Assembly: GCA_023384095.1 (NCBI GenBank)
Contig: JAHDXT010000015.1
Span: forward strand, 1 to 64,000
Reading direction: 5' to 3'
Source of the DNA: Hyphomicrobiaceae bacterium
GTDB lineage: Bacteria > Pseudomonadota > Alphaproteobacteria > Rhizobiales > Hyphomicrobiaceae
DNA: 64,000 nt
The notes beneath the pieces are model-generated. The model did not search any database. It was not told where the DNA came from and worked only from the letters and a program-made list of their open reading frames with translations. Positions 1 through 64,000 of the stretch are shown here, piece after piece (the first letter of the stretch is position 1; each line of letters begins with the position of its first letter). The position numbers and the translations under genes are program-made.

Positions 1-483
1 CTGAACTTCATCACGCCGCACCAGAAGTGGGGCATCCACTCGACCTACACCGACAATCTACTGATGCTCACGCTCTCCCGCGGCGGGCCTATCGTGTGGA
101 TCAGCGAGAAGGATGCGGCGAAAGCCGGCCTCGTCGACAACGACTGGATCGAGGCCTTCAACAGCAACGGCGCGCTGGTCGCCCGCGCGGTCGTCTCCCA
201 GCGTGTGAAGGAGGGCATGTGCCTGATGTATCATGCGCAGGAGAAGATCGTGAACGTGCCGGGCTCGGAGATGACCGGCCAGCGCGGCGGCATCCACAAC
301 TCGGTCACGCGCGCGGTGCTGAAACCGACGCACATGATCGGCGGTTACGCCCAGCTGTCCTACGGCTTCAACTACTACGGCACGATCGGCACCAACCGCG
401 ACGAGTTCGTCATCGTGCGCAAGATGCGCAACGTCGACTGGCTCGATCGACCGGCGGTCGATGTCAAGGCCACGACGCTATGA
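1..483 (+). CDS. narG: respiratory nitrate reductase alpha subunit, C-terminal fragment
   Basis: This is the 3' end of narG; the gene begins outside the window and about 160 codons are visible. NarG is the Mo-bisMGD catalytic subunit of membrane-bound nitrate reductase and reduces nitrate to nitrite on the cytoplasmic side. The visible part is the C-terminal molybdopterin dinucleotide-binding domain: HQKWGIHSTY at the left edge, GGPIVWISEKDA, then GGIHNSVTR and YYGTIGTNRDEFV near the end, as in NarG/NarZ. narH, narJ and narI follow in the same direction. narH does not follow directly: nearly 800 bases carrying an oppositely oriented toxin-antitoxin pair lie between them. The identity is firm because of the narHJI context. 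Confidence 0.93.
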   Translation: MNFITPHQKWGIHSTYTDNLLMLTLSRGGPIVWISEKDAAKAGLVDNDWIEAFNSNGALVARAVVSQRVKEGMCLMYHAQEKIVNVPGSEMTGQRGGIHNSVTRAVLKPTHMIGGYAQLSYGFNYYGTIGTNRDEFVIVRKMRNVDWLDRPAVDVKATTL

Positions 484-502
484 GCACTTGCCGCTCGCTC
501 GC

Positions 503-925
503 TCACGTGCCGGCTCCAACTGCTTCGAGAAAGTCGGCGGGCGTCAGGATGCGGATGTCACGAAACAGATCCAGGACCAGCAGGTCCTGGTCCCCGGTGA
601 CGATGCAGGCCGCGCGGCCCGAAATCCCAGTGGCGAGCACGATATCATCGTCGCTGTCTCGGCACGTTGGGGGTATCGGCGACACCGGCAGGACCAAAGC
701 TGCTTCGCGAACCGTGACGAGTACGGCTGTGCGCTGGAGAGGCGTCACGAGCTTTGCGATGCGCGGCCGCGCGAGCCGCGTTTCGAGTTCAGCCAGCATT
801 TCCGCCGAGGCGACAATTGTCGCGTTGTCCAGGCACCAATCGACGCAGCGTCGGGGCTTGCCATGCGGTGAGATGATCGCGCTGATGAGCACGTTCGTGT
901 CGATCACGACCCGCTCAATCTTCAT
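503..925 (-). CDS. PIN-domain toxin (VapC-like, COG1569 type)
   Basis: A 140-residue PIN-domain protein, the predicted toxin of a type II toxin-antitoxin module; PIN toxins are Mg-dependent RNases. The sequence shows the first acidic residue in VVIDTNVLISA near residue 9, an ELETRL helix in the middle, SDDDIVLATG near residue 90 and VTGDQDLL near residue 110, which together form the acidic quartet. A TTG lies one codon upstream (928), but the ATG at 925 is preferred. Its start overlaps the end of the antitoxin gene by 11 bases, the usual antitoxin-first order. The pair sits antisense between narG and narH. The actual RNA target is unknown. Confidence 0.85.
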   Translation of the reverse strand: MKIERVVIDTNVLISAIISPHGKPRRCVDWCLDNATIVASAEMLAELETRLARPRIAKLVTPLQRTAVLVTVREAALVLPVSPIPPTCRDSDDDIVLATGISGRAACIVTGDQDLLVLDLFRDIRILTPADFLEAVGAGT

Positions 926-1187
926 CAATCAACATCCGCTCGAGCTCGGCAATCTCCTCGGGCGTCGCATTGGCCGCTACGTGAGCGCCGATGTCGTCCA
1001 TCAGCCGCTTGAGCCGCCTGCCGGCTTTCCGTCGGCGGTCTCGATCGACCTCTACGAGGCGCTCGAACTCCTCCGGGTCCACCGCCACGAACGCCGGTTC
1101 GCCATCGGCAACCACCTTGACGGGGTGGCTCCGAGCCGCCTCGGCCACGGCGGCGATGGTGGTCTCGTCCGCTTTCAGCGTCTGCAT
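915..1187 (-). CDS. antitoxin of the PIN toxin (Phd/YefM-like)
   Basis: A 90-residue protein immediately upstream of the PIN toxin gene and overlapping it. The ATG at 1187 is chosen because AGGAGA lies about 6 bases before it; an in-frame GTG at 1208 has no such site. The N-terminal half (TIAAVAEAARSHPVKVVADGEP, then FVAVDPEEFERL) looks like the beta-hairpin DNA-binding/dimer fold of Phd/YefM-type antitoxins. The C-terminal acidic helix (ATPEEIAELERM) is the likely toxin-binding segment. Such antitoxins normally repress their own promoter, which here would fire away from narH and antisense to the narG end. The family assignment is by pattern only; the antitoxin role follows from gene order. 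Confidence 0.75.
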   Translation of the reverse strand: MQTLKADETTIAAVAEAARSHPVKVVADGEPAFVAVDPEEFERLVEVDRDRRRKAGRRLKRLMDDIGAHVAANATPEEIAELERMLIDED

Positions 1188-1279
1188 GACATCTCTCCTC
1201 GCCGACACGTTAGCACGGTCCCAGCTTGCTCGGAACTGACGTGCGTTGGTCGCCAGCTTGCTTCATCCGGGAGTACGAA

Positions 1280-2800
1280 ATGAAAATCCGCGCGCAGATC
1301 GCAATGGTGCTGAACCTCGACAAGTGCATCGGGTGCCATACCTGCTCGGTCACCTGCAAGAACGTGTGGACCAGCCGCGAAGGCATGGAATACGCGTGGT
1401 TCAACAACGTCGAGACCAAGCCCGGCATCGGCTACCCGAAGGACTGGGAGAACCAGGACCGCTGGAACGGCGGCTGGGTGCGCAAGGCGAACGGGAGGAT
1501 AGAGCCGAAGATCGGCGGCAAGTGGCGGGTGCTGGCGAAGATCTTCGCCAACCCCGACCTGCCCGAGATCGACGACTACTACGAGCCCTTCACCTTCGAC
1601 TACGAGCACCTGCAGAAGGCGCCGGAGCTGGAGGCGTTCCCCACCGCCCGCCCGCGGTCGCTGATCACCGGCGAGCGGATGGAAAAGATCGAGTGGGGAC
1701 CGAACTGGGAGGAGATCCTGGGCGGCGAGTTCTCGAAGCGCTCGCAGGATTACAATTTCGAGGGTGTGCAGAAGGAGATCTACGGCCAGTTCGAGAACAC
1801 CTTCATGATGTACCTGCCGAGGCTGTGCGAGCACTGCCTCAACCCGACCTGCGCCGCGGCCTGTCCGTCGGGCGCCATCTACAAGCGCGAGGAGGACGGC
1901 ATCGTCCTCATCGACCAGGACAAGTGCCGCGGCTGGCGCATGTGCGTGTCCGGCTGCCCGTACAAGAAGATCTATTACAACTGGTCCTCGGGCAAATCCG
2001 AGAAGTGCATCTTCTGCTATCCGCGCATCGAGGCTGGCCAGCCGACGGTGTGCTCGGAGACCTGCGTCGGCCGCATCCGCTATCTCGGCGTCGTGCTCTA
2101 CAACGCCGACGGCATCGAGAAGGCGGCGAGCGTCAAGAACGAGAAGGACCTCTACGAGGCCCAGCTCGGGCTGTTTCTCGACCCCAACGATCCACAGATC
2201 ATCGCCCAGGCTCGCGCCGACGGCGTTCCGGACGCCTGGCTCGAGGCGGCCAAGAAATCGCCGATCTGGAAGATGGCCATGGAATGGCGGGTCGCTTTCC
2301 CGCTGCATCCGGAGTACCGCACGCTGCCGATGGTCTGGTACGTGCCGCCGCTGTCGCCGATCCAGTCGGCGGCCGAAGCCGGCAAGATGGGCTCGGACGG
2401 CGACATGCCGGATGTGCGCTCGCTGCGCATCCCGCTCAGGTATCTCGCCAACCTGCTGACCGCCGGTGACGAGGCGCCGGTGGCGACCGCGCTCGAGCGG
2501 ATGCTCGCCATGCGCGCCTACATGCGGGCCAAGACGATCGACGGCGTCATCGACGAGGCTATCGCCCGCCGGGTGGGCCTCAGCAGCCGCCAGATCGAGG
2601 ACATGTACCAGATCATGGCCATCGCCAATTACGAGGACCGTTTCGTGATCCCGACCGCGCACCGCGAGCTCGGCGAGGATGCCTACGACGTCCGCGGCTC
2701 GTGCGGGTTCACCTTCGGCAACGGCTGCTCGGATGGGCGCACCGAGACGAGCCTGTTCGGCGGGCCGAAAAAGGCCAAGACCCCGATCGAGGTGGCGTGA
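1280..2800 (+). CDS. narH: respiratory nitrate reductase beta subunit
   Basis: NarH, 506 residues, carries electrons from the NarI hemes to NarG through one [3Fe-4S] and three [4Fe-4S] clusters. All ligand groups are visible: C16, C19, C22, C26; C183, C186, C191, C195; C216, W219, C222, C226; and C243, C246, C258, C262. The Trp at 219 in place of Cys marks the [3Fe-4S] centre, as in Escherichia coli NarH. The start MKIRAQIAMVLNLDKC at 1280 matches the family; an upstream in-frame ATG at 1226 would add 18 unrelated residues. It lies downstream of the inserted toxin-antitoxin pair and about 150 bases before narJ, with a palindromic repeat between them. Confidence 0.97.
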   Translation: MKIRAQIAMVLNLDKCIGCHTCSVTCKNVWTSREGMEYAWFNNVETKPGIGYPKDWENQDRWNGGWVRKANGRIEPKIGGKWRVLAKIFANPDLPEIDDYYEPFTFDYEHLQKAPELEAFPTARPRSLITGERMEKIEWGPNWEEILGGEFSKRSQDYNFEGVQKEIYGQFENTFMMYLPRLCEHCLNPTCAAACPSGAIYKREEDGIVLIDQDKCRGWRMCVSGCPYKKIYYNWSSGKSEKCIFCYPRIEAGQPTVCSETCVGRIRYLGVVLYNADGIEKAASVKNEKDLYEAQLGLFLDPNDPQIIAQARADGVPDAWLEAAKKSPIWKMAMEWRVAFPLHPEYRTLPMVWYVPPLSPIQSAAEAGKMGSDGDMPDVRSLRIPLRYLANLLTAGDEAPVATALERMLAMRAYMRAKTIDGVIDEAIARRVGLSSRQIEDMYQIMAIANYEDRFVIPTAHRELGEDAYDVRGSCGFTFGNGCSDGRTETSLFGGPKKAKTPIEVA

Positions 2801-2806
2801 TTTTTT

Positions 2807-2927
2807 CCCCCTCTCCCCATGAGCGAAAGCGAAATGGGGAGAGGGTCGGGGTGAGGGGCAGCGGCAGACCGCAGCACGAGTTCCTGCCCCTCACCCTGAC
2901 CCACTCCCCGCAAGCGGGGAGAGGGGT
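2807..2927. repeat. long palindromic intergenic repeat, family A copy 1
   Basis: A roughly 120-base element between narH and narJ. Each end is a hairpin built on CTCTCCCC/GGGGAGAGGG, and the middle pairs TCGGGGTGAGGGGCAG with CTGCCCCTCACCCTGA, so the RNA would fold into one long branched stem. A near-identical central part occurs at 3697-3809. There is no T-run directly after the stems, so it is not an ordinary intrinsic terminator. Such elements are common in proteobacterial intergenic regions. Confidence 0.9.
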
Positions 2928-2948
2928 TAAGAACCGAAGGAACGGAAG

Positions 2949-3695
2949 ATGAAAAAAACCCTCAAAGTCCTTTCCGCCGTCCTCAGCTACCCGACCGCCG
3001 AGCTGCAGGCCGCGGTGCCCGAGATTCGCGCTGCGCTCGATCAGGAGGCGCGCCTGCCGCAGAAGTGCCGCGACCGGACCGATCGCATCCTGGACCAGCT
3101 CGCAACCTGGGATCTCTACGAGCTGCAGGAGCGCTACATCCTGCTGTTCGACCGTACCCGCTCGCTGTCGCTCAGCCTCTTCGAGCACGTTCACGGCGAG
3201 GGCCGCGACCGCGGCCAGGCGATGGTGGACCTGAAGCAGCTCTACGAGCGCCACGGCCTCGAGCTGGCCTCCAACGAGCTGCCGGACTACCTGCCTCTGT
3301 TCCTCGAGTTCCTGTCGGTCATCCCCGAGGCGGAGGCGCGCGAGCTGCTGGGTGAAACAGCGCATATCCTGGAAGCGATCCGGCAGAGATTGAAGAAGCG
3401 CAAGGCTCCCTATTCCTCGGTGTTCTCGTCGCTGCAGGCCCTGAGCCGGTCTGCGCCCGCAAGCGAGATTCTGGACGCCATGCTGGCAGCGCCCGACGAC
3501 GATCCGGACGACCTCGAAGCGCTCGACGCGGCGTGGGTCGACGAGGAGGTGAAGTTCGGCCCAGGCGCCGCCACCGAGTGCGGCACCGACGACATCGCCG
3601 CCAGGATCCGCGCCGCACGCCGGCCGGCGGCCGGCGTCGAGCAGAACACCGGTCGGGGCAAACGCCCTGTCGTGACGTACACAACACGTACTTAA
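2949..3695 (+). CDS. narJ: nitrate reductase molybdenum cofactor assembly chaperone
   Basis: NarJ, 248 residues, is a cytoplasmic all-helical chaperone of the TorD/NarJ family. It binds the NarG N-terminus and is needed for molybdenum cofactor insertion and for membrane attachment of NarGH. Visible family signatures are LSAVLSYPTAELQAAVPEI near the start, LSLFEHVHGEGRDRGQAMVDL around residues 77-97 and NELPDYLPLFLEFLS around residues 110-125. The C-terminal 40 residues are acidic and then basic and poorly conserved. It lies between narH and narI with a long palindromic repeat on each side. The start has GGAACGGAAG just upstream. Confidence 0.96.
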   Translation: MKKTLKVLSAVLSYPTAELQAAVPEIRAALDQEARLPQKCRDRTDRILDQLATWDLYELQERYILLFDRTRSLSLSLFEHVHGEGRDRGQAMVDLKQLYERHGLELASNELPDYLPLFLEFLSVIPEAEARELLGETAHILEAIRQRLKKRKAPYSSVFSSLQALSRSAPASEILDAMLAAPDDDPDDLEALDAAWVDEEVKFGPGAATECGTDDIAARIRAARRPAAGVEQNTGRGKRPVVTYTTRT

Positions 3696-3696
3696 C

Positions 3697-3809
3697 TCCC
3701 TCTCCCCGCTTGGCGGGGAGAGGGTCGGGGTGAGGGGCAGCAGCAGACCGCAGCGCCAGTTCCTGCCCCTCACCCTGACCCTCTCCCCATCTGAGATGGG
3801 GAGAGGGGA
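3697..3809. repeat. long palindromic intergenic repeat, family A copy 2
   Basis: This second copy of the element at 2807-2927 lies between narJ and narI in the same orientation. The central sequence, from GGGTCGGGGTGAGGGGCAG to CTGCCCCTCACCCTGA, is almost unchanged, while the loops of the outer hairpins differ. The match of stems with divergent loops suggests selection on, or mobility of, the folded form. Confidence 0.9.
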
Positions 3810-3830
3810 TGAGAGAACGGAGCACTGAAG

Positions 3831-4562
3831 ATGCGCGACACCATCAATCACATCGTCTTCGGGTGGTACCCCTACCTGTGCCTGACCGTGTTCCTCGTCG
3901 GCAGCGTGCTGCGCTTCGACCGCGAGCAGTACACGTGGAAGTCGGGCTCGAGCCAGCTTCTGAGGCGCCGCCAGCTCATGTGGGGCTCGAACCTGTTCCA
4001 CGTCGGCATCCTGGTTATTTTCTTCGGCCACCTGTTCGGGCTGCTGACGCCGATCTGGGTGTTCGACGCCATCGGCATCAGCCATACCGCCAAGCAGATT
4101 CTGGCCATCGTCCTCGGCGGCATTGCAGGCCTCGGCTGCCTCGCCGGCATCCTGCTGCTGGCGCACCGCCGGCTGCTCGATCCGCGCATCAGGGCCACCT
4201 CGTCCTTGGCCGACACCAGCGTGCTGCTCATCCTGCTGGCGCAGTTGCTGCTCGGGCTTGCGACGATTCCCGTCTCCATGAACCATCTCGACGGTCACGA
4301 GATGGTGCGGTTCATGAACTGGTCGCAGGGCGTCCTCCTGTTGAGGCCCGACGCCTGGATGCTCGTGGGCGACGCGCATCCGCTCTTCAAGGCGCACCTG
4401 TTCCTCGGCATGACGATCTTCCTGATCTTCCCGTTCACCCGCCTCGTGCACGTGTGGAGCGCCCCGGTCTGGTACCTCGGCCGGCGCGGCTACCAGGTCG
4501 TCCGCACCCGCAGGCCGATCGAGCCTGCGCGGCGGGATAACGCGATCGAGCCGGCGGAGTGA
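3831..4562 (+). CDS. narI: respiratory nitrate reductase gamma subunit (cytochrome b)
   Basis: NarI, 243 residues, is the diheme cytochrome b membrane anchor that oxidises quinol at the periplasmic side and passes electrons to NarH. Five hydrophobic spans are apparent. The four heme-ligand histidines are at H57, H67, H188 and H207, nearly matching H56, H66, H187 and H205 of Escherichia coli NarI. The segment GWYPYLCLTVFLVGSVLRFDREQYTWKS, here cited by its residues 11-38, is characteristic of the family. It is followed 4 bases later by a peptidyl-prolyl isomerase gene, so the operon continues. Confidence 0.97.
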   Translation: MRDTINHIVFGWYPYLCLTVFLVGSVLRFDREQYTWKSGSSQLLRRRQLMWGSNLFHVGILVIFFGHLFGLLTPIWVFDAIGISHTAKQILAIVLGGIAGLGCLAGILLLAHRRLLDPRIRATSSLADTSVLLILLAQLLLGLATIPVSMNHLDGHEMVRFMNWSQGVLLLRPDAWMLVGDAHPLFKAHLFLGMTIFLIFPFTRLVHVWSAPVWYLGRRGYQVVRTRRPIEPARRDNAIEPAE

Positions 4563-4566
4563 GATC

Positions 4567-5415
4567 ATGAGCTGCTCCGTCAGATCGACGATAGCCGGCG
4601 CCACCCGCACGAGAGTCAGCGTCAATGGCGCCGTCATTCCCCACGATCTGATCGCGCGCGAGGTGCAGAACCATCAGGCCGCCACGCCGGCGGCGGCCTG
4701 GAGCGCCGCGGCCCGCGCGCTCGTCGTGCGCGAGCTCTTGCTGCAGGAGGCACGCCGGCGGGGGATCGCGCCTGAGCCCGAGAGCGACGAGGAGGGCCGG
4801 CGCGAGACCGACGAGGAAGCCATGATCCGGGCCCTCGTCGATCGCGAGGTGGCGACGCCCGAGCCCGACGAGGAGACCTGCCGCCGCTACTACGGCCACA
4901 ACAGGCGGCGCTTCCGCTCGCGCGACCTGTTCGAGGCCCGCCACATCCTGCTCGCCGCGCGCCGGGACGACGCTGCGGCCTGGGAGGCGGCGCGGCTGAG
5001 CGCCGCCACGCTCATCGCCGAGCTCGCGGAGAAGCCGCATCTGCTCGCCGAGCTGGCGCGGCGGCACTCGGCCTGCCCGTCAGCCCAATCCGGCGGCAAC
5101 CTCGGCCAGATCGGGCCGGGCGACACGACGCCGCCGTTCGAGGCCGCCCTTGCCGGCCTGGCGCCGGGCGAGCTGTCGCGCGAGCCGGTCGAGACCCGGT
5201 ACGGCTTCCACGTCATCCGCCTCGAGCGGCGCATCGAGGGCCGCGAGCTGCCCTTCGAGATCGTGCACGACCGGATCGCGGCCTACCTGACCGAGCGGAC
5301 CCGCCGGCTTGCGGTCGCGCAGTTCGTGGCCAGGCTCGCCGCCGTCAGCGAGGTGAGTGGCGTCAGCCTGCCGACGCCATCGGACCTGCGCGTTTCGGGA
5401 GGACCGCTGCAATGA
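4567..5415 (+). CDS. parvulin-type peptidyl-prolyl cis-trans isomerase of the nar operon
   Basis: A 282-residue protein with a PpiC/rotamase domain at about residues 115-225. Its signatures are FEARHILLAARRDDA, then GGNLGQIGPGDTTPPFEAAL and TRYGFHVIRLERR. Parvulins catalyse proline isomerisation during folding. The N-terminal part is helical and resembles NifM/SurA-type chaperone segments. There is no obvious signal peptide, so it is probably cytoplasmic and may assist folding of NarGH. It starts 4 bases after narI and overlaps the next gene by four bases (ATGA). NifM-like proteins next to nar genes are seen in other bacteria; the NarGH role is inferred from context. Confidence 0.88.
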   Translation: MSCSVRSTIAGATRTRVSVNGAVIPHDLIAREVQNHQAATPAAAWSAAARALVVRELLLQEARRRGIAPEPESDEEGRRETDEEAMIRALVDREVATPEPDEETCRRYYGHNRRRFRSRDLFEARHILLAARRDDAAAWEAARLSAATLIAELAEKPHLLAELARRHSACPSAQSGGNLGQIGPGDTTPPFEAALAGLAPGELSREPVETRYGFHVIRLERRIEGRELPFEIVHDRIAAYLTERTRRLAVAQFVARLAAVSEVSGVSLPTPSDLRVSGGPLQ

Positions 5416-5702
5416 CGCTGGGAGAGCTGCTGGCGACGTGGCAGGATGAGGCCACGGTTCTCGATGCGCTGATCGCCCTCGACGACCTCGGCCTGCTGGC
5501 CCGCGTGCGGCAGGCGGCCGAGGAGGAAGGCAGCGATCTTGCGGCCTTCGTGCGCCAGGAAGTCGGGCGTTTCGTCAACGAGGCGGACGACGAGGCGTGG
5601 ACGACGCTCATTGGCCGGTTGAACCGGGCCGAGGACCCTGCCAGGGCAGGGCTCAAGACGATGATCGAGTTCGGGCTTGCGAAAGGGAACACCGTGTCGT
5701 GA
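5412..5702 (+). CDS. small conserved-looking protein of the nar operon, function unknown
   Basis: A 96-residue, acidic, helix-rich protein with no signal peptide, transmembrane segment or cysteine. It contains LDALIALDDLGLLARVRQAA near residues 17-36 and an aromatic pair in EAWTTLIGRL. I do not recognise a named domain. It is clearly translated with the operon: the start overlaps the isomerase stop (ATGA) and its own stop overlaps the next start (GTGA). The position between an isomerase and a hemerythrin suggests an accessory role in assembly or redox sensing of the nitrate reductase, but nothing in the sequence proves this. Confidence 0.75.
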   Translation: MTLGELLATWQDEATVLDALIALDDLGLLARVRQAAEEEGSDLAAFVRQEVGRFVNEADDEAWTTLIGRLNRAEDPARAGLKTMIEFGLAKGNTVS

Positions 5703-6265
5703 CGGCCGGCCCCGCGAGTGGAGGCGGTGCGGGACGCTTCGGCGCGCTCGACCCGAAGCTGCTTTCCGACCCGCTGGCATTCATCCATGCCGAGCACCTC
5801 CGGCACCGCGAGCTGTGCCGCGCCGCCGAGGAGCTGGCGGACTCCGCAGCCTACGATGCTGCGCTCGGGATGGAGGTGGCGGCCTTCCTCGAAGGCGAGC
5901 TGGCCGTGCACATCGCCGACGAGGAGCAGAATCTCTTTCCCCTCTTGCGGCGGCGCTCGCAGCGGGGCGACGACATCGAGAAGGCGCTGAGCCTCCTCTC
6001 CGGCGAGCACGCGGCCGACAGCCTTCTCAGAGGGCGAATCGTCGAGGGACTGACGAAGGCGGCCGGCAGGATGGATGCCGCGCTCGGCCTGCCCGTGAAG
6101 AATGCCTTGCGCACGTTCGCCGACCGCGAGCGGCGGCATTTCACGATGGAGAACGCCATCGTCCTGCCATTCGCCGCCAAGCGGCTGACGCGCAGCGACC
6201 TCGCCGGCCTGTCGCGGCGCATGGCGGCGCGGCGCGGCGTCGATCCCCGCCGATCGTCAGAATAG
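5699..6265 (+). CDS. hemerythrin HHE-domain protein
   Basis: A 188-residue protein with the four-helix HHE cation-binding pattern: HAEHLRHRELC near residues 30-40, HIADEEQNLFPLL at 71-83, GEHAAD near 102-107 and RRHFTMENAIVLPF at 146-158. These residues supply the His/Glu ligands of a di-iron centre. Hemerythrin-like proteins bind O2 or NO or store iron. In a nitrate reductase operon, a role in handling or sensing NO or O2 is plausible but inferred. The GTG start at 5699 overlaps the previous stop. The longer in-frame ORF starting at 5597 would run over the upstream gene and is not favoured. Confidence 0.88.
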   Translation: MTAGPASGGGAGRFGALDPKLLSDPLAFIHAEHLRHRELCRAAEELADSAAYDAALGMEVAAFLEGELAVHIADEEQNLFPLLRRRSQRGDDIEKALSLLSGEHAADSLLRGRIVEGLTKAAGRMDAALGLPVKNALRTFADRERRHFTMENAIVLPFAAKRLTRSDLAGLSRRMAARRGVDPRRSSE

Positions 6266-6460
6266 ACCTGTCCGCTCGAGCTCTTGTCCGCCCTCTGGCC
6301 GAAGGTCCTGCTCGGACGGGCACGGACCATGGTCGGACTGGTGCTGGACCATTAACCCGAACGTAGGTGTATTGCGGCGATCCGCTGCGACTCTAGTCTC
6401 AGTGCCATCTCAATCGAGACTGCTGTCAGAGCAGTTCTTCGGAAGAATTGGGAGCAGGCC

Positions 6461-7852
6461 ATGCGTCGGCGCGATTTCCTGAAGTATACCGGCGGCAGTC
6501 TCGCAGCCACCGCGATCGGAGTCCCGGCCACGAATGCGCTGGCGCAAGCCGGCTGTCCCGTGACGTCGCCGGGCGCGGTAGTCCCCTTCGAGCTGCGCAT
6601 CTCCGCAACCACGATCACGATGATCGACGGGCAGGAATTCCCGGCGCTCGGCTTCAATGAGCGGGTGCCCGGCCCGGTCCTCCGCGTCAAGCAGGGCCGC
6701 AACGTCAGCATCAAGGTGCGCAACGACACGCCCGAGCTGCACGGTTTCGAGATCACCGGCATCGGCAAGTGGGACGTCGGCCCGAACAGCACCGTCACGG
6801 CGACTTTCGTGGCCGGAAACTGCGGCAGCTACATCTATCACAGCCGGGTCGGCGGCTCGCCGCTCTATCGGCTCCTGGGGCTGCACGGCGCCTTCATCAT
6901 CTACCCGGACTACGACGAGCTGCGCTGCACGGGGCAGCTCGTGACCCCCTATGACCTGGCCGCCTTCGGGGCTGCGGGCAATTCGCTGAAAAAGGTGTTC
7001 GAGGCGCTCGGCACGACGGATCGATTCCAGAGCGGCAACGGCTGCGACGGCAGGTGGCACCCGTGCGAGGACACGGGGCAGGAGCTCACGGCGACGGAGT
7101 ACTCGAACCAGGAGAAGGTCTGGGTGCTCACGCAGGTGGACCCGAGCTTCAACGCGCTGGTCCAGCCCAACGGCCGGGTGCCGATCAAGCCGTTGATCCA
7201 GGACATCACCAACAGGTGGCTGCCCCGCTATTTCACCATCAATGGCCGCAGCGGGTTCGATCTGTCTCACGCACCGGACGTGGTGCCCAGCAACTACATC
7301 GGCGAGCCGACGCTGATGCGCATCATGAACGTCGGCCTGTGCCACCACGCCAATCACATCCATGGCAATCACTGGATCGAGCTGACCATGGCGGACCTCG
7401 TGAACAAGGGCGGGAGGTCCATGTTCGGCCCCGAAGGGCACGCGCTGAGCATCGATACCGTGCCCGTCGATTCCCGGCAGGTCATCCCGCGCACGAACAT
7501 CTTCGAGGTCGATACCCTGCAGATGTGGCCCCTGCAGCGCAAGGACGTGCTGCTGCCGTTCGAGGTGCCGCCCGACATGCCCTACGTCAAGAACGCAGAC
7601 GGCACCTATACCCCGGTGCAGTTCAACGACATGGTGGCGCGCGGCAACAACCTCGAGTTCATCAACTCGACCCTCAAATCCGAGAACGAGCCGTTCCCGC
7701 TCCGGTTCGTCATGCATTGCCACACCGAGATGTCGACGACCGCGGCCGGCGGCAACTACCCGCAAGGAATGGTGACGCACTGGCAGATCAACGGCGGCCT
7801 GGGGCAGCGCGAGACGGATGCCGACCGGCCGCGGAAAGTCGTCGCGCTGTGA
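6461..7852 (+). CDS. Tat-exported multicopper oxidase-like protein (partner A)
   Basis: A 463-residue protein of cupredoxin domains with a twin-arginine signal (MRRRDFLKYTGG, cleavage probably after ALAQA near residue 30). In the C-terminal domain the copper motifs are present: HHANHIHGNHW at 295-305 and HCH at 419-421. The histidine normally four residues after HCH is Ser425, and a Met follows only at 437 (YPQGM). In the N-terminal domain the usual HWHG and HSH motifs are reduced to H94 (LHGFE) and H127 (YHSR). The set of type 1 and type 2/3 ligands is therefore incomplete. The next gene encodes a second cupredoxin protein carrying complementary motifs. The substrate is unknown; a copper-dependent periplasmic oxidase is inferred. 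Confidence 0.85.
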   Translation: MRRRDFLKYTGGSLAATAIGVPATNALAQAGCPVTSPGAVVPFELRISATTITMIDGQEFPALGFNERVPGPVLRVKQGRNVSIKVRNDTPELHGFEITGIGKWDVGPNSTVTATFVAGNCGSYIYHSRVGGSPLYRLLGLHGAFIIYPDYDELRCTGQLVTPYDLAAFGAAGNSLKKVFEALGTTDRFQSGNGCDGRWHPCEDTGQELTATEYSNQEKVWVLTQVDPSFNALVQPNGRVPIKPLIQDITNRWLPRYFTINGRSGFDLSHAPDVVPSNYIGEPTLMRIMNVGLCHHANHIHGNHWIELTMADLVNKGGRSMFGPEGHALSIDTVPVDSRQVIPRTNIFEVDTLQMWPLQRKDVLLPFEVPPDMPYVKNADGTYTPVQFNDMVARGNNLEFINSTLKSENEPFPLRFVMHCHTEMSTTAAGGNYPQGMVTHWQINGGLGQRETDADRPRKVVAL

Positions 7853-7892
7853 TTGCGCCCTTGTAGAACCTGAGCAGAGCCGAGGATGAGCC

Positions 7893-9158
7893 ATGGCGAG
7901 AGCTCCGAGAGTCAGGACGAGCAACCCGGCGCCGGTTGAAGAGACCCAGCCGCTGGCCGCGCAACCAGCAGCCCAGACGGCATCGAGCAAGCCGCCGCGG
8001 ACGACGCTCGGCGGGCCCACCGGCACGCCCGGACCAGGCCCTGACGAGGGCGGCGAGGTGGATTTCGGCGACACCGGCGTCAACGGCGAGGATTTCGAGA
8101 CCTTCGGCTGCAAGGTGTTCAGCACCAACCCCGACACGCCGGACTGGCGCACCGCCGAGGTTCATTTCGTGCGCGAGATGTTCGGCAGCCACGACGTCAT
8201 CATGCCGGACCCGGCGAAGACGAAGGTCCGCTTCTGGGGATTCGAGGATCCGATCAACGCACCGGGCAAGCAGGACATTCCATCGCCCTTGATCCGGCTG
8301 ACTGAGGAACAGATCGCGCACGTCAAGCTGATCAGCCACAAGGGAGCCCACACCATCCACCACCATGCCATCGAGCCGACCACGATGAACGACGGCGTCG
8401 GCCACGTCTCGATGGAGGTGACGGGGAGCTACACCTATCAGTGGCAGCCGCGGCAGGCCGGCACCTACTTCTATCACTGCCACAAGAACACGGTCCTGCA
8501 CTTCGAGATGGGGATGTTCGGCCTGCTGGTCGTCGATCCCGTGAACAGCGAGGAGCACCGGGCGCGGACGGGCAGACGGCTCGCCTACAACCACGGCAGC
8601 TCGCCGCAAGTGCCTGAATACGACACCGAGCAGGCATGGGTCTTCGACGACGTCGATCCGGTCTGGCGCGACGAGGTCGAGGCGGACGACGGATTGTGCG
8701 GCGACGATGTGGGCTTCAACAACTTCAATCCGAAGTTCTTCCTCGTCAACGGCGAAGCGAAGAAGCCGAGAAAGAGCTTCTCGAGCCTGGACACGCCCAT
8801 CGGCAGGGCCTCCATCGTGGCCTGGGAGGGCGACAAGATCCTGATCCGGATGCTCAACGCCAGCTATTCGGTCGTCAAGGTCACGCTGCCGCTCGAAGCG
8901 CATATCATCTCGGTCGATGCGCGCCCGCTGGCGCAGCCGTGGAACAAGTGGGTCAAGTACACGGCCGGGGAGCCGATCTACATGTCGACGGCGACCCGAT
9001 ACGAGCTGCTGATCGATCTGGCGTCGCCGGCCAACAGGAATGCGACAGGCCTGAAGACGGCGAAGTTCCAGTATGAGCACTGGTGCAAACGGGTCGTGCA
9101 CAACAAGGGCAGCCTGGCTTACGAGGGAACGGCCTCCGCCACCATCGAGATCGTATAG
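7893..9158 (+). CDS. multicopper oxidase-like protein without signal peptide (partner B)
   Basis: A 421-residue cupredoxin-domain protein starting 40 bases after partner A. Residues 1-55 are Pro/Ala/Gln-rich and look disordered; no Sec or Tat signal is seen. The first cupredoxin domain holds a complete type 1-like motif: HTIHHHAIEP at 153-162, then YHCHKNTVLHFEMGMFG at 194-210 with H195, C196, H197, H203 and M208. The C-terminal cupredoxin domain (about 230-421) lacks copper motifs. Without its own signal, export could occur by co-folding with the Tat-directed partner A, and the two proteins may share copper sites at their interface. Both points are inference. GAGG about 8 bases before the ATG supports the start. 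Confidence 0.82.
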   Translation: MARAPRVRTSNPAPVEETQPLAAQPAAQTASSKPPRTTLGGPTGTPGPGPDEGGEVDFGDTGVNGEDFETFGCKVFSTNPDTPDWRTAEVHFVREMFGSHDVIMPDPAKTKVRFWGFEDPINAPGKQDIPSPLIRLTEEQIAHVKLISHKGAHTIHHHAIEPTTMNDGVGHVSMEVTGSYTYQWQPRQAGTYFYHCHKNTVLHFEMGMFGLLVVDPVNSEEHRARTGRRLAYNHGSSPQVPEYDTEQAWVFDDVDPVWRDEVEADDGLCGDDVGFNNFNPKFFLVNGEAKKPRKSFSSLDTPIGRASIVAWEGDKILIRMLNASYSVVKVTLPLEAHIISVDARPLAQPWNKWVKYTAGEPIYMSTATRYELLIDLASPANRNATGLKTAKFQYEHWCKRVVHNKGSLAYEGTASATIEIV

Positions 9159-9379
9159 CGCTCCGTCATCGGCATCTGACCCAGCTCCGCGGGACTGACG
9201 GGATTGGAAGCCTCCGCCATTCACCGTTACGCCCCCGAGGGTGGGATCCAGGCCACGTCGACGCGAAAGAGCTGCGGGAATCGATAGACCGTGCCGGGAA
9301 ATGTCCGACCGGTCCATCCGCTGAGACGTGTCCTGGATCTCCGCCGTCGCAGAAATATCGATGCTGGGAGAAAGCCGGA

Positions 9380-10063
9380 GTGATTGCGCGGCGGACTGCG
9401 ATGAGGATCATGCCATTGGTTCAGGCGGTGCGGACGGCGGTGCGACTGGCTGTGGCGGTCTGGGCCTGCACCGCGCTCGGGCCTGCCGCGCACGGGCACG
9501 GCTCGGTCGTCAAGGAGACTTACAGCGCGACGGCGAGCGACGGCAGCTACCGCCCGCCGGACCCCGCCTCTCTCGGCGGCAGCTTCGAGCTCGTCGATCA
9601 CAGCGGGCGGACCGTCACCGACCGCACGTACCGTGGCAAGTGGATGCTGATCTTCTTCGGATTCGCGGGCTGCCGGGAGGCTTGCCCCGTCGGCCTGGAG
9701 CGCATGACCGCGGCGCTAGAGGACATGGGCGCGGACGCCGAGCAGATCCAGCCGATGTTCATCGACGTGGATCTGGCGAAACCCGACCCCAAAGCCCTGG
9801 CTCAGTTCGTCAGCAACTTCCACCCGCGCCTCGTCGGCCTCGCGGGCAACCGCCGGCAGAATTTCCACGTCGTCCGCATATTCAAGGTCAGGCGCGAGTA
9901 CGGCCATTCCGGCTGGAGCGCAAAGGAGACCGGGCCGCGGCTCGACCACTCGACGTATTTCTATCTGGTCGATCCCGAGGGCAGGACGCGGACGTATTTC
10001 TATCACACGCTCTCGCCCGCGGAGATGGCGGCGACGCTCAGGCGTCACATGGCGGCGCGTTAG
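9380..10063 (+). CDS. SCO1/SenC family copper chaperone
   Basis: About 227 residues with an N-terminal hydrophobic signal or anchor (roughly residues 13-38, ending near AAHGHG) and a thioredoxin-like SCO fold. The Cu-binding CxxxCP motif is present as GCREACP, and the conserved downstream His is in RLDHSTYFYLVDPEGR. SCO proteins deliver copper to cytochrome oxidase CuA or to other cuproproteins. Here, 221 bases after two multicopper-oxidase-like genes, it probably metallates them. The GTG at 9380 is chosen because GGGAG lies 9 bases upstream; an ATG at 9401 is the alternative. Confidence 0.88.
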   Translation: MIARRTAMRIMPLVQAVRTAVRLAVAVWACTALGPAAHGHGSVVKETYSATASDGSYRPPDPASLGGSFELVDHSGRTVTDRTYRGKWMLIFFGFAGCREACPVGLERMTAALEDMGADAEQIQPMFIDVDLAKPDPKALAQFVSNFHPRLVGLAGNRRQNFHVVRIFKVRREYGHSGWSAKETGPRLDHSTYFYLVDPEGRTRTYFYHTLSPAEMAATLRRHMAAR

Positions 10064-10102
10064 CTATCCAGTCGAGATCGAACCAGGAGCAGCGATCACT
10101 TC

Positions 10103-10220
10103 TCCCCTCCCCCTTGCGGGGAGGGGTTGGGGTGGGGGAGCCTGGGCGTAGGCGTCCCACTCGTTACTCCACCCCACCCACGCGGCTGCGCCGCGCCGCC
10201 CTCCCCGTCAAGGGGAGGGC
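10103..10220. repeat. long palindromic intergenic repeat, family B copy 1
   Basis: A roughly 118-base element between the SCO gene and the convergent gspN-like gene. One end is CCCCTCCCCCTTGCGGGGAG, the other CCTCCCCGTCAAGGGGAGGG, with a GC-rich inner hairpin. It is the reverse complement arrangement of the elements at 25783-25901 and 31284-31401. Confidence 0.88.
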
Positions 10221-10285
10221 ATCGTACCACGGGCGGAAGGGGTCAGACCCGCCCGGTTTGACCCCCGTCGACCACTCAGGCGAGC

Positions 10286-10810
10286 TCACTCGCCCGGCTT
10301 GGAGCTCTTCTCCTTCGCGTAGAGCCTCAGCTCGTGGCTGTGTGACCCGGCCTCCAGGACGACCGCGTCCTTGCCGATGCTGCGCACCGTCCAGCTCTCG
10401 ATCCGGTCACCCACCGACAACCAGCTCCCCTGCGTCTGTCCGGCCCTGATCAGCGCCCGGCTGTCGTCCGGTCCGTTCTCCATCAGGCCGATGAGGCGCA
10501 GCCCTTCCGGCAGAGCAGGGGGCGGCGCGGGCGCAGGCTTCGGCTGCGGCTTCACCGGCGGCCGGCGCGTCGCGCTGAAGAGCGGTCTCGCAACCGTCTC
10601 CGGATAGGCGTCGAGCTTTCCGCCAGACCGCGGTTTGGCAGAAGGAGACTCGGCATCGTGCTGCGCCGACCGCTCCGGCTCATGCGGTGCGAGGGGTGAG
10701 ATGTCGATCTCCATGACGACGGCGTGCCAGTTCACCGCCGCGGCGACGCCACCGGCAACGGCCAGCAACGCGATCAGCGCCCAGCGCCGGCGCCGGCGTG
10801 TCGGAGACAT
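10286..10810 (-). CDS. type II secretion inner-membrane protein, GspN/GspC-like
   Basis: A 174-residue protein, last gene of the gspL-gspM-gspN block. An Arg-rich N-terminus is followed by one transmembrane segment (about residues 10-27). A periplasmic Pro-rich linker (PVKPQPKPAPAPPPALPEG) then leads to a small C-terminal domain containing LRLIGLMENG and ALIRAGQTQGSWLSVGDRI, as in the homology region of GspC or alphaproteobacterial GspN. The motif ARPLFSATRRPP before the linker is typical of the GspN-like group. Such proteins link the inner-membrane platform to the secretin. The start at 10810 lies 2 bases after the gspM stop. The C versus N assignment is uncertain. Confidence 0.7.
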   Translation of the reverse strand: MSPTRRRRRWALIALLAVAGGVAAAVNWHAVVMEIDISPLAPHEPERSAQHDAESPSAKPRSGGKLDAYPETVARPLFSATRRPPVKPQPKPAPAPPPALPEGLRLIGLMENGPDDSRALIRAGQTQGSWLSVGDRIESWTVRSIGKDAVVLEAGSHSHELRLYAKEKSSKPGE

Positions 10811-10812
10811 GC

Positions 10813-11385
10813 TCAGCTCCTGTCCGCGGCGGCGGCGGCGAACACGTCGATGCGCGTCTCCAGCAGCCCCGCATCCTCGCCGCTGGCCGGCCGCCCGGAT
10901 GGCGCGGCGATGTGCAGGCCTTCGATGAACAGCATCGGCTGCCCCGTCTCGATCGCGTGCACGATGCGCTGGACCTGGCCGATGCTCGCGGCGAGCTGGA
11001 CCTGCACGCCGAGCAGCCGGATGCCGTCCCGCTCCCGTGCCGGCAGCGCGCGCGTGGTGCGGACCCTGACGCCGGCCTCCGACGCCAGCGCGGCGACGCG
11101 CGACTGCAGGCCGGCCGTCATCAGAGCCTCGCTCGCGCCGGAGATGAAGGCCCCGCTCTTGCTGGCGGCGATGGCGCGGCGCTCGAGCTCGGGAAGCCTG
11201 GGCTCCAGCTCGGCGATCGCGGCGAGGCGCCCGAGCAGCGTGCGCTGCTGCGCCAGCTCCTCTTTCAGGCCGGCCAAGTGGGCGAGATAGGGCTTGACCA
11301 GGGCGAGATGCAAGGTCGCCGCCAGCAGCAGGAGAAGACCGAGCGCCGCGATCCGCCTGGCCAGCCTGACGACGTGCTCCGTCAC
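10813..11385 (-). CDS. gspM: type II secretion system protein M
   Basis: A 190-residue bitopic protein with a transmembrane segment at about residues 11-30, then a coiled coil (LKEELAQQRTLLGRLAAIAELE) and a ferredoxin-like periplasmic domain. GspM partners GspL in the inner-membrane platform of the type II secretion system. The GTG start at 11385 overlaps the gspL stop (GTGA), the usual translational coupling of this pair. The recognition rests on architecture and position rather than a sharp motif. Confidence 0.78.
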   Translation of the reverse strand: MTEHVVRLARRIAALGLLLLLAATLHLALVKPYLAHLAGLKEELAQQRTLLGRLAAIAELEPRLPELERRAIAASKSGAFISGASEALMTAGLQSRVAALASEAGVRVRTTRALPARERDGIRLLGVQVQLAASIGQVQRIVHAIETGQPMLFIEGLHIAAPSGRPASGEDAGLLETRIDVFAAAAADRS

Positions 11386-12503
11386 CCCTTCCCTCCATCG
11401 GACTCGGGCTCGCGCTGGCGCGTTCCGCCGGAAACCCGCATCCGGATGCTGAACCGCTCCCTGTCCTCCGACTGGATCAGCGTCAAGGGCGAGGTCAGCG
11501 CCGCGTGCGTGAAGTAGCCCGACCGCTCGAGGACAGGCAGGAGCGTGGCTGCCGATGTCGCGACGCCTGCGAGCTCGACCGCTTCGCCATCGAACCGGAG
11601 CTCGGTGATCCAGGCGCTGTCGGGCAGGACCCTGGTCAGCTCCTCGAGGATCACGAGAGCGGAGGGATGGGCGCGCTTCATCCGATGGAGGCTCTCGAGC
11701 TCCTCGACGGCCGCATCGGAGCGCTCCATGGAGGCGCGCACTTGCTGCGCACGCGTCCTCGCCTGCTGGACCTCGATGCCGATCTGCTGCAGGGCGCGGT
11801 CGTGCCTCGAGGCATAGATCAGCGTGCCCGATGCGGTGAGCGCAATGGCGGCGCCGGCGAGCAATCTGACCGCCGTCACCGGCCGCACGGCCGGGTCGGA
11901 AACGGTATTCGCCGAGGCCAGCAGATCGACGGGCAGCGCCGGCCCGTCCTGGTTTTCCGACCAGCAGTCCGCGAACGATACCGCGCATCCGAGCTGCCTC
12001 AGCCGCTCGATCACCGGGTCCACGCGCGACCGCGATACGATGACCTGGCGGACACCGATCCTGCCTGCGGACACTCGCCGCTGCTCGACATGGTAGGCCG
12101 TGTAGACGTCCTTCTGCCTGAATGGCGTGGAACGCTCCAGATCGAGGCCGAGGATCTGCGCGACATCCCTTTGCGCGGACTTCGGCAGCTCCAGGTTGCG
12201 GACGAGGCAGGCTTCGAGCGGCAGCCTGATCCCGAAGGAGGCCTTCCTGCCAGCCGCCACGTGCGCCGTTCGCGCGACCGCGCTCCACGTCTCGGCGCAA
12301 TCGGCCCCGCGCAGCACCTCCGTCCTGTGCGCGCCGGTCTCTTTCAGCAGCCGCAGCCCGTCCGGCTCGATGGACAGAATAATCCGCGGCTCGGAACCGG
12401 ACATCAGTTCGCCGAGGCGCGGGGGAACGAGCTGCCGCAACTCCTCTCCCCACCAGGACAGGAACTGGCCAAATGCACTGCTCAATTGCCCGACGAGCTG
12501 CAC
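11382..12503 (-). CDS. gspL: type II secretion system protein L (GspL/PilN-like)
   Basis: A 373-residue protein. Residues about 38-180 resemble the cytoplasmic actin-like domain of GspL/PilM (IILSIEPDGLRLL, LPKSAQRDVAQILGLDLE). A transmembrane segment lies at about 211-231, followed by a coiled coil and a PilN-type ferredoxin-like domain (LEELTRVLPDSAWITELRFD) at about 285-360. GspL docks the ATPase GspE to the membrane. The start is a GTG at 12503 with GAGG about 10 bases upstream. It is first in a leftward block and is divergent from gspE across 134 bases. Confidence 0.85.
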   Translation of the reverse strand: MQLVGQLSSAFGQFLSWWGEELRQLVPPRLGELMSGSEPRIILSIEPDGLRLLKETGAHRTEVLRGADCAETWSAVARTAHVAAGRKASFGIRLPLEACLVRNLELPKSAQRDVAQILGLDLERSTPFRQKDVYTAYHVEQRRVSAGRIGVRQVIVSRSRVDPVIERLRQLGCAVSFADCWSENQDGPALPVDLLASANTVSDPAVRPVTAVRLLAGAAIALTASGTLIYASRHDRALQQIGIEVQQARTRAQQVRASMERSDAAVEELESLHRMKRAHPSALVILEELTRVLPDSAWITELRFDGEAVELAGVATSAATLLPVLERSGYFTHAALTSPLTLIQSEDRERFSIRMRVSGGTRQREPESDGGKG

Positions 12504-12637
12504 GCCGCGTTTACCTCGAATTCCTTTCGCCCCAGTTCACCAGCTTCGCGACGGGTCTCAAACGTCGTCCCCAGAATATACAGTTCGGCGCGATTATGGC
12601 AGCATGTTCAAGCGACTTCCCTCACCCCGGCCGCAAT
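12504..12637. promoter_or_regulatory. divergent intergenic region between gspL and gspE
   Basis: These 134 bases separate the leftward gspL-M-N block from the rightward gspE-F-H-I-J block and must hold the promoters for both. It is less GC-rich than its surroundings around GAATATACAG. I cannot point to a definite -35/-10 pair. Confidence 0.35.
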
Positions 12638-14389
12638 ATGACTAAATCGACCTTTCCGGCGGGCCATACTGCGCCTGACCCCCGCAGCGAGGAGTTCGCC
12701 AGCCAGTTCGGGAGCTGGCTGATGGCGCACGAACGGCTGGACGAGCTGACCGTCAGACGGGCGCAGCGCGCGAGGGAGCAGTCCGGCGAGCGGTTCGACG
12801 TCGTCCTGACCCGTCTTGGCCTGATCTCCGAGGTCGAGCTGGCCGCGGCGATCTCGGAGTATACCGGCATCCCTCTCATTTCCGCGAGCGAGATGCCCGA
12901 TGCTCCGCTGCTCGGAGACAAGCTGCACGCGAGCTTCGTCAGGGCGAACCTCGTCGTGCCGGCGGCCGAGGACGGCAACACAGTGGCGGTGGCCGTCGCC
13001 GACCCCTTCAACAGCGAGCTGATCGCCGTCGTATCGTATGCCATCGGCCGCCCCGTCGAGCCGCGGATCGCCGTGCCCGGCGAGCTGCTGCGCGCGATCG
13101 AGCGGCTTTACGGCGCCGACGACAACACAGGCCCGGGGCTGGAATCCGCGGGCGCCGCCCCAGACCAGGCCAGCGAGGAGGACGTGCGCCGGCTCGAGGA
13201 CATGGCGAGCGAGGCGCCGATCATCCGGCTCGTCCACGACGTCATCGCGCGCGCCGTCGAGATGCACGCCTCCGACATCCATCTCGAGCCGCGCGAGGAC
13301 GCGCTCAACGTCCGCTTCCGCATCGACGGCCACCTGCAGACGATCGAGAGCCTGCCGCTGTCGCTGCGCGCGGCGGTGACCTCCCGCGTCAAGATCATGG
13401 CGCGGCTCAACATCGCCGAGCGCCGGCTTCCGCAGGACGGTCGCATCCGCGCCACGGTGCGCGGGCGGGACATCGATCTGCGCGTCTCCACCATGCCCAT
13501 GCTCGGCGGCGAGAGCGTGGTGCTGCGCATCCTCGACAGGTCCAGCATCCGCCTCAGCTTCTCCGCTCTCGGATTCGCCGGCCGAACCTTCGAGGCGTTC
13601 GAGGAGCTGCTCGAGCAGCCGAACGGCATCATCCTCGTCACGGGCCCGACGGGGAGCGGCAAGACGACGACGCTCTATACGGCGCTGACGCGGCTCAACA
13701 GGCCGGAGCGCAAGGTGTTCACGGTCGAGGATCCGATCGAGTACCAGCTCAAGGGGATCAACCAGATCCAGGTGCAGCCCAGGATCGGGCTGACCTTCGC
13801 GCATGCGCTGCGCTCCATCCTGCGTCAGGACCCCGATATCATCATGGTGGGCGAGATCCGCGACCTCGAGACGGCGGAAATGGCCATCCAGGCTTCGCTC
13901 ACCGGCCATCTCGTGCTGTCCACCGTGCACACCAACAGCGCTGCCGCCACCATCACCCGTCTCGTGGAGATGGGAGTGGAGGACTATCTGCTCGCGTCCT
14001 CGCTGAGGGCCGTCGTCGCTCAGCGGCTCGTGCGCCTGCTGTGCAATGCCTGCGCGCGCCCGGCGGATCGACCGCAACCCGTTCTGGACAAGCTGCGCCA
14101 GGAGGCAATGCTCGGGATCGGCGGTGCCCAGCTCGAGCCTGCCCCGCGCGAGAAGACCGGGTGCCCGGCCTGCAGGTTCACCGGCTACGCCGGCCGCACG
14201 ACCATCTGGGAGCTGCTGGTGATGTCGGATCCCGTCCGCGACTGCCTGCTTGGCAAGCACTCCGAGCAGGCGGTGGAGGGCGCGGCCAAAGCTGCAGGCA
14301 TGAGGTCCATGTTCCAGGACGGCGTCGACAAGGTGATGCGCGGCCTGACGACGCTCGACGAGGTCCTGCGCGCGACCAGGACGGTGTAA
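12638..14389 (+). CDS. gspE: type II secretion ATPase
   Basis: GspE, 583 residues, is the cytoplasmic hexameric ATPase that powers pseudopilus assembly. In order there is an N-terminal MshEN-like domain (residues about 20-150), the catalytic N2 domain with ASDIHLEP, Walker A GPTGSGKTT at about 336-344, the Asp box VFTVEDPIEYQL, Walker B IIMVGEIRD and the His box LSTVHTNSA. A tetracysteine zinc motif is present at C469, C472, C509 and C512 (LLCNACARP, GCPACRFTGY), typical of GspE rather than PilT. No clear Shine-Dalgarno site decides the start; an in-frame ATG at 12596 is the alternative. gspF follows with a one-base overlap. Confidence 0.95.
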   Translation: MTKSTFPAGHTAPDPRSEEFASQFGSWLMAHERLDELTVRRAQRAREQSGERFDVVLTRLGLISEVELAAAISEYTGIPLISASEMPDAPLLGDKLHASFVRANLVVPAAEDGNTVAVAVADPFNSELIAVVSYAIGRPVEPRIAVPGELLRAIERLYGADDNTGPGLESAGAAPDQASEEDVRRLEDMASEAPIIRLVHDVIARAVEMHASDIHLEPREDALNVRFRIDGHLQTIESLPLSLRAAVTSRVKIMARLNIAERRLPQDGRIRATVRGRDIDLRVSTMPMLGGESVVLRILDRSSIRLSFSALGFAGRTFEAFEELLEQPNGIILVTGPTGSGKTTTLYTALTRLNRPERKVFTVEDPIEYQLKGINQIQVQPRIGLTFAHALRSILRQDPDIIMVGEIRDLETAEMAIQASLTGHLVLSTVHTNSAAATITRLVEMGVEDYLLASSLRAVVAQRLVRLLCNACARPADRPQPVLDKLRQEAMLGIGGAQLEPAPREKTGCPACRFTGYAGRTTIWELLVMSDPVRDCLLGKHSEQAVEGAAKAAGMRSMFQDGVDKVMRGLTTLDEVLRATRTV

Positions 14390-15615
14390 TGCCCCGGTTC
14401 GGCTATCGCGCCTACGACCAAGCGGGTGCGCTGAGACAGGGCGAGATCGAGTGCGAGAGCCGGGAGGCGGCGCTGCACGCGCTCGCCCGTCGCGGAGAGA
14501 CGCCCGTCGAGGTCGCGGAAGGGGGACTGCCGGCGCATGAGCGCTGGTGGAATCGCGAGGTGCTCGGAGCGGGGCGGCTTTCCTACGCGCGGCTCAGCCT
14601 CTTCACTCGCGAGCTGGCGACGCTGCTCAAGGCGGACATACCGGTCGACGAGGCGCTGCGTGTGGTCCACCTCCAGCCGGCGCTGCCGGCGCGGGTCCGC
14701 AAGCTCACCCGCGCGATCCTGGACGACGTCGTCGCGGGCAGGTCGCTGTCGGAGGCGGTGGCTCGGCAGGAGCCGGCATTCCCGGCGATCTATGCCAAGC
14801 TCGTGCAGTGCGGCGAGGCGAGCGGCACCCTGGCGGAGGTCTTCGAGGACCTGGCCGGCTTCTACGAGCGCTCTGCGGAGGTCCGCGCCAAGCTCGGCAC
14901 GGCGCTGGTCTATCCGGCCGTTCTGCTGGCGGCGGCCGTCATTGCGCTCGCAGTGATCCTGGGCGCGCTGCTGCCCACCGTCGTCTCGCTGTTCGAGGAG
15001 GCCGGGGCCGAGCTGCCCGCACCCGTCGCGGCGCTGGCCGCGATCCAGGCTGCCGCGGCACGCCATTGGCTGCCGCTTTCGGCCGTGGCCGGCCTGTCGT
15101 TCGTCGCCCTCGTCATCGCCTTCCGCAGCGAGCCGGTGAGGGCCGCATGCGATCGCGCGTCGTTGCGCCTGCCGGTGCTGGCGTCGGTCGTCGGGCGGAG
15201 CCAGACGGCACGTTTCGCGCGGACGGTGGCCACCCTGACGAAGAACGGCGTCTCGCTGCCCGACGCCCTCCGCATCACATCCGGTGTCCTCGGTAGTCGC
15301 GCCTACCGCTCGGCGGCGCTGCAGGCCGGCGAGGACCTGATGCAGGGGAGCAGCCTGTCGGCCTCGCTCGGAGCGACCGGGCTCTTCTCGGATCTCTCGC
15401 TTCGGCTGATCGCGGTCGGTGAGCAGACGGGTCAGCTCGATGTCATGCTGGCGCGGGTCGCCGACATCCTCGAAGCATCGTTCCAGACCCAGCTCCACAG
15501 GCTGACGGCGCTGCTGGCGCCCTTGCTGACCATCGTCATCGGCGCGCTGGTCGGCGGACTGCTCCTCACGGTGATGAGCGCCATCGTCAGCGTCAACGAG
15601 CTGGCATTGCAATGA
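14389..15615 (+). CDS. gspF: type II secretion inner-membrane platform protein F
   Basis: GspF, 408 residues, is a polytopic inner-membrane protein with two T2SSF domains. The first is around LSLFTRELATLLKADIPVDEAL (residues about 66-190), the second around QTARFARTVATLTKNGVSLPDAL (about 270-390). Each is followed by hydrophobic spans. It contacts GspE and the pseudopilins. The ATG at 14389 overlaps the last base of the gspE stop. An earlier in-frame start at 14041 would lie inside gspE and is rejected. The stop overlaps gspH by four bases. Confidence 0.95.
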   Translation: MPRFGYRAYDQAGALRQGEIECESREAALHALARRGETPVEVAEGGLPAHERWWNREVLGAGRLSYARLSLFTRELATLLKADIPVDEALRVVHLQPALPARVRKLTRAILDDVVAGRSLSEAVARQEPAFPAIYAKLVQCGEASGTLAEVFEDLAGFYERSAEVRAKLGTALVYPAVLLAAAVIALAVILGALLPTVVSLFEEAGAELPAPVAALAAIQAAAARHWLPLSAVAGLSFVALVIAFRSEPVRAACDRASLRLPVLASVVGRSQTARFARTVATLTKNGVSLPDALRITSGVLGSRAYRSAALQAGEDLMQGSSLSASLGATGLFSDLSLRLIAVGEQTGQLDVMLARVADILEASFQTQLHRLTALLAPLLTIVIGALVGGLLLTVMSAIVSVNELALQ

Positions 15616-16085
15616 CCGGCGCGGGCGGCGACAGGACAGCCGGAGCTGCGGCGGGGTTCACCCTGCTCGAGATGCTCGTCGTGCTCGCGATCCTGGCGCT
15701 CGCCTCCGTCGTGGTGATCCCCTCCGTGAGCCCTTCGCGCGCCGACCTGGCGCTGAAGGCGAGCGCGCTGGGGCTGTCGGCGCAAATGAGATCGGCGCGC
15801 AGCGCTGCCGTGGACCGCAACGTGGAGCACGCCGTGGTGGTCGACCTGAAGCACAAGCTCTACTGGGTCGAGGGCAGCGCCATGGCCCGCAGGATCGCGC
15901 CGCGGCTGGCCTTGAGCGCCGACATGCGGCCGCAGGATGTGGTCGGGCCGGCGACGGTGCGGTTCCGCTTCCATCCGGACGGCACATCGAGTGGCGGCGC
16001 CCTCGTGCTCCGCGAAGGAAGCAGGGCGGCGCGGGTGGCGATCGACTGGCGGACAGGCGCGCCGCGGATCGAATGGAGCCGCTGA
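15612..16085 (+). CDS. gspH: minor pseudopilin GspH
   Basis: A 157-residue type IV pilin-like protein. The leader MTGAGGDRTAGAAAG is followed by FTLLEMLVVLAILALA, with the prepilin peptidase site after Gly15 and Glu at +5. The rest is a GspH-type beta-rich domain ending in RIEWSR. It is a minor pseudopilin of the type II system, processed by the prepilin peptidase encoded at 17667-18248. It overlaps gspF by four bases (ATGA). Confidence 0.88.
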   Translation: MTGAGGDRTAGAAAGFTLLEMLVVLAILALASVVVIPSVSPSRADLALKASALGLSAQMRSARSAAVDRNVEHAVVVDLKHKLYWVEGSAMARRIAPRLALSADMRPQDVVGPATVRFRFHPDGTSSGGALVLREGSRAARVAIDWRTGAPRIEWSR

Positions 16086-16090
16086 AGCAA

Positions 16091-16480
16091 ATGGCAAGAC
16101 AGGAGGACGGCTTCACGCTGATCGAGATCATCGTCGCCATCGTGGTGCTCTCCTCGGTCGTCGTCGCCCTGCTCGAAGGGCTGTCGCTCGGCTGGCGCGG
16201 CGCGCGCACCGCCGAGATGGAGCTGGCCGCGTTGAGCGTCGCCAAGGCGCGGCTTGCGAGTGCGGGTATCGAGACCCCGCTGCAGGAAGGCCGCTGGACA
16301 GGCACTGCCGCGGACGGGTTCCGCTGGGTCGTGACGGCAGTGCGCGAGCCCGCGCAGGATGCACCGGCCGCGGCGCCTGCCCGCTACTGGGTGACGGTCG
16401 AGGTCGCCTGGCGCGCAGGCCCTTGGAGCCGGACGCGCTCCCTCGAGCTGGCGACGCTCAAGCTCGGGGCCGCGCCGTGA
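16091..16480 (+). CDS. gspI: minor pseudopilin GspI
   Basis: A 129-residue pseudopilin with the short leader MARQEDG, then FTLIEIIVAIVVLSSVVVAL, so cleavage falls after Gly7. The C-terminal part (RYWVTVEVAW, then RSLELATLKLG) fits GspI. GspI, GspJ and GspK normally form the tip of the pseudopilus, but no gspK is present here. The start at 16091 gives a normal leader; an ATG at 16073, overlapping gspH, would add six residues. Confidence 0.87.
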   Translation: MARQEDGFTLIEIIVAIVVLSSVVVALLEGLSLGWRGARTAEMELAALSVAKARLASAGIETPLQEGRWTGTAADGFRWVVTAVREPAQDAPAAAPARYWVTVEVAWRAGPWSRTRSLELATLKLGAAP

Positions 16481-17136
16481 CCGGTCCGCAGCAGCAAGCG
16501 GGGCCGCTCCCCTCCCAGCAGGGTTTCACTCTTATCGAGCTGCTGGTCGGACTGACCCTGTTCGCCGTCGTGCTTTCGCTGATTCCCGGCACGCTGCAGC
16601 TCGGCCGGCGGGCCTGGGAGGATACCGCGAGATCCGATCGCAGCGCTCAGGTCGCGGGTGTGCGGAGCTTCCTCGAGCAGCGCCTCGCCGAGACGCTGCC
16701 CGTCACCGAGCGGGTGGGCGACGGCCGCACGGGCCTCGCGTTCCACGGCCGGCACGATGCGCTGATGTTCGTCAGCCCGGCCCCGGATGGGCCCGCCGGC
16801 GCCGGTGTCTACCGCTTCGAGATCGCGCTCGCGGATCGCTCCGCATCCGGCCGCCGCCACAGGTCGGTCGTGTTGCGGCAGGCGCTGTTCGCGCCCGACC
16901 GCGACCGTGGGGAGGCTCAGGCGCGCGAGCTCCTGTCCGGCGCGGGCGCTCTCGCCTTCCGCTATTTTGGTTCAGTGCGGGACCAGGAGGCGCCGGCCTG
17001 GCACGAGGAGTGGCCCCGAGCCGATGCGCTGCCCGAGCTGATCGAGCTCTCCATGGTTCTCGCCGGGCGGCGTTCGCCTGCGTTTCAGCCGCTCGTCGTC
17101 GAGCTGCGGCTGCGGAGCCGCCAGCACCCGGGCTGA
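16477..17136 (+). CDS. gspJ: minor pseudopilin GspJ
   Basis: A 219-residue pseudopilin starting with a GTG that overlaps the gspI stop (GTGA). The leader ends at Gly16 before FTLIELLVGLTLFAVVLSL. The C-terminal domain includes LAFRYFGSVRD and LPELIELSMVL, as in GspJ. It is the last gene of the rightward block and converges on gspG, whose stop is 24 bases away. In many bacteria gspK would follow; here it does not. Confidence 0.87.
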   Translation: MTGPQQQAGPLPSQQGFTLIELLVGLTLFAVVLSLIPGTLQLGRRAWEDTARSDRSAQVAGVRSFLEQRLAETLPVTERVGDGRTGLAFHGRHDALMFVSPAPDGPAGAGVYRFEIALADRSASGRRHRSVVLRQALFAPDRDRGEAQARELLSGAGALAFRYFGSVRDQEAPAWHEEWPRADALPELIELSMVLAGRRSPAFQPLVVELRLRSRQHPG

Positions 17137-17160
17137 GCCGGCTCCGGCGGCACGGCAACA

Positions 17161-17619
17161 TCACCAGCTCGTGACATCCTGGTCCTCGTCCGTGCCTCCG
17201 GGGGCGTTGTCGCGGCCGAGGGTGAATATCTCGACCTGGGTCCGCTGACCGGGATGGCGGTACTGGTACGGGCGGCCCCACGGGTCCATCAGTCCCTCGG
17301 CTCGCTTGAGGTAGGGCCCGCGCCAATGCCGAGTGCCGGACGGCTGCTGCATCAGCGCGCCGAGCCCGACCTGCTGGGCCGGGTAACCGCCATTGTCGAG
17401 CGCATAGAGCTCGAGGGCGGTCGACAGCGCCCCCAACTGGGCTTTCGCCGTATCCGTGCGCGCCTTGCCCAGGTAGCGGAGCACCTGCGGCCCGGCGACC
17501 GTCGCCAGCATGACGATGATGCCGAGGACCACCAGCAGCTCGAGCAGGGTGAAGCCGCCCTCGCCTGTATGGCCGGGCTTGCGTCCGGCCAGTGCCGAAA
17601 CGGGACCTGGTCGGGTCAT
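17161..17619 (-). CDS. gspG: major pseudopilin GspG
   Basis: GspG, 152 residues, forms the shaft of the type II pseudopilus. The leader ends at Gly22 (HTGEGG) before FTLLELLVVLGIIVMLATVA. The mature part contains LSTALELYALDNGGYPAQQVGLGAL and WGRPYQYRHPGQ, with the Ca-binding-type C-terminal loop (FTLGRDNAPGGTDEDQDV) typical of GspG. The start at 17619 is supported by GGAGG 10 bases upstream. It is leftward, opposite to gspE-J, and is followed by no other gsp gene. The prepilin peptidase lies upstream. Confidence 0.94.
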   Translation of the reverse strand: MTRPGPVSALAGRKPGHTGEGGFTLLELLVVLGIIVMLATVAGPQVLRYLGKARTDTAKAQLGALSTALELYALDNGGYPAQQVGLGALMQQPSGTRHWRGPYLKRAEGLMDPWGRPYQYRHPGQRTQVEIFTLGRDNAPGGTDEDQDVTSW

Positions 17620-17666
17620 CGGGTCGTCCTCCAGATCGCTGCCGCCATGCGAACGTGCCGGTCTCA

Positions 17667-18248
17667 TCAACTCAGCGGCCCGTAGAGCCAGACGAGCCAG
17701 GTTCCGTAAGCCAGGAACGGTCCAAACGCCAACTTGCTGTTGCGGTCGAGATCGCCTCCGCGGCAGGCCGCGACAAGTACCGAGACGAGGGCCGCGGCAC
17801 AGGCATAGAGCAGCACCGTGCCGAGAGATTCCGCTCCGAGCCACGCCCCGGCCGCGGCCAGCAGCTTGGCGTCTCCGAGCCCCAGCCCCTCCTGTCCCCG
17901 CAGCCACTTGTACCCGAGGGCAACGGCGTAGAGGAGGGCGGCGCCCAGAAGCGCCGAGGCCGCGCTCCACAGCACGCCGGCACCTGAGTAAGCCGACATC
18001 AACAGACCAGCGGCGATGAGCGGCAGCACCAGCGCGTCAGGCAATCGGAACGTGCGCAGGTCGATCGCGCTGAGCCAGATCAGGGCCGCGCCGAGCAGCA
18101 GCGATGGGACGACGGCGCCCGCCGGTATCTCGCCGCGCCACAGCAGGGGGAGCGCCGTCGCGGCGTAAAGGCATGCGAAGGCCGACAGGGTCCAATCGCG
18201 GCGGCCGTGCAGGAGGGGGGGCCATCCGAGGACAGGCGAGCCTTGCAT
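17667..18248 (-). CDS. A24 prepilin peptidase, short form
   Basis: A 193-residue polytopic membrane aspartic peptidase that would cleave the pseudopilin leaders. Both catalytic aspartates are visible: one in SAIDLRTFRLPD (about residue 62) and one in the GxGD motif LGLGDAKLL (about residue 124). The protein lacks the N-terminal N-methyltransferase and cysteine region of full-length GspO/PilD, so it is nearer the short TadV/CpaA or GspO-short type. It sits 47 bases upstream of gspG in the same direction, which supports a role in this type II system. Confidence 0.88.
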   Translation of the reverse strand: MQGSPVLGWPPLLHGRRDWTLSAFACLYAATALPLLWRGEIPAGAVVPSLLLGAALIWLSAIDLRTFRLPDALVLPLIAAGLLMSAYSGAGVLWSAASALLGAALLYAVALGYKWLRGQEGLGLGDAKLLAAAGAWLGAESLGTVLLYACAAALVSVLVAACRGGDLDRNSKLAFGPFLAYGTWLVWLYGPLS

Positions 18249-18254
18249 TCTCCC

Positions 18255-19589
18255 TCAGTCCTCCCTGAACGCTCTCGAGATCTGATCGTTGAACGGTTTC
18301 ATCAGGTAAGAGAGGACAGTCCGGTCGCCCGTCTCGATGAAGCTCTCCACGGGCATTCCCGGGAGCAGCTTCAGCTCCTTGAGCTTCGACATCTCGTCGG
18401 TGGAAACGCTGATCCGAGCAAGGTAGTAGGTGAAGCCGGTCTGCGTCTCACGCGTCAGGTCCGCGGCGACACGCGAGACGGTCCCGGCCAGCTCGGGAGT
18501 CGTCCGCTGGTTGAAGGCGGGGAAGCGCAGCACGCACTTCTGGCCGAGGTTGACCTGATCGATGTCGGTCGGCGGAACACGGACCTCTATCGCCAGCACA
18601 TCGTCGTTGGGGACGACGAACATGACCGTCTCTCCGGGTCCGATCACGCCCCCGACGGTGTGCACCGAAAGATCGTGCACGACCCCCGATTGCGGAGCTC
18701 TGACGTCGATGCGCTTCAGCAGGTCCTCTGCGGCCACGGCACGCTCGGCAAGCTCTGCGATGCGCGCCTCGACGTCACGCAGCTCCTTCTGCGCATCCGA
18801 CTGAATGACGTGGTCGAGCTGCAGGAGCTGCAGCTCGGTCTCGTGGATCTGCCCGGCGAGGCGCGCGATCTGGGCCACCAGCGCGCCATGCTCACCCTCG
18901 ATCCGTATCACGTCGCGGCTGATGGCGAGCAGGCGCGTTTCCGGAACGAGCTTGCGCGCATGCATGTCGGCGACGCGCTGCTGCTCCCGCAGGATGAGCT
19001 TGAGCTCCTCCGACTTGGCCGCCTTCTGAGCGGAGAGCCCTTCGATCTCCTTCCGGATCTGGCCCACGCGCTCCTTGAGCTGCGATTTCTGGCCTGCGGT
19101 CGCAGTGCGCTTGGCCTCGAACAGCCGCCGCTCGCCGGCGGCGACCCTGGCGAAGTCCTCGCCGCTGTCCTCGAAGCCCGGCGGGAACGTGACGGTCTCG
19201 GCATCGTCGCGCTCGGCGATCAGCCGCGCCTTGCGGCCGCGGAGATCCACGAGTTGCGAGGATACGATGCCGAGGTTGGCGCGGGTCTGGGTGTCGTCGA
19301 GGCGAAGCAGGATGTCGCCGGCCGCAACACGGTCGCCATTCCTGACGAAGATCGCCGAGACGATGCCGCCGGCCGGGTGCTGCACCCGCTTGACGTTGCT
19401 GTCGACGACGATATAGCCGGGCGCCACGACGGCGCCGGCGATGCTCGCGAAGACCATCCAGCCGCCCACGCCCAGAAGAAGCGTCGCCATCAGCGAGAAG
19501 CCCGTGATGATCCGTCGGCGCACCGGGCACGCGAGCCCACGAGGCGCCGCTGAATCCGTCGCAAGTCGCCCGATCGAGGCCGGTTTCAT
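18255..19589 (-). CDS. type I secretion periplasmic adaptor (HlyD/PrtE family)
   Basis: A 444-residue membrane-fusion protein with one transmembrane segment at about residues 28-55. A lipoyl half-motif with HPAGGIVSAIFVRNGDRV follows, then a long coiled coil (about 125-300) and a beta-barrel with LLPGMPVESFIETGDRTVLSYLMKP at the C-terminus, a classical HlyD/PrtE ending. It bridges the ABC exporter to a TolC-type outer-membrane channel, which is not encoded here. It follows the exporter gene by 22 bases. No RTX-type substrate gene is visible in the window. Confidence 0.93.
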   Translation of the reverse strand: MKPASIGRLATDSAAPRGLACPVRRRIITGFSLMATLLLGVGGWMVFASIAGAVVAPGYIVVDSNVKRVQHPAGGIVSAIFVRNGDRVAAGDILLRLDDTQTRANLGIVSSQLVDLRGRKARLIAERDDAETVTFPPGFEDSGEDFARVAAGERRLFEAKRTATAGQKSQLKERVGQIRKEIEGLSAQKAAKSEELKLILREQQRVADMHARKLVPETRLLAISRDVIRIEGEHGALVAQIARLAGQIHETELQLLQLDHVIQSDAQKELRDVEARIAELAERAVAAEDLLKRIDVRAPQSGVVHDLSVHTVGGVIGPGETVMFVVPNDDVLAIEVRVPPTDIDQVNLGQKCVLRFPAFNQRTTPELAGTVSRVAADLTRETQTGFTYYLARISVSTDEMSKLKELKLLPGMPVESFIETGDRTVLSYLMKPFNDQISRAFRED

Positions 19590-19611
19590 CCTGTGCCCTC
19601 CGCCGTCAGCA

Positions 19612-21378
19612 TCACATCGGCCGCTCCATGACGAGACTCAGGGCCGCGCCGCCCGCCGGGCCCGGCGCCGAGCCGAAAGGAGGGACAGGCGGCTGCCGGA
19701 CAGTCTTGCGCAGCACCTCGTCCTTGGGCCCGAACGATGCGAGCTGTCCGCCTGTGATCACGGCCACCATGTCGACGGCGCTCAGCACGCTCGGCCGGTG
19801 AGCGATGACGATCGCGATGCCGCCGCGCCCGCGGATTCCGAGAACGGCCTTCGCCAGCGCGGCTTCGCCCTCGGCGTCGAGATTGGAATTGGGCTCGTCG
19901 AGGATGACGAGGAAGGGGTCGCCATAGAGCGCGCGCGCCAGGCCGATGCGCTGGCGCTGGCCGGCGGAGAGCGCCGTGCCGCGGTCGCCGAGGCGCGTCT
20001 CGTAGCCGTCGGGCAGCTTCAGTATCATCTCGTGCACGTCTGCCGCCTGAGCCGCGGCGATGATCGCCGAGCTCTCCGGGGTCTCCTCGAACCGGGAGAT
20101 GTTCTCCGCGATGGTGCCGTCGAACAGCTCGATGCCTTGCGGAAGATAGCCGGTGTGCCTGCCCCTTTCCTCGACCGACCAGCGGTCGAGCGCGGCGGCG
20201 TCGAGACGGACCACGCCTCGCGACAGCGGCCACACCCCCGCCACCGCGCGCGCCAGCGTGGATTTTCCGGCGGCGCTCGGCCCGATGACGGCGGCGGCCT
20301 GGCCGGCCTCCAGCCGAAAGCTCACGCCGTTGAGGACAACGCGCTGTGTGCCCGGCAGCGCCACCGTGACGTTCTCGAGCGAGACGGAGCGTCTCGGTGC
20401 CGGCAGCAGCAGCGGCGCCAAATTCGCGGCGAGGAGTCCCGCAAGCACCGCCTCCAGCCGCGCATAGCTCTGACGCGCGGCCCGGAAGCCCTTCCAGTTC
20501 GCGATGGCGACCTCGACGGGCGCCAGCGCCCGGGATGCCGCAACGGAGGTCGCGATGATGCCGCCTGCGGACATCTCCCCCTTGATCGTCAGGTATGCGC
20601 CGAGCCCCAACAGGGCCGACTGAATCATCAGTCGAAAGACCTTCGACACCGCCGAGAAGCTGCCCGCCACATCGCCCAGCCGTTCCTGCGCGACGAGGTG
20701 ATCGGTGCTCGCCGCGGCGAAGCGCTGCATCGCCCGCTGGCCGAAGCCCATCGCCTGCAGCACCTCGGCGTTCCGCGAGCTCGCCTCGGCAAGCGCCATG
20801 CGCCTGCCGGCTGCGCCGACGAGCGCTATGGTGGGCTTCGTCGCGAGCCTTTCGGTGACGAGTGTCAGAACGATCAGCACCACCGCACCGCCTGACGTGA
20901 TCCAGCCGAGCAGCGGGTGCAGCGCGAACACGAATGCGATGTAAAGCGGCATCCACGGTATGTCGAGAATGGCGGTGGGGCCCTGGCTCGCCATGAAGCC
21001 GCGGATGGTGTCGACGTCGCGAACCGGCTGCAGGGACTCTTCGCCCGTGCGGCCCTTCAGCGGGAGCTGCACGACGGCGCGGTAGGCGGAATCGCGCAGC
21101 CGCTGGTCGACGCGGCTGCCGAGCCGCACCATGAGCTGGGTGCGGACCACCTCGAGCGCGCCCTGGAAGAAGTAAAGGCCTATTGCGAGCGCCGACAGCG
21201 CGACGAGAGTGGGAACGCTGCGACTGGACAGGACCCGATCGTAGACTTGCAGCATGTATATGGCGCCGGTCAGCGCCAGAACATTGACCACGCAGGAGAT
21301 GAGGACGATCGCCCAGCCTACTCCTGACAATGATCCGAACAGGCTCTTGAATTCGGACTTGCCTGAACGCTCTGCCAC
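19612..21378 (-). CDS. type I secretion ABC transporter, permease/ATPase (PrtD family)
   Basis: A 588-residue half-transporter with an N-terminal membrane domain (about residues 20-300) and a C-terminal ATPase. The ATPase has Walker A GPSAAGKS at 366-373, signature LSAGQRQR and Walker B FLVILDEPNSNLD. MLQVYDRVLSSRSVPTL near residue 42 is typical of the PrtD/HasD/AprD exporters of proteases and lipases. It has no C39 peptidase domain and no long N-terminal CLD. It forms an operon with the HlyD-type adaptor. The substrate is unknown; it could be encoded elsewhere, as often happens for PrtD-type systems. Confidence 0.93.
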   Translation of the reverse strand: MAERSGKSEFKSLFGSLSGVGWAIVLISCVVNVLALTGAIYMLQVYDRVLSSRSVPTLVALSALAIGLYFFQGALEVVRTQLMVRLGSRVDQRLRDSAYRAVVQLPLKGRTGEESLQPVRDVDTIRGFMASQGPTAILDIPWMPLYIAFVFALHPLLGWITSGGAVVLIVLTLVTERLATKPTIALVGAAGRRMALAEASSRNAEVLQAMGFGQRAMQRFAAASTDHLVAQERLGDVAGSFSAVSKVFRLMIQSALLGLGAYLTIKGEMSAGGIIATSVAASRALAPVEVAIANWKGFRAARQSYARLEAVLAGLLAANLAPLLLPAPRRSVSLENVTVALPGTQRVVLNGVSFRLEAGQAAAVIGPSAAGKSTLARAVAGVWPLSRGVVRLDAAALDRWSVEERGRHTGYLPQGIELFDGTIAENISRFEETPESSAIIAAAQAADVHEMILKLPDGYETRLGDRGTALSAGQRQRIGLARALYGDPFLVILDEPNSNLDAEGEAALAKAVLGIRGRGGIAIVIAHRPSVLSAVDMVAVITGGQLASFGPKDEVLRKTVRQPPVPPFGSAPGPAGGAALSLVMERPM

Positions 21379-21701
21379 GCTGTGCCCATCTGATGCCCCG
21401 TCGCGCTCGGACGCGACGCGATTGGTGATCCCGGGATCGATGCAATTTCCCGGCCACTAGCCGGGCCCGCCTCTAGAATATACTGCGCTGCGATCCCTTT
21501 GCAGACACCGGAAGTTATAGGCATCCCGGCGAATAGGAAGGAGCCTCGGTCCATCGGGCCGTACTGCAAAAGTCGCAAGGGCCGGCGCGACCATGGTCGG
21601 ACAGATCGGTCGAACCCCAGTCGGTCAATCGCGGGACCATCGGGAGCTTCGGGCTGAAGCATACCGGCGCGCTGAAAACGGAGCTGGAATTCCCAATGCG
21701 G
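21379..21701. other. intergenic region upstream of the type I secretion operon
   Basis: These 323 bases lie between the response regulator stop and the ABC exporter start, both leftward, so the exporter promoter should be here. It contains a perfect palindrome GACCATGGTC at 21589-21598, inside a 14-base string also found upstream of the multicopper oxidase genes. TCTAGAATATACTG near 21472 is the most AT-rich stretch. I see no gene. Confidence 0.4.
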
Positions 21702-22340
21702 TCAATGGCGGCCCGCGAACAGCGCGGATTCGACGCGCGCGCGGAGATGCAGCTTCTGCATGATGTTGGAGATGTAATCACAAACGATCTTTTCACTCAG
21801 GTTGAGTCGTTCTGAAATTTCCCAGGTCGTGTACGTATTGGCGATGAGGCGCAGGATGTCTTCCTCGCGGGCCGTAAGGGTGGGCAGCTCGGCGGTTCCA
21901 GCGGCGCCGATCGATCTCTTCATGGCCTTGGCGAGAAGCCGCGTGGCGATCTCGGGCGTGATGCAATGCCCGTCATCATGGACGGCGCGTACCGAGGTGA
22001 GGAAGTCCGGGCCGCTGACGCCCTTCAGAACATAGGCATGAGCCCCGGCCTGCAATGCCGAGTCCAAGTGCTCCTCGCTCCCCGAGACGGTCAGCATCAT
22101 GACCTTGACCCGGGGGCACTGCCGCGCGATCGTGCGAACGGCGTCGAGGCCGCTTCCGGGCATGTCGATATCGAGCAGCAGGACATCCGGGAGGTGGTCC
22201 TGCGCGATCTCGATGGCCTCTGCCGCAGAGGACCCCTCGGCGACGAGCTCCAGATCATCGGCCGAGCAAAGCGCTTGCGCCACGCCCTCGCGGAAGATCG
22301 GATGGTCGTCGACAACCGCGATTCGAACCTTTGCAGCCAT
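21702..22340 (-). CDS. LuxR/NarL-type response regulator
   Basis: A 212-residue two-domain regulator. The receiver domain has the acidic pair DDHP at 11-14, the likely phospho-acceptor Asp57 in LLLDIDMPG, Thr in MMLTVSG and Lys in YVLKGVSG. The C-terminal helix-turn-helix runs from LTAREEDILRLIANTYTTWE to ISERLNLSEKIVCDYISNIM, and is unusual in having TTWE where most have NKEI. AGGTGG before the ATG at 22340 supports this start over the ORF beginning at 22454. No histidine kinase is adjacent, so it is an orphan. It lies upstream of, and co-directional with, the type I secretion genes, which it may control. Confidence 0.9.
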   Translation of the reverse strand: MAAKVRIAVVDDHPIFREGVAQALCSADDLELVAEGSSAAEAIEIAQDHLPDVLLLDIDMPGSGLDAVRTIARQCPRVKVMMLTVSGSEEHLDSALQAGAHAYVLKGVSGPDFLTSVRAVHDDGHCITPEIATRLLAKAMKRSIGAAGTAELPTLTAREEDILRLIANTYTTWEISERLNLSEKIVCDYISNIMQKLHLRARVESALFAGRH

Positions 22341-22550
22341 TTCGAGCCACCTGGCCGGGACGTCGAATTGCGCCTCAGAGACTAACTGAATAAGCCGCGG
22401 GAAGCCCTCTGGGAAGTCGGACCAACGGCCGGAATCCGGCGTCTTTCGTCCCATTCCAGGCGCCGCGGCGAGCCGGCCCGATCGTCATTCGACTGCCGTT
22501 TGGAGCACCAGAATGGTAAACAGGCCAGGCGGGCCCGCCGCCTCCGCAAC

Positions 22551-23672
22551 TCACTTCGCGACGTAGGCGCGGTGGACGAAGGCGCCCTCGCTGCGTCTGC
22601 TCTCGACCAAGAGCGTGTGATCGGACTCCCGGTAGGTCTGCTGGACGAGCCCGCGGCCGGTGCCGGATGGCGCTGCCTGGCTGGCCGCTTCGGCGGACGT
22701 CAGGAAAGAGCGGGCATCGTCGATGGCCGGAGCCGGGACGGGCTTGCCCGTCATGCCGGCAATGGCCTCGGTTGCCGCCGCGTCGAGCAGCTTGGGCCAC
22801 ATCTTCCGGAACAGCCCGTTCGACGGATAGACGTCGGCGCCGCTGATGCGCCCGTCGATGGCCACGATGAAGCCGACGATGCCGGGATCGCTCAACCCCT
22901 TCTCGATCAGTGCATCGACGTAGCCGGCTTTGGCGGCGGCAAGCCGCTCGTTCTCGAGACTGAGCTGCAGGCTCGAGGCCGACAGTTTCGAGTTTACCGA
23001 CTGCTTGACGGTGTCCGACAAATCTCTTTGGATCTTCGCAACTTGCGCCCAGACCTCGCTCTGGCGGGATCTGCCCTCTGAGCCGCGGCTGAGGAGCTGG
23101 CGCTGCTCGGCCGGTCGCGCGGCCGCCTCGTCCGGTTGGCGCACCGCCCTCGGATCGAGGCGTTCCTGCGCGGCGGGGCGAGGCTTCGCCGGCGCGAGGA
23201 GTGCGAGCTTGGCTTCACGCGAGGGAAGGGCCTTCTCCGCGCTGGCGAAGCGATGCGCGTCCTCCCGGCCGCGCGCCGACCAGCGCCCCTGCTCGACGCA
23301 GTACGCGCCGATCGGCACCTTGCCGGACCTGGCAGGCACCAGCAGGCTGACGGTCAGGACGCGATCCTGCCTGCCGCCCTTGACGATGTCTCCGGCCTGC
23401 ACGAAAACCTCGTCGGCTCCCGTGTTCTCGATCGCGAGCTCGTTCACATCGCCGGTCTCGTGCACTGTCACGGCGCCCTTGGCGAGCGCCTCCTGGAGCG
23501 TGAGCGGCACCGGTCCGGACGCGGACGTGCCCCGGATGAAATAGACGGCGAGGTTCTCGTGCGTGATGGCAGCGGTGATGCCGTCGTTCGCCTCGGCGGC
23601 GCTGGCAGCCAGCCCGGCGGCAAGCGGAGCAGCGAAGACCGCGCTGATGGACAGGAGCAATGACCAGGTCAT
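22551..23672 (-). CDS. secreted ARPP-1/DUF6569-like protein
   Basis: A 373-residue protein with a Sec signal (residues 1-26, ending ASAAEA). Residues about 30-145 match the ARPP-1 (DUF6569) pattern: HENLAVYFI, PLTLQEALAKGAVTVHETG, VNELAIENTGADEVFVQAGD, IVKGGRQDRVL and VPIGAYCVEQGRW. A charged linker (about 150-205, rich in Arg, Ala, Gln) follows, then a second part of the domain (LVQQTYRESDHTLLVESR near the C-terminus). The biochemical role of ARPP-1 is not known; it was named from gene associations with ADP-ribosylglycohydrolases and rhodanese phosphatases. No such gene is adjacent here. The name is from memory of the conserved pattern and should be confirmed by profile search. Confidence 0.72.
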   Translation of the reverse strand: MTWSLLLSISAVFAAPLAAGLAASAAEANDGITAAITHENLAVYFIRGTSASGPVPLTLQEALAKGAVTVHETGDVNELAIENTGADEVFVQAGDIVKGGRQDRVLTVSLLVPARSGKVPIGAYCVEQGRWSARGREDAHRFASAEKALPSREAKLALLAPAKPRPAAQERLDPRAVRQPDEAAARPAEQRQLLSRGSEGRSRQSEVWAQVAKIQRDLSDTVKQSVNSKLSASSLQLSLENERLAAAKAGYVDALIEKGLSDPGIVGFIVAIDGRISGADVYPSNGLFRKMWPKLLDAAATEAIAGMTGKPVPAPAIDDARSFLTSAEAASQAAPSGTGRGLVQQTYRESDHTLLVESRRSEGAFVHRAYVAK

Positions 23673-24026
23673 GGGGATTCACCCTCAAAGATCAGTGGTG
23701 CTCCTATCTAGCCGGGGTTTGCGGCTGCACGCGGGAGTGGACGGCGGCGTTTTCGTGACGGGCCCGCGCGGACGGTGCAGGCAGCCCGGCGCACATGACG
23801 CCACACCGCGGCAGACTGCCGGGGTGGCTTCACAATTGCGCTTGCGCCATCCATGTTCCTGGGGCACCCCGTAATCGTCATCCGTCTCCGACGCCGCCCG
23901 CCGCTCGTGATCCGACGGCTCCTCGAACACCTCGAGTTGCCGGCCGGCGGCGCTCGACGGCTCGGAGCCGGCCGGTCCGCACCTGCGGGGGCAGGCGGCC
24001 ACGGGTCCATGGACAGGGACAACCGC
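23673..24026. other. divergent intergenic region
   Basis: These 354 bases separate the leftward ARPP-1-like gene from the rightward MFS gene. An open frame from 23853 joins the MFS ORF, but its Arg-rich translation looks non-coding. I see no other gene, repeat or clear regulatory element. Confidence 0.4.
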
Positions 24027-25274
24027 ATGAACGGACTCGGACAACGGGCGGATCGGGATCGGGACCAGCGCACCGGACTGCCGGTGCTGCCGACATCGTT
24101 TCCCGAGTTCGTCGGCCTGATGGCGCTGCTGATGGCGCTGACCGCACTGTCGATCGACATCATGCTGCCGGCCCTGCCTGAGATCGGCGAATACTTTGCG
24201 CTCGAGCACCCGAACGACCGGCAGCTCGTCGTCACCAGCTACCTGATCGGGTTCGCGGCAGGTCAGCTCCTGTTCGGGCCGCTGTCCGACCGGTACGGCC
24301 GCAAGCCGATGCTGCTGGCGGGGCTCGGCATCTTCATTGCCGGCACGGTGGGCGCCGTCAGCGTCGACGACTTCGACTACCTGTTCCTGGCGCGCTCGGT
24401 GCAAGGCTTCGGGGCCGCCTCGCCGCGTGTCATCTCGATTGCGGTCATCCGAGACCTCTTCAGCGGCTGGCAGATGGCGCAGGTGACCTCCCTCGTCATG
24501 ATGGTGTTCATCACCGTGCCGGTGCTGGCGCCGGCTATCGGGCAGGCGCTTCTTGCTGTCGGCGAGTGGCCCTGGACGTTCTACTTCCTGCTCGCCGTCG
24601 GCGTCGTGTGTGTCATCTGGGCGGGACTGCGTCTGCCGGAGACGCATGCAGCGGCCGCGCCGCGAGCGCCGATCCGGCTCGCCGATGCCTTGTGGCGGAC
24701 GCTGACCTCCCGGCAGACCGTCGGCTATACGGCTGCGACCGGCTTCCTGTTCGGCTGCCTGATGGCCTACATCGGCAGCGCGCAGCAGATCTTCGTCGAG
24801 GTCTACGGGCTCGGCGCCGCCTTCCCCGTCGCGTTCGGCGCGGTTGCCGGCGTGCAGGCGTTCGCCTCGTTCACGAATGCGCAACTGGTGCAGCGGCACG
24901 GGATGCGCCGGGTGTCTCACATCGCGCTCATCGTGTTCTGCGCGGTGTCGCTGGTGCTCATGGCGGTGGCGCCGCTCGAGCCGCCGCTGGTGCTGTTCGC
25001 GGCCCTGCTGGCAACGGTGTTCTTCGCGTTCGGCATGATCGTGCCGAACTTCAACGCCATCGCCATGCAGCCGATGGGCGCCGTCGCCGGCATGGCCTCG
25101 TCGCTGATCGGCTTTCACACGACCGTGGCCGGCGCTCTCTTCGGCTGGGCCATCGGATCATACTTCGACGGCTCTGTGCAGCCGCTGGCCATCGGTTTCG
25201 CGCTGCTCAGCATCTCGGCGCTGGCGACGGTTCTCCTGGTCGAAGGACGCCGGGGCCTGTTCCGCGGCGAGTAG
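24027..25274 (+). CDS. Bcr/CflA-type MFS multidrug exporter
   Basis: A 415-residue major facilitator with about 12 transmembrane segments. The signature loop 2-3 motif is GPLSDRYGRKPMLLAG, and LSIDIMLPALPEIGEYF at the first helix is typical of the Bcr/CflA drug-resistance subfamily. RSVQGFGAASPRVISIAVIRD also belongs to this group. It probably exports drugs or small metabolites by proton antiport. The ATG at 24027 has AGGGA about 8 bases upstream; an in-frame ATG at 24009 is possible. Confidence 0.92.
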   Translation: MNGLGQRADRDRDQRTGLPVLPTSFPEFVGLMALLMALTALSIDIMLPALPEIGEYFALEHPNDRQLVVTSYLIGFAAGQLLFGPLSDRYGRKPMLLAGLGIFIAGTVGAVSVDDFDYLFLARSVQGFGAASPRVISIAVIRDLFSGWQMAQVTSLVMMVFITVPVLAPAIGQALLAVGEWPWTFYFLLAVGVVCVIWAGLRLPETHAAAAPRAPIRLADALWRTLTSRQTVGYTAATGFLFGCLMAYIGSAQQIFVEVYGLGAAFPVAFGAVAGVQAFASFTNAQLVQRHGMRRVSHIALIVFCAVSLVLMAVAPLEPPLVLFAALLATVFFAFGMIVPNFNAIAMQPMGAVAGMASSLIGFHTTVAGALFGWAIGSYFDGSVQPLAIGFALLSISALATVLLVEGRRGLFRGE

Positions 25275-25383
25275 GAGGCCGGGGTAACACTACGAATCTC
25301 AAAAATCAGGACGAGTTGTCTCGGTTTTCCGAAAATGCCACAATGGCGGCCTAGCGTTCGCCGCGACAGTCACCGAACCAGGG

Positions 25384-25761
25384 ATGATCATGCGCACCTT
25401 CGCCCCTGGCCGTCACCTCCTGGCGGCCGCCGTCATTGCTGTGTTTTCGCACGTTCCTGCGGACCTGACGGGAGTCACGCGGGCATTGGCAAGCGAGGAC
25501 CAGCGAGCCTGCCTCATGCGCGAGGCAGAGGAGCTCTTCGGCAGGCTCGCAGCCCGGATCGGCGCCTTCGAGGTCGATCCCGCAACCGTCGATGACGCTT
25601 TCATCAACCGCGAAGCGGAGCCGATCGTCGGCAAGTGCGCCAAGGCCAGCGGCCCGTCCGCGCCGGCCGAGGTCGCCGCCTTCCGCACCCACATGGCGAG
25701 GTGGAGCTATCACCTCGACCGCAAGCTGTCCGAGATCAACGCGAAAGGCACACCCGATTAG
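25384..25761 (+). CDS. small exported protein, function unknown
   Basis: A 125-residue protein with a likely Sec signal (hydrophobic residues about 12-24, cleavage near ALA-SE at 35-38). The mature part is mostly helical with two cysteines, C43 and C85, that could form a disulphide in the periplasm. Conserved-looking features are AEELFGRLAARIGAFEV and FRTHMARWSYHLDRKLSEI. I recognise no family. It is followed by a family B palindromic repeat and stands alone between unrelated genes. Confidence 0.65.
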   Translation: MIMRTFAPGRHLLAAAVIAVFSHVPADLTGVTRALASEDQRACLMREAEELFGRLAARIGAFEVDPATVDDAFINREAEPIVGKCAKASGPSAPAEVAAFRTHMARWSYHLDRKLSEINAKGTPD

Positions 25762-25782
25762 GCCGATCGGGCGGCCATGATG

Positions 25783-25901
25783 CCCTCCCCTTGACGGGGA
25801 GGGCGGCGCGGCGAAAGCCGCGCGGGTGGGGTGGAGCCGCAGACGAGACGTCGCGCAAGAGCAATCCCCACCCCCGACCCCTCCCCGCAAGGGGGAGGGG
25901 A
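25783..25901. repeat. long palindromic intergenic repeat, family B copy 2
   Basis: A 119-base element: CCCTCCCCTTGACGGGGAGG, an inner hairpin GGCGCGGCGAAAGCCGCGCG, GGTGGGG paired with CCCCACCCC, and a closing CCCCTCCCCGCAAGGGGGAG hairpin. It is in the same orientation as copy 3 (31284-31401) and opposite to copy 1. The loop of the inner hairpin is GAAA here and CGCA-like in copy 3. Confidence 0.9.
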
Positions 25902-25938
25902 AGGGCTTGCTTTAATCGCGGCCGAGAGACACAGCCGT

Positions 25939-26877
25939 TCAGCCGATGCCGTCCGGGCCCGCGCCGCAGACGAGTGCGCAGATGCGGGCGTCGTCGGGCA
26001 GGGCGATGGCGCCCGACTGCAGGGCGGCAACCGCGGCCGCTCCCGACAGATCGGCGGCGACGCCCGCCTCGAACCACAGCCAGCGCGCCGCCTGGCGCAT
26101 GGCCTCGTCGCTCACCAGCACGATCTCGCCGACGTACCGCTGCGCGATCTCGAGCACGCGCTCGTCGGTGCGGCGAGCGGCCATGGTCGGCACGGCCGTG
26201 GTCACCTTGGACAGCGTGACGACCCGGCCCGCCGCAAGGCTCGCATGCAGGGTCGGCGCGCCTTCCGGCTCGATGCCGATGACACGCACAGAGGGCTTCA
26301 GCGCCTTGATGGCCGTGGCCATGCCGGCGATGAGCCCGCCGCCGCCGATGGCGATCAGGACGGCGTCGACTTCGGGCATCTCGTCGAGGATGTCGAGCGC
26401 CAGCGTGCCCTGGCCCGCAACGACGAGGGGATCGGCGAAAGGGTGGACGTAGAGCGCGCCGGCCTGGTGCGCCCAGGCCAGCGCCGCCTCGTTCGCCTCG
26501 TCGAAGACATCGCCGCAGAACTCGATCCCGGCGCCCCAGGCTTTCAGTTTCTCGACTTTTGCCGGCGACACGTTGGAGGGGAGGTAGATCGTTGCCGGCA
26601 CGCCGAGCACATGCGCCGTGCGCGCGATGGCCAGCCCGTGATTGCCGCCCGAGGCGGTCACGAGTCCGGCCCGAAGCTCGTCCGGCGAAGCGCCGAGCAC
26701 CCGGTTCATTGCGCCGCGCGCCTTGAAGGAGCCGGTGACCTGCAGGCACTCGAGCTTCAGCGTCACGTGCTTCTGCGGCAGCGGCTGCTTGAGCGCGGTC
26801 GCCTCGAGGATGGGCGTGCGGCGGATGTGGGCGGCAATGCGGGTGCGGGCAGCCCGGACGTCCTCGATCGTGATCAC
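25939..26877 (-). CDS. threonine/serine dehydratase family PLP enzyme
   Basis: A 312-residue fold-type II PLP enzyme. The Schiff-base lysine is in TGSFKARGA (about residue 52), the substrate loop is TASGGNHG, and the phosphate-binding glycine loop is IGGGGLIAG. It would deaminate threonine or serine, or act as a racemase of the same family. It lacks a C-terminal ACT domain, so it resembles catabolic TdcB-type or serine racemase-type members. The GTG at 26877 is favoured by GGAG about 9 bases upstream; the longer frame to 27333 is not credible. A second, diverged member is encoded at 53255-54229. Confidence 0.9.
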   Translation of the reverse strand: MITIEDVRAARTRIAAHIRRTPILEATALKQPLPQKHVTLKLECLQVTGSFKARGAMNRVLGASPDELRAGLVTASGGNHGLAIARTAHVLGVPATIYLPSNVSPAKVEKLKAWGAGIEFCGDVFDEANEAALAWAHQAGALYVHPFADPLVVAGQGTLALDILDEMPEVDAVLIAIGGGGLIAGMATAIKALKPSVRVIGIEPEGAPTLHASLAAGRVVTLSKVTTAVPTMAARRTDERVLEIAQRYVGEIVLVSDEAMRQAARWLWFEAGVAADLSGAAAVAALQSGAIALPDDARICALVCGAGPDGIG

Positions 26878-27102
26878 GTCGTGTGCTCCGCCGGTCGGGG
26901 CATTTTGCGCCTGCCCATGTCTTCGCCTCCCGTGCCTCTGCGCGGATCGCGGGCCGCAGAGTGGCGCGAAGCCGGCGGCGAACGCAAGTCCGGCGCACGC
27001 CCGGCGCTCGACGCCGCAGCATGCGATGCTTACATCAGTCGCAGGGGGAGGATGGCCGGTCCTGCCGGCAGCGCGGCGTGGATCAGACTGGATGAGGCGC
27101 GC

Positions 27103-27402
27103 ATGGACGATCGACAGGACGATGCCGCCCGGCGGCTGGCGGAGCTCGAGGCCGCAATCGAGGAGAAGCGCAACGCGCTCGAGAGGCACGGCGTCCTCGG
27201 CGACCAGCTCCAGCGGGAATGGGACGACATGCTGCGGCAGCATGCCGAGATCGGCCGCCGGCTGCGGTCGGGCGAGATCGAGGGCAGCATGGCCGGCGCG
27301 ACGCTGGACCAGGACATCGACGTCCTGCGGCATGCCTTCTTCCGGTGGGCCGCGCGCGTCGACGAACGGTTCAAGGGGCCGCCGGGCACGCCTGAGGCAT
27401 AG
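27103..27402 (+). CDS. short coiled-coil protein, function unknown
   Basis: About 99 residues. The N-terminal half is a heptad-like charged helix (RRLAELEAAIEEKRNALER), followed by WDDMLRQHAEIGRRL and a C-terminal FFRWAARVDERF. There is no signal or membrane segment. GAGG 6 bases before the ATG at 27103 supports this start; an ATG at 27052 would add 17 residues. It is divergent from the dehydratase and convergent with soxG. I do not recognise a family, and the gene call is moderately certain. Confidence 0.55.
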   Translation: MDDRQDDAARRLAELEAAIEEKRNALERHGVLGDQLQREWDDMLRQHAEIGRRLRSGEIEGSMAGATLDQDIDVLRHAFFRWAARVDERFKGPPGTPEA

Positions 27403-27415
27403 CGGGGCCGCGCGC

Positions 27416-28018
27416 TCAACCCGGTTCGCGAATCTCGCATCCGAACTCAGCGGCCGATGCCTCGAGCCACTCGAAGAACGCCTCGGCCAGCGTCGAGGGG
27501 ACGACGAGATCGAATGTGGGCGCCTCGCCCGCCTGCACCAGCACGCAGCCGATTTGCGCGATCGTGGTCACGGCCGTCCGGCCCGGGCCAAAGACACGCG
27601 GGTGCAGGTCGACGCGGCAGCCCTTCGCGAGCACGTCGCGCGCCCGCTCGCCTGAAAGGCGCAGAACGGCCTTGCCGAACGTCTGGTCGGTGACCGACGC
27701 CAGTCCGGCCGCCGCTCCTGCAAGCCGCCGGGCGAGATCGCCGGGGGCGGTGAAGGGCGCCGTGACGAGCCATGCACCGGGCTGGACCCACACGGCCGTC
27801 GTCTCGCTCGCCGAGCTCGCCTGGCCGGGAGGTGGCAACGTCAAACCGAGGGCGGAGGCGATCGCCGCGGCCAAAGCCGCCTCCTGCACTTTGCGCGCCT
27901 GGAGCTGAACGATCGCGAGGCGCCGCTCGGCGAGCGCGACGGGCGTTTCTCCTTTGGCACCGCTGTGGCCGGGCCGCAGTACAGCACTCAGCGCGGATCG
28001 GGGCTCAGGCGCGGACAC
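27416..28018 (-). CDS. soxG: sarcosine oxidase gamma subunit
   Basis: About 200 residues, last gene of soxBDAG. SoxG is a small folate-domain-like subunit of heterotetrameric sarcosine oxidase. The GcvT/SoxG pattern is seen in VWVQPGAWLVTAP, FGKAVLRLSGERARDVLAKGC and FDLVVPSTLAEAFFEWL. The GTG at 28018 has GGAGAA 6 bases upstream and overlaps the soxA end by 14 bases; an ATG at 28039 is an alternative with a 35-base overlap. Confidence 0.88.
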   Translation of the reverse strand: MSAPEPRSALSAVLRPGHSGAKGETPVALAERRLAIVQLQARKVQEAALAAAIASALGLTLPPPGQASSASETTAVWVQPGAWLVTAPFTAPGDLARRLAGAAAGLASVTDQTFGKAVLRLSGERARDVLAKGCRVDLHPRVFGPGRTAVTTIAQIGCVLVQAGEAPTFDLVVPSTLAEAFFEWLEASAAEFGCEIREPG

Positions 28019-30959
28019 GGGCGTTCTCCGGATCGACATGATGCGGGCTCGTGATCTCCACTTCGACCACCTCGTCCTTGAGCGGGAAGACCGCGTAGAG
28101 CCGCTGGCCGCGCCGGTCGATGCCGCCCTCGAGCATGGCGAGGCCGATCCAGCGGTCGAGCTCCACCGAGCGCGTGACGCTCGTGACCCAGCCGAGGCTG
28201 TGCCGATCCTCCGGAGCACTGACGACGTGCGCGCCGCCCCGGAGGCGCTTGTCGAAATCATCGGTCAGCGCGCGGATGCCGACGAGCGACGGCCGGCTCG
28301 GGTCCATGAGCCCCGGCCGCCCGGCATTGACCCTGCCGATGTAGTCGCCCGTCTTCTTGAGCATGCGGTGGAGGCCGAGGTCGCGCGCGGTGGTCTGGCC
28401 ATTGATCTCGGGACCCGCGACATGCCCCTTCTCGATGCGCAGGAGACCCATCGCCTCCAACCCGTAAGGCACGATGCCGAAGGCCCTGCCGGCAGCCAGG
28501 ATCGCCTCCCAGACGTGCTCCGCGTAGCCTGCGGGCGTCGCGACCTCGTAGGCGAGCTCGCCCGAGAAGCTGACTCGGAAGATGCGCACCGGGGCGCCGG
28601 CGATCACGCCCTCGGCGACGCCCATGAACGGCAAGGCGGCGTTCGACAGGTCGCGGCCCCCGACGGCGGCCTGCAGCGTCTGCCGGGCCCGGGGGCCGGC
28701 GACCGCCATCTGAGCCCACTGGTCCGTCACCGAGCAGAGCTGCACGTCGAGGCCCGGCCAGACGGTCTGAGCATGGAATTCCATGTGCTCCAGCACCTCG
28801 GCCGCCTTGGCCGTGGTCGTGGTCACCAGGTAGTGCTGCTCGCCGAGCCGCGACGTGGTGCCGTCGTCGAGCACCATGCCGTCCTCGCGCAGCATCACCC
28901 CGTAGCGGGCGCGGCCGGCGGGCAGCGTCGAGAACGTATTCGTGTAGAGCCGGTCGAGGAACGGCCCCGCATCGGGACCCTGCACGTCGATCTTGCCCAG
29001 CGTCGAGACATCGCACAGCCCCACGGCCTGGCGCACCGCGCGCGCCTCGCGCAGGATCGGCGTCCAGCCGGCCTCGCCAGTCCGGGGGTAATAGAGCGGT
29101 CTCAGCCAGAGCCCGGTCTCCAAGAGCACCGCGCCGTTGCGCACGTGCCAGGCGTGCAGCGGCGAGCGCCGGACAGGCTTGAGATGCCTGCCGGTCTCCC
29201 GCCCGGCGATGGCGCCGATTGTGACCGGCGTGACGTAGGGCCGGAACGTCGGCACCCCGACGCGCTCGATCGCCTCGCCGCGTGCGGCCGCCAGCACGGC
29301 GGCACCGACGAGGCCGCCGGTCTTGCCCTGGTCGGTCGCCATGCCGTGGGTGGTGTAGCGCTTGGCGTGCTCGACGTGGCTGTAGCCTTCGCGATGGGCG
29401 AGGCGGATGTCGCCGGCCGTGACGTCGTGCTGCAGGTCGACGAAGCTCTTGCCCTCGCCGTCGGCCTTGACCTCCCAGCAGGCCTCGATTGCGGTTGCCG
29501 CCGGCGGGACCTCGGTGGGCAATGCGATGGTCGCGCCGCCCTCGAGCCCGGCCGCGGCGGCTGCCGCTCGGCCCGCCTCGTGCCCGTCCCGGGCCGCCTC
29601 GCCGATCCCGAATACGCCGCGGGCGGCCCCGGCGGAGCGCTCCGCCTGCACCGGCGTGCCAGGGACGAAGCAGGCGAGCTTCTCATTCCACACCGGTTTG
29701 GCGGGGGTCTGGGAGGCGAGGTGCAGGGCCGGGCTCCAGCCGCCCGAGACGCACACGAGGTCGGCGACGACCGTGCGCGCCGCCCCGCCATGCCGCGAGC
29801 GCACCAGCGCCGCCTCGACGCTCTTGCCGCCGATGATGCCGGAGACCTCGGAGGCCGGCAGGACCTCGAACCCGCGCCGGCGGGCTTCCTCGACGGCAGC
29901 CGACGTCTCGCGCGAATCGACGATCCGCTCGATGCCGATGCCGCTTTCGGCGAGCGTGAACGCCGTCTGATAAGCCTCGTCGTTGTTGGTGAACAGCACG
30001 GCCCGGCGGCCGGCCGCGACGGCGAAGCGCCTGGCGTAGGTCCGCGCCGCCGACGCGAGCATGACGCCGGGGCGGTCGTTGTCTGGGAAAGCGATGAGGC
30101 GCTCGATGGCGCCAGTCGCGAGCACCACCTGCTTCGCCCTGATGGTCCAGAAGCGCTGGCGGACGCCGTGCGGGGGCGGCGCGGGAAGGTGATCCGAAAC
30201 GCGCTCGGCCGCGCCCAGCACGTTGTGGTCGTAGTACCCGAGCACGGTCGTCCGCGGCAGGATGCGGACCTCCGGCATCTCCCGGAGTGCGGCGAGCTGG
30301 GCCTTGCGCCAGTCGTCGTGCGCCGGCTCCGACAGCAGTCCGCCGCCGAGCTCGAAATCCTGCTCGGCGAGGATCACGCGCGCCCCGGCCGAGCCTGCGG
30401 CGCGGGCGGCCGCGAGCCCGGCCGCGCCCGAGCCGACGACGAGCACGTCGCAATGCGCGTGCATGTGCTCGTAAGCATCGGGATCGCGCTGCCGGGCGGC
30501 GCGCCCCAGCCCCGCGGCGCGGCGGATGATCGGCTCGTAAACCCTCTCCCAGAAGGCCGCCGGCCACATGAACGTCTTGTAGTAGAAGCCGGCCGGCAGG
30601 AAGCGGGCGAAGCGCGCGTTGATGGCGCCGACGTCCCAGGCGAGCGACGGCCAGCGGTTCTGGCTCGCCGCCTCGAGCCCGTCGAACAGCTCGGCCACGG
30701 TGGCCGGGACATTGGGCTCGCGCCGCGCATCCGACCGCAGCTCGACGAGGGCGCTGGGCTCTTCCGGGCCAGCCGTGAAGATGCCGCGCGGGCGGTGGTA
30801 CTTGAAGCTGCGGCCCACGAGGCGGACGCCATTGGCGATCAGCGCGGACGCCAGCGTGTCGCCGGGATGGCCCTGCAGGTTCCGGCCGTCGAAGCGGAAC
30901 AGCAGTATGCGGCTGCGATCGATGCGGCCGCCGGTGGCGAGGCGATGCGGCTGGCTCAT
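28005..30959 (-). CDS. soxA: sarcosine oxidase alpha subunit
   Basis: SoxA, 984 residues, the usual length. An N-terminal 2Fe-2S-like/A3 region (FKYHRPRGIFTAGPEEPSA at about 52-70) is followed by an NAD(P)/FAD-type Rossmann domain with VVGSGAAGLAAARAAG at about 175-190. A C-terminal folate-dependent aminomethyltransferase (GcvT) domain follows from about 590, with YGLEAMGLLRIEKGH. Together with SoxB, D and G it oxidises sarcosine to glycine, passing the methyl group to tetrahydrofolate and making H2O2. The ATG at 30959 overlaps the soxD stop (ATGA). The strand is certain even though a 1058-codon open frame exists antisense to it. Confidence 0.97.
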   Translation of the reverse strand: MSQPHRLATGGRIDRSRILLFRFDGRNLQGHPGDTLASALIANGVRLVGRSFKYHRPRGIFTAGPEEPSALVELRSDARREPNVPATVAELFDGLEAASQNRWPSLAWDVGAINARFARFLPAGFYYKTFMWPAAFWERVYEPIIRRAAGLGRAARQRDPDAYEHMHAHCDVLVVGSGAAGLAAARAAGSAGARVILAEQDFELGGGLLSEPAHDDWRKAQLAALREMPEVRILPRTTVLGYYDHNVLGAAERVSDHLPAPPPHGVRQRFWTIRAKQVVLATGAIERLIAFPDNDRPGVMLASAARTYARRFAVAAGRRAVLFTNNDEAYQTAFTLAESGIGIERIVDSRETSAAVEEARRRGFEVLPASEVSGIIGGKSVEAALVRSRHGGAARTVVADLVCVSGGWSPALHLASQTPAKPVWNEKLACFVPGTPVQAERSAGAARGVFGIGEAARDGHEAGRAAAAAAGLEGGATIALPTEVPPAATAIEACWEVKADGEGKSFVDLQHDVTAGDIRLAHREGYSHVEHAKRYTTHGMATDQGKTGGLVGAAVLAAARGEAIERVGVPTFRPYVTPVTIGAIAGRETGRHLKPVRRSPLHAWHVRNGAVLLETGLWLRPLYYPRTGEAGWTPILREARAVRQAVGLCDVSTLGKIDVQGPDAGPFLDRLYTNTFSTLPAGRARYGVMLREDGMVLDDGTTSRLGEQHYLVTTTTAKAAEVLEHMEFHAQTVWPGLDVQLCSVTDQWAQMAVAGPRARQTLQAAVGGRDLSNAALPFMGVAEGVIAGAPVRIFRVSFSGELAYEVATPAGYAEHVWEAILAAGRAFGIVPYGLEAMGLLRIEKGHVAGPEINGQTTARDLGLHRMLKKTGDYIGRVNAGRPGLMDPSRPSLVGIRALTDDFDKRLRGGAHVVSAPEDRHSLGWVTSVTRSVELDRWIGLAMLEGGIDRRGQRLYAVFPLKDEVVEVEITSPHHVDPENARVRA

Positions 30960-31246
30960 GTCGGCGTCGTCTCGGGCGAGGGCGCGGCGAGCGGCTCGGC
31001 GGCCCTGGCGGTCTGCCGGATCTCGTGCGTCAGCGTGTTGCGCAGAACCTTGACGAGCTGGCGACAGCCGCCGGTGTGGTGCCACCACTCCGCGTGCCAG
31101 CCCTTCGGATTGGCGCGGGTGTGGACGTAATCATGGAAGGCGTCGGCGCCGGCGCCGGCCGCGGGCCGCGTGACCGTGGCGTCGCCGCGGTACTTGAACT
31201 CCGCCTCGTCGCGCACGCCGCACCATGGGCAGTCGATCTGATGCAT
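30956..31246 (-). CDS. soxD: sarcosine oxidase delta subunit
   Basis: SoxD, 96 residues, the small zinc-binding subunit of heterotetrameric sarcosine oxidase. The zinc ligands are visible as CPWCG at residues 6-10 and WWHHTGGC near 54-61. The ATG at 31246 has AGAGG 8 bases upstream; a TTG one codon earlier is unlikely. It is separated from soxB by a family B palindromic repeat and overlaps soxA by four bases. Confidence 0.95.
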   Translation of the reverse strand: MHQIDCPWCGVRDEAEFKYRGDATVTRPAAGAGADAFHDYVHTRANPKGWHAEWWHHTGGCRQLVKVLRNTLTHEIRQTARAAEPLAAPSPETTPT

Positions 31247-31283
31247 CAAGGAAGCCTCTTACAGCCTGCTGCGGCGCCCTTCT

Positions 31284-31401
31284 GCCCTCCCCTTGACGGG
31301 GAGGGCGGCGCGGCGCAGCCGCGCGGGTGGGGCGGAGCCATGAACGCATCGGCGTCCGCGAGGCACCCCCACCCCTGGCCCCTCCCCGCAAGGGGGAGGG
31401 G
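31284..31401. repeat. long palindromic intergenic repeat, family B copy 3
   Basis: A 118-base element between soxB and soxD, in the same orientation as the copy at 25783-25901. The outer hairpins are CCCTCCCCTTGACGGGGAGG and CCTCCCCGCAAGGGGGAGG, the inner one GGCGCGGCGCAGCCGCGCG. The central spacer differs from copy 2. It sits inside an operon, so it does not fully block transcription if soxBDAG is one unit. Confidence 0.9.
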
Positions 31402-31431
31402 AATGGTGCGCGTGCGTCGGGGTGAGATCAT

Positions 31432-32685
31432 TCATTGCGCCCACCAGGCCGGCCCGGCGCCTTTCTCGTCGAGCGCGCGGCCGTTGCGGAAGCGGTCGAG
31501 CGTGAAGGCGGCGTTGAGCTCGTGCGGCTCGCCCGTCGCCAGCGTATGGGCGAAGCACCAGCCGGAGCCGGGGATCGCCTTGAAGCCGCCGTAGCACCAG
31601 CCGCCGTTGAGGAAGAGGCCTTCCACCGGCGTCTTGCAGATCAGCGGCGAGCCGTCGGGCGTCATGTCCATGATGCCCGCCCATTGCCTGAGCACACGCA
31701 GCCGCGACAGCGCCGGCACCACGGCGATACCCTCGGCCATCACCTCCTCGGCCACGGGCAGGGTGCCGCGTTGGGCATAGGAATTGTAGCCGTCGAGATT
31801 GCCCCCGAACACGAGGCCGCCCTTGTCCGACTGGCTGATGTAGAAATGTCCGGCGCCGAAGGTGACGACGCAATCGAGCAGCGGCTTCACGGCCTCGCTG
31901 ACGAACGCCTGCAGGAGGTGGCTTTCGACCGGCAGGCTCAGCCCCGCCATGGCCGCCACCTGCGACGTGTGCCCGGCGACCGCGATGCCGACCTTGCGCG
32001 CGCCGATGAAGCCGCGCGTTGTCTCGACGCCCGTCACCCGGCCGCCCTCGCGGCGGATGCCGGTCACCTCGCAGTGCTGGATGATGTCGACGCCGCGCCC
32101 CGACGCCGCGCGCGCGAAGCCCCATGCGACGGCGTCGTGCCGCGCGGTGCCGCCGCGTCGCTGCAACAGGCCGCCGTGGATCGGGAAGCGGGCGTTGTCG
32201 AAATCGAGCACCGGCGCCATCGCGCGGACCCCCTCTCGGTCGAGCAGCTCCGCATCGATGCCGTTGAGCCGCATGGAGTTGCCGCGGCGGGCGAAGGCGT
32301 CGCGCTGGCTGTCCGAATGGAACAGGTTGAGGACGCCGCGCTGGCTCATCATGACGTTGAAGTTGAGATCCTGCTCGAGCCCCTCCCAGAGCTGCAGCGA
32401 CTTCTCGTAGAAGCGGTTGTTCTCGGGGTAGAGATAATTGGAGCGCACGATCGTCGTGTTGCGGCCGACGTTGCCGAGCCCGATCGGCCCCTTCTCGATC
32501 ACGGCGACGTCGGTCAGTCCGTGTACCCTGGCCAGGTAGTAGGCGCTGGCGAGGCCGTGCCCGCCGCCGCCGATGATGACGATGTCGTAGGCCGGCCTCG
32601 GCGCGGGTTCGCGCCATGCTCGCGGCCAGCCCTGATGGCCGCGCATGCCCTCCTCGAGCAGCCGCCAGACCGAATAGTCCTTCAT
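31432..32685 (-). CDS. soxB: sarcosine oxidase beta subunit
   Basis: SoxB, 417 residues, is the flavoprotein subunit that oxidises sarcosine. The FAD-binding motif IVIIGGGGHGLASAYYLA is at about residues 35-52. GLGNVGRNTTIVRSNYL around 70-86 is highly characteristic of SoxB, and GWCYGGFKAIPGSGWCFAH near 365-385 forms the C-terminal flavin region. It is first in the leftward soxB-D-A-G order, with a family B repeat after it. Length and motifs match the family. Confidence 0.97.
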   Translation of the reverse strand: MKDYSVWRLLEEGMRGHQGWPRAWREPAPRPAYDIVIIGGGGHGLASAYYLARVHGLTDVAVIEKGPIGLGNVGRNTTIVRSNYLYPENNRFYEKSLQLWEGLEQDLNFNVMMSQRGVLNLFHSDSQRDAFARRGNSMRLNGIDAELLDREGVRAMAPVLDFDNARFPIHGGLLQRRGGTARHDAVAWGFARAASGRGVDIIQHCEVTGIRREGGRVTGVETTRGFIGARKVGIAVAGHTSQVAAMAGLSLPVESHLLQAFVSEAVKPLLDCVVTFGAGHFYISQSDKGGLVFGGNLDGYNSYAQRGTLPVAEEVMAEGIAVVPALSRLRVLRQWAGIMDMTPDGSPLICKTPVEGLFLNGGWCYGGFKAIPGSGWCFAHTLATGEPHELNAAFTLDRFRNGRALDEKGAGPAWWAQ

Positions 32686-32708
32686 GTCCCCGCGCGTTGT
32701 TGCCGGCG

Positions 32709-32740
32709 TCCTGGATTCCCGCTCCCGGCAGGAATGACGG
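32709..32740. repeat. short REP-like palindrome
   Basis: The segment CTGGATTCCCGCTCCCGGCA followed by GGAATGACGG is an imperfect inverted repeat (GGATTCCCGC / GGCAGGAATGAC). The same GTCATTCC...GGGAATCCA theme occurs as a doublet at 41230-41317. It lies between the soxB start and the 3' end of the tup regulator gene. Confidence 0.6.
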
Positions 32741-32876
32741 ACGAGTAGCTACTCGGATCGAGTGTCGGAGACCGGACACTAGAGCAGCGCCCCCGGTCAC
32801 CGCAAGATGGCCGCCGTTGCCGGCGCGGAAATTGGCCCTGGCGAGGCACTCGCGCAAATCGCTTCCGGCAACGCCC

Positions 32877-33782
32877 TCACGGCGCCCATCGCACGCTGCC
32901 CGCCTCGGAGACGTCGAGACCGCCGAGCTCGCCGGCGCGCGCCGCGAAGGCAATGGAGGTCAGCAGCTTGAGCAGCTTCTGCAACGGCGGGCGGAATGCG
33001 TCGCGCTGGCGCATGAGAAGGTCGAAGCGCTCGATCTGCAGCGGCACGAACTCGAGGCCGGCAGCAGTCGCGACGGCGCGCGTTGCGATCCCGCAATCGC
33101 CATGTCCGGCGCGGATGGCCTGCGCGATGTCGGGGCCGGTCGGCGCCTCGACCGTGGCGGCGACATCCTCCAACCCGGCGCCCTCGCGACGGAGGAGCGC
33201 CAGCAGGAGCTGTTGCGCGCCGGCTCCTCGAGGCCGGACGACGAGGCGCACCTTCCTCTCGATCACGTCCCGCAGCGACCCGATGCCCGCCGGATTGCCA
33301 GGCGCGACCAGCAGGCCCTGCTCGCGGGCGCCGAAGCCGATCAGCACCGCGTCGTAGAGCGTCGGCTCTCGCGAGACCGACTCGATGTTTGCATCCTTTC
33401 CGGGGTCGCCGACATCGTGGAAGTGGATCGCTGCGGCGACAATCTCGCCATTCAGGAACCGCCGGTAACCGGCTTCGCTCCCCTCCGGCATGATGGCGAG
33501 CCCGGCGCGGCTCTCGCTCAGCGCCCATTGCAGCAGCGGATCATGGCTGCCGCCGACGATGGGGGGTGGCTCGGCGGGGACGACGCCATGCGGCCGCGCC
33601 ATGCCGGCGAGCAGCCAGCGGTCGAGATCGGCGCGGGGGAACAGCCATTTGCCGGTCACCTTCGTGCACGGGATCTGCCGCTCGGCGACGAGCTCGTAGA
33701 GCTTGCGCTCCTTGAGGCGGAGGTAATCGGCGGCTTCCGCCGTCGTCAGCAAAGTTTGACCTGCGTTTTTCTGCATCATCAT
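32877..33782 (-). CDS. one-component regulator: excisionase-type HTH fused to a substrate-binding domain
   Basis: A 301-residue protein. Residues about 11-58 form a MerR/excisionase-like helix-turn-helix (LTTAEAADYLRLKERKLYEL, then KVTGKWLFPRADLDRWL). Residues about 75-290 form a periplasmic-binding-protein-like sensor (SHDPLLQWALSES, RGAGAQQLLLALL, GHGDCGIATRAVA) without signal peptide. Such fusions occur next to tungstate or molybdate transporters and are thought to bind the oxyanion. The gene is divergent from tupB across 78 bases. Three consecutive ATG codons (33782, 33779, 33776) leave the exact start open. Control of tupBCA is inferred from position. Confidence 0.88.
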   Translation of the reverse strand: MMMQKNAGQTLLTTAEAADYLRLKERKLYELVAERQIPCTKVTGKWLFPRADLDRWLLAGMARPHGVVPAEPPPIVGGSHDPLLQWALSESRAGLAIMPEGSEAGYRRFLNGEIVAAAIHFHDVGDPGKDANIESVSREPTLYDAVLIGFGAREQGLLVAPGNPAGIGSLRDVIERKVRLVVRPRGAGAQQLLLALLRREGAGLEDVAATVEAPTGPDIAQAIRAGHGDCGIATRAVATAAGLEFVPLQIERFDLLMRQRDAFRPPLQKLLKLLTSIAFAARAGELGGLDVSEAGSVRWAP

Positions 33783-33860
33783 GCGCGTAATCTATAGTTT
33801 GACATTTCAGAGCCAAACACACCCATTATTGGCGGTCAACTGCAATCGGGGAGAGCCTGA
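33783..33860. promoter_or_regulatory. divergent promoter region of the tup locus
   Basis: These 78 bases separate the regulator and tupB starts and are distinctly AT-richer than the surroundings. TTGACA at 33799-33804 and CATTAT at 33824-33829 form a weak rightward -35/-10 pair with a long 19-base gap. TATAGTTTGACA and GGCGGTCAACTGC are candidate operator pieces (GTTTGAC / GTCAAC in opposite directions). GGGGAGAG 4-6 bases before the tupB GTG is the ribosome binding site. Confidence 0.4.
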
Positions 33861-34550
33861 GTGGACGCTGGCGGCGCCCTCGACCTTATCCTGGCGGGCG
33901 ATGCGAGCCTGTTCGCGATCGTTCGGCTGTCGCTGATCGTCAGCCTTTCGGCCACGCTGCTCGCGGCGGTCGTGGGCATGCCGCTCGGCGCGCTCGTCGG
34001 GTTGACCTCGTTTCCCGGGCGCCACGCGGTCGTCGTGCTGCTCAATGGCCTGATGGGACTGCCGCCCGTGGTCGTCGGGCTCGCCGTTTTCCTCCTGCTG
34101 TCGCGGTCCGGACCGCTCGGCGACCTCGGGCTCCTGTTCACGCCGGCGGCCATGGTCGTCGCCCAGACGGTGCTCATCGCGCCGATCATCGCGGCGCTGA
34201 GCCGCCAGGTGATCGAGGACCTGTGGGCCGAGTACCGCGACGAGCTGACCGCGATGGAGGTCGGGCCGCTGGCGCGCGTGAAGGCGCTGCTGTGGGACGC
34301 CCGCTTCTCTCTGGTGACGATCCTGCTCGCCGGCTTCGGCCGCGCTGCTGCCGAGGTCGGCGCGGTGATGATCGTCGGCGGCAACATCGACGGGTTCACG
34401 CGGGTGATGACGACGACGATCGCGCTGGAGACGTCGAAAGGCAACCTGTCGCTCGCCGTCGGTCTCGGCATTGTCCTCATCTCGCTGACCATGGCCATCA
34501 ACGCGCTAGCCTGGGGCATCCGCCGGTGGTCGGAGTGCCATGCTGGATAA
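33861..34550 (+). CDS. tupB: tungstate ABC transporter permease
   Basis: TupB, 229 residues, is the inner-membrane permease of a TupABC-type tungstate importer. About five hydrophobic spans are present, and the EAA-type loop ALSRQVIEDLWAEYRDELTAMEVGPLARVKALLWDARF contacts the ATPase (cited by residues about 112-150). GRAAAEVGAVMIVGGNIDGFTRVMTT near 172-195 is characteristic of TupB/WtpB. It starts with GTG and overlaps tupC by 11 bases. Confidence 0.92.
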   Translation: MDAGGALDLILAGDASLFAIVRLSLIVSLSATLLAAVVGMPLGALVGLTSFPGRHAVVVLLNGLMGLPPVVVGLAVFLLLSRSGPLGDLGLLFTPAAMVVAQTVLIAPIIAALSRQVIEDLWAEYRDELTAMEVGPLARVKALLWDARFSLVTILLAGFGRAAAEVGAVMIVGGNIDGFTRVMTTTIALETSKGNLSLAVGLGIVLISLTMAINALAWGIRRWSECHAG

Positions 34551-35286
34551 AGTCGGGCAAACGAGCGCCGCTGTCGCGGTGGCGGGCGAGCTGCCCATCC
34601 GCTTTTCTGGCGCGGGATATCGCGTCGGCGCCGTCTCGATCCTCTGCGGCATCGACCTGGAGCTGGCCGCCGGCCCGCCCACGGTCCTGCTGGGCCCCAA
34701 CGGCTCCGGCAAGACCACGCTTCTCAAGCTCGCCATGGGGCTCTTCGCGCCGACCACCGGCGGCATCACCTTTGCCGGACGCTCCACGCCCGCCGCGGGC
34801 CGGCGGGCCATCGTCTTCCAGAAGCCGGTGATGCTGCGCAGGTCAGCCGCCGCCAACGTCGCCTATGCGATGACGGCGGCGGGCCGGCCGGCAGAGCGGT
34901 CCGAGGTGGCGCGGCTCATCGCCGAGGTGGGTCTCGGGGGCCTCGGCGACCGTCCCGCGCGCCGGATGTCCGGAGGCGAGCAGCAGCGGCTGGCGCTCGC
35001 TCGCGCACTGGCCCGCGATCCGGAGGTGCTGTTCCTCGACGAGCCGACCGCCAGCCTCGATCCCGCATCGACCAAAGCGGTCGAGGACATCATCGCGCGG
35101 GTGGCAGGAGCGGGCGTCAAGATCGTGATGTCGACGCACGATCTCGGGCAGGCGCGCCGCCTCGCGGGCGAGGTGGTGTTTCTTGCCAAGGGCCGGCTCA
35201 TCGAGAAGGCCGCCGCACCCGGCTTTTTCGCGTCTCCATCGACCGACGAGGCGCGCCGCTTCCTGGCGGGCGAGCTCGTCCTTTAG
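34540..35286 (+). CDS. tupC: tungstate ABC transporter ATPase
   Basis: TupC, 248 residues, is the ATPase of the tungstate importer. Walker A is LGPNGSGKTT (about residues 51-60), the signature MSGGEQQRLALARAL and Walker B VLFLDEPTASLD. No C-terminal TOBE/Mop regulatory domain is fused, in contrast to ModC; a stand-alone Mop protein is encoded further downstream. It overlaps tupB by 11 bases and precedes tupA by 18 bases. Confidence 0.93.
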   Translation: MLDKVGQTSAAVAVAGELPIRFSGAGYRVGAVSILCGIDLELAAGPPTVLLGPNGSGKTTLLKLAMGLFAPTTGGITFAGRSTPAAGRRAIVFQKPVMLRRSAAANVAYAMTAAGRPAERSEVARLIAEVGLGGLGDRPARRMSGGEQQRLALARALARDPEVLFLDEPTASLDPASTKAVEDIIARVAGAGVKIVMSTHDLGQARRLAGEVVFLAKGRLIEKAAAPGFFASPSTDEARRFLAGELVL

Positions 35287-35304
35287 CCGTAAACGGAGGA
35301 AACC

Positions 35305-36138
35305 ATGCGCATTCGTCACCTGGCCGTCGCCCTTGCGGCAATGGCAGCCGCGGGGCTTGCGGCTGCACCAACAACGGCTCAGGACATGTCGATCGTCGTC
35401 GCCTCGACGACATCGACGCAGGACTCCGGCCTCTTCGGCCACATCCTGCCGTTGTTCAAGAAGAGGACAGGGATCGACGTGAAGGTGGTCGCGCAGGGCA
35501 CCGGCCAGGCGCTCGATACGGGCCGCCGCGGCGATGCCGACGTGCTGTTCGTCCACGCCAAGCCGCAGGAGGAGAAGTTCGTCACCGACGGTTTCGGCGT
35601 GAAGCGCTACGATGTTATGTACAACGATTTCGTGCTGATCGGTCCCAAGTCGGACCCGGCGAAGGTGAAAAGTGGCAAGGATATCATCCAGGCGCTGAAG
35701 GCAATCCATGACAAAGGCGCCGCATTCGTCTCGCGCGGCGACAAGTCCGGCACGCACTCCGCCGAGCTGCGGCTGTGGAAAGACGCAGGTCTCGACCCCG
35801 CCGGAGCCAAGCCCGCCTGGTATCGCGAGATCGGGCAGGGGATGGGCGCCGCACTGAATACCGCGAGCGCCATGGGCGGCTACGTGCTGGCCGACCGCGG
35901 CACCTGGATCTCGTTCAAGAACAAGGACCAGCTCGAGATCTCCGTCGAGGGCGACAAGCGGCTTTTCAACCAGTACGGCATCATGCTGGTCAATCCGGAG
36001 AAGCACGGCCACGTGAAGAAGGATCTGGGCCAGCAGCTCATCGACTGGATCGTCTCGGCCGAAGGGCAGAAGGCGATCCGCGACTACAAGATCGACGGCC
36101 AGCAGCTCTTCTTCCCCAACGCCGCGCCGACCGGCTGA
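35305..36138 (+). CDS. tupA: tungstate-binding periplasmic protein
   Basis: TupA, 277 residues, with a Sec signal (residues 1-25, ending TTAQ). The tungstate-binding signature ASTTSTQDSGL at about residues 33-43 is characteristic of TupA/WtpA-like proteins, and RGDKSGTHSAELRLW around 148-162 supplies further oxyanion contacts. Family members bind tungstate with very high selectivity over molybdate. The order tupB-tupC-tupA differs from the common tupA-B-C order. Supply of tungsten or molybdenum suits the nitrate reductase upstream, but tungstate may serve a separate formate dehydrogenase not seen here. Confidence 0.93.
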   Translation: MRIRHLAVALAAMAAAGLAAAPTTAQDMSIVVASTTSTQDSGLFGHILPLFKKRTGIDVKVVAQGTGQALDTGRRGDADVLFVHAKPQEEKFVTDGFGVKRYDVMYNDFVLIGPKSDPAKVKSGKDIIQALKAIHDKGAAFVSRGDKSGTHSAELRLWKDAGLDPAGAKPAWYREIGQGMGAALNTASAMGGYVLADRGTWISFKNKDQLEISVEGDKRLFNQYGIMLVNPEKHGHVKKDLGQQLIDWIVSAEGQKAIRDYKIDGQQLFFPNAAPTG

Positions 36139-36145
36139 ATCAGAG

Positions 36146-36181
36146 GCGCCGCATCGGGACATTCCTGTTCGGGTGCGGCGC
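36146..36181 (+). terminator. stem-loop after tupA
   Basis: GCGCCGCATC (36146-36155) can pair with GGGTGCGGCGC (36171-36181), giving a ten-pair stem with a 15-base loop. It starts 7 bases after the tupA stop. No T-run follows, so termination would be weak or Rho-assisted. It may instead stabilise the tup mRNA end. Confidence 0.35.
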
Positions 36182-36215
36182 AACACCCCCGCATGCACGC
36201 AACTGGTGATCGATC

Positions 36216-37013
36216 ATGCGCATTGCCTTGCTCGCGAGTGTTTTGATGGTACTGACACCCTCAGCCCGAGCCGACACGGTGAACCTATATGCTGCCGGGA
36301 GCCTGCGGGCGGCGCTGACCGAGGTGGCACGGGCCTTCGAGGCCGAGGCCGGGAGCAAAGCCCGGGTCGAGACGACCTTCGGTGCGTCCGGCCTCCTGCG
36401 CGAAAGGATCGAGAAGGGCGAGTTGGCACACGTCTTCGCATCGGCGGATACAGGACATCCGAAGCGGCTCGGCGAGCGGGGGCTCACAAGCGCGCCGATG
36501 CGGGTCTTTGCCCGCAACGAGCTGTGCGCGCTGGTTCGGCAGGGGCTGGATGTCACGCCCGGCACGCTTCTCGATGCGATGCTCGACCCCAAGGTGCGCG
36601 TCGGCACCTCGACCCCGAAGGCCGATCCGTCCGGCGATTATGCGTTCGCGCTGTTCGGCAAGGCGGAGGCACTGAAGCCCGGCGCCAAAGCCAAGCTCGA
36701 GTCGAAGGCGCTTCAGCTCACTGGTGGCCCAAGCTCTCCGAAGGGCCCGGAGGGGCGCAGCGTCTATGCCTGGGTCATGGCCAGCGGCCAGGCCGACCTG
36801 TTCCTCACCTACTGCACCAATGCCGTGCTGGCGAAGAAGGAGGCGCCCGAGCTGTCGATCGTTCCCATTCCGAAGGCGATCAATGTCGGCGCCGAGTACG
36901 GGCTCGTCGTGCTGAAGAACGCACCGGGCGAGGCCGGCGCCCTGGCCGACTACATCCTCTCCGACAATGGGCAGAAAATACTGCAGAAATACGGTTTCGG
37001 CCCTGGTGGCTGA
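36216..37013 (+). CDS. ModA-like molybdate/oxyanion binding protein without own permease
   Basis: A 265-residue periplasmic binding protein with signal peptide (residues 1-19, ending ARA). VNLYAAGSLRAALTEVARAFE at about 22-42 and FGASGLLRERIEKGELAHVFASAD at about 55-78 resemble the ModA oxyanion pocket. The sequence is divergent from classical ModA (AAGSL in place of AAASL). No modB or modC is adjacent, so it may feed the TupBC or the FecCD-type permease, or serve as a periplasmic store or sensor. It lies 77 bases after tupA in the same direction. Confidence 0.85.
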   Translation: MRIALLASVLMVLTPSARADTVNLYAAGSLRAALTEVARAFEAEAGSKARVETTFGASGLLRERIEKGELAHVFASADTGHPKRLGERGLTSAPMRVFARNELCALVRQGLDVTPGTLLDAMLDPKVRVGTSTPKADPSGDYAFALFGKAEALKPGAKAKLESKALQLTGGPSSPKGPEGRSVYAWVMASGQADLFLTYCTNAVLAKKEAPELSIVPIPKAINVGAEYGLVVLKNAPGEAGALADYILSDNGQKILQKYGFGPGG

Positions 37014-37026
37014 ACGGCGCCGGTGC

Positions 37027-37236
37027 ATGGAACCCTGCGACACGAAGCCTATTCCGATCGACCGCGCCGCCGTCGTGCTGATCCGCAGGTTCGGCGACGA
37101 CTGCGCGGTCGTAGCGTGGCAGCGAGCGAAGACTTGCATGGCGCTGGGCGAGCATCGCGCGGCCGCTGAATGGCAGCTCGTGCTGCGGCGGCTCCTCAAC
37201 GTGTACTTCGTCCACCGCCCGCATATTCTTCACTGA
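37027..37236 (+). CDS. 69-residue unknown protein in the molybdenum/tungsten locus
   Basis: The ATG at 37027 opens a 69-residue frame only 13 bases after the ModA-like gene. The translation is helical, with RAAVVLIRRFGDDCAVVAWQ, RAKTCMALGEHRAAAEWQLV and a His-rich tail VHRPHILH. It has three cysteines (C4, C26, C37) and is probably cytoplasmic. I do not recognise a family with certainty. The tight spacing and protein-like composition suggest a real gene, but the support is modest. Confidence 0.5.
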   Translation: MEPCDTKPIPIDRAAVVLIRRFGDDCAVVAWQRAKTCMALGEHRAAAEWQLVLRRLLNVYFVHRPHILH

Positions 37237-37289
37237 GCCGGCTGCTCCCATATCGGGGGTGTCCAAACGGCCAGAAGGAGCCAGTGACC

Positions 37290-37496
37290 ATGAGGATGAG
37301 TGCTCGAAATCAGCTCAAGGGCAGGATCGTCGGCGTGGACCACGGCGTCACGACCTCGCACGTCCAGATCGATGTCGGCGGCGCGGTGATAACCGCATCG
37401 ATCACCAAGACGTCCGCCGACGAGCTGCAACTCGCCGTCGGCAAGCAGGCGACCGCTATCATCAAAGCGAGCGACGTGATGGTCGGCGTCGACTGA
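37290..37496 (+). CDS. Mop-domain molbindin
   Basis: A 68-residue single Mop/TOBE-domain protein. The sequence SARNQLKGRIVGVDHG, then ITKTSADELQLAVGKQATAI and KASDVMVGVD, is classic molbindin. These small hexameric proteins bind molybdate or tungstate in the cytoplasm for storage or buffering. AAGGAG lies about 9 bases before the ATG at 37290. It sits between the ModA-like protein and a FecBCD-type importer, which strengthens the idea that the whole locus handles molybdate/tungstate. Confidence 0.93.
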   Translation: MRMSARNQLKGRIVGVDHGVTTSHVQIDVGGAVITASITKTSADELQLAVGKQATAIIKASDVMVGVD

Positions 37497-37558
37497 CGAG
37501 ATGGCAAAGCGGCCGTCGCCGGTGGCATGGAGCGTTGCGACAAGCGAGTGTTCGCGTG

Positions 37559-38635
37559 ATGAAGGTTGATCGCCGTCAGGTGACGCTCGGCGCTGCTGCG
37601 GCCGCTCTTCTGTTTCCGCGATCCGCCGCCGGACAGGAGGTGTTCACCGACTCGAGCGGACGGACGGTGCTCCTGCCTGGCGGCGTGCGAAGGATATTCG
37701 CCTCGGGTGGCCCGGCTGCGGTCGTCGTCTATGTCTTGCGGCCGGATGCGATGATCGGCTGGCCACGCGCGATCCGGCCCGAGGAACGGCCATACCTGCT
37801 GCCCGAAGTGCGCGACCTGCCCGAGGTCGGCATGCTCTCGGGGCGCGGTGACACGGCCAACGTCGAGGTGGTCCTGCGGAGCCGGCCCGATCTGATCGTC
37901 GACTTCGGATCGGTCCGGCCGACATATGTTTCGCTCGCCGATACGGTGCAGAGCCGGACGGGCATTCCTTACGTGCTGATCGACGGCCGCTTCGAGGCGA
38001 CCGCAGCCTCGCTGCGCATGCTGGGCAGAGTTCTCGGCGTGCCGGAGCGCGGCGAAGCACTGGCGCGCTATACCGAGGACCTATTCGGCCGGCTGGATCG
38101 GGGGCTCTCCGGTATCGCCGACGATCAGCGACCGCGAGTATATCTGGCGCGCGGGCCCACCGGTCTCGAAACCGGTCTCAAGGGGTCGATCAACACGGAG
38201 ATCCTGGAGCGGGCGGGCGGCCGCAACGTCGCCGACGCCGGCGGTCAGCGCCGCGGCATCGTCAACGTCTCGCCCGAGCAGGTGCTGGTCTGGAATCCGG
38301 ACATCATCGTCACCTGGGACCGGAACTTCCATGCCAGGGTCCGGGCGCAAACCGATCCGCTATGGGCCAGTGTGCAGGCCGTGCAGGAGGGCCGCGTCTA
38401 TCTCGCGCCGACGGCACCCTTCGGCTGGATCGACCGCCCGCCGTCCATCAACCGGCTGATCGGCCTCGCGTGGTTGGCGAACCTGTTCCACGGCGACCGA
38501 TTTCCATTCGACTTCCGCCAGGAAACGCGCAAGTTCTATAAGCTCTTCTACCACGTCGATGTGAACGAGGCTGAGCTCGACACGCTTCTCGCATGGGCCG
38601 ACGGCAGGCCACCCGGAGCGCCAAGCGCGCAATGA
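37559..38635 (+). CDS. FecB/BtuF-type periplasmic binding protein
   Basis: A 358-residue protein with a twin-arginine-like signal (DRRQVTLGAAAAALLF, cleavage near SAAGQ). It has the PeripBP_2 fold: VEVVLRSRPDLIVDFGSV, VSLADTVQSRTGIPYVLIDG and VNVSPEQVLVWNPDIIVTWD. This class binds siderophores, cobalamin, heme or, in MolA-type proteins, molybdate. The directly upstream Mop and ModA-like genes favour molybdate or tungstate, but iron uptake cannot be excluded. The stop overlaps the permease start (ATGA). Confidence 0.85.
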   Translation: MKVDRRQVTLGAAAAALLFPRSAAGQEVFTDSSGRTVLLPGGVRRIFASGGPAAVVVYVLRPDAMIGWPRAIRPEERPYLLPEVRDLPEVGMLSGRGDTANVEVVLRSRPDLIVDFGSVRPTYVSLADTVQSRTGIPYVLIDGRFEATAASLRMLGRVLGVPERGEALARYTEDLFGRLDRGLSGIADDQRPRVYLARGPTGLETGLKGSINTEILERAGGRNVADAGGQRRGIVNVSPEQVLVWNPDIIVTWDRNFHARVRAQTDPLWASVQAVQEGRVYLAPTAPFGWIDRPPSINRLIGLAWLANLFHGDRFPFDFRQETRKFYKLFYHVDVNEAELDTLLAWADGRPPGAPSAQ

Positions 38636-39642
38636 CAGCGGACCGGACATTCTGGATCCTCCCATGCCTTGCCTTGCTGACTGTCCTCGCGGCCGCCGTC
38701 GGGCTGCGGATCGGCGCTTATCCGCTGACCCTCGAAGGGGCCATGCACGCGCTTGACCAGCTCTGGTCGGGGGCGGCGCCGCAAACAGCGGAGGATCGCG
38801 TTCTCCTCGACATCCGCGGTCCGCGCGTGCTGGCAGGGCTGATCGTCGGCGCCGCGCTCGCCGGTGCCGGCGTGGTCTATCAGGGGCTCTTCCGCAACCC
38901 GCTGGTATCGCCCGACGTGCTCGGCGTCTCGGCCGGCGCCGGGCTCGGAGCCGTCGTCGGCATCTTCCTGTCGCTGCCGGCCGTGATGATCCAGATGCTG
39001 GCATTTTGCGTCGGGCTCGGAACCGTCGCGCTGGTCTACCTGATCGCCGCCGCCGTTCGCGGACGGGACCCGACGCTGGTTCTCGTCCTCGGCGGGGTTG
39101 TCGTCGGCGCCTTGGCAGGTGCCGCGATATCACTGTTGAAGATCCTCGCCGATCCCTACGATCAGCTCCCGGCGATCACCTTCTGGCTGCTGGGCAGCCT
39201 GGCCAGCGTCAGAGGCACTGACCTGTGGAACGTGCTGCCGGCGGTGCTGCTGGGGCTGCTCCCGATGGTGCTGCTGCGCTGGCGCATCAATGTGCTGTCG
39301 CTCGGCGACGAGGAGGCGAGGGCGCTCGGCATCGAGGCAGGCCGCCTGCGCGCCATCATCATCGCGGCGGCTACGCTGATGACGGCGAGCGTCGTGGCCA
39401 TCGCCGGCGTGATCGGCTGGGTCGGCCTCGTCATTCCGCACATTGCGCGCATGCTGGTCGGGCCGAATTTCGAGCGGCTGCTTCCCGCGGCCATGCTGCT
39501 CGGTGCGAGCTATCTGGTGCTGGTCGATACGCTGGCCCGCTCCATGGCGCGTATCGAGGTGCCACTCGGTATCTTGACGGCCGTGGTCGGGGCGCCCTTC
39601 TTCTTGTGGCTCCTGTGGCGCGGCCGGCACGGGTGGTCGTGA
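38632..39642 (+). CDS. FecCD/BtuC-type ABC permease
   Basis: A 336-residue polytopic permease with about nine or ten spans. IRGPRVLAGLIVGAALAGAG, then VYQGLFRNPLVSPDVLGVSA at about residues 60-105, and the cytoplasmic loop GDEEARALGIEAGRLR are diagnostic of the FecCD/BtuC family, which also includes MolB. VIGWVGLVIPHIARMLVGPN near 270 is also typical. It is coupled to the binding protein by ATGA and to the ATPase by a one-base overlap. Confidence 0.92.
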   Translation: MTADRTFWILPCLALLTVLAAAVGLRIGAYPLTLEGAMHALDQLWSGAAPQTAEDRVLLDIRGPRVLAGLIVGAALAGAGVVYQGLFRNPLVSPDVLGVSAGAGLGAVVGIFLSLPAVMIQMLAFCVGLGTVALVYLIAAAVRGRDPTLVLVLGGVVVGALAGAAISLLKILADPYDQLPAITFWLLGSLASVRGTDLWNVLPAVLLGLLPMVLLRWRINVLSLGDEEARALGIEAGRLRAIIIAAATLMTASVVAIAGVIGWVGLVIPHIARMLVGPNFERLLPAAMLLGASYLVLVDTLARSMARIEVPLGILTAVVGAPFFLWLLWRGRHGWS

Positions 39643-40412
39643 TGCGGCTCGAGGTCCGCGATCTGGCGTTCGGCTATCCGGAACGTCCGGTCGGCCGCGA
39701 CGTGAGCCTCACTGTCGAGCCGGGCGAGGTGCTGTGCCTGCTGGGGCCCAACGGCTGCGGAAAAACGACCCTGTTCAAGACGATGCTGGGGCTGCTGCGA
39801 TCCCAGGGCGGCGCGGTCTTGCTCGACGGCGCGCCGCTGAGCCGTTTCCCCCGCTCGGAAATCGCGCGCCGGATCGCCTATGTCCCACAGGCCCAGGCGA
39901 GCCCGTTTCCGTACACGGCGCTCGATCTCGTGCTGATGGGGCGCGTGGCGCACCGCGGCGTGTTCGCCGGCCCGACGCTCGAGGACCGCGAGATCGCCGC
40001 GGCGGCGCTCGACGAGCTCGGCATCGGCAACCTCGCACACCGCGACGTGACGCGGCTCTCCGGCGGCCAGCGCCAGCTCGTCATGGTCGCCCGCGCCGTT
40101 GCCCAGGCCGCACCCTTTCTCATCATGGACGAGCCGACGGCAAGCCTCGACTTCGGCAATCAGGTCGTGGTGCTGATGGAGGTGAAGCGGCTGGCAGCGC
40201 GCGGGGCCGGCGTGGTGCTGTCGACGCATCAGCCGGACCAGGCGTTCGCCGTCGCCGACCGCGTTTGCCTCATGCGGGACGGCCAGACTGTCGCTATCGG
40301 ATTACCTGTCGAGACGTTGACGAGTGAGCGTCTGGAGGATGTCTACGGAGTCGCGGTCTCCATCGAGCGCATGCGCAGCGGGCAGACCGTGTGCGCGCCG
40401 CGCTATGTGTGA
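39642..40412 (+). CDS. FecE/BtuD-type ABC ATPase
   Basis: A 256-residue ATPase with Walker A LGPNGCGKTT (about residues 34-43), signature LSGGQRQLVMVARAV and Walker B FLIMDEPTASLD. PQAQASPFPYTALDLVLMGR after the Q-loop is typical of FecE/MolC-type subunits. It completes a type II ABC importer with the two preceding genes. An in-frame GTG one codon earlier is also possible as start. Confidence 0.92.
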   Translation: MRLEVRDLAFGYPERPVGRDVSLTVEPGEVLCLLGPNGCGKTTLFKTMLGLLRSQGGAVLLDGAPLSRFPRSEIARRIAYVPQAQASPFPYTALDLVLMGRVAHRGVFAGPTLEDREIAAAALDELGIGNLAHRDVTRLSGGQRQLVMVARAVAQAAPFLIMDEPTASLDFGNQVVVLMEVKRLAARGAGVVLSTHQPDQAFAVADRVCLMRDGQTVAIGLPVETLTSERLEDVYGVAVSIERMRSGQTVCAPRYV

Positions 40413-40425
40413 GACGGTCCGCCCT

Positions 40426-41013
40426 TCAGAGCTGCTTCGAAAGTAGCACCCACTCCCGCCCGGGGTTGCTCCAGCCGTTCTTGATCATGCCCCGCCTCGC
40501 CGCCTCGCGATAGCCGCAGCGCTCGTATAGGCGCTGCGCACCGCCGTTGGCGTCGGAGACGATGACGCTCATGCCCCGTTTGCCGAGCCTGCGGCCGGTC
40601 TCGTCGGCCCGCGCCAGCAGCTTCGTGCCGAGCCCATTGCTGCGATGCTGCGGCAGCACGGCCAGCACGTTCACATACCATGTCGCGGGCGCCAGGCTCT
40701 CGAGCTCCTGCAAGGGCACGAACATGGCCGGCATGTCCGGAGAGGTCGGCTCGGGGCGATCGGGGATCTCGTAGCCGATCAGGCAGCCCGCGGTCTCGCC
40801 GTCATCGACGATCATGGTGGCGTTGCGATAGGAGAAGCTGCCGTCCTCGCGGGCGGCGCGCGTGCGCCCGACGTCCCACGCCGTCTCGGCCGGACCTGCC
40901 ATCTTACCCCACAGGTAGAGCGGCAAACCATCGCCAGCGTGATTGACGAGCTCCGCCAGGAGCGCTGCGTCCTCGCGGCGTGCGGGGCGGAAGGCGGTGC
41001 GTTGAGCGGACAT
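40426..41013 (-). CDS. GNAT family N-acetyltransferase
   Basis: A 195-residue acetyltransferase. The acetyl-CoA-binding motif A is VNVLAVLPQHRSNGLGTKLL (about residues 113-132), and GGAQRLYERCGYREAARR near 155-172 is the usual motif B region. The acceptor substrate is unknown. It is monocistronic and converges on the FecE-type gene 13 bases away. It is not otherwise related to the transport locus. Confidence 0.9.
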   Translation of the reverse strand: MSAQRTAFRPARREDAALLAELVNHAGDGLPLYLWGKMAGPAETAWDVGRTRAAREDGSFSYRNATMIVDDGETAGCLIGYEIPDRPEPTSPDMPAMFVPLQELESLAPATWYVNVLAVLPQHRSNGLGTKLLARADETGRRLGKRGMSVIVSDANGGAQRLYERCGYREAARRGMIKNGWSNPGREWVLLSKQL

Positions 41014-41412
41014 TCATGTCTCCTCGCAACGGGTCTCGGTCGCGAAGGCGGCCGTCCAACTCCGCTCTCCACGCCTGGTGCAAGGGAGTGTACCGGATTT
41101 CTCGGCTGGCGTGGGCGATCGGCGGGAAGCGAGTGCCACCCGACGACCTCCAACGTCCATGAATGCGGTCAGCCGCTCACCGGCCTTGCCGACCCTCGAT
41201 GACGAAACGATTCCCACTGCATACCCACACCGTCATTCCCGCGGAGGCGGGAATCCACGACACGCCGCAGATCAGGTGTGGAGAGTTGCGTGGATGGCCG
41301 CCTTCGCGGCCATGACGGAAGGAAGGGCAAAGGGGACCAGGCGGAACACTGGCGTCGACGCTGATCGGGGATCTGACCCCGCCACTCCGCGTTCCCGAGC
41401 GGCCGGCCTGGT
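41014..41412. other. intergenic region holding a REP doublet
   Basis: About 400 bases between the GNAT and UspA starts/stops (both leftward). The only structure I see is the inverted REP-like doublet at 41230-41317. No credible gene is present; short open frames here are Arg-rich shadows. Confidence 0.5.
41230..41317. repeat. inverted doublet of REP-like palindromes
   Basis: The left unit is CGTCATTCCCGCGGAGGCGG followed by GAATCCACG; the right unit is CGTGGATGGCCGCCTTCGCG followed by GCCATGACGG. Each is a palindrome, and the two are mutual inverted repeats separated by about 30 bases, as in BIME-like REP pairs. A single related unit lies at 32709-32740. Confidence 0.75.
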
Positions 41413-41850
41413 CTAGCGGTAGACGAGCACCGGGATGGTGCTGTGGGTCAGGACCTTCTGTGTCTCGCTGCCGAGCAGGAAGGCGGAGATGCCGCGCCGG
41501 CCGTGCGAGGCCATCACGATGAGGTCGCAGCCCTTGTCCTTGGCGGTGGCGATGATGCCCTCGTAGGGCTGCGGGTTTTCCAACTGCACCAGCTCGCACG
41601 CGACGCCGCGCGCCTGGGCGGCCTTGGCCACCACGTCGAGCGCTGCCTTGGCCTGTGCCTCGGTCATCTCCTTGTGCTTCTCGGGGTCCTCCGGATAGAC
41701 GACGCCCTCGATGGCGATGAACTGGATCGGCGGCGTCACCGTCACCGCCGTCAGCCTGGCTCCGAGCAGCTTGGCGAGATCGGCCGCGTGGCCGAAGGCG
41801 CGCTCCGAGAACTCCGACCCGTCGGTCGTCACCAGTATGTTCTTGTACAT
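41413..41850 (-). CDS. universal stress protein UspA family
   Basis: A 145-residue single-domain Usp protein. It begins MYKNILVTTDGSEFSERAF and carries the ATP-binding G2xG9xGS/T motif in HGRRGISAFLLGSETQKVL near residues 115-133. Such proteins bind ATP and support survival of stress such as oxygen limitation. Leftward, with the rhodanese and BigR-like genes upstream but separated by about 150 bases. Confidence 0.95.
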   Translation of the reverse strand: MYKNILVTTDGSEFSERAFGHAADLAKLLGARLTAVTVTPPIQFIAIEGVVYPEDPEKHKEMTEAQAKAALDVVAKAAQARGVACELVQLENPQPYEGIIATAKDKGCDLIVMASHGRRGISAFLLGSETQKVLTHSTIPVLVYR

Positions 41851-42001
41851 GTCCCTGCTCCTCGCTCACCCGCAGCGTGCCGGGCTCGAGCATCATCCCG
41901 CAGCGGCCAGGCGGCCTTGATACGCATCAAGCCCGTCCGAGATACGCTCTTACCACGGACGGCGAGCCTGGGTCAGCTTCGTCCTCGAGGCTGATTGCGC
42001 C

Positions 42002-42535
42002 TCACTCCGCGGTGGCCGGCCGCCGCGGCCGGCGGTTCCAGGGCATGAATGCGAGCAGCTTGGCCATGCCGCACCAGCCGCTGATGCCGGCGAACACCAG
42101 TCCGGCGCCGACGAAGGCCGACAGGCCGTAGAAGCCGGGCTCGACGTAGGTCCCCAGGATGACCCCGGTCAGCACCAGGGTGCCGGCCGCGATCTGCACC
42201 TGGCGCATGATCTCGATCGGCTGGCTGTCGTCCCGGGCGACCGGCAGGCCGGCCCTCTTCCAGCCTTCGAGGCCGCCTTCCAGCAGGTAGGCCCGGACCG
42301 GCGACGAGCTGGCAAGCCTGGCGCCGGCAGCGGACGTGCGCGCACCCGACCGGCAGTGGAAGATCACGGCAGGCACTTCGCCGCAATCGAGCCGGCCGAG
42401 CCCGGAGAGCGCCGCATGCCGGGCGCCGGGGATGTGCTCGCGGGCGTGCTCGTCCGGCTCGCGGACATCGACCAGGATGGCGCCGGTGTCGATGAGGCGC
42501 TTGGCTTCGGCGGGCTTGATCGGGGTCAGGCTCAT
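42002..42535 (-). CDS. rhodanese with C-terminal DUF2892 membrane domain (YgaP-like)
   Basis: A 177-residue protein. A rhodanese domain at about residues 5-100 has the active-site loop HCRSGAR with catalytic Cys61. It is followed by a two-span DUF2892 membrane domain (about 110-165), as in YgaP. It would transfer persulfide sulfur at the inner membrane. The ATG at 42535 overlaps the stop of the ArsR-type repressor, so the two are co-expressed. A BigR/rhodanese pairing is known in sulfide or persulfide detoxification. Confidence 0.93.
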   Translation of the reverse strand: MSLTPIKPAEAKRLIDTGAILVDVREPDEHAREHIPGARHAALSGLGRLDCGEVPAVIFHCRSGARTSAAGARLASSSPVRAYLLEGGLEGWKRAGLPVARDDSQPIEIMRQVQIAAGTLVLTGVILGTYVEPGFYGLSAFVGAGLVFAGISGWCGMAKLLAFMPWNRRPRRPATAE

Positions 42536-42882
42536 GACGTCGCTCCGTTCGGCGGGCTCCCATGCGCAGCAGGGCAATAGAGGTCGTGCAGTGTCGAAAG
42601 CAGCCGCTCGACGCGCGCGTCGGTGATGCGGTACCACAGGGTCTGGCCCTGCCTGCGGAACGCCACCAGGCCCTGCTCGCGCATCATGGCCAGGTGCTGC
42701 GACAGGGCGGACTGGGAAAGCCCGACAGCCTCGCCGAGCGTCGACACGTTCGCCTCGCCCCACTCGACGAGCTTGCACAGGATCATCAGCCGCCGCTCGT
42801 TGGAGAGCGCCCGCAGCACCTGGGCGACCTCGGCGGCGCCTTGCTCGAATTCGGCAATGTCGAAAAGGGCTTCGCTATTCAT
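42532..42882 (-). CDS. BigR/SqrR/YgaV-like ArsR-family persulfide-sensing repressor
   Basis: A 116-residue winged-helix repressor. Helix-turn-helix residues lie around VSTLGEAVGLSQSALSQHLAMM. Two cysteines, C36 (MILCKL) and C103 (LYCPAA), are spaced almost as C41 and C107 of SqrR, which form a polysulfide bridge on exposure to sulfane sulfur. The metal-binding ELCVCD motif of ArsR is absent. It is translated with the YgaP-like rhodanese gene and probably represses its own operon. The sensing mechanism is inferred from cysteine placement. Confidence 0.9.
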   Translation of the reverse strand: MNSEALFDIAEFEQGAAEVAQVLRALSNERRLMILCKLVEWGEANVSTLGEAVGLSQSALSQHLAMMREQGLVAFRRQGQTLWYRITDARVERLLSTLHDLYCPAAHGSPPNGATS

Positions 42883-42893
42883 CGCACCTGTCC

Positions 42894-42917
42894 ATTAGGC
42901 ATCTCTAAATTAGGTAT
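42894..42917. promoter_or_regulatory. candidate BigR-type operator
   Basis: Two direct copies, ATTAGGCAT (42894-42902) and ATTAGGTAT (42909-42917), are spaced 15 bases apart just upstream of the repressor gene in an AT-rich island (CTAAATTAGGTATCGCTTAT). They overlap the expected promoter of the repressor-rhodanese operon. AT-rich repeats in this position are typical of BigR-like boxes; binding is inferred. Confidence 0.45.
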
Positions 42918-43015
42918 CGCTTATGCTTTGTCAATGGCGCGGGAAGCCGCAATCGCTCTGCGCGAGGCAGCGCCCGCGGTGAGCGTGCCAGAATGGCTGT
43001 TGCGGATGGACTGGC

Positions 43016-43681
43016 TCAGGACCGGGCCGCCAGGGCGGTCAGCGGTTTCAGATCCTCGACGATGAGGTCGGCCGGCATGTCGGGATACTCGTCCGGCAGG
43101 CCGTGGCGGTTGATCCAGATGCAGCGGAATCCGAACGCCTTGGCGCCGGCGATGTCCCAGCGGTTCGAGGACTGGAACGAGATCGCGTCGGGCGCGACGC
43201 CGAAGCGTTCGCACGCGAGCCGGTAGACGGCCGCGTTCGGCTTGTACACTCCCGCCTCGTGCACGGTGATGATCTCGTCGAGCAATCCGCCGAGCCCGGC
43301 CGCGGCCACGGCGTCGTCGATCATGCCGCGGTCGCCGTTGGTCAGGACGGCGAGCCTGGCGCCGGCCCGCCTGAGGTCCTGCAGCACATCGGCCGCCTCG
43401 GGGTAGGCCGACAGCGTGCGGTAGGCCGACAGGAGCTTGTCGCGCGTCCCCGCCGGCACTCCGCCTGTCGCGGCGATGGCATAGTCGAGGCTGCGCTCGG
43501 CCAGCGTCCAGAACGGCACGTGCCGACCGGTTTGCGCATGAATCCAGGTGTACTCGAGGTGCTTGGTCCGCCAGAGCTGGGAAAGCCGGTCCCACTGCGC
43601 GCCGATGGCGTCCCGGTAGCGGGACGCGGCGGAGTGCACATCGAACAGGGTGCCGTAGGCGTCGAACACGAAATGGCGCAC
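43016..43681 (-). CDS. haloacid dehalogenase, type II (HAD superfamily)
   Basis: A 221-residue HAD hydrolase with nucleophile Asp7 in FDAYGTLFDV, motif II LTNGDR (about residue 113), motif III Lys in AGVYKPNAAVY and SSNRWDIAGAKAFGFRCIWI near the C-terminus. These match L-2-haloacid dehalogenases, which hydrolyse 2-haloalkanoic acids. Many family members in soil bacteria have unproved substrates. It is leftward and last of a possible catabolic cluster extending to 45980. Confidence 0.9.
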   Translation of the reverse strand: MRHFVFDAYGTLFDVHSAASRYRDAIGAQWDRLSQLWRTKHLEYTWIHAQTGRHVPFWTLAERSLDYAIAATGGVPAGTRDKLLSAYRTLSAYPEAADVLQDLRRAGARLAVLTNGDRGMIDDAVAAAGLGGLLDEIITVHEAGVYKPNAAVYRLACERFGVAPDAISFQSSNRWDIAGAKAFGFRCIWINRHGLPDEYPDMPADLIVEDLKPLTALAARS

Positions 43682-43764
43682 GGGCGATCATCCCCCGGCT
43701 GGTCGCAGGCGACTGTACCAGCGCGTCGTGGCCGTGGCGATCAATTCGTCTCGATCGCTCCGGG

Positions 43765-44133
43765 CTACAGCCTCTCGGGCCAGTCGGCGCCGCGCGGCTC
43801 GTCGCGGCCGTGCACCTGGGAGGGCGGTGCGGTCGCCTCGACCGCCGTGAACGGCTCGAGGATCCGGTAGGTGTGCCTGGCGCCGGCCGGGACCAGCCAC
43901 GAATCGCCCGGCTCCAACCGGATCGTCTGGCCCTCGAGCTCCAGCTCGGCGCGGCCGTCGATGACATAGCCCACGGTCTCGTACTCGCGCACGCTTTCCG
44001 GCTTGGAGTTGCCGGCGTTCTCCCGCTCCCACAACCGCATGGAGATGCGCTTGCCCGAGACGAGGTACGTCTGTCCCATCTCGCCCTTGGGCGAGTCCGG
44101 TGCATGGACCTTTTTCACTGTCGTGTCCGTCAT
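43765..44133 (-). CDS. small cupin-fold protein
   Basis: A 122-residue single-domain cupin. Residues about 52-100 include GYVIDGRAELELEGQTIRL and PGDSWLVPAGARHTYRI, the two cupin motifs, with a metal-binding His in ARHTY; the usual first-motif histidines are replaced (EYETVGYV). Metal binding may therefore be partial. Function unknown; it lies between the dehalogenase and a hydroxy-acid dehydrogenase gene in the same direction. Confidence 0.82.
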   Translation of the reverse strand: MTDTTVKKVHAPDSPKGEMGQTYLVSGKRISMRLWERENAGNSKPESVREYETVGYVIDGRAELELEGQTIRLEPGDSWLVPAGARHTYRILEPFTAVEATAPPSQVHGRDEPRGADWPERL

Positions 44134-44241
44134 CGCATGGTTTCCGGTTCAGGGCCCGGGCGGCGGCTGCCGCTCGAGCGTCTCGAACCGGAAACCCGGC
44201 AGGCGGGCGCCGCGTTCCACGCGACCGCCGCCAGACCGGGC

Positions 44242-45138
44242 TCAGGCCGGGCGGGTCTTTCCGCGCAGGAGCTCGATGATGCCGGAGAAGTCGGCGCCGC
44301 TGTTCCCGGCAGCCACGAAGAGCTGGTAGAGCTGCGCCGCCTCGGCGCCCATCGGCGTCGCGACGCCGGACGCGCGTGCCGCCTCCTGCGCCAGCCCCAG
44401 GTCTTTCAGCATAAGCGCCGCCGAGAAGCCGGGCTTGTAGCCGTGATTGGCGGGCGACGCCGGCACAGGGCCCGGAACGGGGCAGTAGCTCGTCATCGCC
44501 CAGCACTGTCCCGACGACGTCGAGGCGACGTCGAACAGCGCCTGGCGCGACAGGCCCAGCTTGTCCGCGAGATTGAAGCCCTCGCAGACTCCCAGCATGC
44601 TGATGCCGAGGATCATGTTGTTGCAGATCTTGGCGGCCTGGCCGGCGCCCGGCTCGCCGCAGTGAACGAGCTTGCGGCTCATCTTCTCGAGCACGGGCCG
44701 CGCTTTCTCGAACGCCTCCGCGCTGCCGCCGGCCATCAGCGTCAGCGTGGCCGCCTCGGCGCCGGCGACGCCGCCCGAGACGGGGCAGTCGAGCGACAGC
44801 CTGCCGGCTAGTGCCGCCAGCTCGTGCGCTCGGCGCGCCGAGGCGACGTCGATGGTCGAGCAGTCGACGAGCACGGCCCCGCCGGCAGCGGCAGCGAGCA
44901 CGTCTTTCATCTCGTAGACCGCGATCGTGTCCTTGCCTGCCGGCAGCATGGTGATGACGGCATCGGCGCCGTCGGCGGCCGTCGCGGCGCTCGCCGCCGC
45001 GGTAACGCCCCGCGCGACGGCCCTTTCCAGGTTGGCCGGCACGAGGTCGTAGCCGGCGACGGTGTAGCCGGCCTTCACGAGATTGCCGGCCATGGGCGTG
45101 CCCATGTTGCCGAGCCCGATGAACGCGATCCTGGTCAT
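44242..45138 (-). CDS. 3-hydroxyisobutyrate dehydrogenase-like enzyme
   Basis: A 298-residue beta-hydroxy-acid dehydrogenase. The N-terminal Rossmann motif is IAFIGLGNMGTPMAGNL (residues 4-20), the substrate motif DCPVSGGVAGAEAATLTLM (about 117-135) and the catalytic Lys in GAGQAAKICNNMI (about 170). GYKPGFSAALMLKDLGLAQE near 240 favours MmsB (valine catabolism). GGAGG before the ATG at 45138 fixes the start. The enoyl-CoA hydratase-like gene 38 bases upstream supports a branched-chain acyl-CoA pathway, though no acyl-CoA dehydrogenase is present. Confidence 0.92.
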   Translation of the reverse strand: MTRIAFIGLGNMGTPMAGNLVKAGYTVAGYDLVPANLERAVARGVTAAASAATAADGADAVITMLPAGKDTIAVYEMKDVLAAAAGGAVLVDCSTIDVASARRAHELAALAGRLSLDCPVSGGVAGAEAATLTLMAGGSAEAFEKARPVLEKMSRKLVHCGEPGAGQAAKICNNMILGISMLGVCEGFNLADKLGLSRQALFDVASTSSGQCWAMTSYCPVPGPVPASPANHGYKPGFSAALMLKDLGLAQEAARASGVATPMGAEAAQLYQLFVAAGNSGADFSGIIELLRGKTRPA

Positions 45139-45176
45139 GACGTCCTCCCTGCCTGCCGATCCTCCGCCGGCCGATG

Positions 45177-45980
45177 TCAGCGGCCCGTCCACTTCGCCGG
45201 CCGCTTGGCCAGGAAAGCCTCCAGTCCTTCGCGGAAGTCGGCGCTGGTGTAGCACCTGGCGACGAGGTCGGTATCGTCCACCTTCGGGCCCCGGCGGCGC
45301 AAGCGGCGCAGAAGCTCCTTGGTGATCCGCAGCGTCAGCGGCGCATGGCCGGCGATCTGGCGGGCCAGCTCCTCGGCTCGCGCCATGAGGGCGGCGTGGC
45401 TCTCGACCACCTCCGAGACGAGTCCGACGGCCCGAGCCTCCTCCGCCTCGACTAGGCGTGCGGTGAAGATGAGGTCGGTGACGCGCGCTTCGCCGACGAG
45501 CCGCACCAGCCGCTCCAGGGAGGCGGCGGAGAGGCAGTTGCCGAGCGTGCGCGCGATGGGAAAGCCGAATTTCATGTCCCGCGTGGCGATGCGCATGTCG
45601 CAGCAGGCGGCGATGCCAGCCCCGCCGCCCGTGCAGGCGCCTGCGATGGCGGCGATTGTGGGAACGGGGCAGCTCTCGATGGCGGTGAAGACCTCGTCGG
45701 CCCGCTTCTCGTAGGCGATGCCCTGCTCGGGCGTGCGGAAGTCGCGGAACAGCGAGATGTCGGTCCCGGCCGCGAACGCGCGCTCGCCGGCGCCGCTGAT
45801 CACGATGGCCATGACGGAGCCATCCGTCGGCGCCGTGACGCAGATCTCAGCCAGCCGGTCGTACATGCCGAAGGTAAGGGCGTTGCGCGCCTGCGGCCTG
45901 TTGAAGGTCGCGAACCCGATCCGATCCCGCACCTCGTAGACGATCTCCTGACCGGCAGCGGCCAGTTGCGCGCGTTCCAT
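45177..45980 (-). CDS. enoyl-CoA hydratase/isomerase family protein
   Basis: A 267-residue crotonase-fold protein. The oxyanion-hole region is FAAGTDISLF (about 69-78), the second oxyanion segment GACTGGGAGIAACCDMRIAT (about 113-132) and PIARTLGNCLSAASLERLVR follows. One typical hydratase Glu near residue 140 is replaced within TLGNC, so the reaction is uncertain: hydratase, hydrolase or isomerase. It appears to be first in the leftward cluster with the 3-hydroxyisobutyrate dehydrogenase-like gene. Confidence 0.88.
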   Translation of the reverse strand: MERAQLAAAGQEIVYEVRDRIGFATFNRPQARNALTFGMYDRLAEICVTAPTDGSVMAIVISGAGERAFAAGTDISLFRDFRTPEQGIAYEKRADEVFTAIESCPVPTIAAIAGACTGGGAGIAACCDMRIATRDMKFGFPIARTLGNCLSAASLERLVRLVGEARVTDLIFTARLVEAEEARAVGLVSEVVESHAALMARAEELARQIAGHAPLTLRITKELLRRLRRRGPKVDDTDLVARCYTSADFREGLEAFLAKRPAKWTGR

Positions 45981-46213
45981 CTCGACCTCTGGCCTCGTGT
46001 CCTGAAGACGCCGGGATCATGGCTCGCGCACAGCAAACCGTCCCGCGCCTCGAATGGCAACGACTTTCGGAGGGATGCCGCGTGCGGACGGGATCGGGCA
46101 TTGAAGGTGGACGCCGCCGCAAGCGGTCTGTAGCCTTGCGCCGGTCCGCGCCCTAGGCGTGCCGGGACAACAGCAAATGCGCCCGAAGGCGCTCGACGGA
46201 GGAACTCGGAACG

Positions 46214-46735
46214 ATGCGGCCGTCCCCGCATGAAGTACCGAGACGGGCCGGGAGACGGCTGCCGATCGCATCCCCGCAGGATTTCGTCGGCGGCGTGTTC
46301 CTGCTGGCGATCGCCGCCATCGGCGTTCTGGGCTCCTGGGAGCTCGACTTCGGCCAGTTCGGCGGCGTCGGATCCGGGATGGTGCCGAAAATCGTCGCCG
46401 CGCTGATTGCAGCCTTCGGCATCCTGCTGGTCGTGCAGGGCTTCCTCGCCTCCGAGGGCGAAGCCATGACGCCATGGTCATTGCGCGGCGTGGTCTTCGT
46501 TCTGGGCGCCGCCCTGCTCTTCGCCTGGACCATACGCCCGCTCGGCCTGATCTTCGCCGGACCCATCACGATCGTGTTCGCGGCCCTCGCGGACCGCACC
46601 ACGCGCCCGCTGGAGCTAGCCGTCTTCACCGTCGCGCTCACCGCCTTCTGCATCGGCCTTTTCAGCTTCGCGCTGCGGCTGCCGATCCCGATCCTGCCGA
46701 CGTCGCTGCCCTATCCGATCAACCTCATCTTCTAG
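46214..46735 (+). CDS. tctB: tripartite tricarboxylate transporter small membrane subunit
   Basis: TctB, 173 residues, with four predicted membrane spans. The first is DFVGGVFLLAIAAIGVLGSW at about residues 23-42, and GVGSGMVPKIVAALIAAFGILLVVQGF at about 51-77 is highly typical of TctB. It is the small membrane subunit of a secondary, binding-protein-dependent carboxylate importer. tctA follows after 9 bases. The expected tctC binding-protein gene is not in the window. Confidence 0.93.
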   Translation: MRPSPHEVPRRAGRRLPIASPQDFVGGVFLLAIAAIGVLGSWELDFGQFGGVGSGMVPKIVAALIAAFGILLVVQGFLASEGEAMTPWSLRGVVFVLGAALLFAWTIRPLGLIFAGPITIVFAALADRTTRPLELAVFTVALTAFCIGLFSFALRLPIPILPTSLPYPINLIF

Positions 46736-46744
46736 GCTCTGACC

Positions 46745-48247
46745 TTGACGGAACTGACGGACAACCTCTCGCTCGGGTTCGCGACCGCGCTGACGCTGAA
46801 GAACCTGGGCCTCTGCTTCATGGGATGCATGATCGGCTCGCTGATCGGCGTGCTGCCCGGCGTCGGCCCGATCGCCACCATCGCGATGCTCCTTCCTCTT
46901 ACGTTCGGCGTCGACCCCGTCGGCGCCCTCATCATGCTGTCGGGGATCTACTACGGCGCCCAGTACGGCGGCTCGACGACGGCCATCCTGGTCAATATCC
47001 CCGGCGAGGCGACCTCGGTCGTGACGGTCCTCGACGGGCACGAGATGGCCAAGCAGGGGCGGGCCGGCATCGCGCTCGGCATCTGCGCCATCGGCTCGTT
47101 CATCGCCGGCACGGTCGCGACACTGATCATCGCCTCGCTCGGCGCACCGCTGACCCGGCTGGCGCTGCTGTTCGGGCCAGCCGACTACTTCTCGCTGATG
47201 GTGCTAGGGCTGATGTTCGCCGTCGTGCTGGCCCGCGGCTCGGTGCCGAAGGCCATCGCCGTGATCCTGGTCGGCATCCTGCTGTCCACGGTCGGCATGG
47301 ACCTGGAGACCGGCGAGGAGCGGCTGACGTTCGGGTTCAACGAGCTCGCCGACGGCATCAATTTCGCCGTCGCCGCGATGGGCATCTTCGGGTTCGCGGA
47401 GGTCATCCGCAATCTCGAGGCGACCGAATCGCGCGACGTGGTCAAGGCCCCGATCGGGCGGCTGCTGCCCGGGCTCGGGGAGCTGCGCCAGTCGGCGGCG
47501 CCCATCCTGCGCGGCACGCTTCTCGGCTCCCTGCTCGGGCTGCTGCCGGGCAACGGCGCGGTGCTCGGCCCCTTTGCCTCCTACACGCTCGAGAAGAAGA
47601 TCGCGGCGGACCCCGGCCGCTTCGGGCAGGGCGCCATCGAGGGCGTCGCCGGGCCCGAATCCGCCAACAACGCCGGCGCACAGACCTCCTTCATTCCCCT
47701 GCTGACGCTCGGCATCCCGCCCAACGCCGTGATGGCGCTGATGGTGGGGGCCATGACCATTCACGGCATCGTGCCCGGCCCGCAGATCATCAGCAAGCAG
47801 CCGGCGCTGTTCTGGGGCATGATCACCTCGATGTGGATCGGCAACCTGATGCTGCTGATCATCAACCTGCCGCTGATCGGGCTCTGGGTGCGCCTGCTCA
47901 AGGTCCCCTACCGGCTGATGTTCCCGTCCATCGTGGTGTTCTGCTGCATCGGCATCTACTCGATCGGCAACTCCGGCCTCGAGGTGTTCATGGTCGCCGC
48001 GTTCGGGCTGTTCGGCTACATGCTGGTCAAGTTCGGGTTCGAGCCGGCGCCGCTGCTGCTGGGGTTCGTGCTGGGCCGGCTGATGGAGGAGAAGCTCCGT
48101 CAGGCGCTCGTCATCTCGCGCGGCAGCTTCATGACCTTCCTCGACCGGCCGCTCAGCGCCAGTCTGCTGGTGCTGGCGCTGCTGCTCGCCATCATCGCCG
48201 TGCTGCCGACGATCCGCAGGAGCCGCGACACGGTTTTCCAGGAATAG
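46745..48247 (+). CDS. tctA: tripartite tricarboxylate transporter large membrane subunit
   Basis: TctA, 500 residues, the full family length, with about eleven hydrophobic segments. IGVLPGVGPIATIAMLLPLTFG near residues 35-55, GIYYGAQYGGSTTAILVNIPGE near 74-95 and GVAGPESANNAGAQTSFIPLLTLGIP near 300-325 are family hallmarks. The start is a TTG at 46745; no ATG fits better. It transports a carboxylate driven by an ion gradient. The substrate would be set by a TctC protein encoded elsewhere. Confidence 0.95.
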   Translation: MTELTDNLSLGFATALTLKNLGLCFMGCMIGSLIGVLPGVGPIATIAMLLPLTFGVDPVGALIMLSGIYYGAQYGGSTTAILVNIPGEATSVVTVLDGHEMAKQGRAGIALGICAIGSFIAGTVATLIIASLGAPLTRLALLFGPADYFSLMVLGLMFAVVLARGSVPKAIAVILVGILLSTVGMDLETGEERLTFGFNELADGINFAVAAMGIFGFAEVIRNLEATESRDVVKAPIGRLLPGLGELRQSAAPILRGTLLGSLLGLLPGNGAVLGPFASYTLEKKIAADPGRFGQGAIEGVAGPESANNAGAQTSFIPLLTLGIPPNAVMALMVGAMTIHGIVPGPQIISKQPALFWGMITSMWIGNLMLLIINLPLIGLWVRLLKVPYRLMFPSIVVFCCIGIYSIGNSGLEVFMVAAFGLFGYMLVKFGFEPAPLLLGFVLGRLMEEKLRQALVISRGSFMTFLDRPLSASLLVLALLLAIIAVLPTIRRSRDTVFQE

Positions 48248-48393
48248 GCCGACTGCCGCTGCAACGGCAGGTGTGTGCGGCTGAGCTGGTGCCGGACTAG
48301 CGCCCGAAGCCGCCTCTCGGATCGAATGTCGGCTGCTTCTCTCTCCTGCTCATCGCCGCTCGGCGACTACGCTATGAGGCGACCTACCAACGC

Positions 48394-50001
48394 TCAAGCA
48401 GCGTGTCGTGTGCCGAGGAGGCCTTTCATGTCCATGACGGCGAGCGTCGTCTCGGCGATGGCCTGCATGAGCCCAATCTCCTCCAGTGGCCGCGTTCCGA
48501 GCAACTCCCTCGCCAGAATGGCGAACCCTTGCCAATTGCCGGGCTGGCGTCGATGCTTCAAGGAGAGGGAGGTCCACGCTGCGAGCTCGGCCCAGCGGCG
48601 GCGGCGGACCTGCAATGGCCCCGCGAGGAGAACGGCCATCCGCTTGGCTCGTGGCGCTCGCTGGGTGCCAATGGCTTTGGCGACGTTGTCCTCGAACCAC
48701 GTCTCCAGCGTCGGGTGGTCCTCCAGCCAATCGGCGCTCTGGCGGAGAGCTCTCGTCACCGCTGCCGCGGACAAGCGTTTCGCATCCACCTCGGCGACGA
48801 GATCGGCAACGAGCTTGTCGACGGGCAGTGCCTCCGGGTTGAGCTCAGCGAGGCCGATTGCCTCGGCGCAGTCGAGGAGGGCGTAGAGCGGCAGGTGGCC
48901 AGCCTCGAGACTGATAGCCAGCGCCTGGCAGCAGACAGCCCGAGCATATGCCACGCTCGTTTCCTCGAGGCCTATCTCACCGGCGATATGCTCGACGATC
49001 TCACGCAGATCGGCGAAACTGGCGTCGCGGCGCACCCACGCATCACGCACGCCGAAACCCTGCTTGACCAGCAAGCCGGCGATAAGGGGCTTGCCCGCCT
49101 CCTCGGCAATCACGAGGACGGTAAATGCTCCTGAGCCATCGACGCCGGAGGACAGGACCTGCCGCACGACTGGCCGAGGCCAGGGCGCACATTCGACGCG
49201 CTTCTTACGGGCGACATTGATCGCCTTGTCGAGGTCTTGTCGATCTGCCGCAGGCAGCCAGTTGCGCATCGCGATCATGCGCCTCAGCATGGTCGGGGTG
49301 ACGAGACCGTGGGGGGCCGCCAGCCCGATCGCTTCGGTAAGCTTGCCGCGGACCTCGGCCGATGCACTCAGCAGGAAGCCGACGGCGGCCTCTCGCATGG
49401 CAGGTTCCTTGTCGGAGAAAGCAGCCATGACCAGCGCGGCACGCCCATCCTCAGGCAATGCCTCGAGGGTGTCGTCCAGATAGGCGTGGATGGCGAACGG
49501 GTCGCTGCCGAATTGCTCAACTATGCCGGTGAAATAGTCGGCACCATCGCGATGCTCGCAGGCTGCGCGGGCGCCGCTGCCGTTCTCCACCAGCGTCTGC
49601 ATGAGATTGCGCAGGTCATCGCCGATGTCGAGCTTGGCGGTCGCGAATTGGTGCATCACCAGAAGCAGCACGGGCGGAGTGATGGTCCCCACCTCACCAG
49701 CCGAGATGAGATGCCGGCGCAGTCGGGCGACCAGCGCGATCGCGGCGGCATCCTTGTCATCGACCGCATAGCGCAGCATCTCGAGGCCGTGCGCGAGCAG
49801 GAATGCGTAGCCGCCGATCAGCTTGTCGCTGGAGCGCTTCTTCTTGCCCTCTTTCGCAAGCATGTCGACGAGGTCGAGCACGTGCTCAGGCTCCGCGTCG
49901 AGGGCGCGCATGGATCTCTGGGTCGCCGTGCTCAGCCGCTCGACGGCCATGTCGGCCGCCACGGATCTGGCGATGCGGGTGAGAGCCGTGCGGTCGGTCA
50001 T
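48394..50001 (-). CDS. large cytoplasmic alpha-helical protein, function unknown
   Basis: A 535-residue protein with no signal or membrane segment. It is almost entirely helical, in units that resemble HEAT-like repeats (for example ALVMAAFSDKEPAMREAAVG and RGKLTEAIGLAAPHGLVTP, then RMIAMRNWLPAADRQDLDKA). The central part (about 290-400) is the most conserved-looking, with LSSGVDGSGAFTVLVIAEEAGKPLIAGLLVKQG and two adjacent Cys in ARAVCCQAL. A basic patch RKKRVECAPWPRP precedes it. GGAG lies 7 bases before the ATG at 50001. I do not recognise a named family. It stands alone between tctA (convergent) and ispE. Confidence 0.75.
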   Translation of the reverse strand: MTDRTALTRIARSVAADMAVERLSTATQRSMRALDAEPEHVLDLVDMLAKEGKKKRSSDKLIGGYAFLLAHGLEMLRYAVDDKDAAAIALVARLRRHLISAGEVGTITPPVLLLVMHQFATAKLDIGDDLRNLMQTLVENGSGARAACEHRDGADYFTGIVEQFGSDPFAIHAYLDDTLEALPEDGRAALVMAAFSDKEPAMREAAVGFLLSASAEVRGKLTEAIGLAAPHGLVTPTMLRRMIAMRNWLPAADRQDLDKAINVARKKRVECAPWPRPVVRQVLSSGVDGSGAFTVLVIAEEAGKPLIAGLLVKQGFGVRDAWVRRDASFADLREIVEHIAGEIGLEETSVAYARAVCCQALAISLEAGHLPLYALLDCAEAIGLAELNPEALPVDKLVADLVAEVDAKRLSAAAVTRALRQSADWLEDHPTLETWFEDNVAKAIGTQRAPRAKRMAVLLAGPLQVRRRRWAELAAWTSLSLKHRRQPGNWQGFAILARELLGTRPLEEIGLMQAIAETTLAVMDMKGLLGTRHAA

Positions 50002-50344
50002 GTGCTGTCTCCGTGCGACTGGCGGCGATCCGCCGGTCGACATGGATCGTCGCGGATGCCGGGGTGCCCGCAATCAGCCTCGATGATTCGAGGGATCGCG
50101 CCCATGCACTCGCACGCGGTATCCACAACCAGGAGCCGAGGCGGCGCCGGTTCGTCAGGGCAGTTCAATTCAAGCCCGTCTGACGAGGGGGATGGCCTTC
50201 CACCTGTTCTCGGCGAAAACCTCGCGGGCGGGTCGAGGTTTCTTGCCGGTCCGGCGTATGACTCGAGCGGCTGACGGCGAAGTGAGGCGCTGCGGACGAT
50301 CGAAATCCCGGGGCCGGCAGCAGCCGGCCTCTTTTGCCGCCCGC
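50002..50344. other. intergenic region between the unknown protein and ispE
   Basis: These 343 bases hold the promoter of the leftward unknown gene at one end and a hairpin after ispE at the other. A 64-codon open frame at 50192-50386 is Arg-rich and overlaps ispE; it does not look coding. I see nothing else. Confidence 0.4.
50312..50329 (-). terminator. GC-rich hairpin downstream of ispE
   Basis: GGCCGGC (50312-50318) and GCCGGCC (50323-50329) form a perfect seven-pair stem with a four-base loop, 15 bases after the ispE stop. On the minus strand the stem is preceded by AAAAGA and followed by a short ATTTC. On the plus strand TCTTTTG follows. The T-run is short, so termination of ispE is plausible but not strong. 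Confidence 0.4.
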
Positions 50345-51247
50345 TCACGCGAGCGTGACCGCCCGCACCCACCACCCGGGATGTGACTGCGACAGCGCGC
50401 TTGCCGCCTGGCCGGCGGCCTGACGCGTATCGAACAGCCCGAAGCACGCCGGCCCTGCCCCGGACATGCGGACGAGGCGGCAACCGCTCGAAGCGGCAAG
50501 CGCAGCTTCGACCGCCCGGCACGCAGGCATGAGGTCCCGGGCCGGCGCGGCGAGGTCGTTGCCAGAGGCCCGCAGCCAAACCACGCAGTCGTCGAGGCCG
50601 ACAAACGGGGGCAGCGGCCCGGGGTCACGGGACCTGGCGGGAGCGGCGGGCGCCGCGAGCCGGCGGAAGACCTCGCGGGTTTTGTCCGGCGGGACGGGAA
50701 CGCCAGGATTGGCGAGCACGGCTGGCAGCCGCGGCAGGCCCCGCACGGGCCGGATCTTCTCGCCGATTCCCCACATCAGCGAGGCGGTGTCCGCCAGGCA
50801 GACCGGGACGTCGGCTCCGAGACGGGCGGCCAGCCGATGCCAATCGAATGCGGCAGCCAATGCCGGATTGGCACGCCTGACGGCCCGCAGGGCTGCGGCG
50901 GCGTCGGCGGAGCCGCCTCCGAAGCCGGCAGTCACCGGCAGTTTCTTCTCTATCGCGATCGACCCGAGGCTGAACCTCGGTTCGGCCTGGGCGAGCTCGC
51001 GCAAGGCGCGAGCGACGAGGTTCTCACCTTCGATGCCAGCGCCGAATGGCCCGTTCGAGGTGACCTCGGGCGCGGAGCCGACCGTCAGCACCACGACGTC
51101 CCCGATATCGGCGAAGGCGACAAGACTTTCCAGCTCGTGGTAGCCGTCCGGACGCCGGCCGAGGACCTTCAGCGTCAGGTTGACCTTGGCGCGCGCCAGC
51201 TCGCTGATGGCGCCGCCCGCCGTATCTTGCCCTTTTGATCCAGGCAT
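50345..51247 (-). CDS. ispE: 4-diphosphocytidyl-2-C-methyl-D-erythritol kinase
   Basis: IspE, 300 residues, phosphorylates CDP-methylerythritol in the MEP pathway of isoprenoid synthesis. It is a GHMP kinase: ARAKVNLTLKVLGRRPDGYHE near residues 18-38, the ATP loop PVTAGFGGGSADAAAALR near 105-122 and the C-terminal MSGAGPACFGLFD near 265-277. The ATG at 51247 gives the normal N-terminus; the longer frame to 51424 is not supported. The TPR protein gene lies 28 bases upstream, a frequent ispE neighbour in Rhizobiales. Confidence 0.97.
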   Translation of the reverse strand: MPGSKGQDTAGGAISELARAKVNLTLKVLGRRPDGYHELESLVAFADIGDVVVLTVGSAPEVTSNGPFGAGIEGENLVARALRELAQAEPRFSLGSIAIEKKLPVTAGFGGGSADAAAALRAVRRANPALAAAFDWHRLAARLGADVPVCLADTASLMWGIGEKIRPVRGLPRLPAVLANPGVPVPPDKTREVFRRLAAPAAPARSRDPGPLPPFVGLDDCVVWLRASGNDLAAPARDLMPACRAVEAALAASSGCRLVRMSGAGPACFGLFDTRQAAGQAASALSQSHPGWWVRAVTLA

Positions 51248-51275
51248 GGCCTCCGCCCGGGCCGGACGGTCCCGG

Positions 51276-53090
51276 TCACTGCACCGGCGCGCCGGGGACG
51301 AGCTTCGTCTGCGCCCCCTTCTTGCCCGCCGCGGCGCGCGCGGCCTGCCGGCTCTTCTTCTGTCCGCGCACGACCGGCTTCTCGGCGAGCCCCTTCTGCA
51401 GCTTCGCCTTGATCTTCTCCGCATCCTCGGGCTCCGGGTTCAGCGACAGCGACTGCTGCCACTGGAACCGCGCCTCGCGGAAGCGGCTCACACGCCAGAG
51501 CGCATCTCCCAGATGATCGTTGAGAACCGGGTCCTCCGGCTTCAACTCGACCGCCCGCTCGAGGAAACGCACCGCATCCTTGTAGTTCCCGAGTCGGTAA
51601 TGAGCCCAGCCGAGGCTGTCGACGATATAGCCGTCGTCCGGCTTGAGAGCGACGGCCTTCTCGATCAGGGACAGCCCTTGCTTGAGATTGCGGTTCTGAT
51701 CGATCCAGGAGTACCCGAGATAATTGAGCACCAGCGGCTGGTCCGGATTGAGCTGCATGGCCTTGCGAAGGTCGGTCTCCGCCTGCGGCCACTGCTTCAG
51801 CCGCTCATAGGAGGTGCCGCGCGCATACCAGTAGGTCCAATGGCGCTTCTCGGGCTTTTCGAGCAGCCCGATCGCTCGCGTGTAGTACTCGACCGCCTCC
51901 GCGTATCGCTTGCGCCCGCGCAGGATCGTGCCGATGGCGTCGAGCACGCGCAGGTCCGCCGGGTCCTCGCCGTGCAGCCGGTCCAGCAGCGCCTTGGCCT
52001 CCTCTGTCCGGTCCAGCATGTTGAGGTTGATGGCCTTGCGGATGTCGATCGAGGTCTGCAATGGGGTTCCACGCGGGATCCTGGCGTAGATCTCGATCGC
52101 CTCCGCATGCCGCTTCGTCGTCTCGTGGACGTTGGCCAGCGCGGCCAGGGCGAACGGGAAATCCGGCCGCACGAAGAGGGCCATCTGCAGATACAGCGCG
52201 CCGATGCTGATGCCGCCCTCGCCCGTCAGAGCTTCGCCGAGCCCGTAGAACACCTCGGCGATGCCTTCCTGGACCGTAGAGACGAGCAGGGTCGAGGCCT
52301 GGCCTGCCTCGAGCTGGTCGCGCAGGGCCCGTGTCGTCGGATGCCCGTCGCCCGCCGACTTGTCGAGGTGCTCGTTCAGAATTGCCTTGGCGAGCTTGAC
52401 GTCGCCCGCCTTCGCGCTATGCAGCGCATACGCCATCGCCGTCCGCGGCGTTCGCGAATCCATCTTGAAGACGCGCTCGAAGCTCTTCCGGGCCTCGGCG
52501 GGCCGCCGGCCGAGATCCGCAATCAGGGCGCGGTGATAGCGAATGTAGAACTGCGCCCATTCCGCCTGCTTGCCGCCCTCGAGCAGTTCGAGAGCGCTGT
52601 CGACCTCGCCGGTTGCGAGCTTGACCCAGGCGCGCAGGAGCATGGAGGTCAGCTCCCCGATCGGGCCCGATCCGGCAGCGCGGAAGTGCGCGTCCGCCGC
52701 CGCATAGTTGCCGGACTTGAACGCGGTCAGCCCAAGGACGAGCTGCCCCATCCGATGCGTATCCTGGATGCCCACGAGATGCCGAGCCAGCTCGACGGCG
52801 CGGGTCCAGTCACCCTCGGTCGCCTCCATGAGGAAGGCCTGCTCGACGAGGACCTCGTTGTCCGGATCGCGGGTCAGCGCCCGCGCGTAGAAGTCGGCTG
52901 CCGCCGTCGTATCGTGCTGGCCCCGCGCGAACCGGCCGGCGAGATAGCTGCCGAGCAGCGATCGTTTCTCTTCCAACCGGTCCGGAGTGCGCGCCACGGC
53001 AGACAGCCACTGCGCGCCGGCCATCGCGGCCACGGTCGCCGCGGCGACACCCCAACAGGCCATCCATAGCCGTAGCCGTCGAGACCGCAT
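51276..53090 (-). CDS. tetratricopeptide repeat protein upstream of ispE
   Basis: A 604-residue protein with an N-terminal hydrophobic segment (about residues 9-32) that could be a signal anchor. About ten TPR units follow (for example AAADFYARALTRDPDNEVLV near 65 and AVEYYTRAIGLLEKPEKRHW near 400, then VLNYLGYSWIDQNRNLKQGL and DSLGWAHYRLGNYKDAVRFL). The C-terminus is a basic Lys/Arg tail. TPR arrays mediate protein-protein contacts, so the protein probably acts in the periplasm or at the membrane. The ATG at 53090 gives a normal anchor. It probably forms an operon with ispE. Confidence 0.93.
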   Translation of the reverse strand: MRSRRLRLWMACWGVAAATVAAMAGAQWLSAVARTPDRLEEKRSLLGSYLAGRFARGQHDTTAAADFYARALTRDPDNEVLVEQAFLMEATEGDWTRAVELARHLVGIQDTHRMGQLVLGLTAFKSGNYAAADAHFRAAGSGPIGELTSMLLRAWVKLATGEVDSALELLEGGKQAEWAQFYIRYHRALIADLGRRPAEARKSFERVFKMDSRTPRTAMAYALHSAKAGDVKLAKAILNEHLDKSAGDGHPTTRALRDQLEAGQASTLLVSTVQEGIAEVFYGLGEALTGEGGISIGALYLQMALFVRPDFPFALAALANVHETTKRHAEAIEIYARIPRGTPLQTSIDIRKAINLNMLDRTEEAKALLDRLHGEDPADLRVLDAIGTILRGRKRYAEAVEYYTRAIGLLEKPEKRHWTYWYARGTSYERLKQWPQAETDLRKAMQLNPDQPLVLNYLGYSWIDQNRNLKQGLSLIEKAVALKPDDGYIVDSLGWAHYRLGNYKDAVRFLERAVELKPEDPVLNDHLGDALWRVSRFREARFQWQQSLSLNPEPEDAEKIKAKLQKGLAEKPVVRGQKKSRQAARAAAGKKGAQTKLVPGAPVQ

Positions 53091-53254
53091 AGCACCTCTC
53101 TGACGGGGCGCGGAGGTGCCCCTCAACCGATTCTGTGATCCGAACAATATTAGCAAAGACTACAGCTATTTGGCGACTCCGGGGCGAGAAAAATCGGCAG
53201 ATAACTGATTCGGCTCGATTTACCATCGGAGCGGCGGCTCATGCTCGAGTCCGC

Positions 53255-54229
53255 TCACGCGTCCGGCGTCTCACCGCCGAGGACCCTGCGGAACACCGGC
53301 GCATCGATATTGCCGCCGCACAGGATTACCGCGGCCTTTTTCCCTGACAGACGGCTGCGCTCCTTCAGCAGCGCGGCGAGCGGGGCGGCGCCCGCCCCCT
53401 CGGCCACGTTGTGGGTATCCGAGAAATAGATCCGGATCGCTGCCGCGATCTCGTCCTCGCCGAGACTGACGATCCGCGCCGCTCCGGCACGAATGATTTC
53501 GAGCGCCCCGGGGTGCGGATCGCGGCAGGCCACGCCGTCGGCGAAGGTCCGCGCGGATTCGGTCGCGACAGGCCGTCCGGCCTCGAACGACAGCTTCACG
53601 GCGGGCGCGCGGTCGGCGACGACTCCCACGATCTCGGTGCCGAGCCCGAGCAGATCGCGCACGGCAATCAGCCCGCACAGTCCCGAGCCCATGCCGACCG
53701 GAACGTAGACTACGTCGAGAGCGGCCACGGCGCGGAACAGCTCGAGCGCATAGGTCGCCACCCCGCGCACGAGATGCGGATGAAACGAGGGGACGAAATG
53801 CAGCCCGCGCTCCTCCGCGATCGCGGCGGCGCGGACCCGCGCCTCGTCGAAATCGCGGCCGTGCACGATCAGCTCGGCGCCGAATCCCTCCATTGCGGCG
53901 TTCTTCTCGACACTGTTGCCATGAGGCACCAGGATCACCGATCGCAATCCAACGCGCCTCGCGGCGAGCGCGATGGACTGCCCGTGATTGCCGCGAGTCG
54001 CAGAGACGACGCCCGTCACATCCGGCTGCGCCCGCTTCAGCTCGTGCATGTAGAGCACCCCGCCGCGTATCTTGAAGGCGCCGGTAGGGGTGTGGTTCTC
54101 GTGCTTCACCCAGACCTCGCAGCCGGCGCGTCGGGTCAGCGGCGGCCAGGCGTACTGCGGCGTCGGCGGCACCACCTCGCGGACCAGCGCGGCGGCGGCT
54201 TCCAGCTCGGCGAGCGTAAACTCGGGCAT
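53255..54229 (-). CDS. threonine dehydratase-like PLP enzyme (second copy)
   Basis: A 324-residue fold-type II PLP enzyme. The Schiff-base Lys is in PTGAFKIRGG (about residue 53), the substrate loop is SATRGNHGQS, the glycine loop PVGMGSGLCG and the C-terminal LCGGNID. The asparagine loop differs from classical dehydratases (ATRGNHG in place of ASGGNHG), and the motif GMGSG differs from GGGGL, so the substrate may be unusual. It is diverged from the enzyme at 25939-26877. An ATG at 54247 with GGGAGG close by is an alternative start. Confidence 0.88.
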   Translation of the reverse strand: MPEFTLAELEAAAALVREVVPPTPQYAWPPLTRRAGCEVWVKHENHTPTGAFKIRGGVLYMHELKRAQPDVTGVVSATRGNHGQSIALAARRVGLRSVILVPHGNSVEKNAAMEGFGAELIVHGRDFDEARVRAAAIAEERGLHFVPSFHPHLVRGVATYALELFRAVAALDVVYVPVGMGSGLCGLIAVRDLLGLGTEIVGVVADRAPAVKLSFEAGRPVATESARTFADGVACRDPHPGALEIIRAGAARIVSLGEDEIAAAIRIYFSDTHNVAEGAGAAPLAALLKERSRLSGKKAAVILCGGNIDAPVFRRVLGGETPDA

Positions 54230-54424
54230 TCTCGCGGAACCTCTCATGGACCTCCCAGGCAAGCGCCCGGCAGCCGTCTTGTAGCCTTCATCATGGCCAA
54301 GATGGAAGCGTCAGGCGCTAAACTTGCGGTTTTGCTCAATTTCTCCGACTATCCCGGCCCGAGCCGCGTTCCTCGCGCAGGCGCGGCACAGGGCGCGCGT
54401 CAGCTCGATTCATGACGGTTCGAA

Positions 54425-55525
54425 ATGCGGTCGGCGAATGCGGTCGATTTCTGGCGCGGCCTGGCGCTGGTGATGATCTTCATCAATCACATTCCCGGCA
54501 TCGCGCTGGGAGGGCTCACGCTTCGCAACTACGCGATCTGCGACGCAGCCGAGCTGTTCGTGTTCCTTGCGGGCTGGTCGCTCTCCTACGCCACGGGCGG
54601 GCCGCTTCACCCCGAGCCGTTCGCGCGCACGGTGTTCCGCCTGCTGTCGCGCGCTCTCGAGATCTACCGGGCACAGCTCGTCATCACCATGCTCGCGCTG
54701 GCCTTCCTGGCATCTGTCGCCCTCAGCACCGATAACCAGCTCTTCCTCGAGTGGCACAACGCTGCGTCGGCGTTCTACGACCCGGTCCGGACCATGATCG
54801 GCATCGTGCTGCTGACGCATCAGCTCGGCTATTTCAACATCCTGCCTTTGTATGTGGTCCTGCTGCTTTATGCGCCCCTCGTCGTCGCCCTGGCGCGCTG
54901 GCGCCGGTGGTCGGCGCTGCTGATGTCGCTGGCGATCTACGCCTACGCCCTGACGACCTGGGCCACCTTCCCCAACTGGCCGGCGGAGGAGCGCTGGTAC
55001 TTCAACCCGCTTTCCTGGCAGCTCCTGCTGGTGTTGGGGTTCCTGTCGGCCGAGCTGGCCCGTTCCAGCGAGAAATTCGTCCAAAATGTAGCCAGGCTGG
55101 TGCCGCTGGCGTGGGCCGTGTCCGGGGTCGGCGCATTCGTCACGCTCATGCACCTCTGGCCGGATCCCATGCGGGTGCCGGAGCCGCGGCTGCTGTTCCT
55201 GTTCGACAAGACCTATCTCTCGCCCGTCCGGATCATCAGCCTGCTCGCCATCGCCATCGCCTTCCATGCCGCCTTCAGATACATCGAGCGCCCGCTCGGA
55301 CCGGCGACGACATTGATGTGCGCCTTGGGCCGCAACTCGCTGCCGGTCTTCTGCATCGGCTCGCTCCTGTCGCTCACCGGTCAGATCGTGCGCGCAATGA
55401 ACGAGGAGAGTTTTCTCCTTGATTGTGCCATAGTAATCTGCGGCGTCGTACTGATGGGGTTCACCGCATGGTTTGTCGAGTGGCGAAGCCGCGTGCCTGG
55501 CTTGTCGGCGTCGCGAGCCTCCTAG
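54425..55525 (+). CDS. OpgC-domain membrane protein
   Basis: A 366-residue polytopic protein with about ten hydrophobic spans. SANAVDFWRGLALVMIFINH at the N-terminus, then CDAAELFVFLAGWSLSYATG near 39-58 and LYVVLLLYAPLVVAL near 142-156, are the OpgC/acyltransferase-3-like hallmarks. OpgC proteins succinylate or otherwise modify osmoregulated periplasmic glucans. No glucan synthase gene is adjacent. The 3' end overlaps the SGNH hydrolase gene by 58 bases. The start could also be slightly downstream, but no better site is seen. Confidence 0.9.
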   Translation: MRSANAVDFWRGLALVMIFINHIPGIALGGLTLRNYAICDAAELFVFLAGWSLSYATGGPLHPEPFARTVFRLLSRALEIYRAQLVITMLALAFLASVALSTDNQLFLEWHNAASAFYDPVRTMIGIVLLTHQLGYFNILPLYVVLLLYAPLVVALARWRRWSALLMSLAIYAYALTTWATFPNWPAEERWYFNPLSWQLLLVLGFLSAELARSSEKFVQNVARLVPLAWAVSGVGAFVTLMHLWPDPMRVPEPRLLFLFDKTYLSPVRIISLLAIAIAFHAAFRYIERPLGPATTLMCALGRNSLPVFCIGSLLSLTGQIVRAMNEESFLLDCAIVICGVVLMGFTAWFVEWRSRVPGLSASRAS

Positions 55526-56298
55526 TCTGTTCCACTGCAGCAGCCCAGCAATCTGCCGGGCCGCAGCAGCCGTTGCAGGTGGCGAGCCTCTCCCGCGCGG
55601 CTACCGAGCTATCCAGCGACTGCAGGGTCAAGAGCGCCTACGGGCCGCGGGCTGCGCTTCGCAGGCTGCGCCGGGCGCTCAAGGAGCGCCGCACCGTCAA
55701 GTTGCTGGCGATCGGCTCGTCCTCGACGGTCGGCATCGGCGCCAGCTCGCCCGCCGCTGCCTATCCCGTCCGGCTCGAGAGCAATCTCGAAGGTTTTCTG
55801 CCAGGCTTCGACATCCAGATGACGAACCGCGGCGTCTCCGGCGAAACCGGCCAGGGAGCGGTGGAGCGTATCAAGCTCGAGGTTGCCGAGATCGATCCTG
55901 ATCTCGTGGTGTGGCAGGTCGGCACCAACGATGCCATGGCCCGCATCGACGAGGACGAGTTCGCGGAGATGCTGCGCTCGACGCTCAGTTGGCTGGCGGC
56001 CAACCGGATCGACGTGGTGCTGATCGATCCCCAGTACGTAGAACGGCTGGCGAGCGACGAGCATTACACCGGCATCGTCGAGGCGATCTCAGCCGTGGCT
56101 CGCGATATGCGGGTTCTGCTGGTCCACCGCTTCGAGGCGATGGCCGATCTGGCAAAGCAGCGCGGGAACGCGGCGTTCCTCGCTCAGGACCGCTTCCACC
56201 CCAACGACCTGGGCTACCGCTGCATGGCCGAGTACGCGGCCCGCGCCATCGCCGCCGGCATCCTCCAGGCCGAAGCCGAGGCTGTCCCTCAGAACTGA
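55468..56298 (+). CDS. secreted SGNH/GDSL-type hydrolase
   Basis: A 276-residue protein with a Sec signal (residues 1-26, ending STAAAQ). It has the SGNH blocks: block I LLAIGSSSTVGIGAS (nucleophile Ser, about residue 85), Gly in NRGVSGETG, Asn in VWQVGTND and the C-terminal DRFHPNDLGY with the Asp-His pair. It is an esterase or acyl-hydrolase of the periplasm. Overlap with opgC suggests a joint role in acyl decoration of a periplasmic glucan or polysaccharide, which is inference. Confidence 0.9.
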   Translation: MVCRVAKPRAWLVGVASLLVCSTAAAQQSAGPQQPLQVASLSRAATELSSDCRVKSAYGPRAALRRLRRALKERRTVKLLAIGSSSTVGIGASSPAAAYPVRLESNLEGFLPGFDIQMTNRGVSGETGQGAVERIKLEVAEIDPDLVVWQVGTNDAMARIDEDEFAEMLRSTLSWLAANRIDVVLIDPQYVERLASDEHYTGIVEAISAVARDMRVLLVHRFEAMADLAKQRGNAAFLAQDRFHPNDLGYRCMAEYAARAIAAGILQAEAEAVPQN

Positions 56299-56339
56299 GT
56301 CATCCCGCTCGCGGGGAACGAGGCCCTGGATGCCGCCCC

Positions 56340-57506
56340 TCAGGCCGGCATCGCGGACTCGATGAGCCGCACCCAGTAGGAGACCCCGACGGGGATGGCC
56401 GCGTCGGCAAAGTCGTAGCCGGGATTATGCAGGCCCGCACTGTCGCCGTTGCCGATGAAGATGAAGGCGCCGGGCCGCTCCTGCAGCATGAAGGCGAAGT
56501 CCTCCCCGCCCATCATCGGCGGCACGGCCGTATCGACGTTCTGCGCTCCGGCGACAGACTGGGCGACCTCGGCGGCGAAGTCCGTCTCAGCCGCATGGTT
56601 CACGGTCGCCGGGTAGCCGGTTTCCAGCTTGAGATCCAGCCTGGCGTCGTGCTGGCGCCCGAGGCCGTCGGCGAGCGCGGTCAGCCGCTCGAAGACGCGC
56701 TCGCGCACCTCGGGCTTCAAGGTGCGGATGGTGCCGACGAGCGAGGCGGTCTGCGGGATGACGTTGAAGGCGTCGCCGGCGTGGAACATGCAGATCGAGA
56801 CGACGGCAGCCTCGAGCGGATCGACATTGCGCGCCACCACCGCTTGCACCGCATTGCCGAACTGGCAGCCGATCAGCACCGGATCGATCGACAGGTGTGG
56901 CTTGGCGGCGTGTGATCCGCGGCCCTCGATGTCGAGATAGAGCCGGTCGGCAGCGGCCATGATCGGGCCTTTCGTGATGCCGAGCTGGCCGACTGGGATG
57001 CCGGGCATGTTGTGCATGCCGTAGACCTGCTGGATGCGCCAGCGCTCGAGCAAACCGTCGTCGAGCATGGCCTTCGCGCCGGCCCCGCCCTCCTCCGCCG
57101 GCTGGAAGACGAGCACGGCATCGCCGGCGAAGTTGCGCGTCTCGCACAGATACCGCGCGGCGCCGAGCAGCATGACGGTATGCCCGTCGTGCCCGCACGC
57201 GTGCATTCTGCCCGCTGTCCGCGACGCGTAGGGCAGCCCCGTGATCTCCTTGATCGGCAGCGCATCCATGTCGGCCCTGAGGCCGATGACCCGGCCGGAG
57301 CCGTATCCGCGTCCGCGGATCACGCCGACCACGCCGGTGCGCCCGATGCCGGCCACCACCTCGTCGCAGCCGAACGCCCTCAGCTTCTCCGCGACGATGC
57401 CAGCCGTGCGCTGTACGTCGTACCCGACCTCCGGATTGGCATGCAGGTCCCGGCGCCAGGCGGCGAGCTCCTCCTGCATTGCGGCGACCCGGTTCACGAC
57501 TGGCAT
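56340..57506 (-). CDS. M20 family amidohydrolase (hippurate/N-acyl-amino-acid hydrolase type)
   Basis: A 388-residue metallopeptidase-fold amidohydrolase. Metal ligands are seen in MHACGHDGHTVMLLGAA (about residues 101-117) and QPAEEGGAG (about 134-142), with GMHNMPGIPVGQ near 162 and GGEDFAFML near 345. The dimerisation domain covers about 185-300. It hydrolyses N-acyl amino acids or similar amides; HipO-like members cleave hippurate. It is divergent from the dipeptide importer that follows, so its substrate may be imported by that system. Confidence 0.95.
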   Translation of the reverse strand: MPVVNRVAAMQEELAAWRRDLHANPEVGYDVQRTAGIVAEKLRAFGCDEVVAGIGRTGVVGVIRGRGYGSGRVIGLRADMDALPIKEITGLPYASRTAGRMHACGHDGHTVMLLGAARYLCETRNFAGDAVLVFQPAEEGGAGAKAMLDDGLLERWRIQQVYGMHNMPGIPVGQLGITKGPIMAAADRLYLDIEGRGSHAAKPHLSIDPVLIGCQFGNAVQAVVARNVDPLEAAVVSICMFHAGDAFNVIPQTASLVGTIRTLKPEVRERVFERLTALADGLGRQHDARLDLKLETGYPATVNHAAETDFAAEVAQSVAGAQNVDTAVPPMMGGEDFAFMLQERPGAFIFIGNGDSAGLHNPGYDFADAAIPVGVSYWVRLIESAMPA

Positions 57507-57753
57507 GTGCTGGCACCTCCCGCCGACGTCGGCGCCCCAGCCTCGATCAAGCCTGTCGGCGCGTCAACCGCCACCGGTTCAGCGGTACACGGATGAAGTG
57601 AGCACGCCGGGCGATGTCTCGACGTCCGGCTTCGCACGTGACCCTGGACCGCCTTTCCGACTTGAGCCACAATGCCGCATGCGCGGCCGAAGGCCCCGCA
57701 ACGGGAAGCGGTCGCACGAATCGCGCCGGAGCACAGGGAGGCCCTGAGACACG

Positions 57754-59337
57754 ATGAAGTCGACAAACCTTATGATGGCGGGCGTACTGGCGCTCGGCCT
57801 TGCCTTCGATGTCGCCGAGGCCAAGACATTCAAATACGCCTTCCAGGGCGACCTCAACGCGCTCGACCCCTATACGCTGAACGAGACGTTCACGCTGGGC
57901 GCCATGGGCAACGTCATGGAGGGGCTCACCAAGCGTGACAAGGAGCTCAAGATCATCCCGGGTCTCGCCGAGCGCTGGGAGGTCCTGGAGCCGACCCGCT
58001 GGCGATTCCACCTGCGCAAGGGCGTGAAGTTCCACGACGGCACGCCGTTCACCGCCGACGACGTGCTGTTTTCGCTGGATCGCCTGCGCAGCCCCGGCTC
58101 GCAGATCAAGAGCCGCGTCCCGGCCGATGCCAAGGCGGTGAAAGTCGACGATCACACGGTCGATTTCGTGCTCGCCTCGCCGAACCCGATCCTCCATTAC
58201 GAGTGGGATACCTGGTACATCTACTCGAAGAAGTGGTCGGAGGAGAACGGCGCCTCCCAGGCCCAATCGGCGACCGCCACCTCGCTCAACCCGTTCGCGC
58301 TCAAGGCCAACGGCACCGGCCCGTTCGTGATCGAGAGCCATCAGCCGGGCGTCAAGACCGTGTTCAAGCCGAACCCCAACTGGTGGGGCAAGCCCGAGCA
58401 CAATCTGACGGAAGTGATCTTCCAGACCATCAAGTCCGATGCCACGCGCGTCGCCGCGCTGCTGTCGGGCGAGATCGACATGATGGACCCCGTCCCGGTC
58501 CAGGACGTCGAGCGCATCAAGAACAACCCGGCCACGGACGTGCTGATCGGGCCGGAGCTGAGGACGATCTTCCTCAACATGGACTCGTTCCGCGACGAAT
58601 TGCTCTATTCCAACGTCAAGGGCAAGAACCCGTTCAAGGACGCGCGCGTCCGCAAGGCGTTCTACCAGGCGATCGACATGGAGGCGATCAAGTCCAAGGT
58701 CATGCGGGGCATGTCGGCGCCGTCCGCCCTCCTGATCTCGCCGCTGCTGTTCTCGCGAGCGGGCGAGTTCAAACGGCATCCCTATGATACCGCGGCCGCC
58801 AAGAAGCTGATGACCGAGGCCGGCTATTCGGACGGCTTCGAGGTGACGATGGACTGCCCGAACGATCGCTATGTCAACGACGAGGCGATCTGCCAGGCCG
58901 TGGTCGCCATGCTGTCGCGGATCAACGTCAAGGTGAACCTGCTGGCGCAGCCCAAGGCCAAGTATTTCGAGAAGGCAGGGCCGACCCGGAAGTACGATTC
59001 CTCGTTCAACCTGCTGGGCTGGACGCCGGGCTCGTTCGACAGCTGGAACGTGCTCGCCAACATCTCCGGCTGCCGCGACGCGGACGGCAAGGGCGCGACG
59101 TTCAATTACGGCGGCTATTGCAATCCCAAGACCGACGAGCTCGCCAAGAAGATCCTGGTCGAGAACGACATGAAGAAGCGCGACGACATGATCGCCCAGG
59201 CGTTTCGAACCGTTCACGAGGAGGCGGGCCTCATCCCGTTGCACCAGCAGTCGCTGGCCTGGGGCATATCGAAAAAGATCAAGATCGCCCAGCGTGCCGA
59301 TAATCAGATCCTGTTTTATTGGGTGCAGAAGGAATAG
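57754..59337 (+). CDS. dipeptide/oligopeptide ABC transporter substrate-binding protein
   Basis: A 527-residue SBP_bac_5 family lipoprotein-like or soluble binding protein with a Sec signal (residues 1-23, ending AEAK). GLAERWEVLEPTRWRFHLRKGVKFHDGTPFTADDV at about 67-102 is diagnostic for DppA/OppA-type proteins, and NPNWWGKPEH near 209 is also typical. No lipobox Cys is seen. It feeds the DppBC permeases downstream; the substrate may be peptides, nickel or a conjugate cleaved by the M20 enzyme. A four-helix-bundle gene separates it from the permease gene. Confidence 0.93.
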   Translation: MKSTNLMMAGVLALGLAFDVAEAKTFKYAFQGDLNALDPYTLNETFTLGAMGNVMEGLTKRDKELKIIPGLAERWEVLEPTRWRFHLRKGVKFHDGTPFTADDVLFSLDRLRSPGSQIKSRVPADAKAVKVDDHTVDFVLASPNPILHYEWDTWYIYSKKWSEENGASQAQSATATSLNPFALKANGTGPFVIESHQPGVKTVFKPNPNWWGKPEHNLTEVIFQTIKSDATRVAALLSGEIDMMDPVPVQDVERIKNNPATDVLIGPELRTIFLNMDSFRDELLYSNVKGKNPFKDARVRKAFYQAIDMEAIKSKVMRGMSAPSALLISPLLFSRAGEFKRHPYDTAAAKKLMTEAGYSDGFEVTMDCPNDRYVNDEAICQAVVAMLSRINVKVNLLAQPKAKYFEKAGPTRKYDSSFNLLGWTPGSFDSWNVLANISGCRDADGKGATFNYGGYCNPKTDELAKKILVENDMKKRDDMIAQAFRTVHEEAGLIPLHQQSLAWGISKKIKIAQRADNQILFYWVQKE

Positions 59338-59370
59338 GGGTTAGGGGACAGGTCACAGGGGACAGGGGGT
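59338..59370. repeat. left flank repeat of the four-helix-bundle cassette
   Basis: The string GGGGACAGGTCACAGGGGAC lies between the dppA-like stop and the four-helix-bundle start. It consists of tandem ACAGG/GACAGG units. The reverse complement theme recurs at 59769-59803 on the other side of the inserted gene. Confidence 0.55.
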
Positions 59371-59374
59371 CGCG

Positions 59375-59746
59375 GTGAGGATCGAGTCACATCGCGACCT
59401 CATCGCTTGGAAGAAGGGGATGGAGCTGGCGGCATCGGCATATCGATTGGCGAAGCAGATGCCCCGTTCGGAGGAATTCCGGCTGACAAGTCAGCTGTTG
59501 CGGTCTGCCGTCTCCGTTCCGGCCAATATTGCCGAAGGTCATGCCCGCGCGACACGCCGCGACTATGCTCACTTCGTCGCGATCTCGCGCGGCTCTGTTG
59601 CAGAAGCCGAGACGCTCCTTCTATTGGCAGTCGACGTCAGCCTTCTCAGACCGGATCAGGCTCAACCTGCACTCGCTCTCTGCACCGAGCTGAGCAAGAT
59701 GCTTACAGCTCTTCTCGGCCGCCTTCGCGAACAATCGTCAAACTAG
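59375..59746 (+). CDS. four helix bundle protein (S23/IVP family)
   Basis: A 123-residue protein of the 23S rRNA-intervening-sequence four-helix-bundle family. HRDLIAWKKGMELAASAYRLA, then LTSQLLRSAVSVPANIAEGHA and DYAHFVAISRGSVAEAETLL are classic for TIGR02436-type members. They form pentameric bundles of uncertain function; some work as accessory proteins to reverse transcriptase diversity systems. It starts with GTG at 59375. Its position inside a dipeptide importer operon, with ACAGG-type repeats at both sides, suggests a small mobile or inserted cassette. Confidence 0.93.
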   Translation: MRIESHRDLIAWKKGMELAASAYRLAKQMPRSEEFRLTSQLLRSAVSVPANIAEGHARATRRDYAHFVAISRGSVAEAETLLLLAVDVSLLRPDQAQPALALCTELSKMLTALLGRLREQSSN

Positions 59747-59768
59747 AGACTTCTAGGTTCACACTTGT

Positions 59769-59803
59769 ACCCCCTATTCCCTGTAACCTGTAACCTGTGA
59801 CCT
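59769..59803. repeat. right flank repeat of the four-helix-bundle cassette
   Basis: CCCTGTAACCTGTAACCTGT followed by GACCT contains three CTGTAACC-type units just before the permease gene start. Read on the minus strand it is AGGTCACAGGTTACAGG, matching the AGGTCACAGGGG of the left flank in inverted orientation. Confidence 0.55.
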
Positions 59804-60781
59804 ATGCTCGCCTTCGCCATCCGCCGCGTGATCGAGGCCGCAGTCGTGATGCTGACGGTGGCGCTGCTGGCGTTCGTGCTGTTCCGGTTCGTGGGCGATC
59901 CTGTCAACCAGATGGTGGGACAGGACACGCCGCTCGAGGACCGGATCAGGATCCGCCAGGAGCTCGGGCTGGACGACCCCGTGCCTGTCCAGCTCGGCCG
60001 TTTCCTGTGGGGCGCGGTCCGGTTCGATTTCGGCATTTCCTATCAGGTGAAGCAGCCGGTGGCCGCGCTGATCGCGGAGCGGTTCCCGGCGACGATCGAG
60101 CTCGCCCTCGCGGCTGCGGTGTTCGCGGTCGTGCTCGGCATCCCGATGGGCGTCTACACCGGCATCCACCGCGACTCGTGGCTGTCCAAGATCTTCCTCA
60201 CCATCTCGCTCATCGGGATATCGCTGCCGACCTTCCTGATCGGCATTCTGCTGATCTACCTTTTCGCAGTGAAGCTCGGCGTGCTGCCGTCGTTCGGGCG
60301 CGGCGAGGTGGTCGCGATCGGGTTCTGGCGGACGGGCCTCCTCACGGCGTCGGGCCTGAAAGCCCTCATCCTGCCCGCAATCACGCTCGGCCTGTTCCAG
60401 ATGACGCTCGTCACCCGCCTCGTGCGGTCGGAAATGCTCGAGGTGCTGCGCACGGACTACATCAGGTTCGCGCGCGCCCGCGGCCTCGCCAGCCGCGCCA
60501 TCCACTTCGGCCATGCGCTCAAGAACACGCTGGTGCCGGTCATCACCATCATCGGCCTGCAGGTCGGCGCGCTGATCGCCTTCGCGATCATCACCGAGAC
60601 CGTATTCCAGTGGCCCGGCATGGGCCTGCTGTTCATCCAGTCGGTGCAGAACGCCGACATCCCCGTCATGGCGGCCTACCTGATGATGGTCGCCTTACTG
60701 TTCGTTCTCATAAACTTCATCGTCGACCTGCTCTATGTTGCGGTCGACCCCCGCATTCGCATCCTGGGGGGCGCAAGCTGA
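59804..60781 (+). CDS. dppB: dipeptide-type ABC transporter permease 1
   Basis: DppB-like, 325 residues, with six predicted spans. FVLFRFVGDPVNQMVGQDTP at about 25-44 and the EAA loop LRTDYIRFARARGLASRAIHFGHALKNTLVPV (about 215-246) are family features. The ATG at 59804 is only one base past the right cassette repeat, so the insertion has probably altered its original ribosome binding site. A 50-base gap separates it from dppC. Confidence 0.94.
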   Translation: MLAFAIRRVIEAAVVMLTVALLAFVLFRFVGDPVNQMVGQDTPLEDRIRIRQELGLDDPVPVQLGRFLWGAVRFDFGISYQVKQPVAALIAERFPATIELALAAAVFAVVLGIPMGVYTGIHRDSWLSKIFLTISLIGISLPTFLIGILLIYLFAVKLGVLPSFGRGEVVAIGFWRTGLLTASGLKALILPAITLGLFQMTLVTRLVRSEMLEVLRTDYIRFARARGLASRAIHFGHALKNTLVPVITIIGLQVGALIAFAIITETVFQWPGMGLLFIQSVQNADIPVMAAYLMMVALLFVLINFIVDLLYVAVDPRIRILGGAS

Positions 60782-60831
60782 TGCTGCGATCCCGACAATT
60801 CTGTTCCGTCATGGAGATGTTTCGTTAGCTC

Positions 60832-61787
60832 ATGGAAATCGATGCGGGCGATGAGGACGGCTCGGCCGCGGCGGATGACACCGGATTTCTGGCGCGCGTG
60901 CGCGACAACGATCTGCTGCACTCGTTCTTGCGCAACCGGCTGGTCGTGGTTGCGGCTGCCGTGACGCTGACGTTCGTGCTGCTGTCGGTGCTGGCGCCAT
61001 GGATCGCGCCGCACGACCCCTACGACGTGCGCACGCTGAGCCTGCTCGATTCGCACACGCCGCCCGCCTGGGAGCAGGGCGGCGACCCGCGCTTCCTGCT
61101 CGGAACGGACGACCAGGGCCGGGACATCCTTTCGACAATCCTGTTCGGAGCACGCATCTCGATCGCCATCGGCATTCTCTCCGTGCTGCTGGCGATGGGG
61201 ATCGGTGTCTCGCTCGGACTGATCGCCGGCTACTTCGGCGGCCCGGCGGACACGGTCATCATGCGCATCGCGGACGTGCAGCTCACGTTCCCCGCGATCC
61301 TGACCGCGCTGCTTATCGACGGCGTGGCGCGAGTGATGCTCGGTGCGCACCAGAGCGCCGGCGGCGAGTTCTGGATACTGGTCGTGGCGATCGGGCTCTC
61401 CTACTGGGTGCAGTACGCCCGCACCGTGCGCGGCGTCACGCTGGTGGAGCGCAACAAGGAGTACGTGCAGGCCGCGCGCCTGATCGGGCTCGGGCCGTTC
61501 AAAATCATGTTCGCCCAAGTGCTGCCGAACGTGATGAGCCCCGTGCTGGTCATCGCCACCATCAACCTGGCGCTGGCGGTCCTGACGGAGGCGACGCTGT
61601 CCTTCCTCGGCGTGGGGCTGCCGCCGACCGAGCCCTCGCTCGGCACCCTCATCCGCATCGGCAACAACTTCCTGATGTCGGGCGAATACTGGATCGTGAT
61701 TTTTCCGGGTATCGCCCTTGCCGCATTGGTGCTCGCCGTCAATCTCGTCGGCGACTGGCTGCGCGACGCGCTCAATCCCAAGCTGCG

Positions 61788-61791
<4 letters not shown>
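60832..61791 (+). CDS. dppC: dipeptide-type ABC transporter permease 2
   Basis: DppC-like, 319 residues. A cytoplasmic acidic N-terminus (about 1-30) precedes the first span. LGTDDQGRDILSTILFGARISI near 90-111 and the EAA loop LVERNKEYVQAARLIGLGPFKIMFAQVLPNVMSP (about 204-237) mark the OppC/DppC family. GVGLPPTEPSLGTLI is also typical. The stop overlaps the dppD start (ATGA). Confidence 0.95.
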
Positions 61792-62770
<979 letters not shown>

Positions 62771-62774
<4 letters not shown>

Positions 62775-63769
62775 GCGAGCCGCCGCTGGTCGATGTCCGC
62801 GGCCTGTCGCGCACCTTCGACGTATCGAAGCCCTGGCTCAACCGCGTGCTGGAAGGCGATGAGCGGCGGTTGCTCAAGGCCGTGCAGGACGTCTCCTTCA
62901 CGATCGAGCGGCGGGAGACGTTCGCGCTCGTCGGCGAATCGGGGTCCGGCAAGTCGACGGTCGCGAAAATGGTGGTCGGCCTGCTGCAGCCGACCGACGG
63001 CAGCGTCACCATAGACGGCGTCGACATGTGGAAGGGATCGGCCGCGGGAGACATCAAGGCGCTGCGCCGCCGCATCCAGATGATCTTCCAGGACCCTTAC
63101 GCCAGCCTCAACCCGCGCTGGCGCGTCGGCCGCATCATCGCCGACCCGATCCGCGCCTTCGGCCTCGCCAAGGGCAAGGCGGAGATCGAGCACCGCACGG
63201 GCGAGCTGCTCCGCCTCGTCGGGCTGGACCCGTTGGACGCGCGCAAGTATCCGCACGAGTTCTCCGGCGGCCAGCGCCAGCGAATCTGCATCGCGCGAGC
63301 GCTGTCCTCCAAGCCGCAGTTCCTGGTGTGCGACGAGCCGACCTCGGCGCTCGACGTCTCGGTGCAGGCGCAGATCCTGAACCTGATGCGCGACCTGCAG
63401 GACCAGTTCGGCCTCACCTACCTCTTCATCAGCCACAATCTGGCGGTGGTGCGGCACATGGCGGCGCGCATCGGCGTCATGTACCTTGGCCGGCTGGTGG
63501 AGATCGCGCCGGCCGGGGCACTGTTCTCCGCCCCCCAGCACCCCTATTCGCGGATGCTGCTCGATGCGGTGCCCGACCTGAAAATGAGCGGACGGCCGCG
63601 CAAGATGATCGAGGGCGAGATCCCCAACCCGATCAGGCCGCCACCGGGCTGCGCCTTTCACCCGCGCTGCCCGCTCGCAACGGACCAGTGCCGCAGCGAG
63701 GTGCCGCTGCCACTTGCGTTCCAGGGCCGCACGGTCGCCTGCCACGAGGCCGGGGCCGGGCGGATCTGA
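62771..63769 (+). CDS. dppF: dipeptide-type ABC transporter ATPase 2
   Basis: DppF-like, 332 residues. Walker A GESGSGKST (about residues 58-66), signature FSGGQRQRICIARAL and Walker B FLVCDEPTSALDVS. The C-terminal extension has GCAFHPRCPLATDQCRSEVP, again with a four-cysteine pattern. It completes the importer. A 126-base gap without genes precedes the last, partial gene. Confidence 0.96.
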
Positions 63770-63895
63770 GCCGGAGCGCCGGTCGTGCCTGCGGCGCCGT
63801 CGACGCCGATGCCTTCGCCTGCGGCCCGAAGCCTCGCCCCCGATTGGAACCCGCGCATGGCGCCATCGGTTATCGGCGCGACGGGGAGAGGTTGA

Positions 63896-64000
63896 ATGGA
63901 GGCCAAAGCGATGAACCCCGTCAGGTGGCGCCTGCGGGCTGCCGCCGCCGCGATAGGTGCGGTCTGCGTGGCGCACTCTGCGTCCGCTCTGGAGCTGACG
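63896..64000 (+). CDS. secreted protein, N-terminal fragment cut by the window end
   Basis: The ATG at 63896 is preceded by GGGGAGAGG, a strong ribosome binding site. The 35 visible codons encode a Sec signal: MEAKAMNPVRWRLRAAAAAI, then GAVCVAHSASA and LELT, with cleavage expected after SASA. The second ATG at 63911 is also possible. The protein runs off the window, so its identity is unknown; after an importer operon a periplasmic binding protein is possible. Confidence 0.65.
   Translation, partial: MEAKAMNPVRWRLRAAAAAIGAVCVAHSASALELT

Follow-up and report, generated by a model that had tools for sequence, protein, structure and literature searches.

A conserved pair of two-domain multicopper oxidase chains carrying complementary halves of a copper site, linked to type II secretion genes in Alphaproteobacteria

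Introduction

Characterised two-domain multicopper oxidases (2dMCOs) are homotrimers in which neighbouring chains build the trinuclear copper cluster together, one giving its domain 1 and the other its domain 2 (PMC13151041). In the type C enzymes, each chain has a pair of cupredoxin domains, the first of which binds type 1 copper, the trinuclear histidines are split between chains, and every chain is complete. A second relevant system is the iodide oxidase (IOX; IoxA/IoxC) of Iodidimonas and Roseovarius, an extracellular enzyme of Alphaproteobacteria that comprises at least two proteins and is encoded in a cluster with three SCO homologues and flanking gsp genes; IoxA (62 kDa) holds four copper motifs in one chain, and the function of IoxC (71 kDa) is unclear (PMC9415286). 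Stacked cupredoxin domains with mostly copper-free interfaces are also seen in ceruloplasmin and MnxG, which are six-domain single long chains (MnxG with the small MnxE/F) and have no paralogous chains sharing a trinuclear site.

Here we analyzed a gene pair, A and B, in a 64,000-nucleotide stretch of DNA from a Hyphomicrobiaceae bacterium (the window). The pair resembles type C 2dMCOs in domain number, in the placement of type 1 copper and in the division of the trinuclear histidines, and in the PDB the sequence of B is best matched by the type C enzymes BCO of Nitrosomonas europaea (3g5w) and mgLAC (2zwn), but the two halves reside on two gene products with one dead domain each. With IOX it shares two-protein composition, alphaproteobacterial hosts, SCO genes and flanking gsp genes, whereas A and B carry two copper motifs each and IoxA, judged by its published description, carries all four. 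IoxA/IoxC is the closest known system, and A–B is by definition not the same. The author of the initial annotation of this DNA knew of no characterised system of this kind. That view holds in so far as our search of the open-licence literature brought up no heteromeric 2dMCO, but it has to make room for IoxA/IoxC as a two-protein multicopper oxidase (MCO) with SCO and gsp genes nearby (PMC9415286).

Results

Gene layout and family assignment

Subunit A (positions 6461–7852, plus strand; 50.9 kDa) and subunit B (7893–9158, plus strand; 46.6 kDa) are separated by 40 bases, a spacing that ranges from 15 to 94 bases over the pairs, and are followed by a gene for an SCO1/SenC copper chaperone (9380–10063, plus strand; Pfam PF02630, 5e-34) whose start is uncertain (GTG at 9380 or a nearby ATG). 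All three open reading frames were confirmed in the window, in agreement with the gene positions, the gap and the downstream SCO gene given initially. Family models score both A and B as weak, partial MCOs: similarity to copper_res_A is weak and located in domain 1, and TIGR01480 (three-domain CopA/CueO) gives 42.6/48.2 bits against a curated cut-off of 479, with neither chain holding the four motifs. Relatives of A are annotated as “hypothetical protein” on one Indioceanicola plasmid, a label that the division of the copper site would explain, since A alone looks dead, and as “Tat domain protein” on the Paenarthrobacter plasmid pTC1. PADLOC returned no result, and scans for promoters, terminators and repeats gave nothing useful.

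Copper ligands are divided between the chains

Chain A begins with a predicted Tat signal (MRRRDFLK...ALAQA; 6461–6550, plus strand, as are all motifs below). Domain 1 is copper-free and domain 2 carries half of a trinuclear site. Motif 3 (H296-A-N-H299-I-H301; 7346–7363) provides two trinuclear histidines and a vestigial type 1 histidine, motif 4 (H419-C420-H421; 7715–7723) provides two further trinuclear histidines around a conserved cysteine, and Ser425 (7733–7735) stands where a second type 1 histidine would be expected. The Tat signal, the C-terminal HHANHIHGNHW and HCH, and the serine in place of the type 1 histidine had all been noticed in the initial annotation, and the serine proves to be present in 22/22 pairs. 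It had also described the N-terminal motifs of A as reduced to single histidines; both are visible, but only H94 is conserved and H127 is not. Cys420 is kept despite the broken type 1 site, and may have been left over from an ancestor whose two domains each had a type 1 site.

In chain B, which has no signal peptide, domain 1 holds HTIHHH and YHCHKNTVLHFEMGM. Motif 1 (H153-T-I-H156-H157-H158; 8349–8366) contributes a type 1 histidine and two trinuclear histidines, and motif 2 (H195-C196-H197...H203..M206.M208; 8475–8516) contributes two trinuclear histidines together with the type 1 Cys, His and Met. The type 1 site, H153/C196/H203 plus Met, lies wholly in domain 1, as in type C 2dMCOs; domain 1 also supplies the other trinuclear half, and domain 2 has no copper ligand at all. 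The previously reported full type 1-like set in the first domain of B, with none in the last, therefore stands, as does the missing signal peptide, but the third histidine of its HHH is no special ligand: H157 is replaced by Trp in four pairs (HTIHWHG), so that it occupies the usual variable position, and HTIHHHG is a normal HTIHxHG motif.

We aligned 22 A–B pairs with identities down to about 40–50%. Invariant in 22/22 are H296, H299, H301, H419, C420, H421 and S425 of A, and H153, H156, H158, H195, C196, H197 and H203 of B; M206 of B is present in 21/22. The eight trinuclear histidines thus comprise four from domain 2 of A (299, 301, 419, 421) and four from domain 1 of B (156, 158, 195, 197), a pattern that goes beyond chance given its invariance at such divergence. 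A complete type 1 site is found only in B, the matching site of A being broken (His to Ser) in every pair. Copper motifs 1 and 2 occur only in B and motifs 3 and 4 only in A, in contrast to type C 2dMCOs, where one chain holds all four. As judged by the ligand pattern, homomeric trinuclear sites formed by A alone or by B alone are impossible. The suggestion that the chains form one enzyme with copper sites shared between them is thereby supported for the trinuclear cluster (4 + 4 ligands) and set aside for the type 1 site, which belongs entirely to B.

Profile alignments place both chains relative to intact, single-chain 2dMCOs. A and B are homologous to each other (hhalign 98.8%). In A, which aligns with the intact enzymes over both domains (99.2%), HxxHIHG and HCHTEMS line up with LHTHGHH and HDHTEHT of domain 2 (motif 4 falling on MHDHTEH), and the HxHG and HxH pairs of domain 1 are missing. 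B aligns with domain 1 (99.7%), where its HTIHxHG and HCH...H...M fall in register; the histidines of domain 2 are gone. The comparison with two-domain laccases, proposed at the outset, shows that A keeps the domain 2 half and B the domain 1 half of the trinuclear site; homotrimeric type C 2dMCOs, with a cluster already shared by subunits, are the natural reference.

Distribution and gene order of relatives

We found 18 loci when scanning 84,980 species' genomes, from Microvirga, Methylobacterium, Hyphomicrobium, Sphingomonas, Novosphingobium, Porphyrobacter/Erythrobacter and alphaproteobacterial metagenome-assembled genomes (MAGs). The order A–B–SCO on one strand is found in 18/18 (in one locus, L026, A is represented by its end). 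Two independent draws of genomes addressed whether each protein commonly occurs alone, which the initial annotation had named as refuting its idea. This was not what they showed, as A and B were present in the same genomes: 2 of 385 alphaproteobacterial genomes, one of which has two pairs, and 3 of 218 genomes from the Sphingomonas order, counts that are small because the pair is rare. The protein distance matrices of A and B are closely correlated over 22 pairs (r = 0.967; 0 of 2000 permutations as high). Two more pairs lie on Indioceanicola plasmids, of which the annotated one shows no SCO gene alongside.

Candidate lone B proteins did not hold up, as four weak matches to B (82–94 bits, class search) proved to be ordinary 2dMCOs, either intact or truncated. 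A phylum-wide search with A returned, besides relatives, generic domain 1 matches at 49–59 bits, and a search of viral contigs returned no matches. The genome of the window also encodes separate three-domain MCOs; the one on contig C26 is an ordinary three-domain enzyme with all motifs, and we rejected it as an IoxA/IoxC-like candidate. SCO clusters in 240 alphaproteobacterial genomes were searched for an Iodidimonas-like iox cluster, and neither of the two candidates examined is iox; MCOs on Roseovarius and Leisingera plasmids were discarded as iox on account of their copper-resistance contexts.

A–B fusions on plasmids of Actinomycetota

An Arthrobacter plasmid carries a fusion in which A reads on, in a single frame, into the opening strands of B, and B resumes past a frameshift; the in-frame lead of B, taken alone, gives weak individual matches. 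A decayed second copy on pTC1 matches across the same A–B junction, and that plasmid also has a separate, unbroken A-like gene, with no intact B in the stretch read. Both known fusion copies are broken. The fusions can be taken as supporting, not decisive, evidence for the pairing of A and B. On both Arthrobacter-type plasmids a gene for an Nramp Mn/Fe transporter adjoins the A-like gene.

Predicted structure

A and B of the window were modelled with AlphaFold (AF2) as one tethered chain, obtained by treating the stop codons and one four-base word as read through, the tether being a modelling device only. The model has a mean pLDDT of 69 and a pTM of 0.78, a value that refers to the tethered chain and bears on pairing indirectly, and it places A relative to B fairly confidently; pLDDT is low around the HCH loop of A and moderate around the motifs of B. 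In a fold search, the best PDB matches were multi-cupredoxin oxidases (the Mnx complex and ceruloplasmin), and coagulation factors V/VIII were also among the top matches, with TM-scores of about 0.4–0.46. The four-domain A–B unit makes no closed six-domain ring.

Export signals and the secretion neighbourhood

The twin arginine of A is invariant in a 15-row alignment. B lacks a signal in the window, in Sphingomonadales, in two curli-linked MAGs and in the pairs of genome G348 and Indioceanicola, often with about 20 residues ahead of a conserved FGC. In B of Microvirga, Methylobacterium, Hyphomicrobium and L026 there is an Ala-rich stretch with hydrophobicity equal to that of the A signal; such signal-like stretches occur in 5/16 relatives. 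The combination of a Tat signal on A and a signal-less B is clear in the window, in 10/15 other aligned loci and in three further pairs. Export of B as a Tat hitchhiker on A, as put forward in the initial annotation, is accordingly plausible and, going by the signal sequences, likely in the window; it is less secure as a general rule, and may not apply throughout, because of the signal-like stretches in the five relatives.

Type II secretion system (T2SS) genes start about 220 bases past the end coordinate of the initial annotation, in which they do not appear. On the minus strand lie gspC (T2SSC; 10286–10858), gspM (T2SSM_b; 10813–11385) and a gspL-like gene (PilN domain; 11382–12503), followed on the plus strand by gspE (T2SSE, MshEN; 12632–14389), gspF (T2SSF; 14530–15615), a gspH pseudopilin (15612–16085) and a further pseudopilin (N_methyl; 16082–16480). 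T2SS genes are found within 5 kb of the pair in 12/18 loci, and also at locus L058. At the Hyphomicrobium locus L012 the order is SCO, gspK, gspD, A, B, SCO, gspC, gspM, gspL, gspE. The SCO–gspK–gspD part is located on another contig of the window genome (L056), where gspD and SCO are 58% and 52% identical to those of L012, and besides this gspD the genome has only one other secretin. Two MAG loci adjoin curli genes instead of T2SS genes. The theme of the neighbourhood is the cell surface or outside, and the gene order suggests that the adjoining T2SS probably exports the A–B pair.

Proposed model and alternatives

Based on these observations, we propose that A–B is a real, conserved system, a heteromeric, type C-like 2dMCO with T2SS linkage, so that the central idea of the initial annotation is well supported. 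It is highly likely that A and B are paralogous 2dMCO chains, each having lost the half of the copper site that the other retains, and that they form an obligate hetero-oligomer, with the trinuclear cluster most likely at the interface between domain 2 of A and domain 1 of B. In the simplest reading, the gene for a homotrimeric 2dMCO was duplicated and the copies then underwent complementary loss, which would leave B domain 1 against A domain 2 as the only live interface, and A domain 1 and B domain 2 as copper-free scaffold. The type 1 copper of B would take up electrons from the substrate, and the HCH motif of B would relay them to the shared cluster for the reduction of O2 to water. The Tat signal of A would probably take folded B across the membrane, SCO proteins would aid copper loading, and the assembled oxidase would, as the gene order suggests, be exported by the adjoining T2SS. 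We infer the complex, its stoichiometry, its export route and its activity, and the scenario as a whole, from a 4 + 4 heteromer arising by duplication and complementary loss to a Tat-borne complex secreted by the linked T2SS, appears reasonably probable. If true, it would add a heteromeric class to the two-domain multicopper oxidases and provide a clean natural case of a homo-oligomer with inter-subunit active sites turning into an obligate heteromer through complementary loss, with the 4 + 4 histidines as a specific, testable model. The pair may also shed light on the need of iodide oxidase for a second protein, and on how oxidases of this size get outside the cell.

The nature of the copper sites bears on an alternative in which B is the sole working chain, either an oxidase or an electron-transfer protein of the blue copper (type 1) kind, and A serves it as a carrier or chaperone with no catalytic part. 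The complete type 1 site of B and its absence from A (S425) would agree with this, but we find it very unlikely, because the four trinuclear histidines of A are invariant in 22 pairs, domain 2 of A retains the motifs of intact enzymes, and B keeps four trinuclear histidines that would be useless to a pure type 1 protein. A and B may be iodide oxidase subunits, divergent from IoxA/IoxC and sharing their substrate; this is unlikely, as the protein number, the three SCO homologues, the flanking gsp genes and the extracellular location in Alphaproteobacteria (PMC9415286) are offset by the four motifs in the single 62 kDa chain of IoxA against two in the 46.6 kDa B, a distinction drawn by description.

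Oxidation of Mn(II) or Fe(II) would be in keeping with the Nramp gene next to the A-like gene on both Arthrobacter-type plasmids and with the Mnx complex as top fold match. We nevertheless doubt it strongly, since no Mn genes were seen adjoining the alphaproteobacterial pairs and the Mnx match, at a modest TM-score (0.46), reflects stacked cupredoxin domains. Little probability likewise attaches to copper resistance or periplasmic cuprous oxidase activity of the CueO/CopA kind: no copper efflux genes were seen adjoining the pairs examined, the genome has its separate three-domain MCOs, and T2SS linkage argues for an extracellular role, which together outweigh the weak likeness of domain 1 to copper_res_A and the SCO neighbour. 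Finally, the complementary losses might be read as decay of a pseudogenising pair, as the broken fusions of Arthrobacter and pTC1 would allow. This reading is already contradicted and its probability is close to nil, for 22/22 alphaproteobacterial pairs have open frames and retain invariant ligands at about 40–50% identity.

Gene neighbourhoods of the A–B pair

In the window, the respiratory nitrate reductase genes narG (3′ end), narH, narJ and narI (64–4562) are followed by a parvulin-type PPIase gene (4567–5415) and by a hemerythrin-domain gene (5597–6265), which lies immediately 5′ of A. The type II secretion system (T2SS) cluster of this genome seems to be split: a second SCO gene is adjoined by gspD and gspK on contig C6 (locus L056, 4008–8162), a different contig from the remaining T2SS genes, which sit in the window. 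We read the cluster as split because the Hyphomicrobium locus L012 keeps gspD, gspK, SCO and other T2SS genes in a single cluster. In two alphaproteobacterial MAGs, the genes adjoining the A–B pair are not those of a T2SS but curlin-repeat genes (L014, 12–1524; L015, 882–4406), and L015 also contains csgF and csgG. Near the second A–B pair of genome G348 lies a MauG/di-haem cytochrome peroxidase-like gene (L058, 2881–5043), which gspM adjoins.

Each of the two Arthrobacter-type plasmids carries a gene for an Nramp Mn/Fe transporter just 5′ of its A-like gene (L049, 1096–6849; L052, 7778–11630), hinting at a link to manganese or iron. The latter plasmid, pTC1, carries a decayed remnant of an A–B fusion (L052, 2522–3660) and, approximately 7 kb away, a separate, unbroken A-like gene.

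Conserved cysteines in B

Two cysteines outside the copper motifs, Cys73 (window 8109–8111) and Cys269 (8697–8699), are invariant in the B proteins (22 of 22), and possibly form a disulfide linking the two domains of B. The ordinary two-domain multicopper oxidase genes at loci L032–L035, in other alphaproteobacterial genomes, are each preceded on the 5′ side by a gene for a small secreted protein of the FECPKHFAAAQ type.
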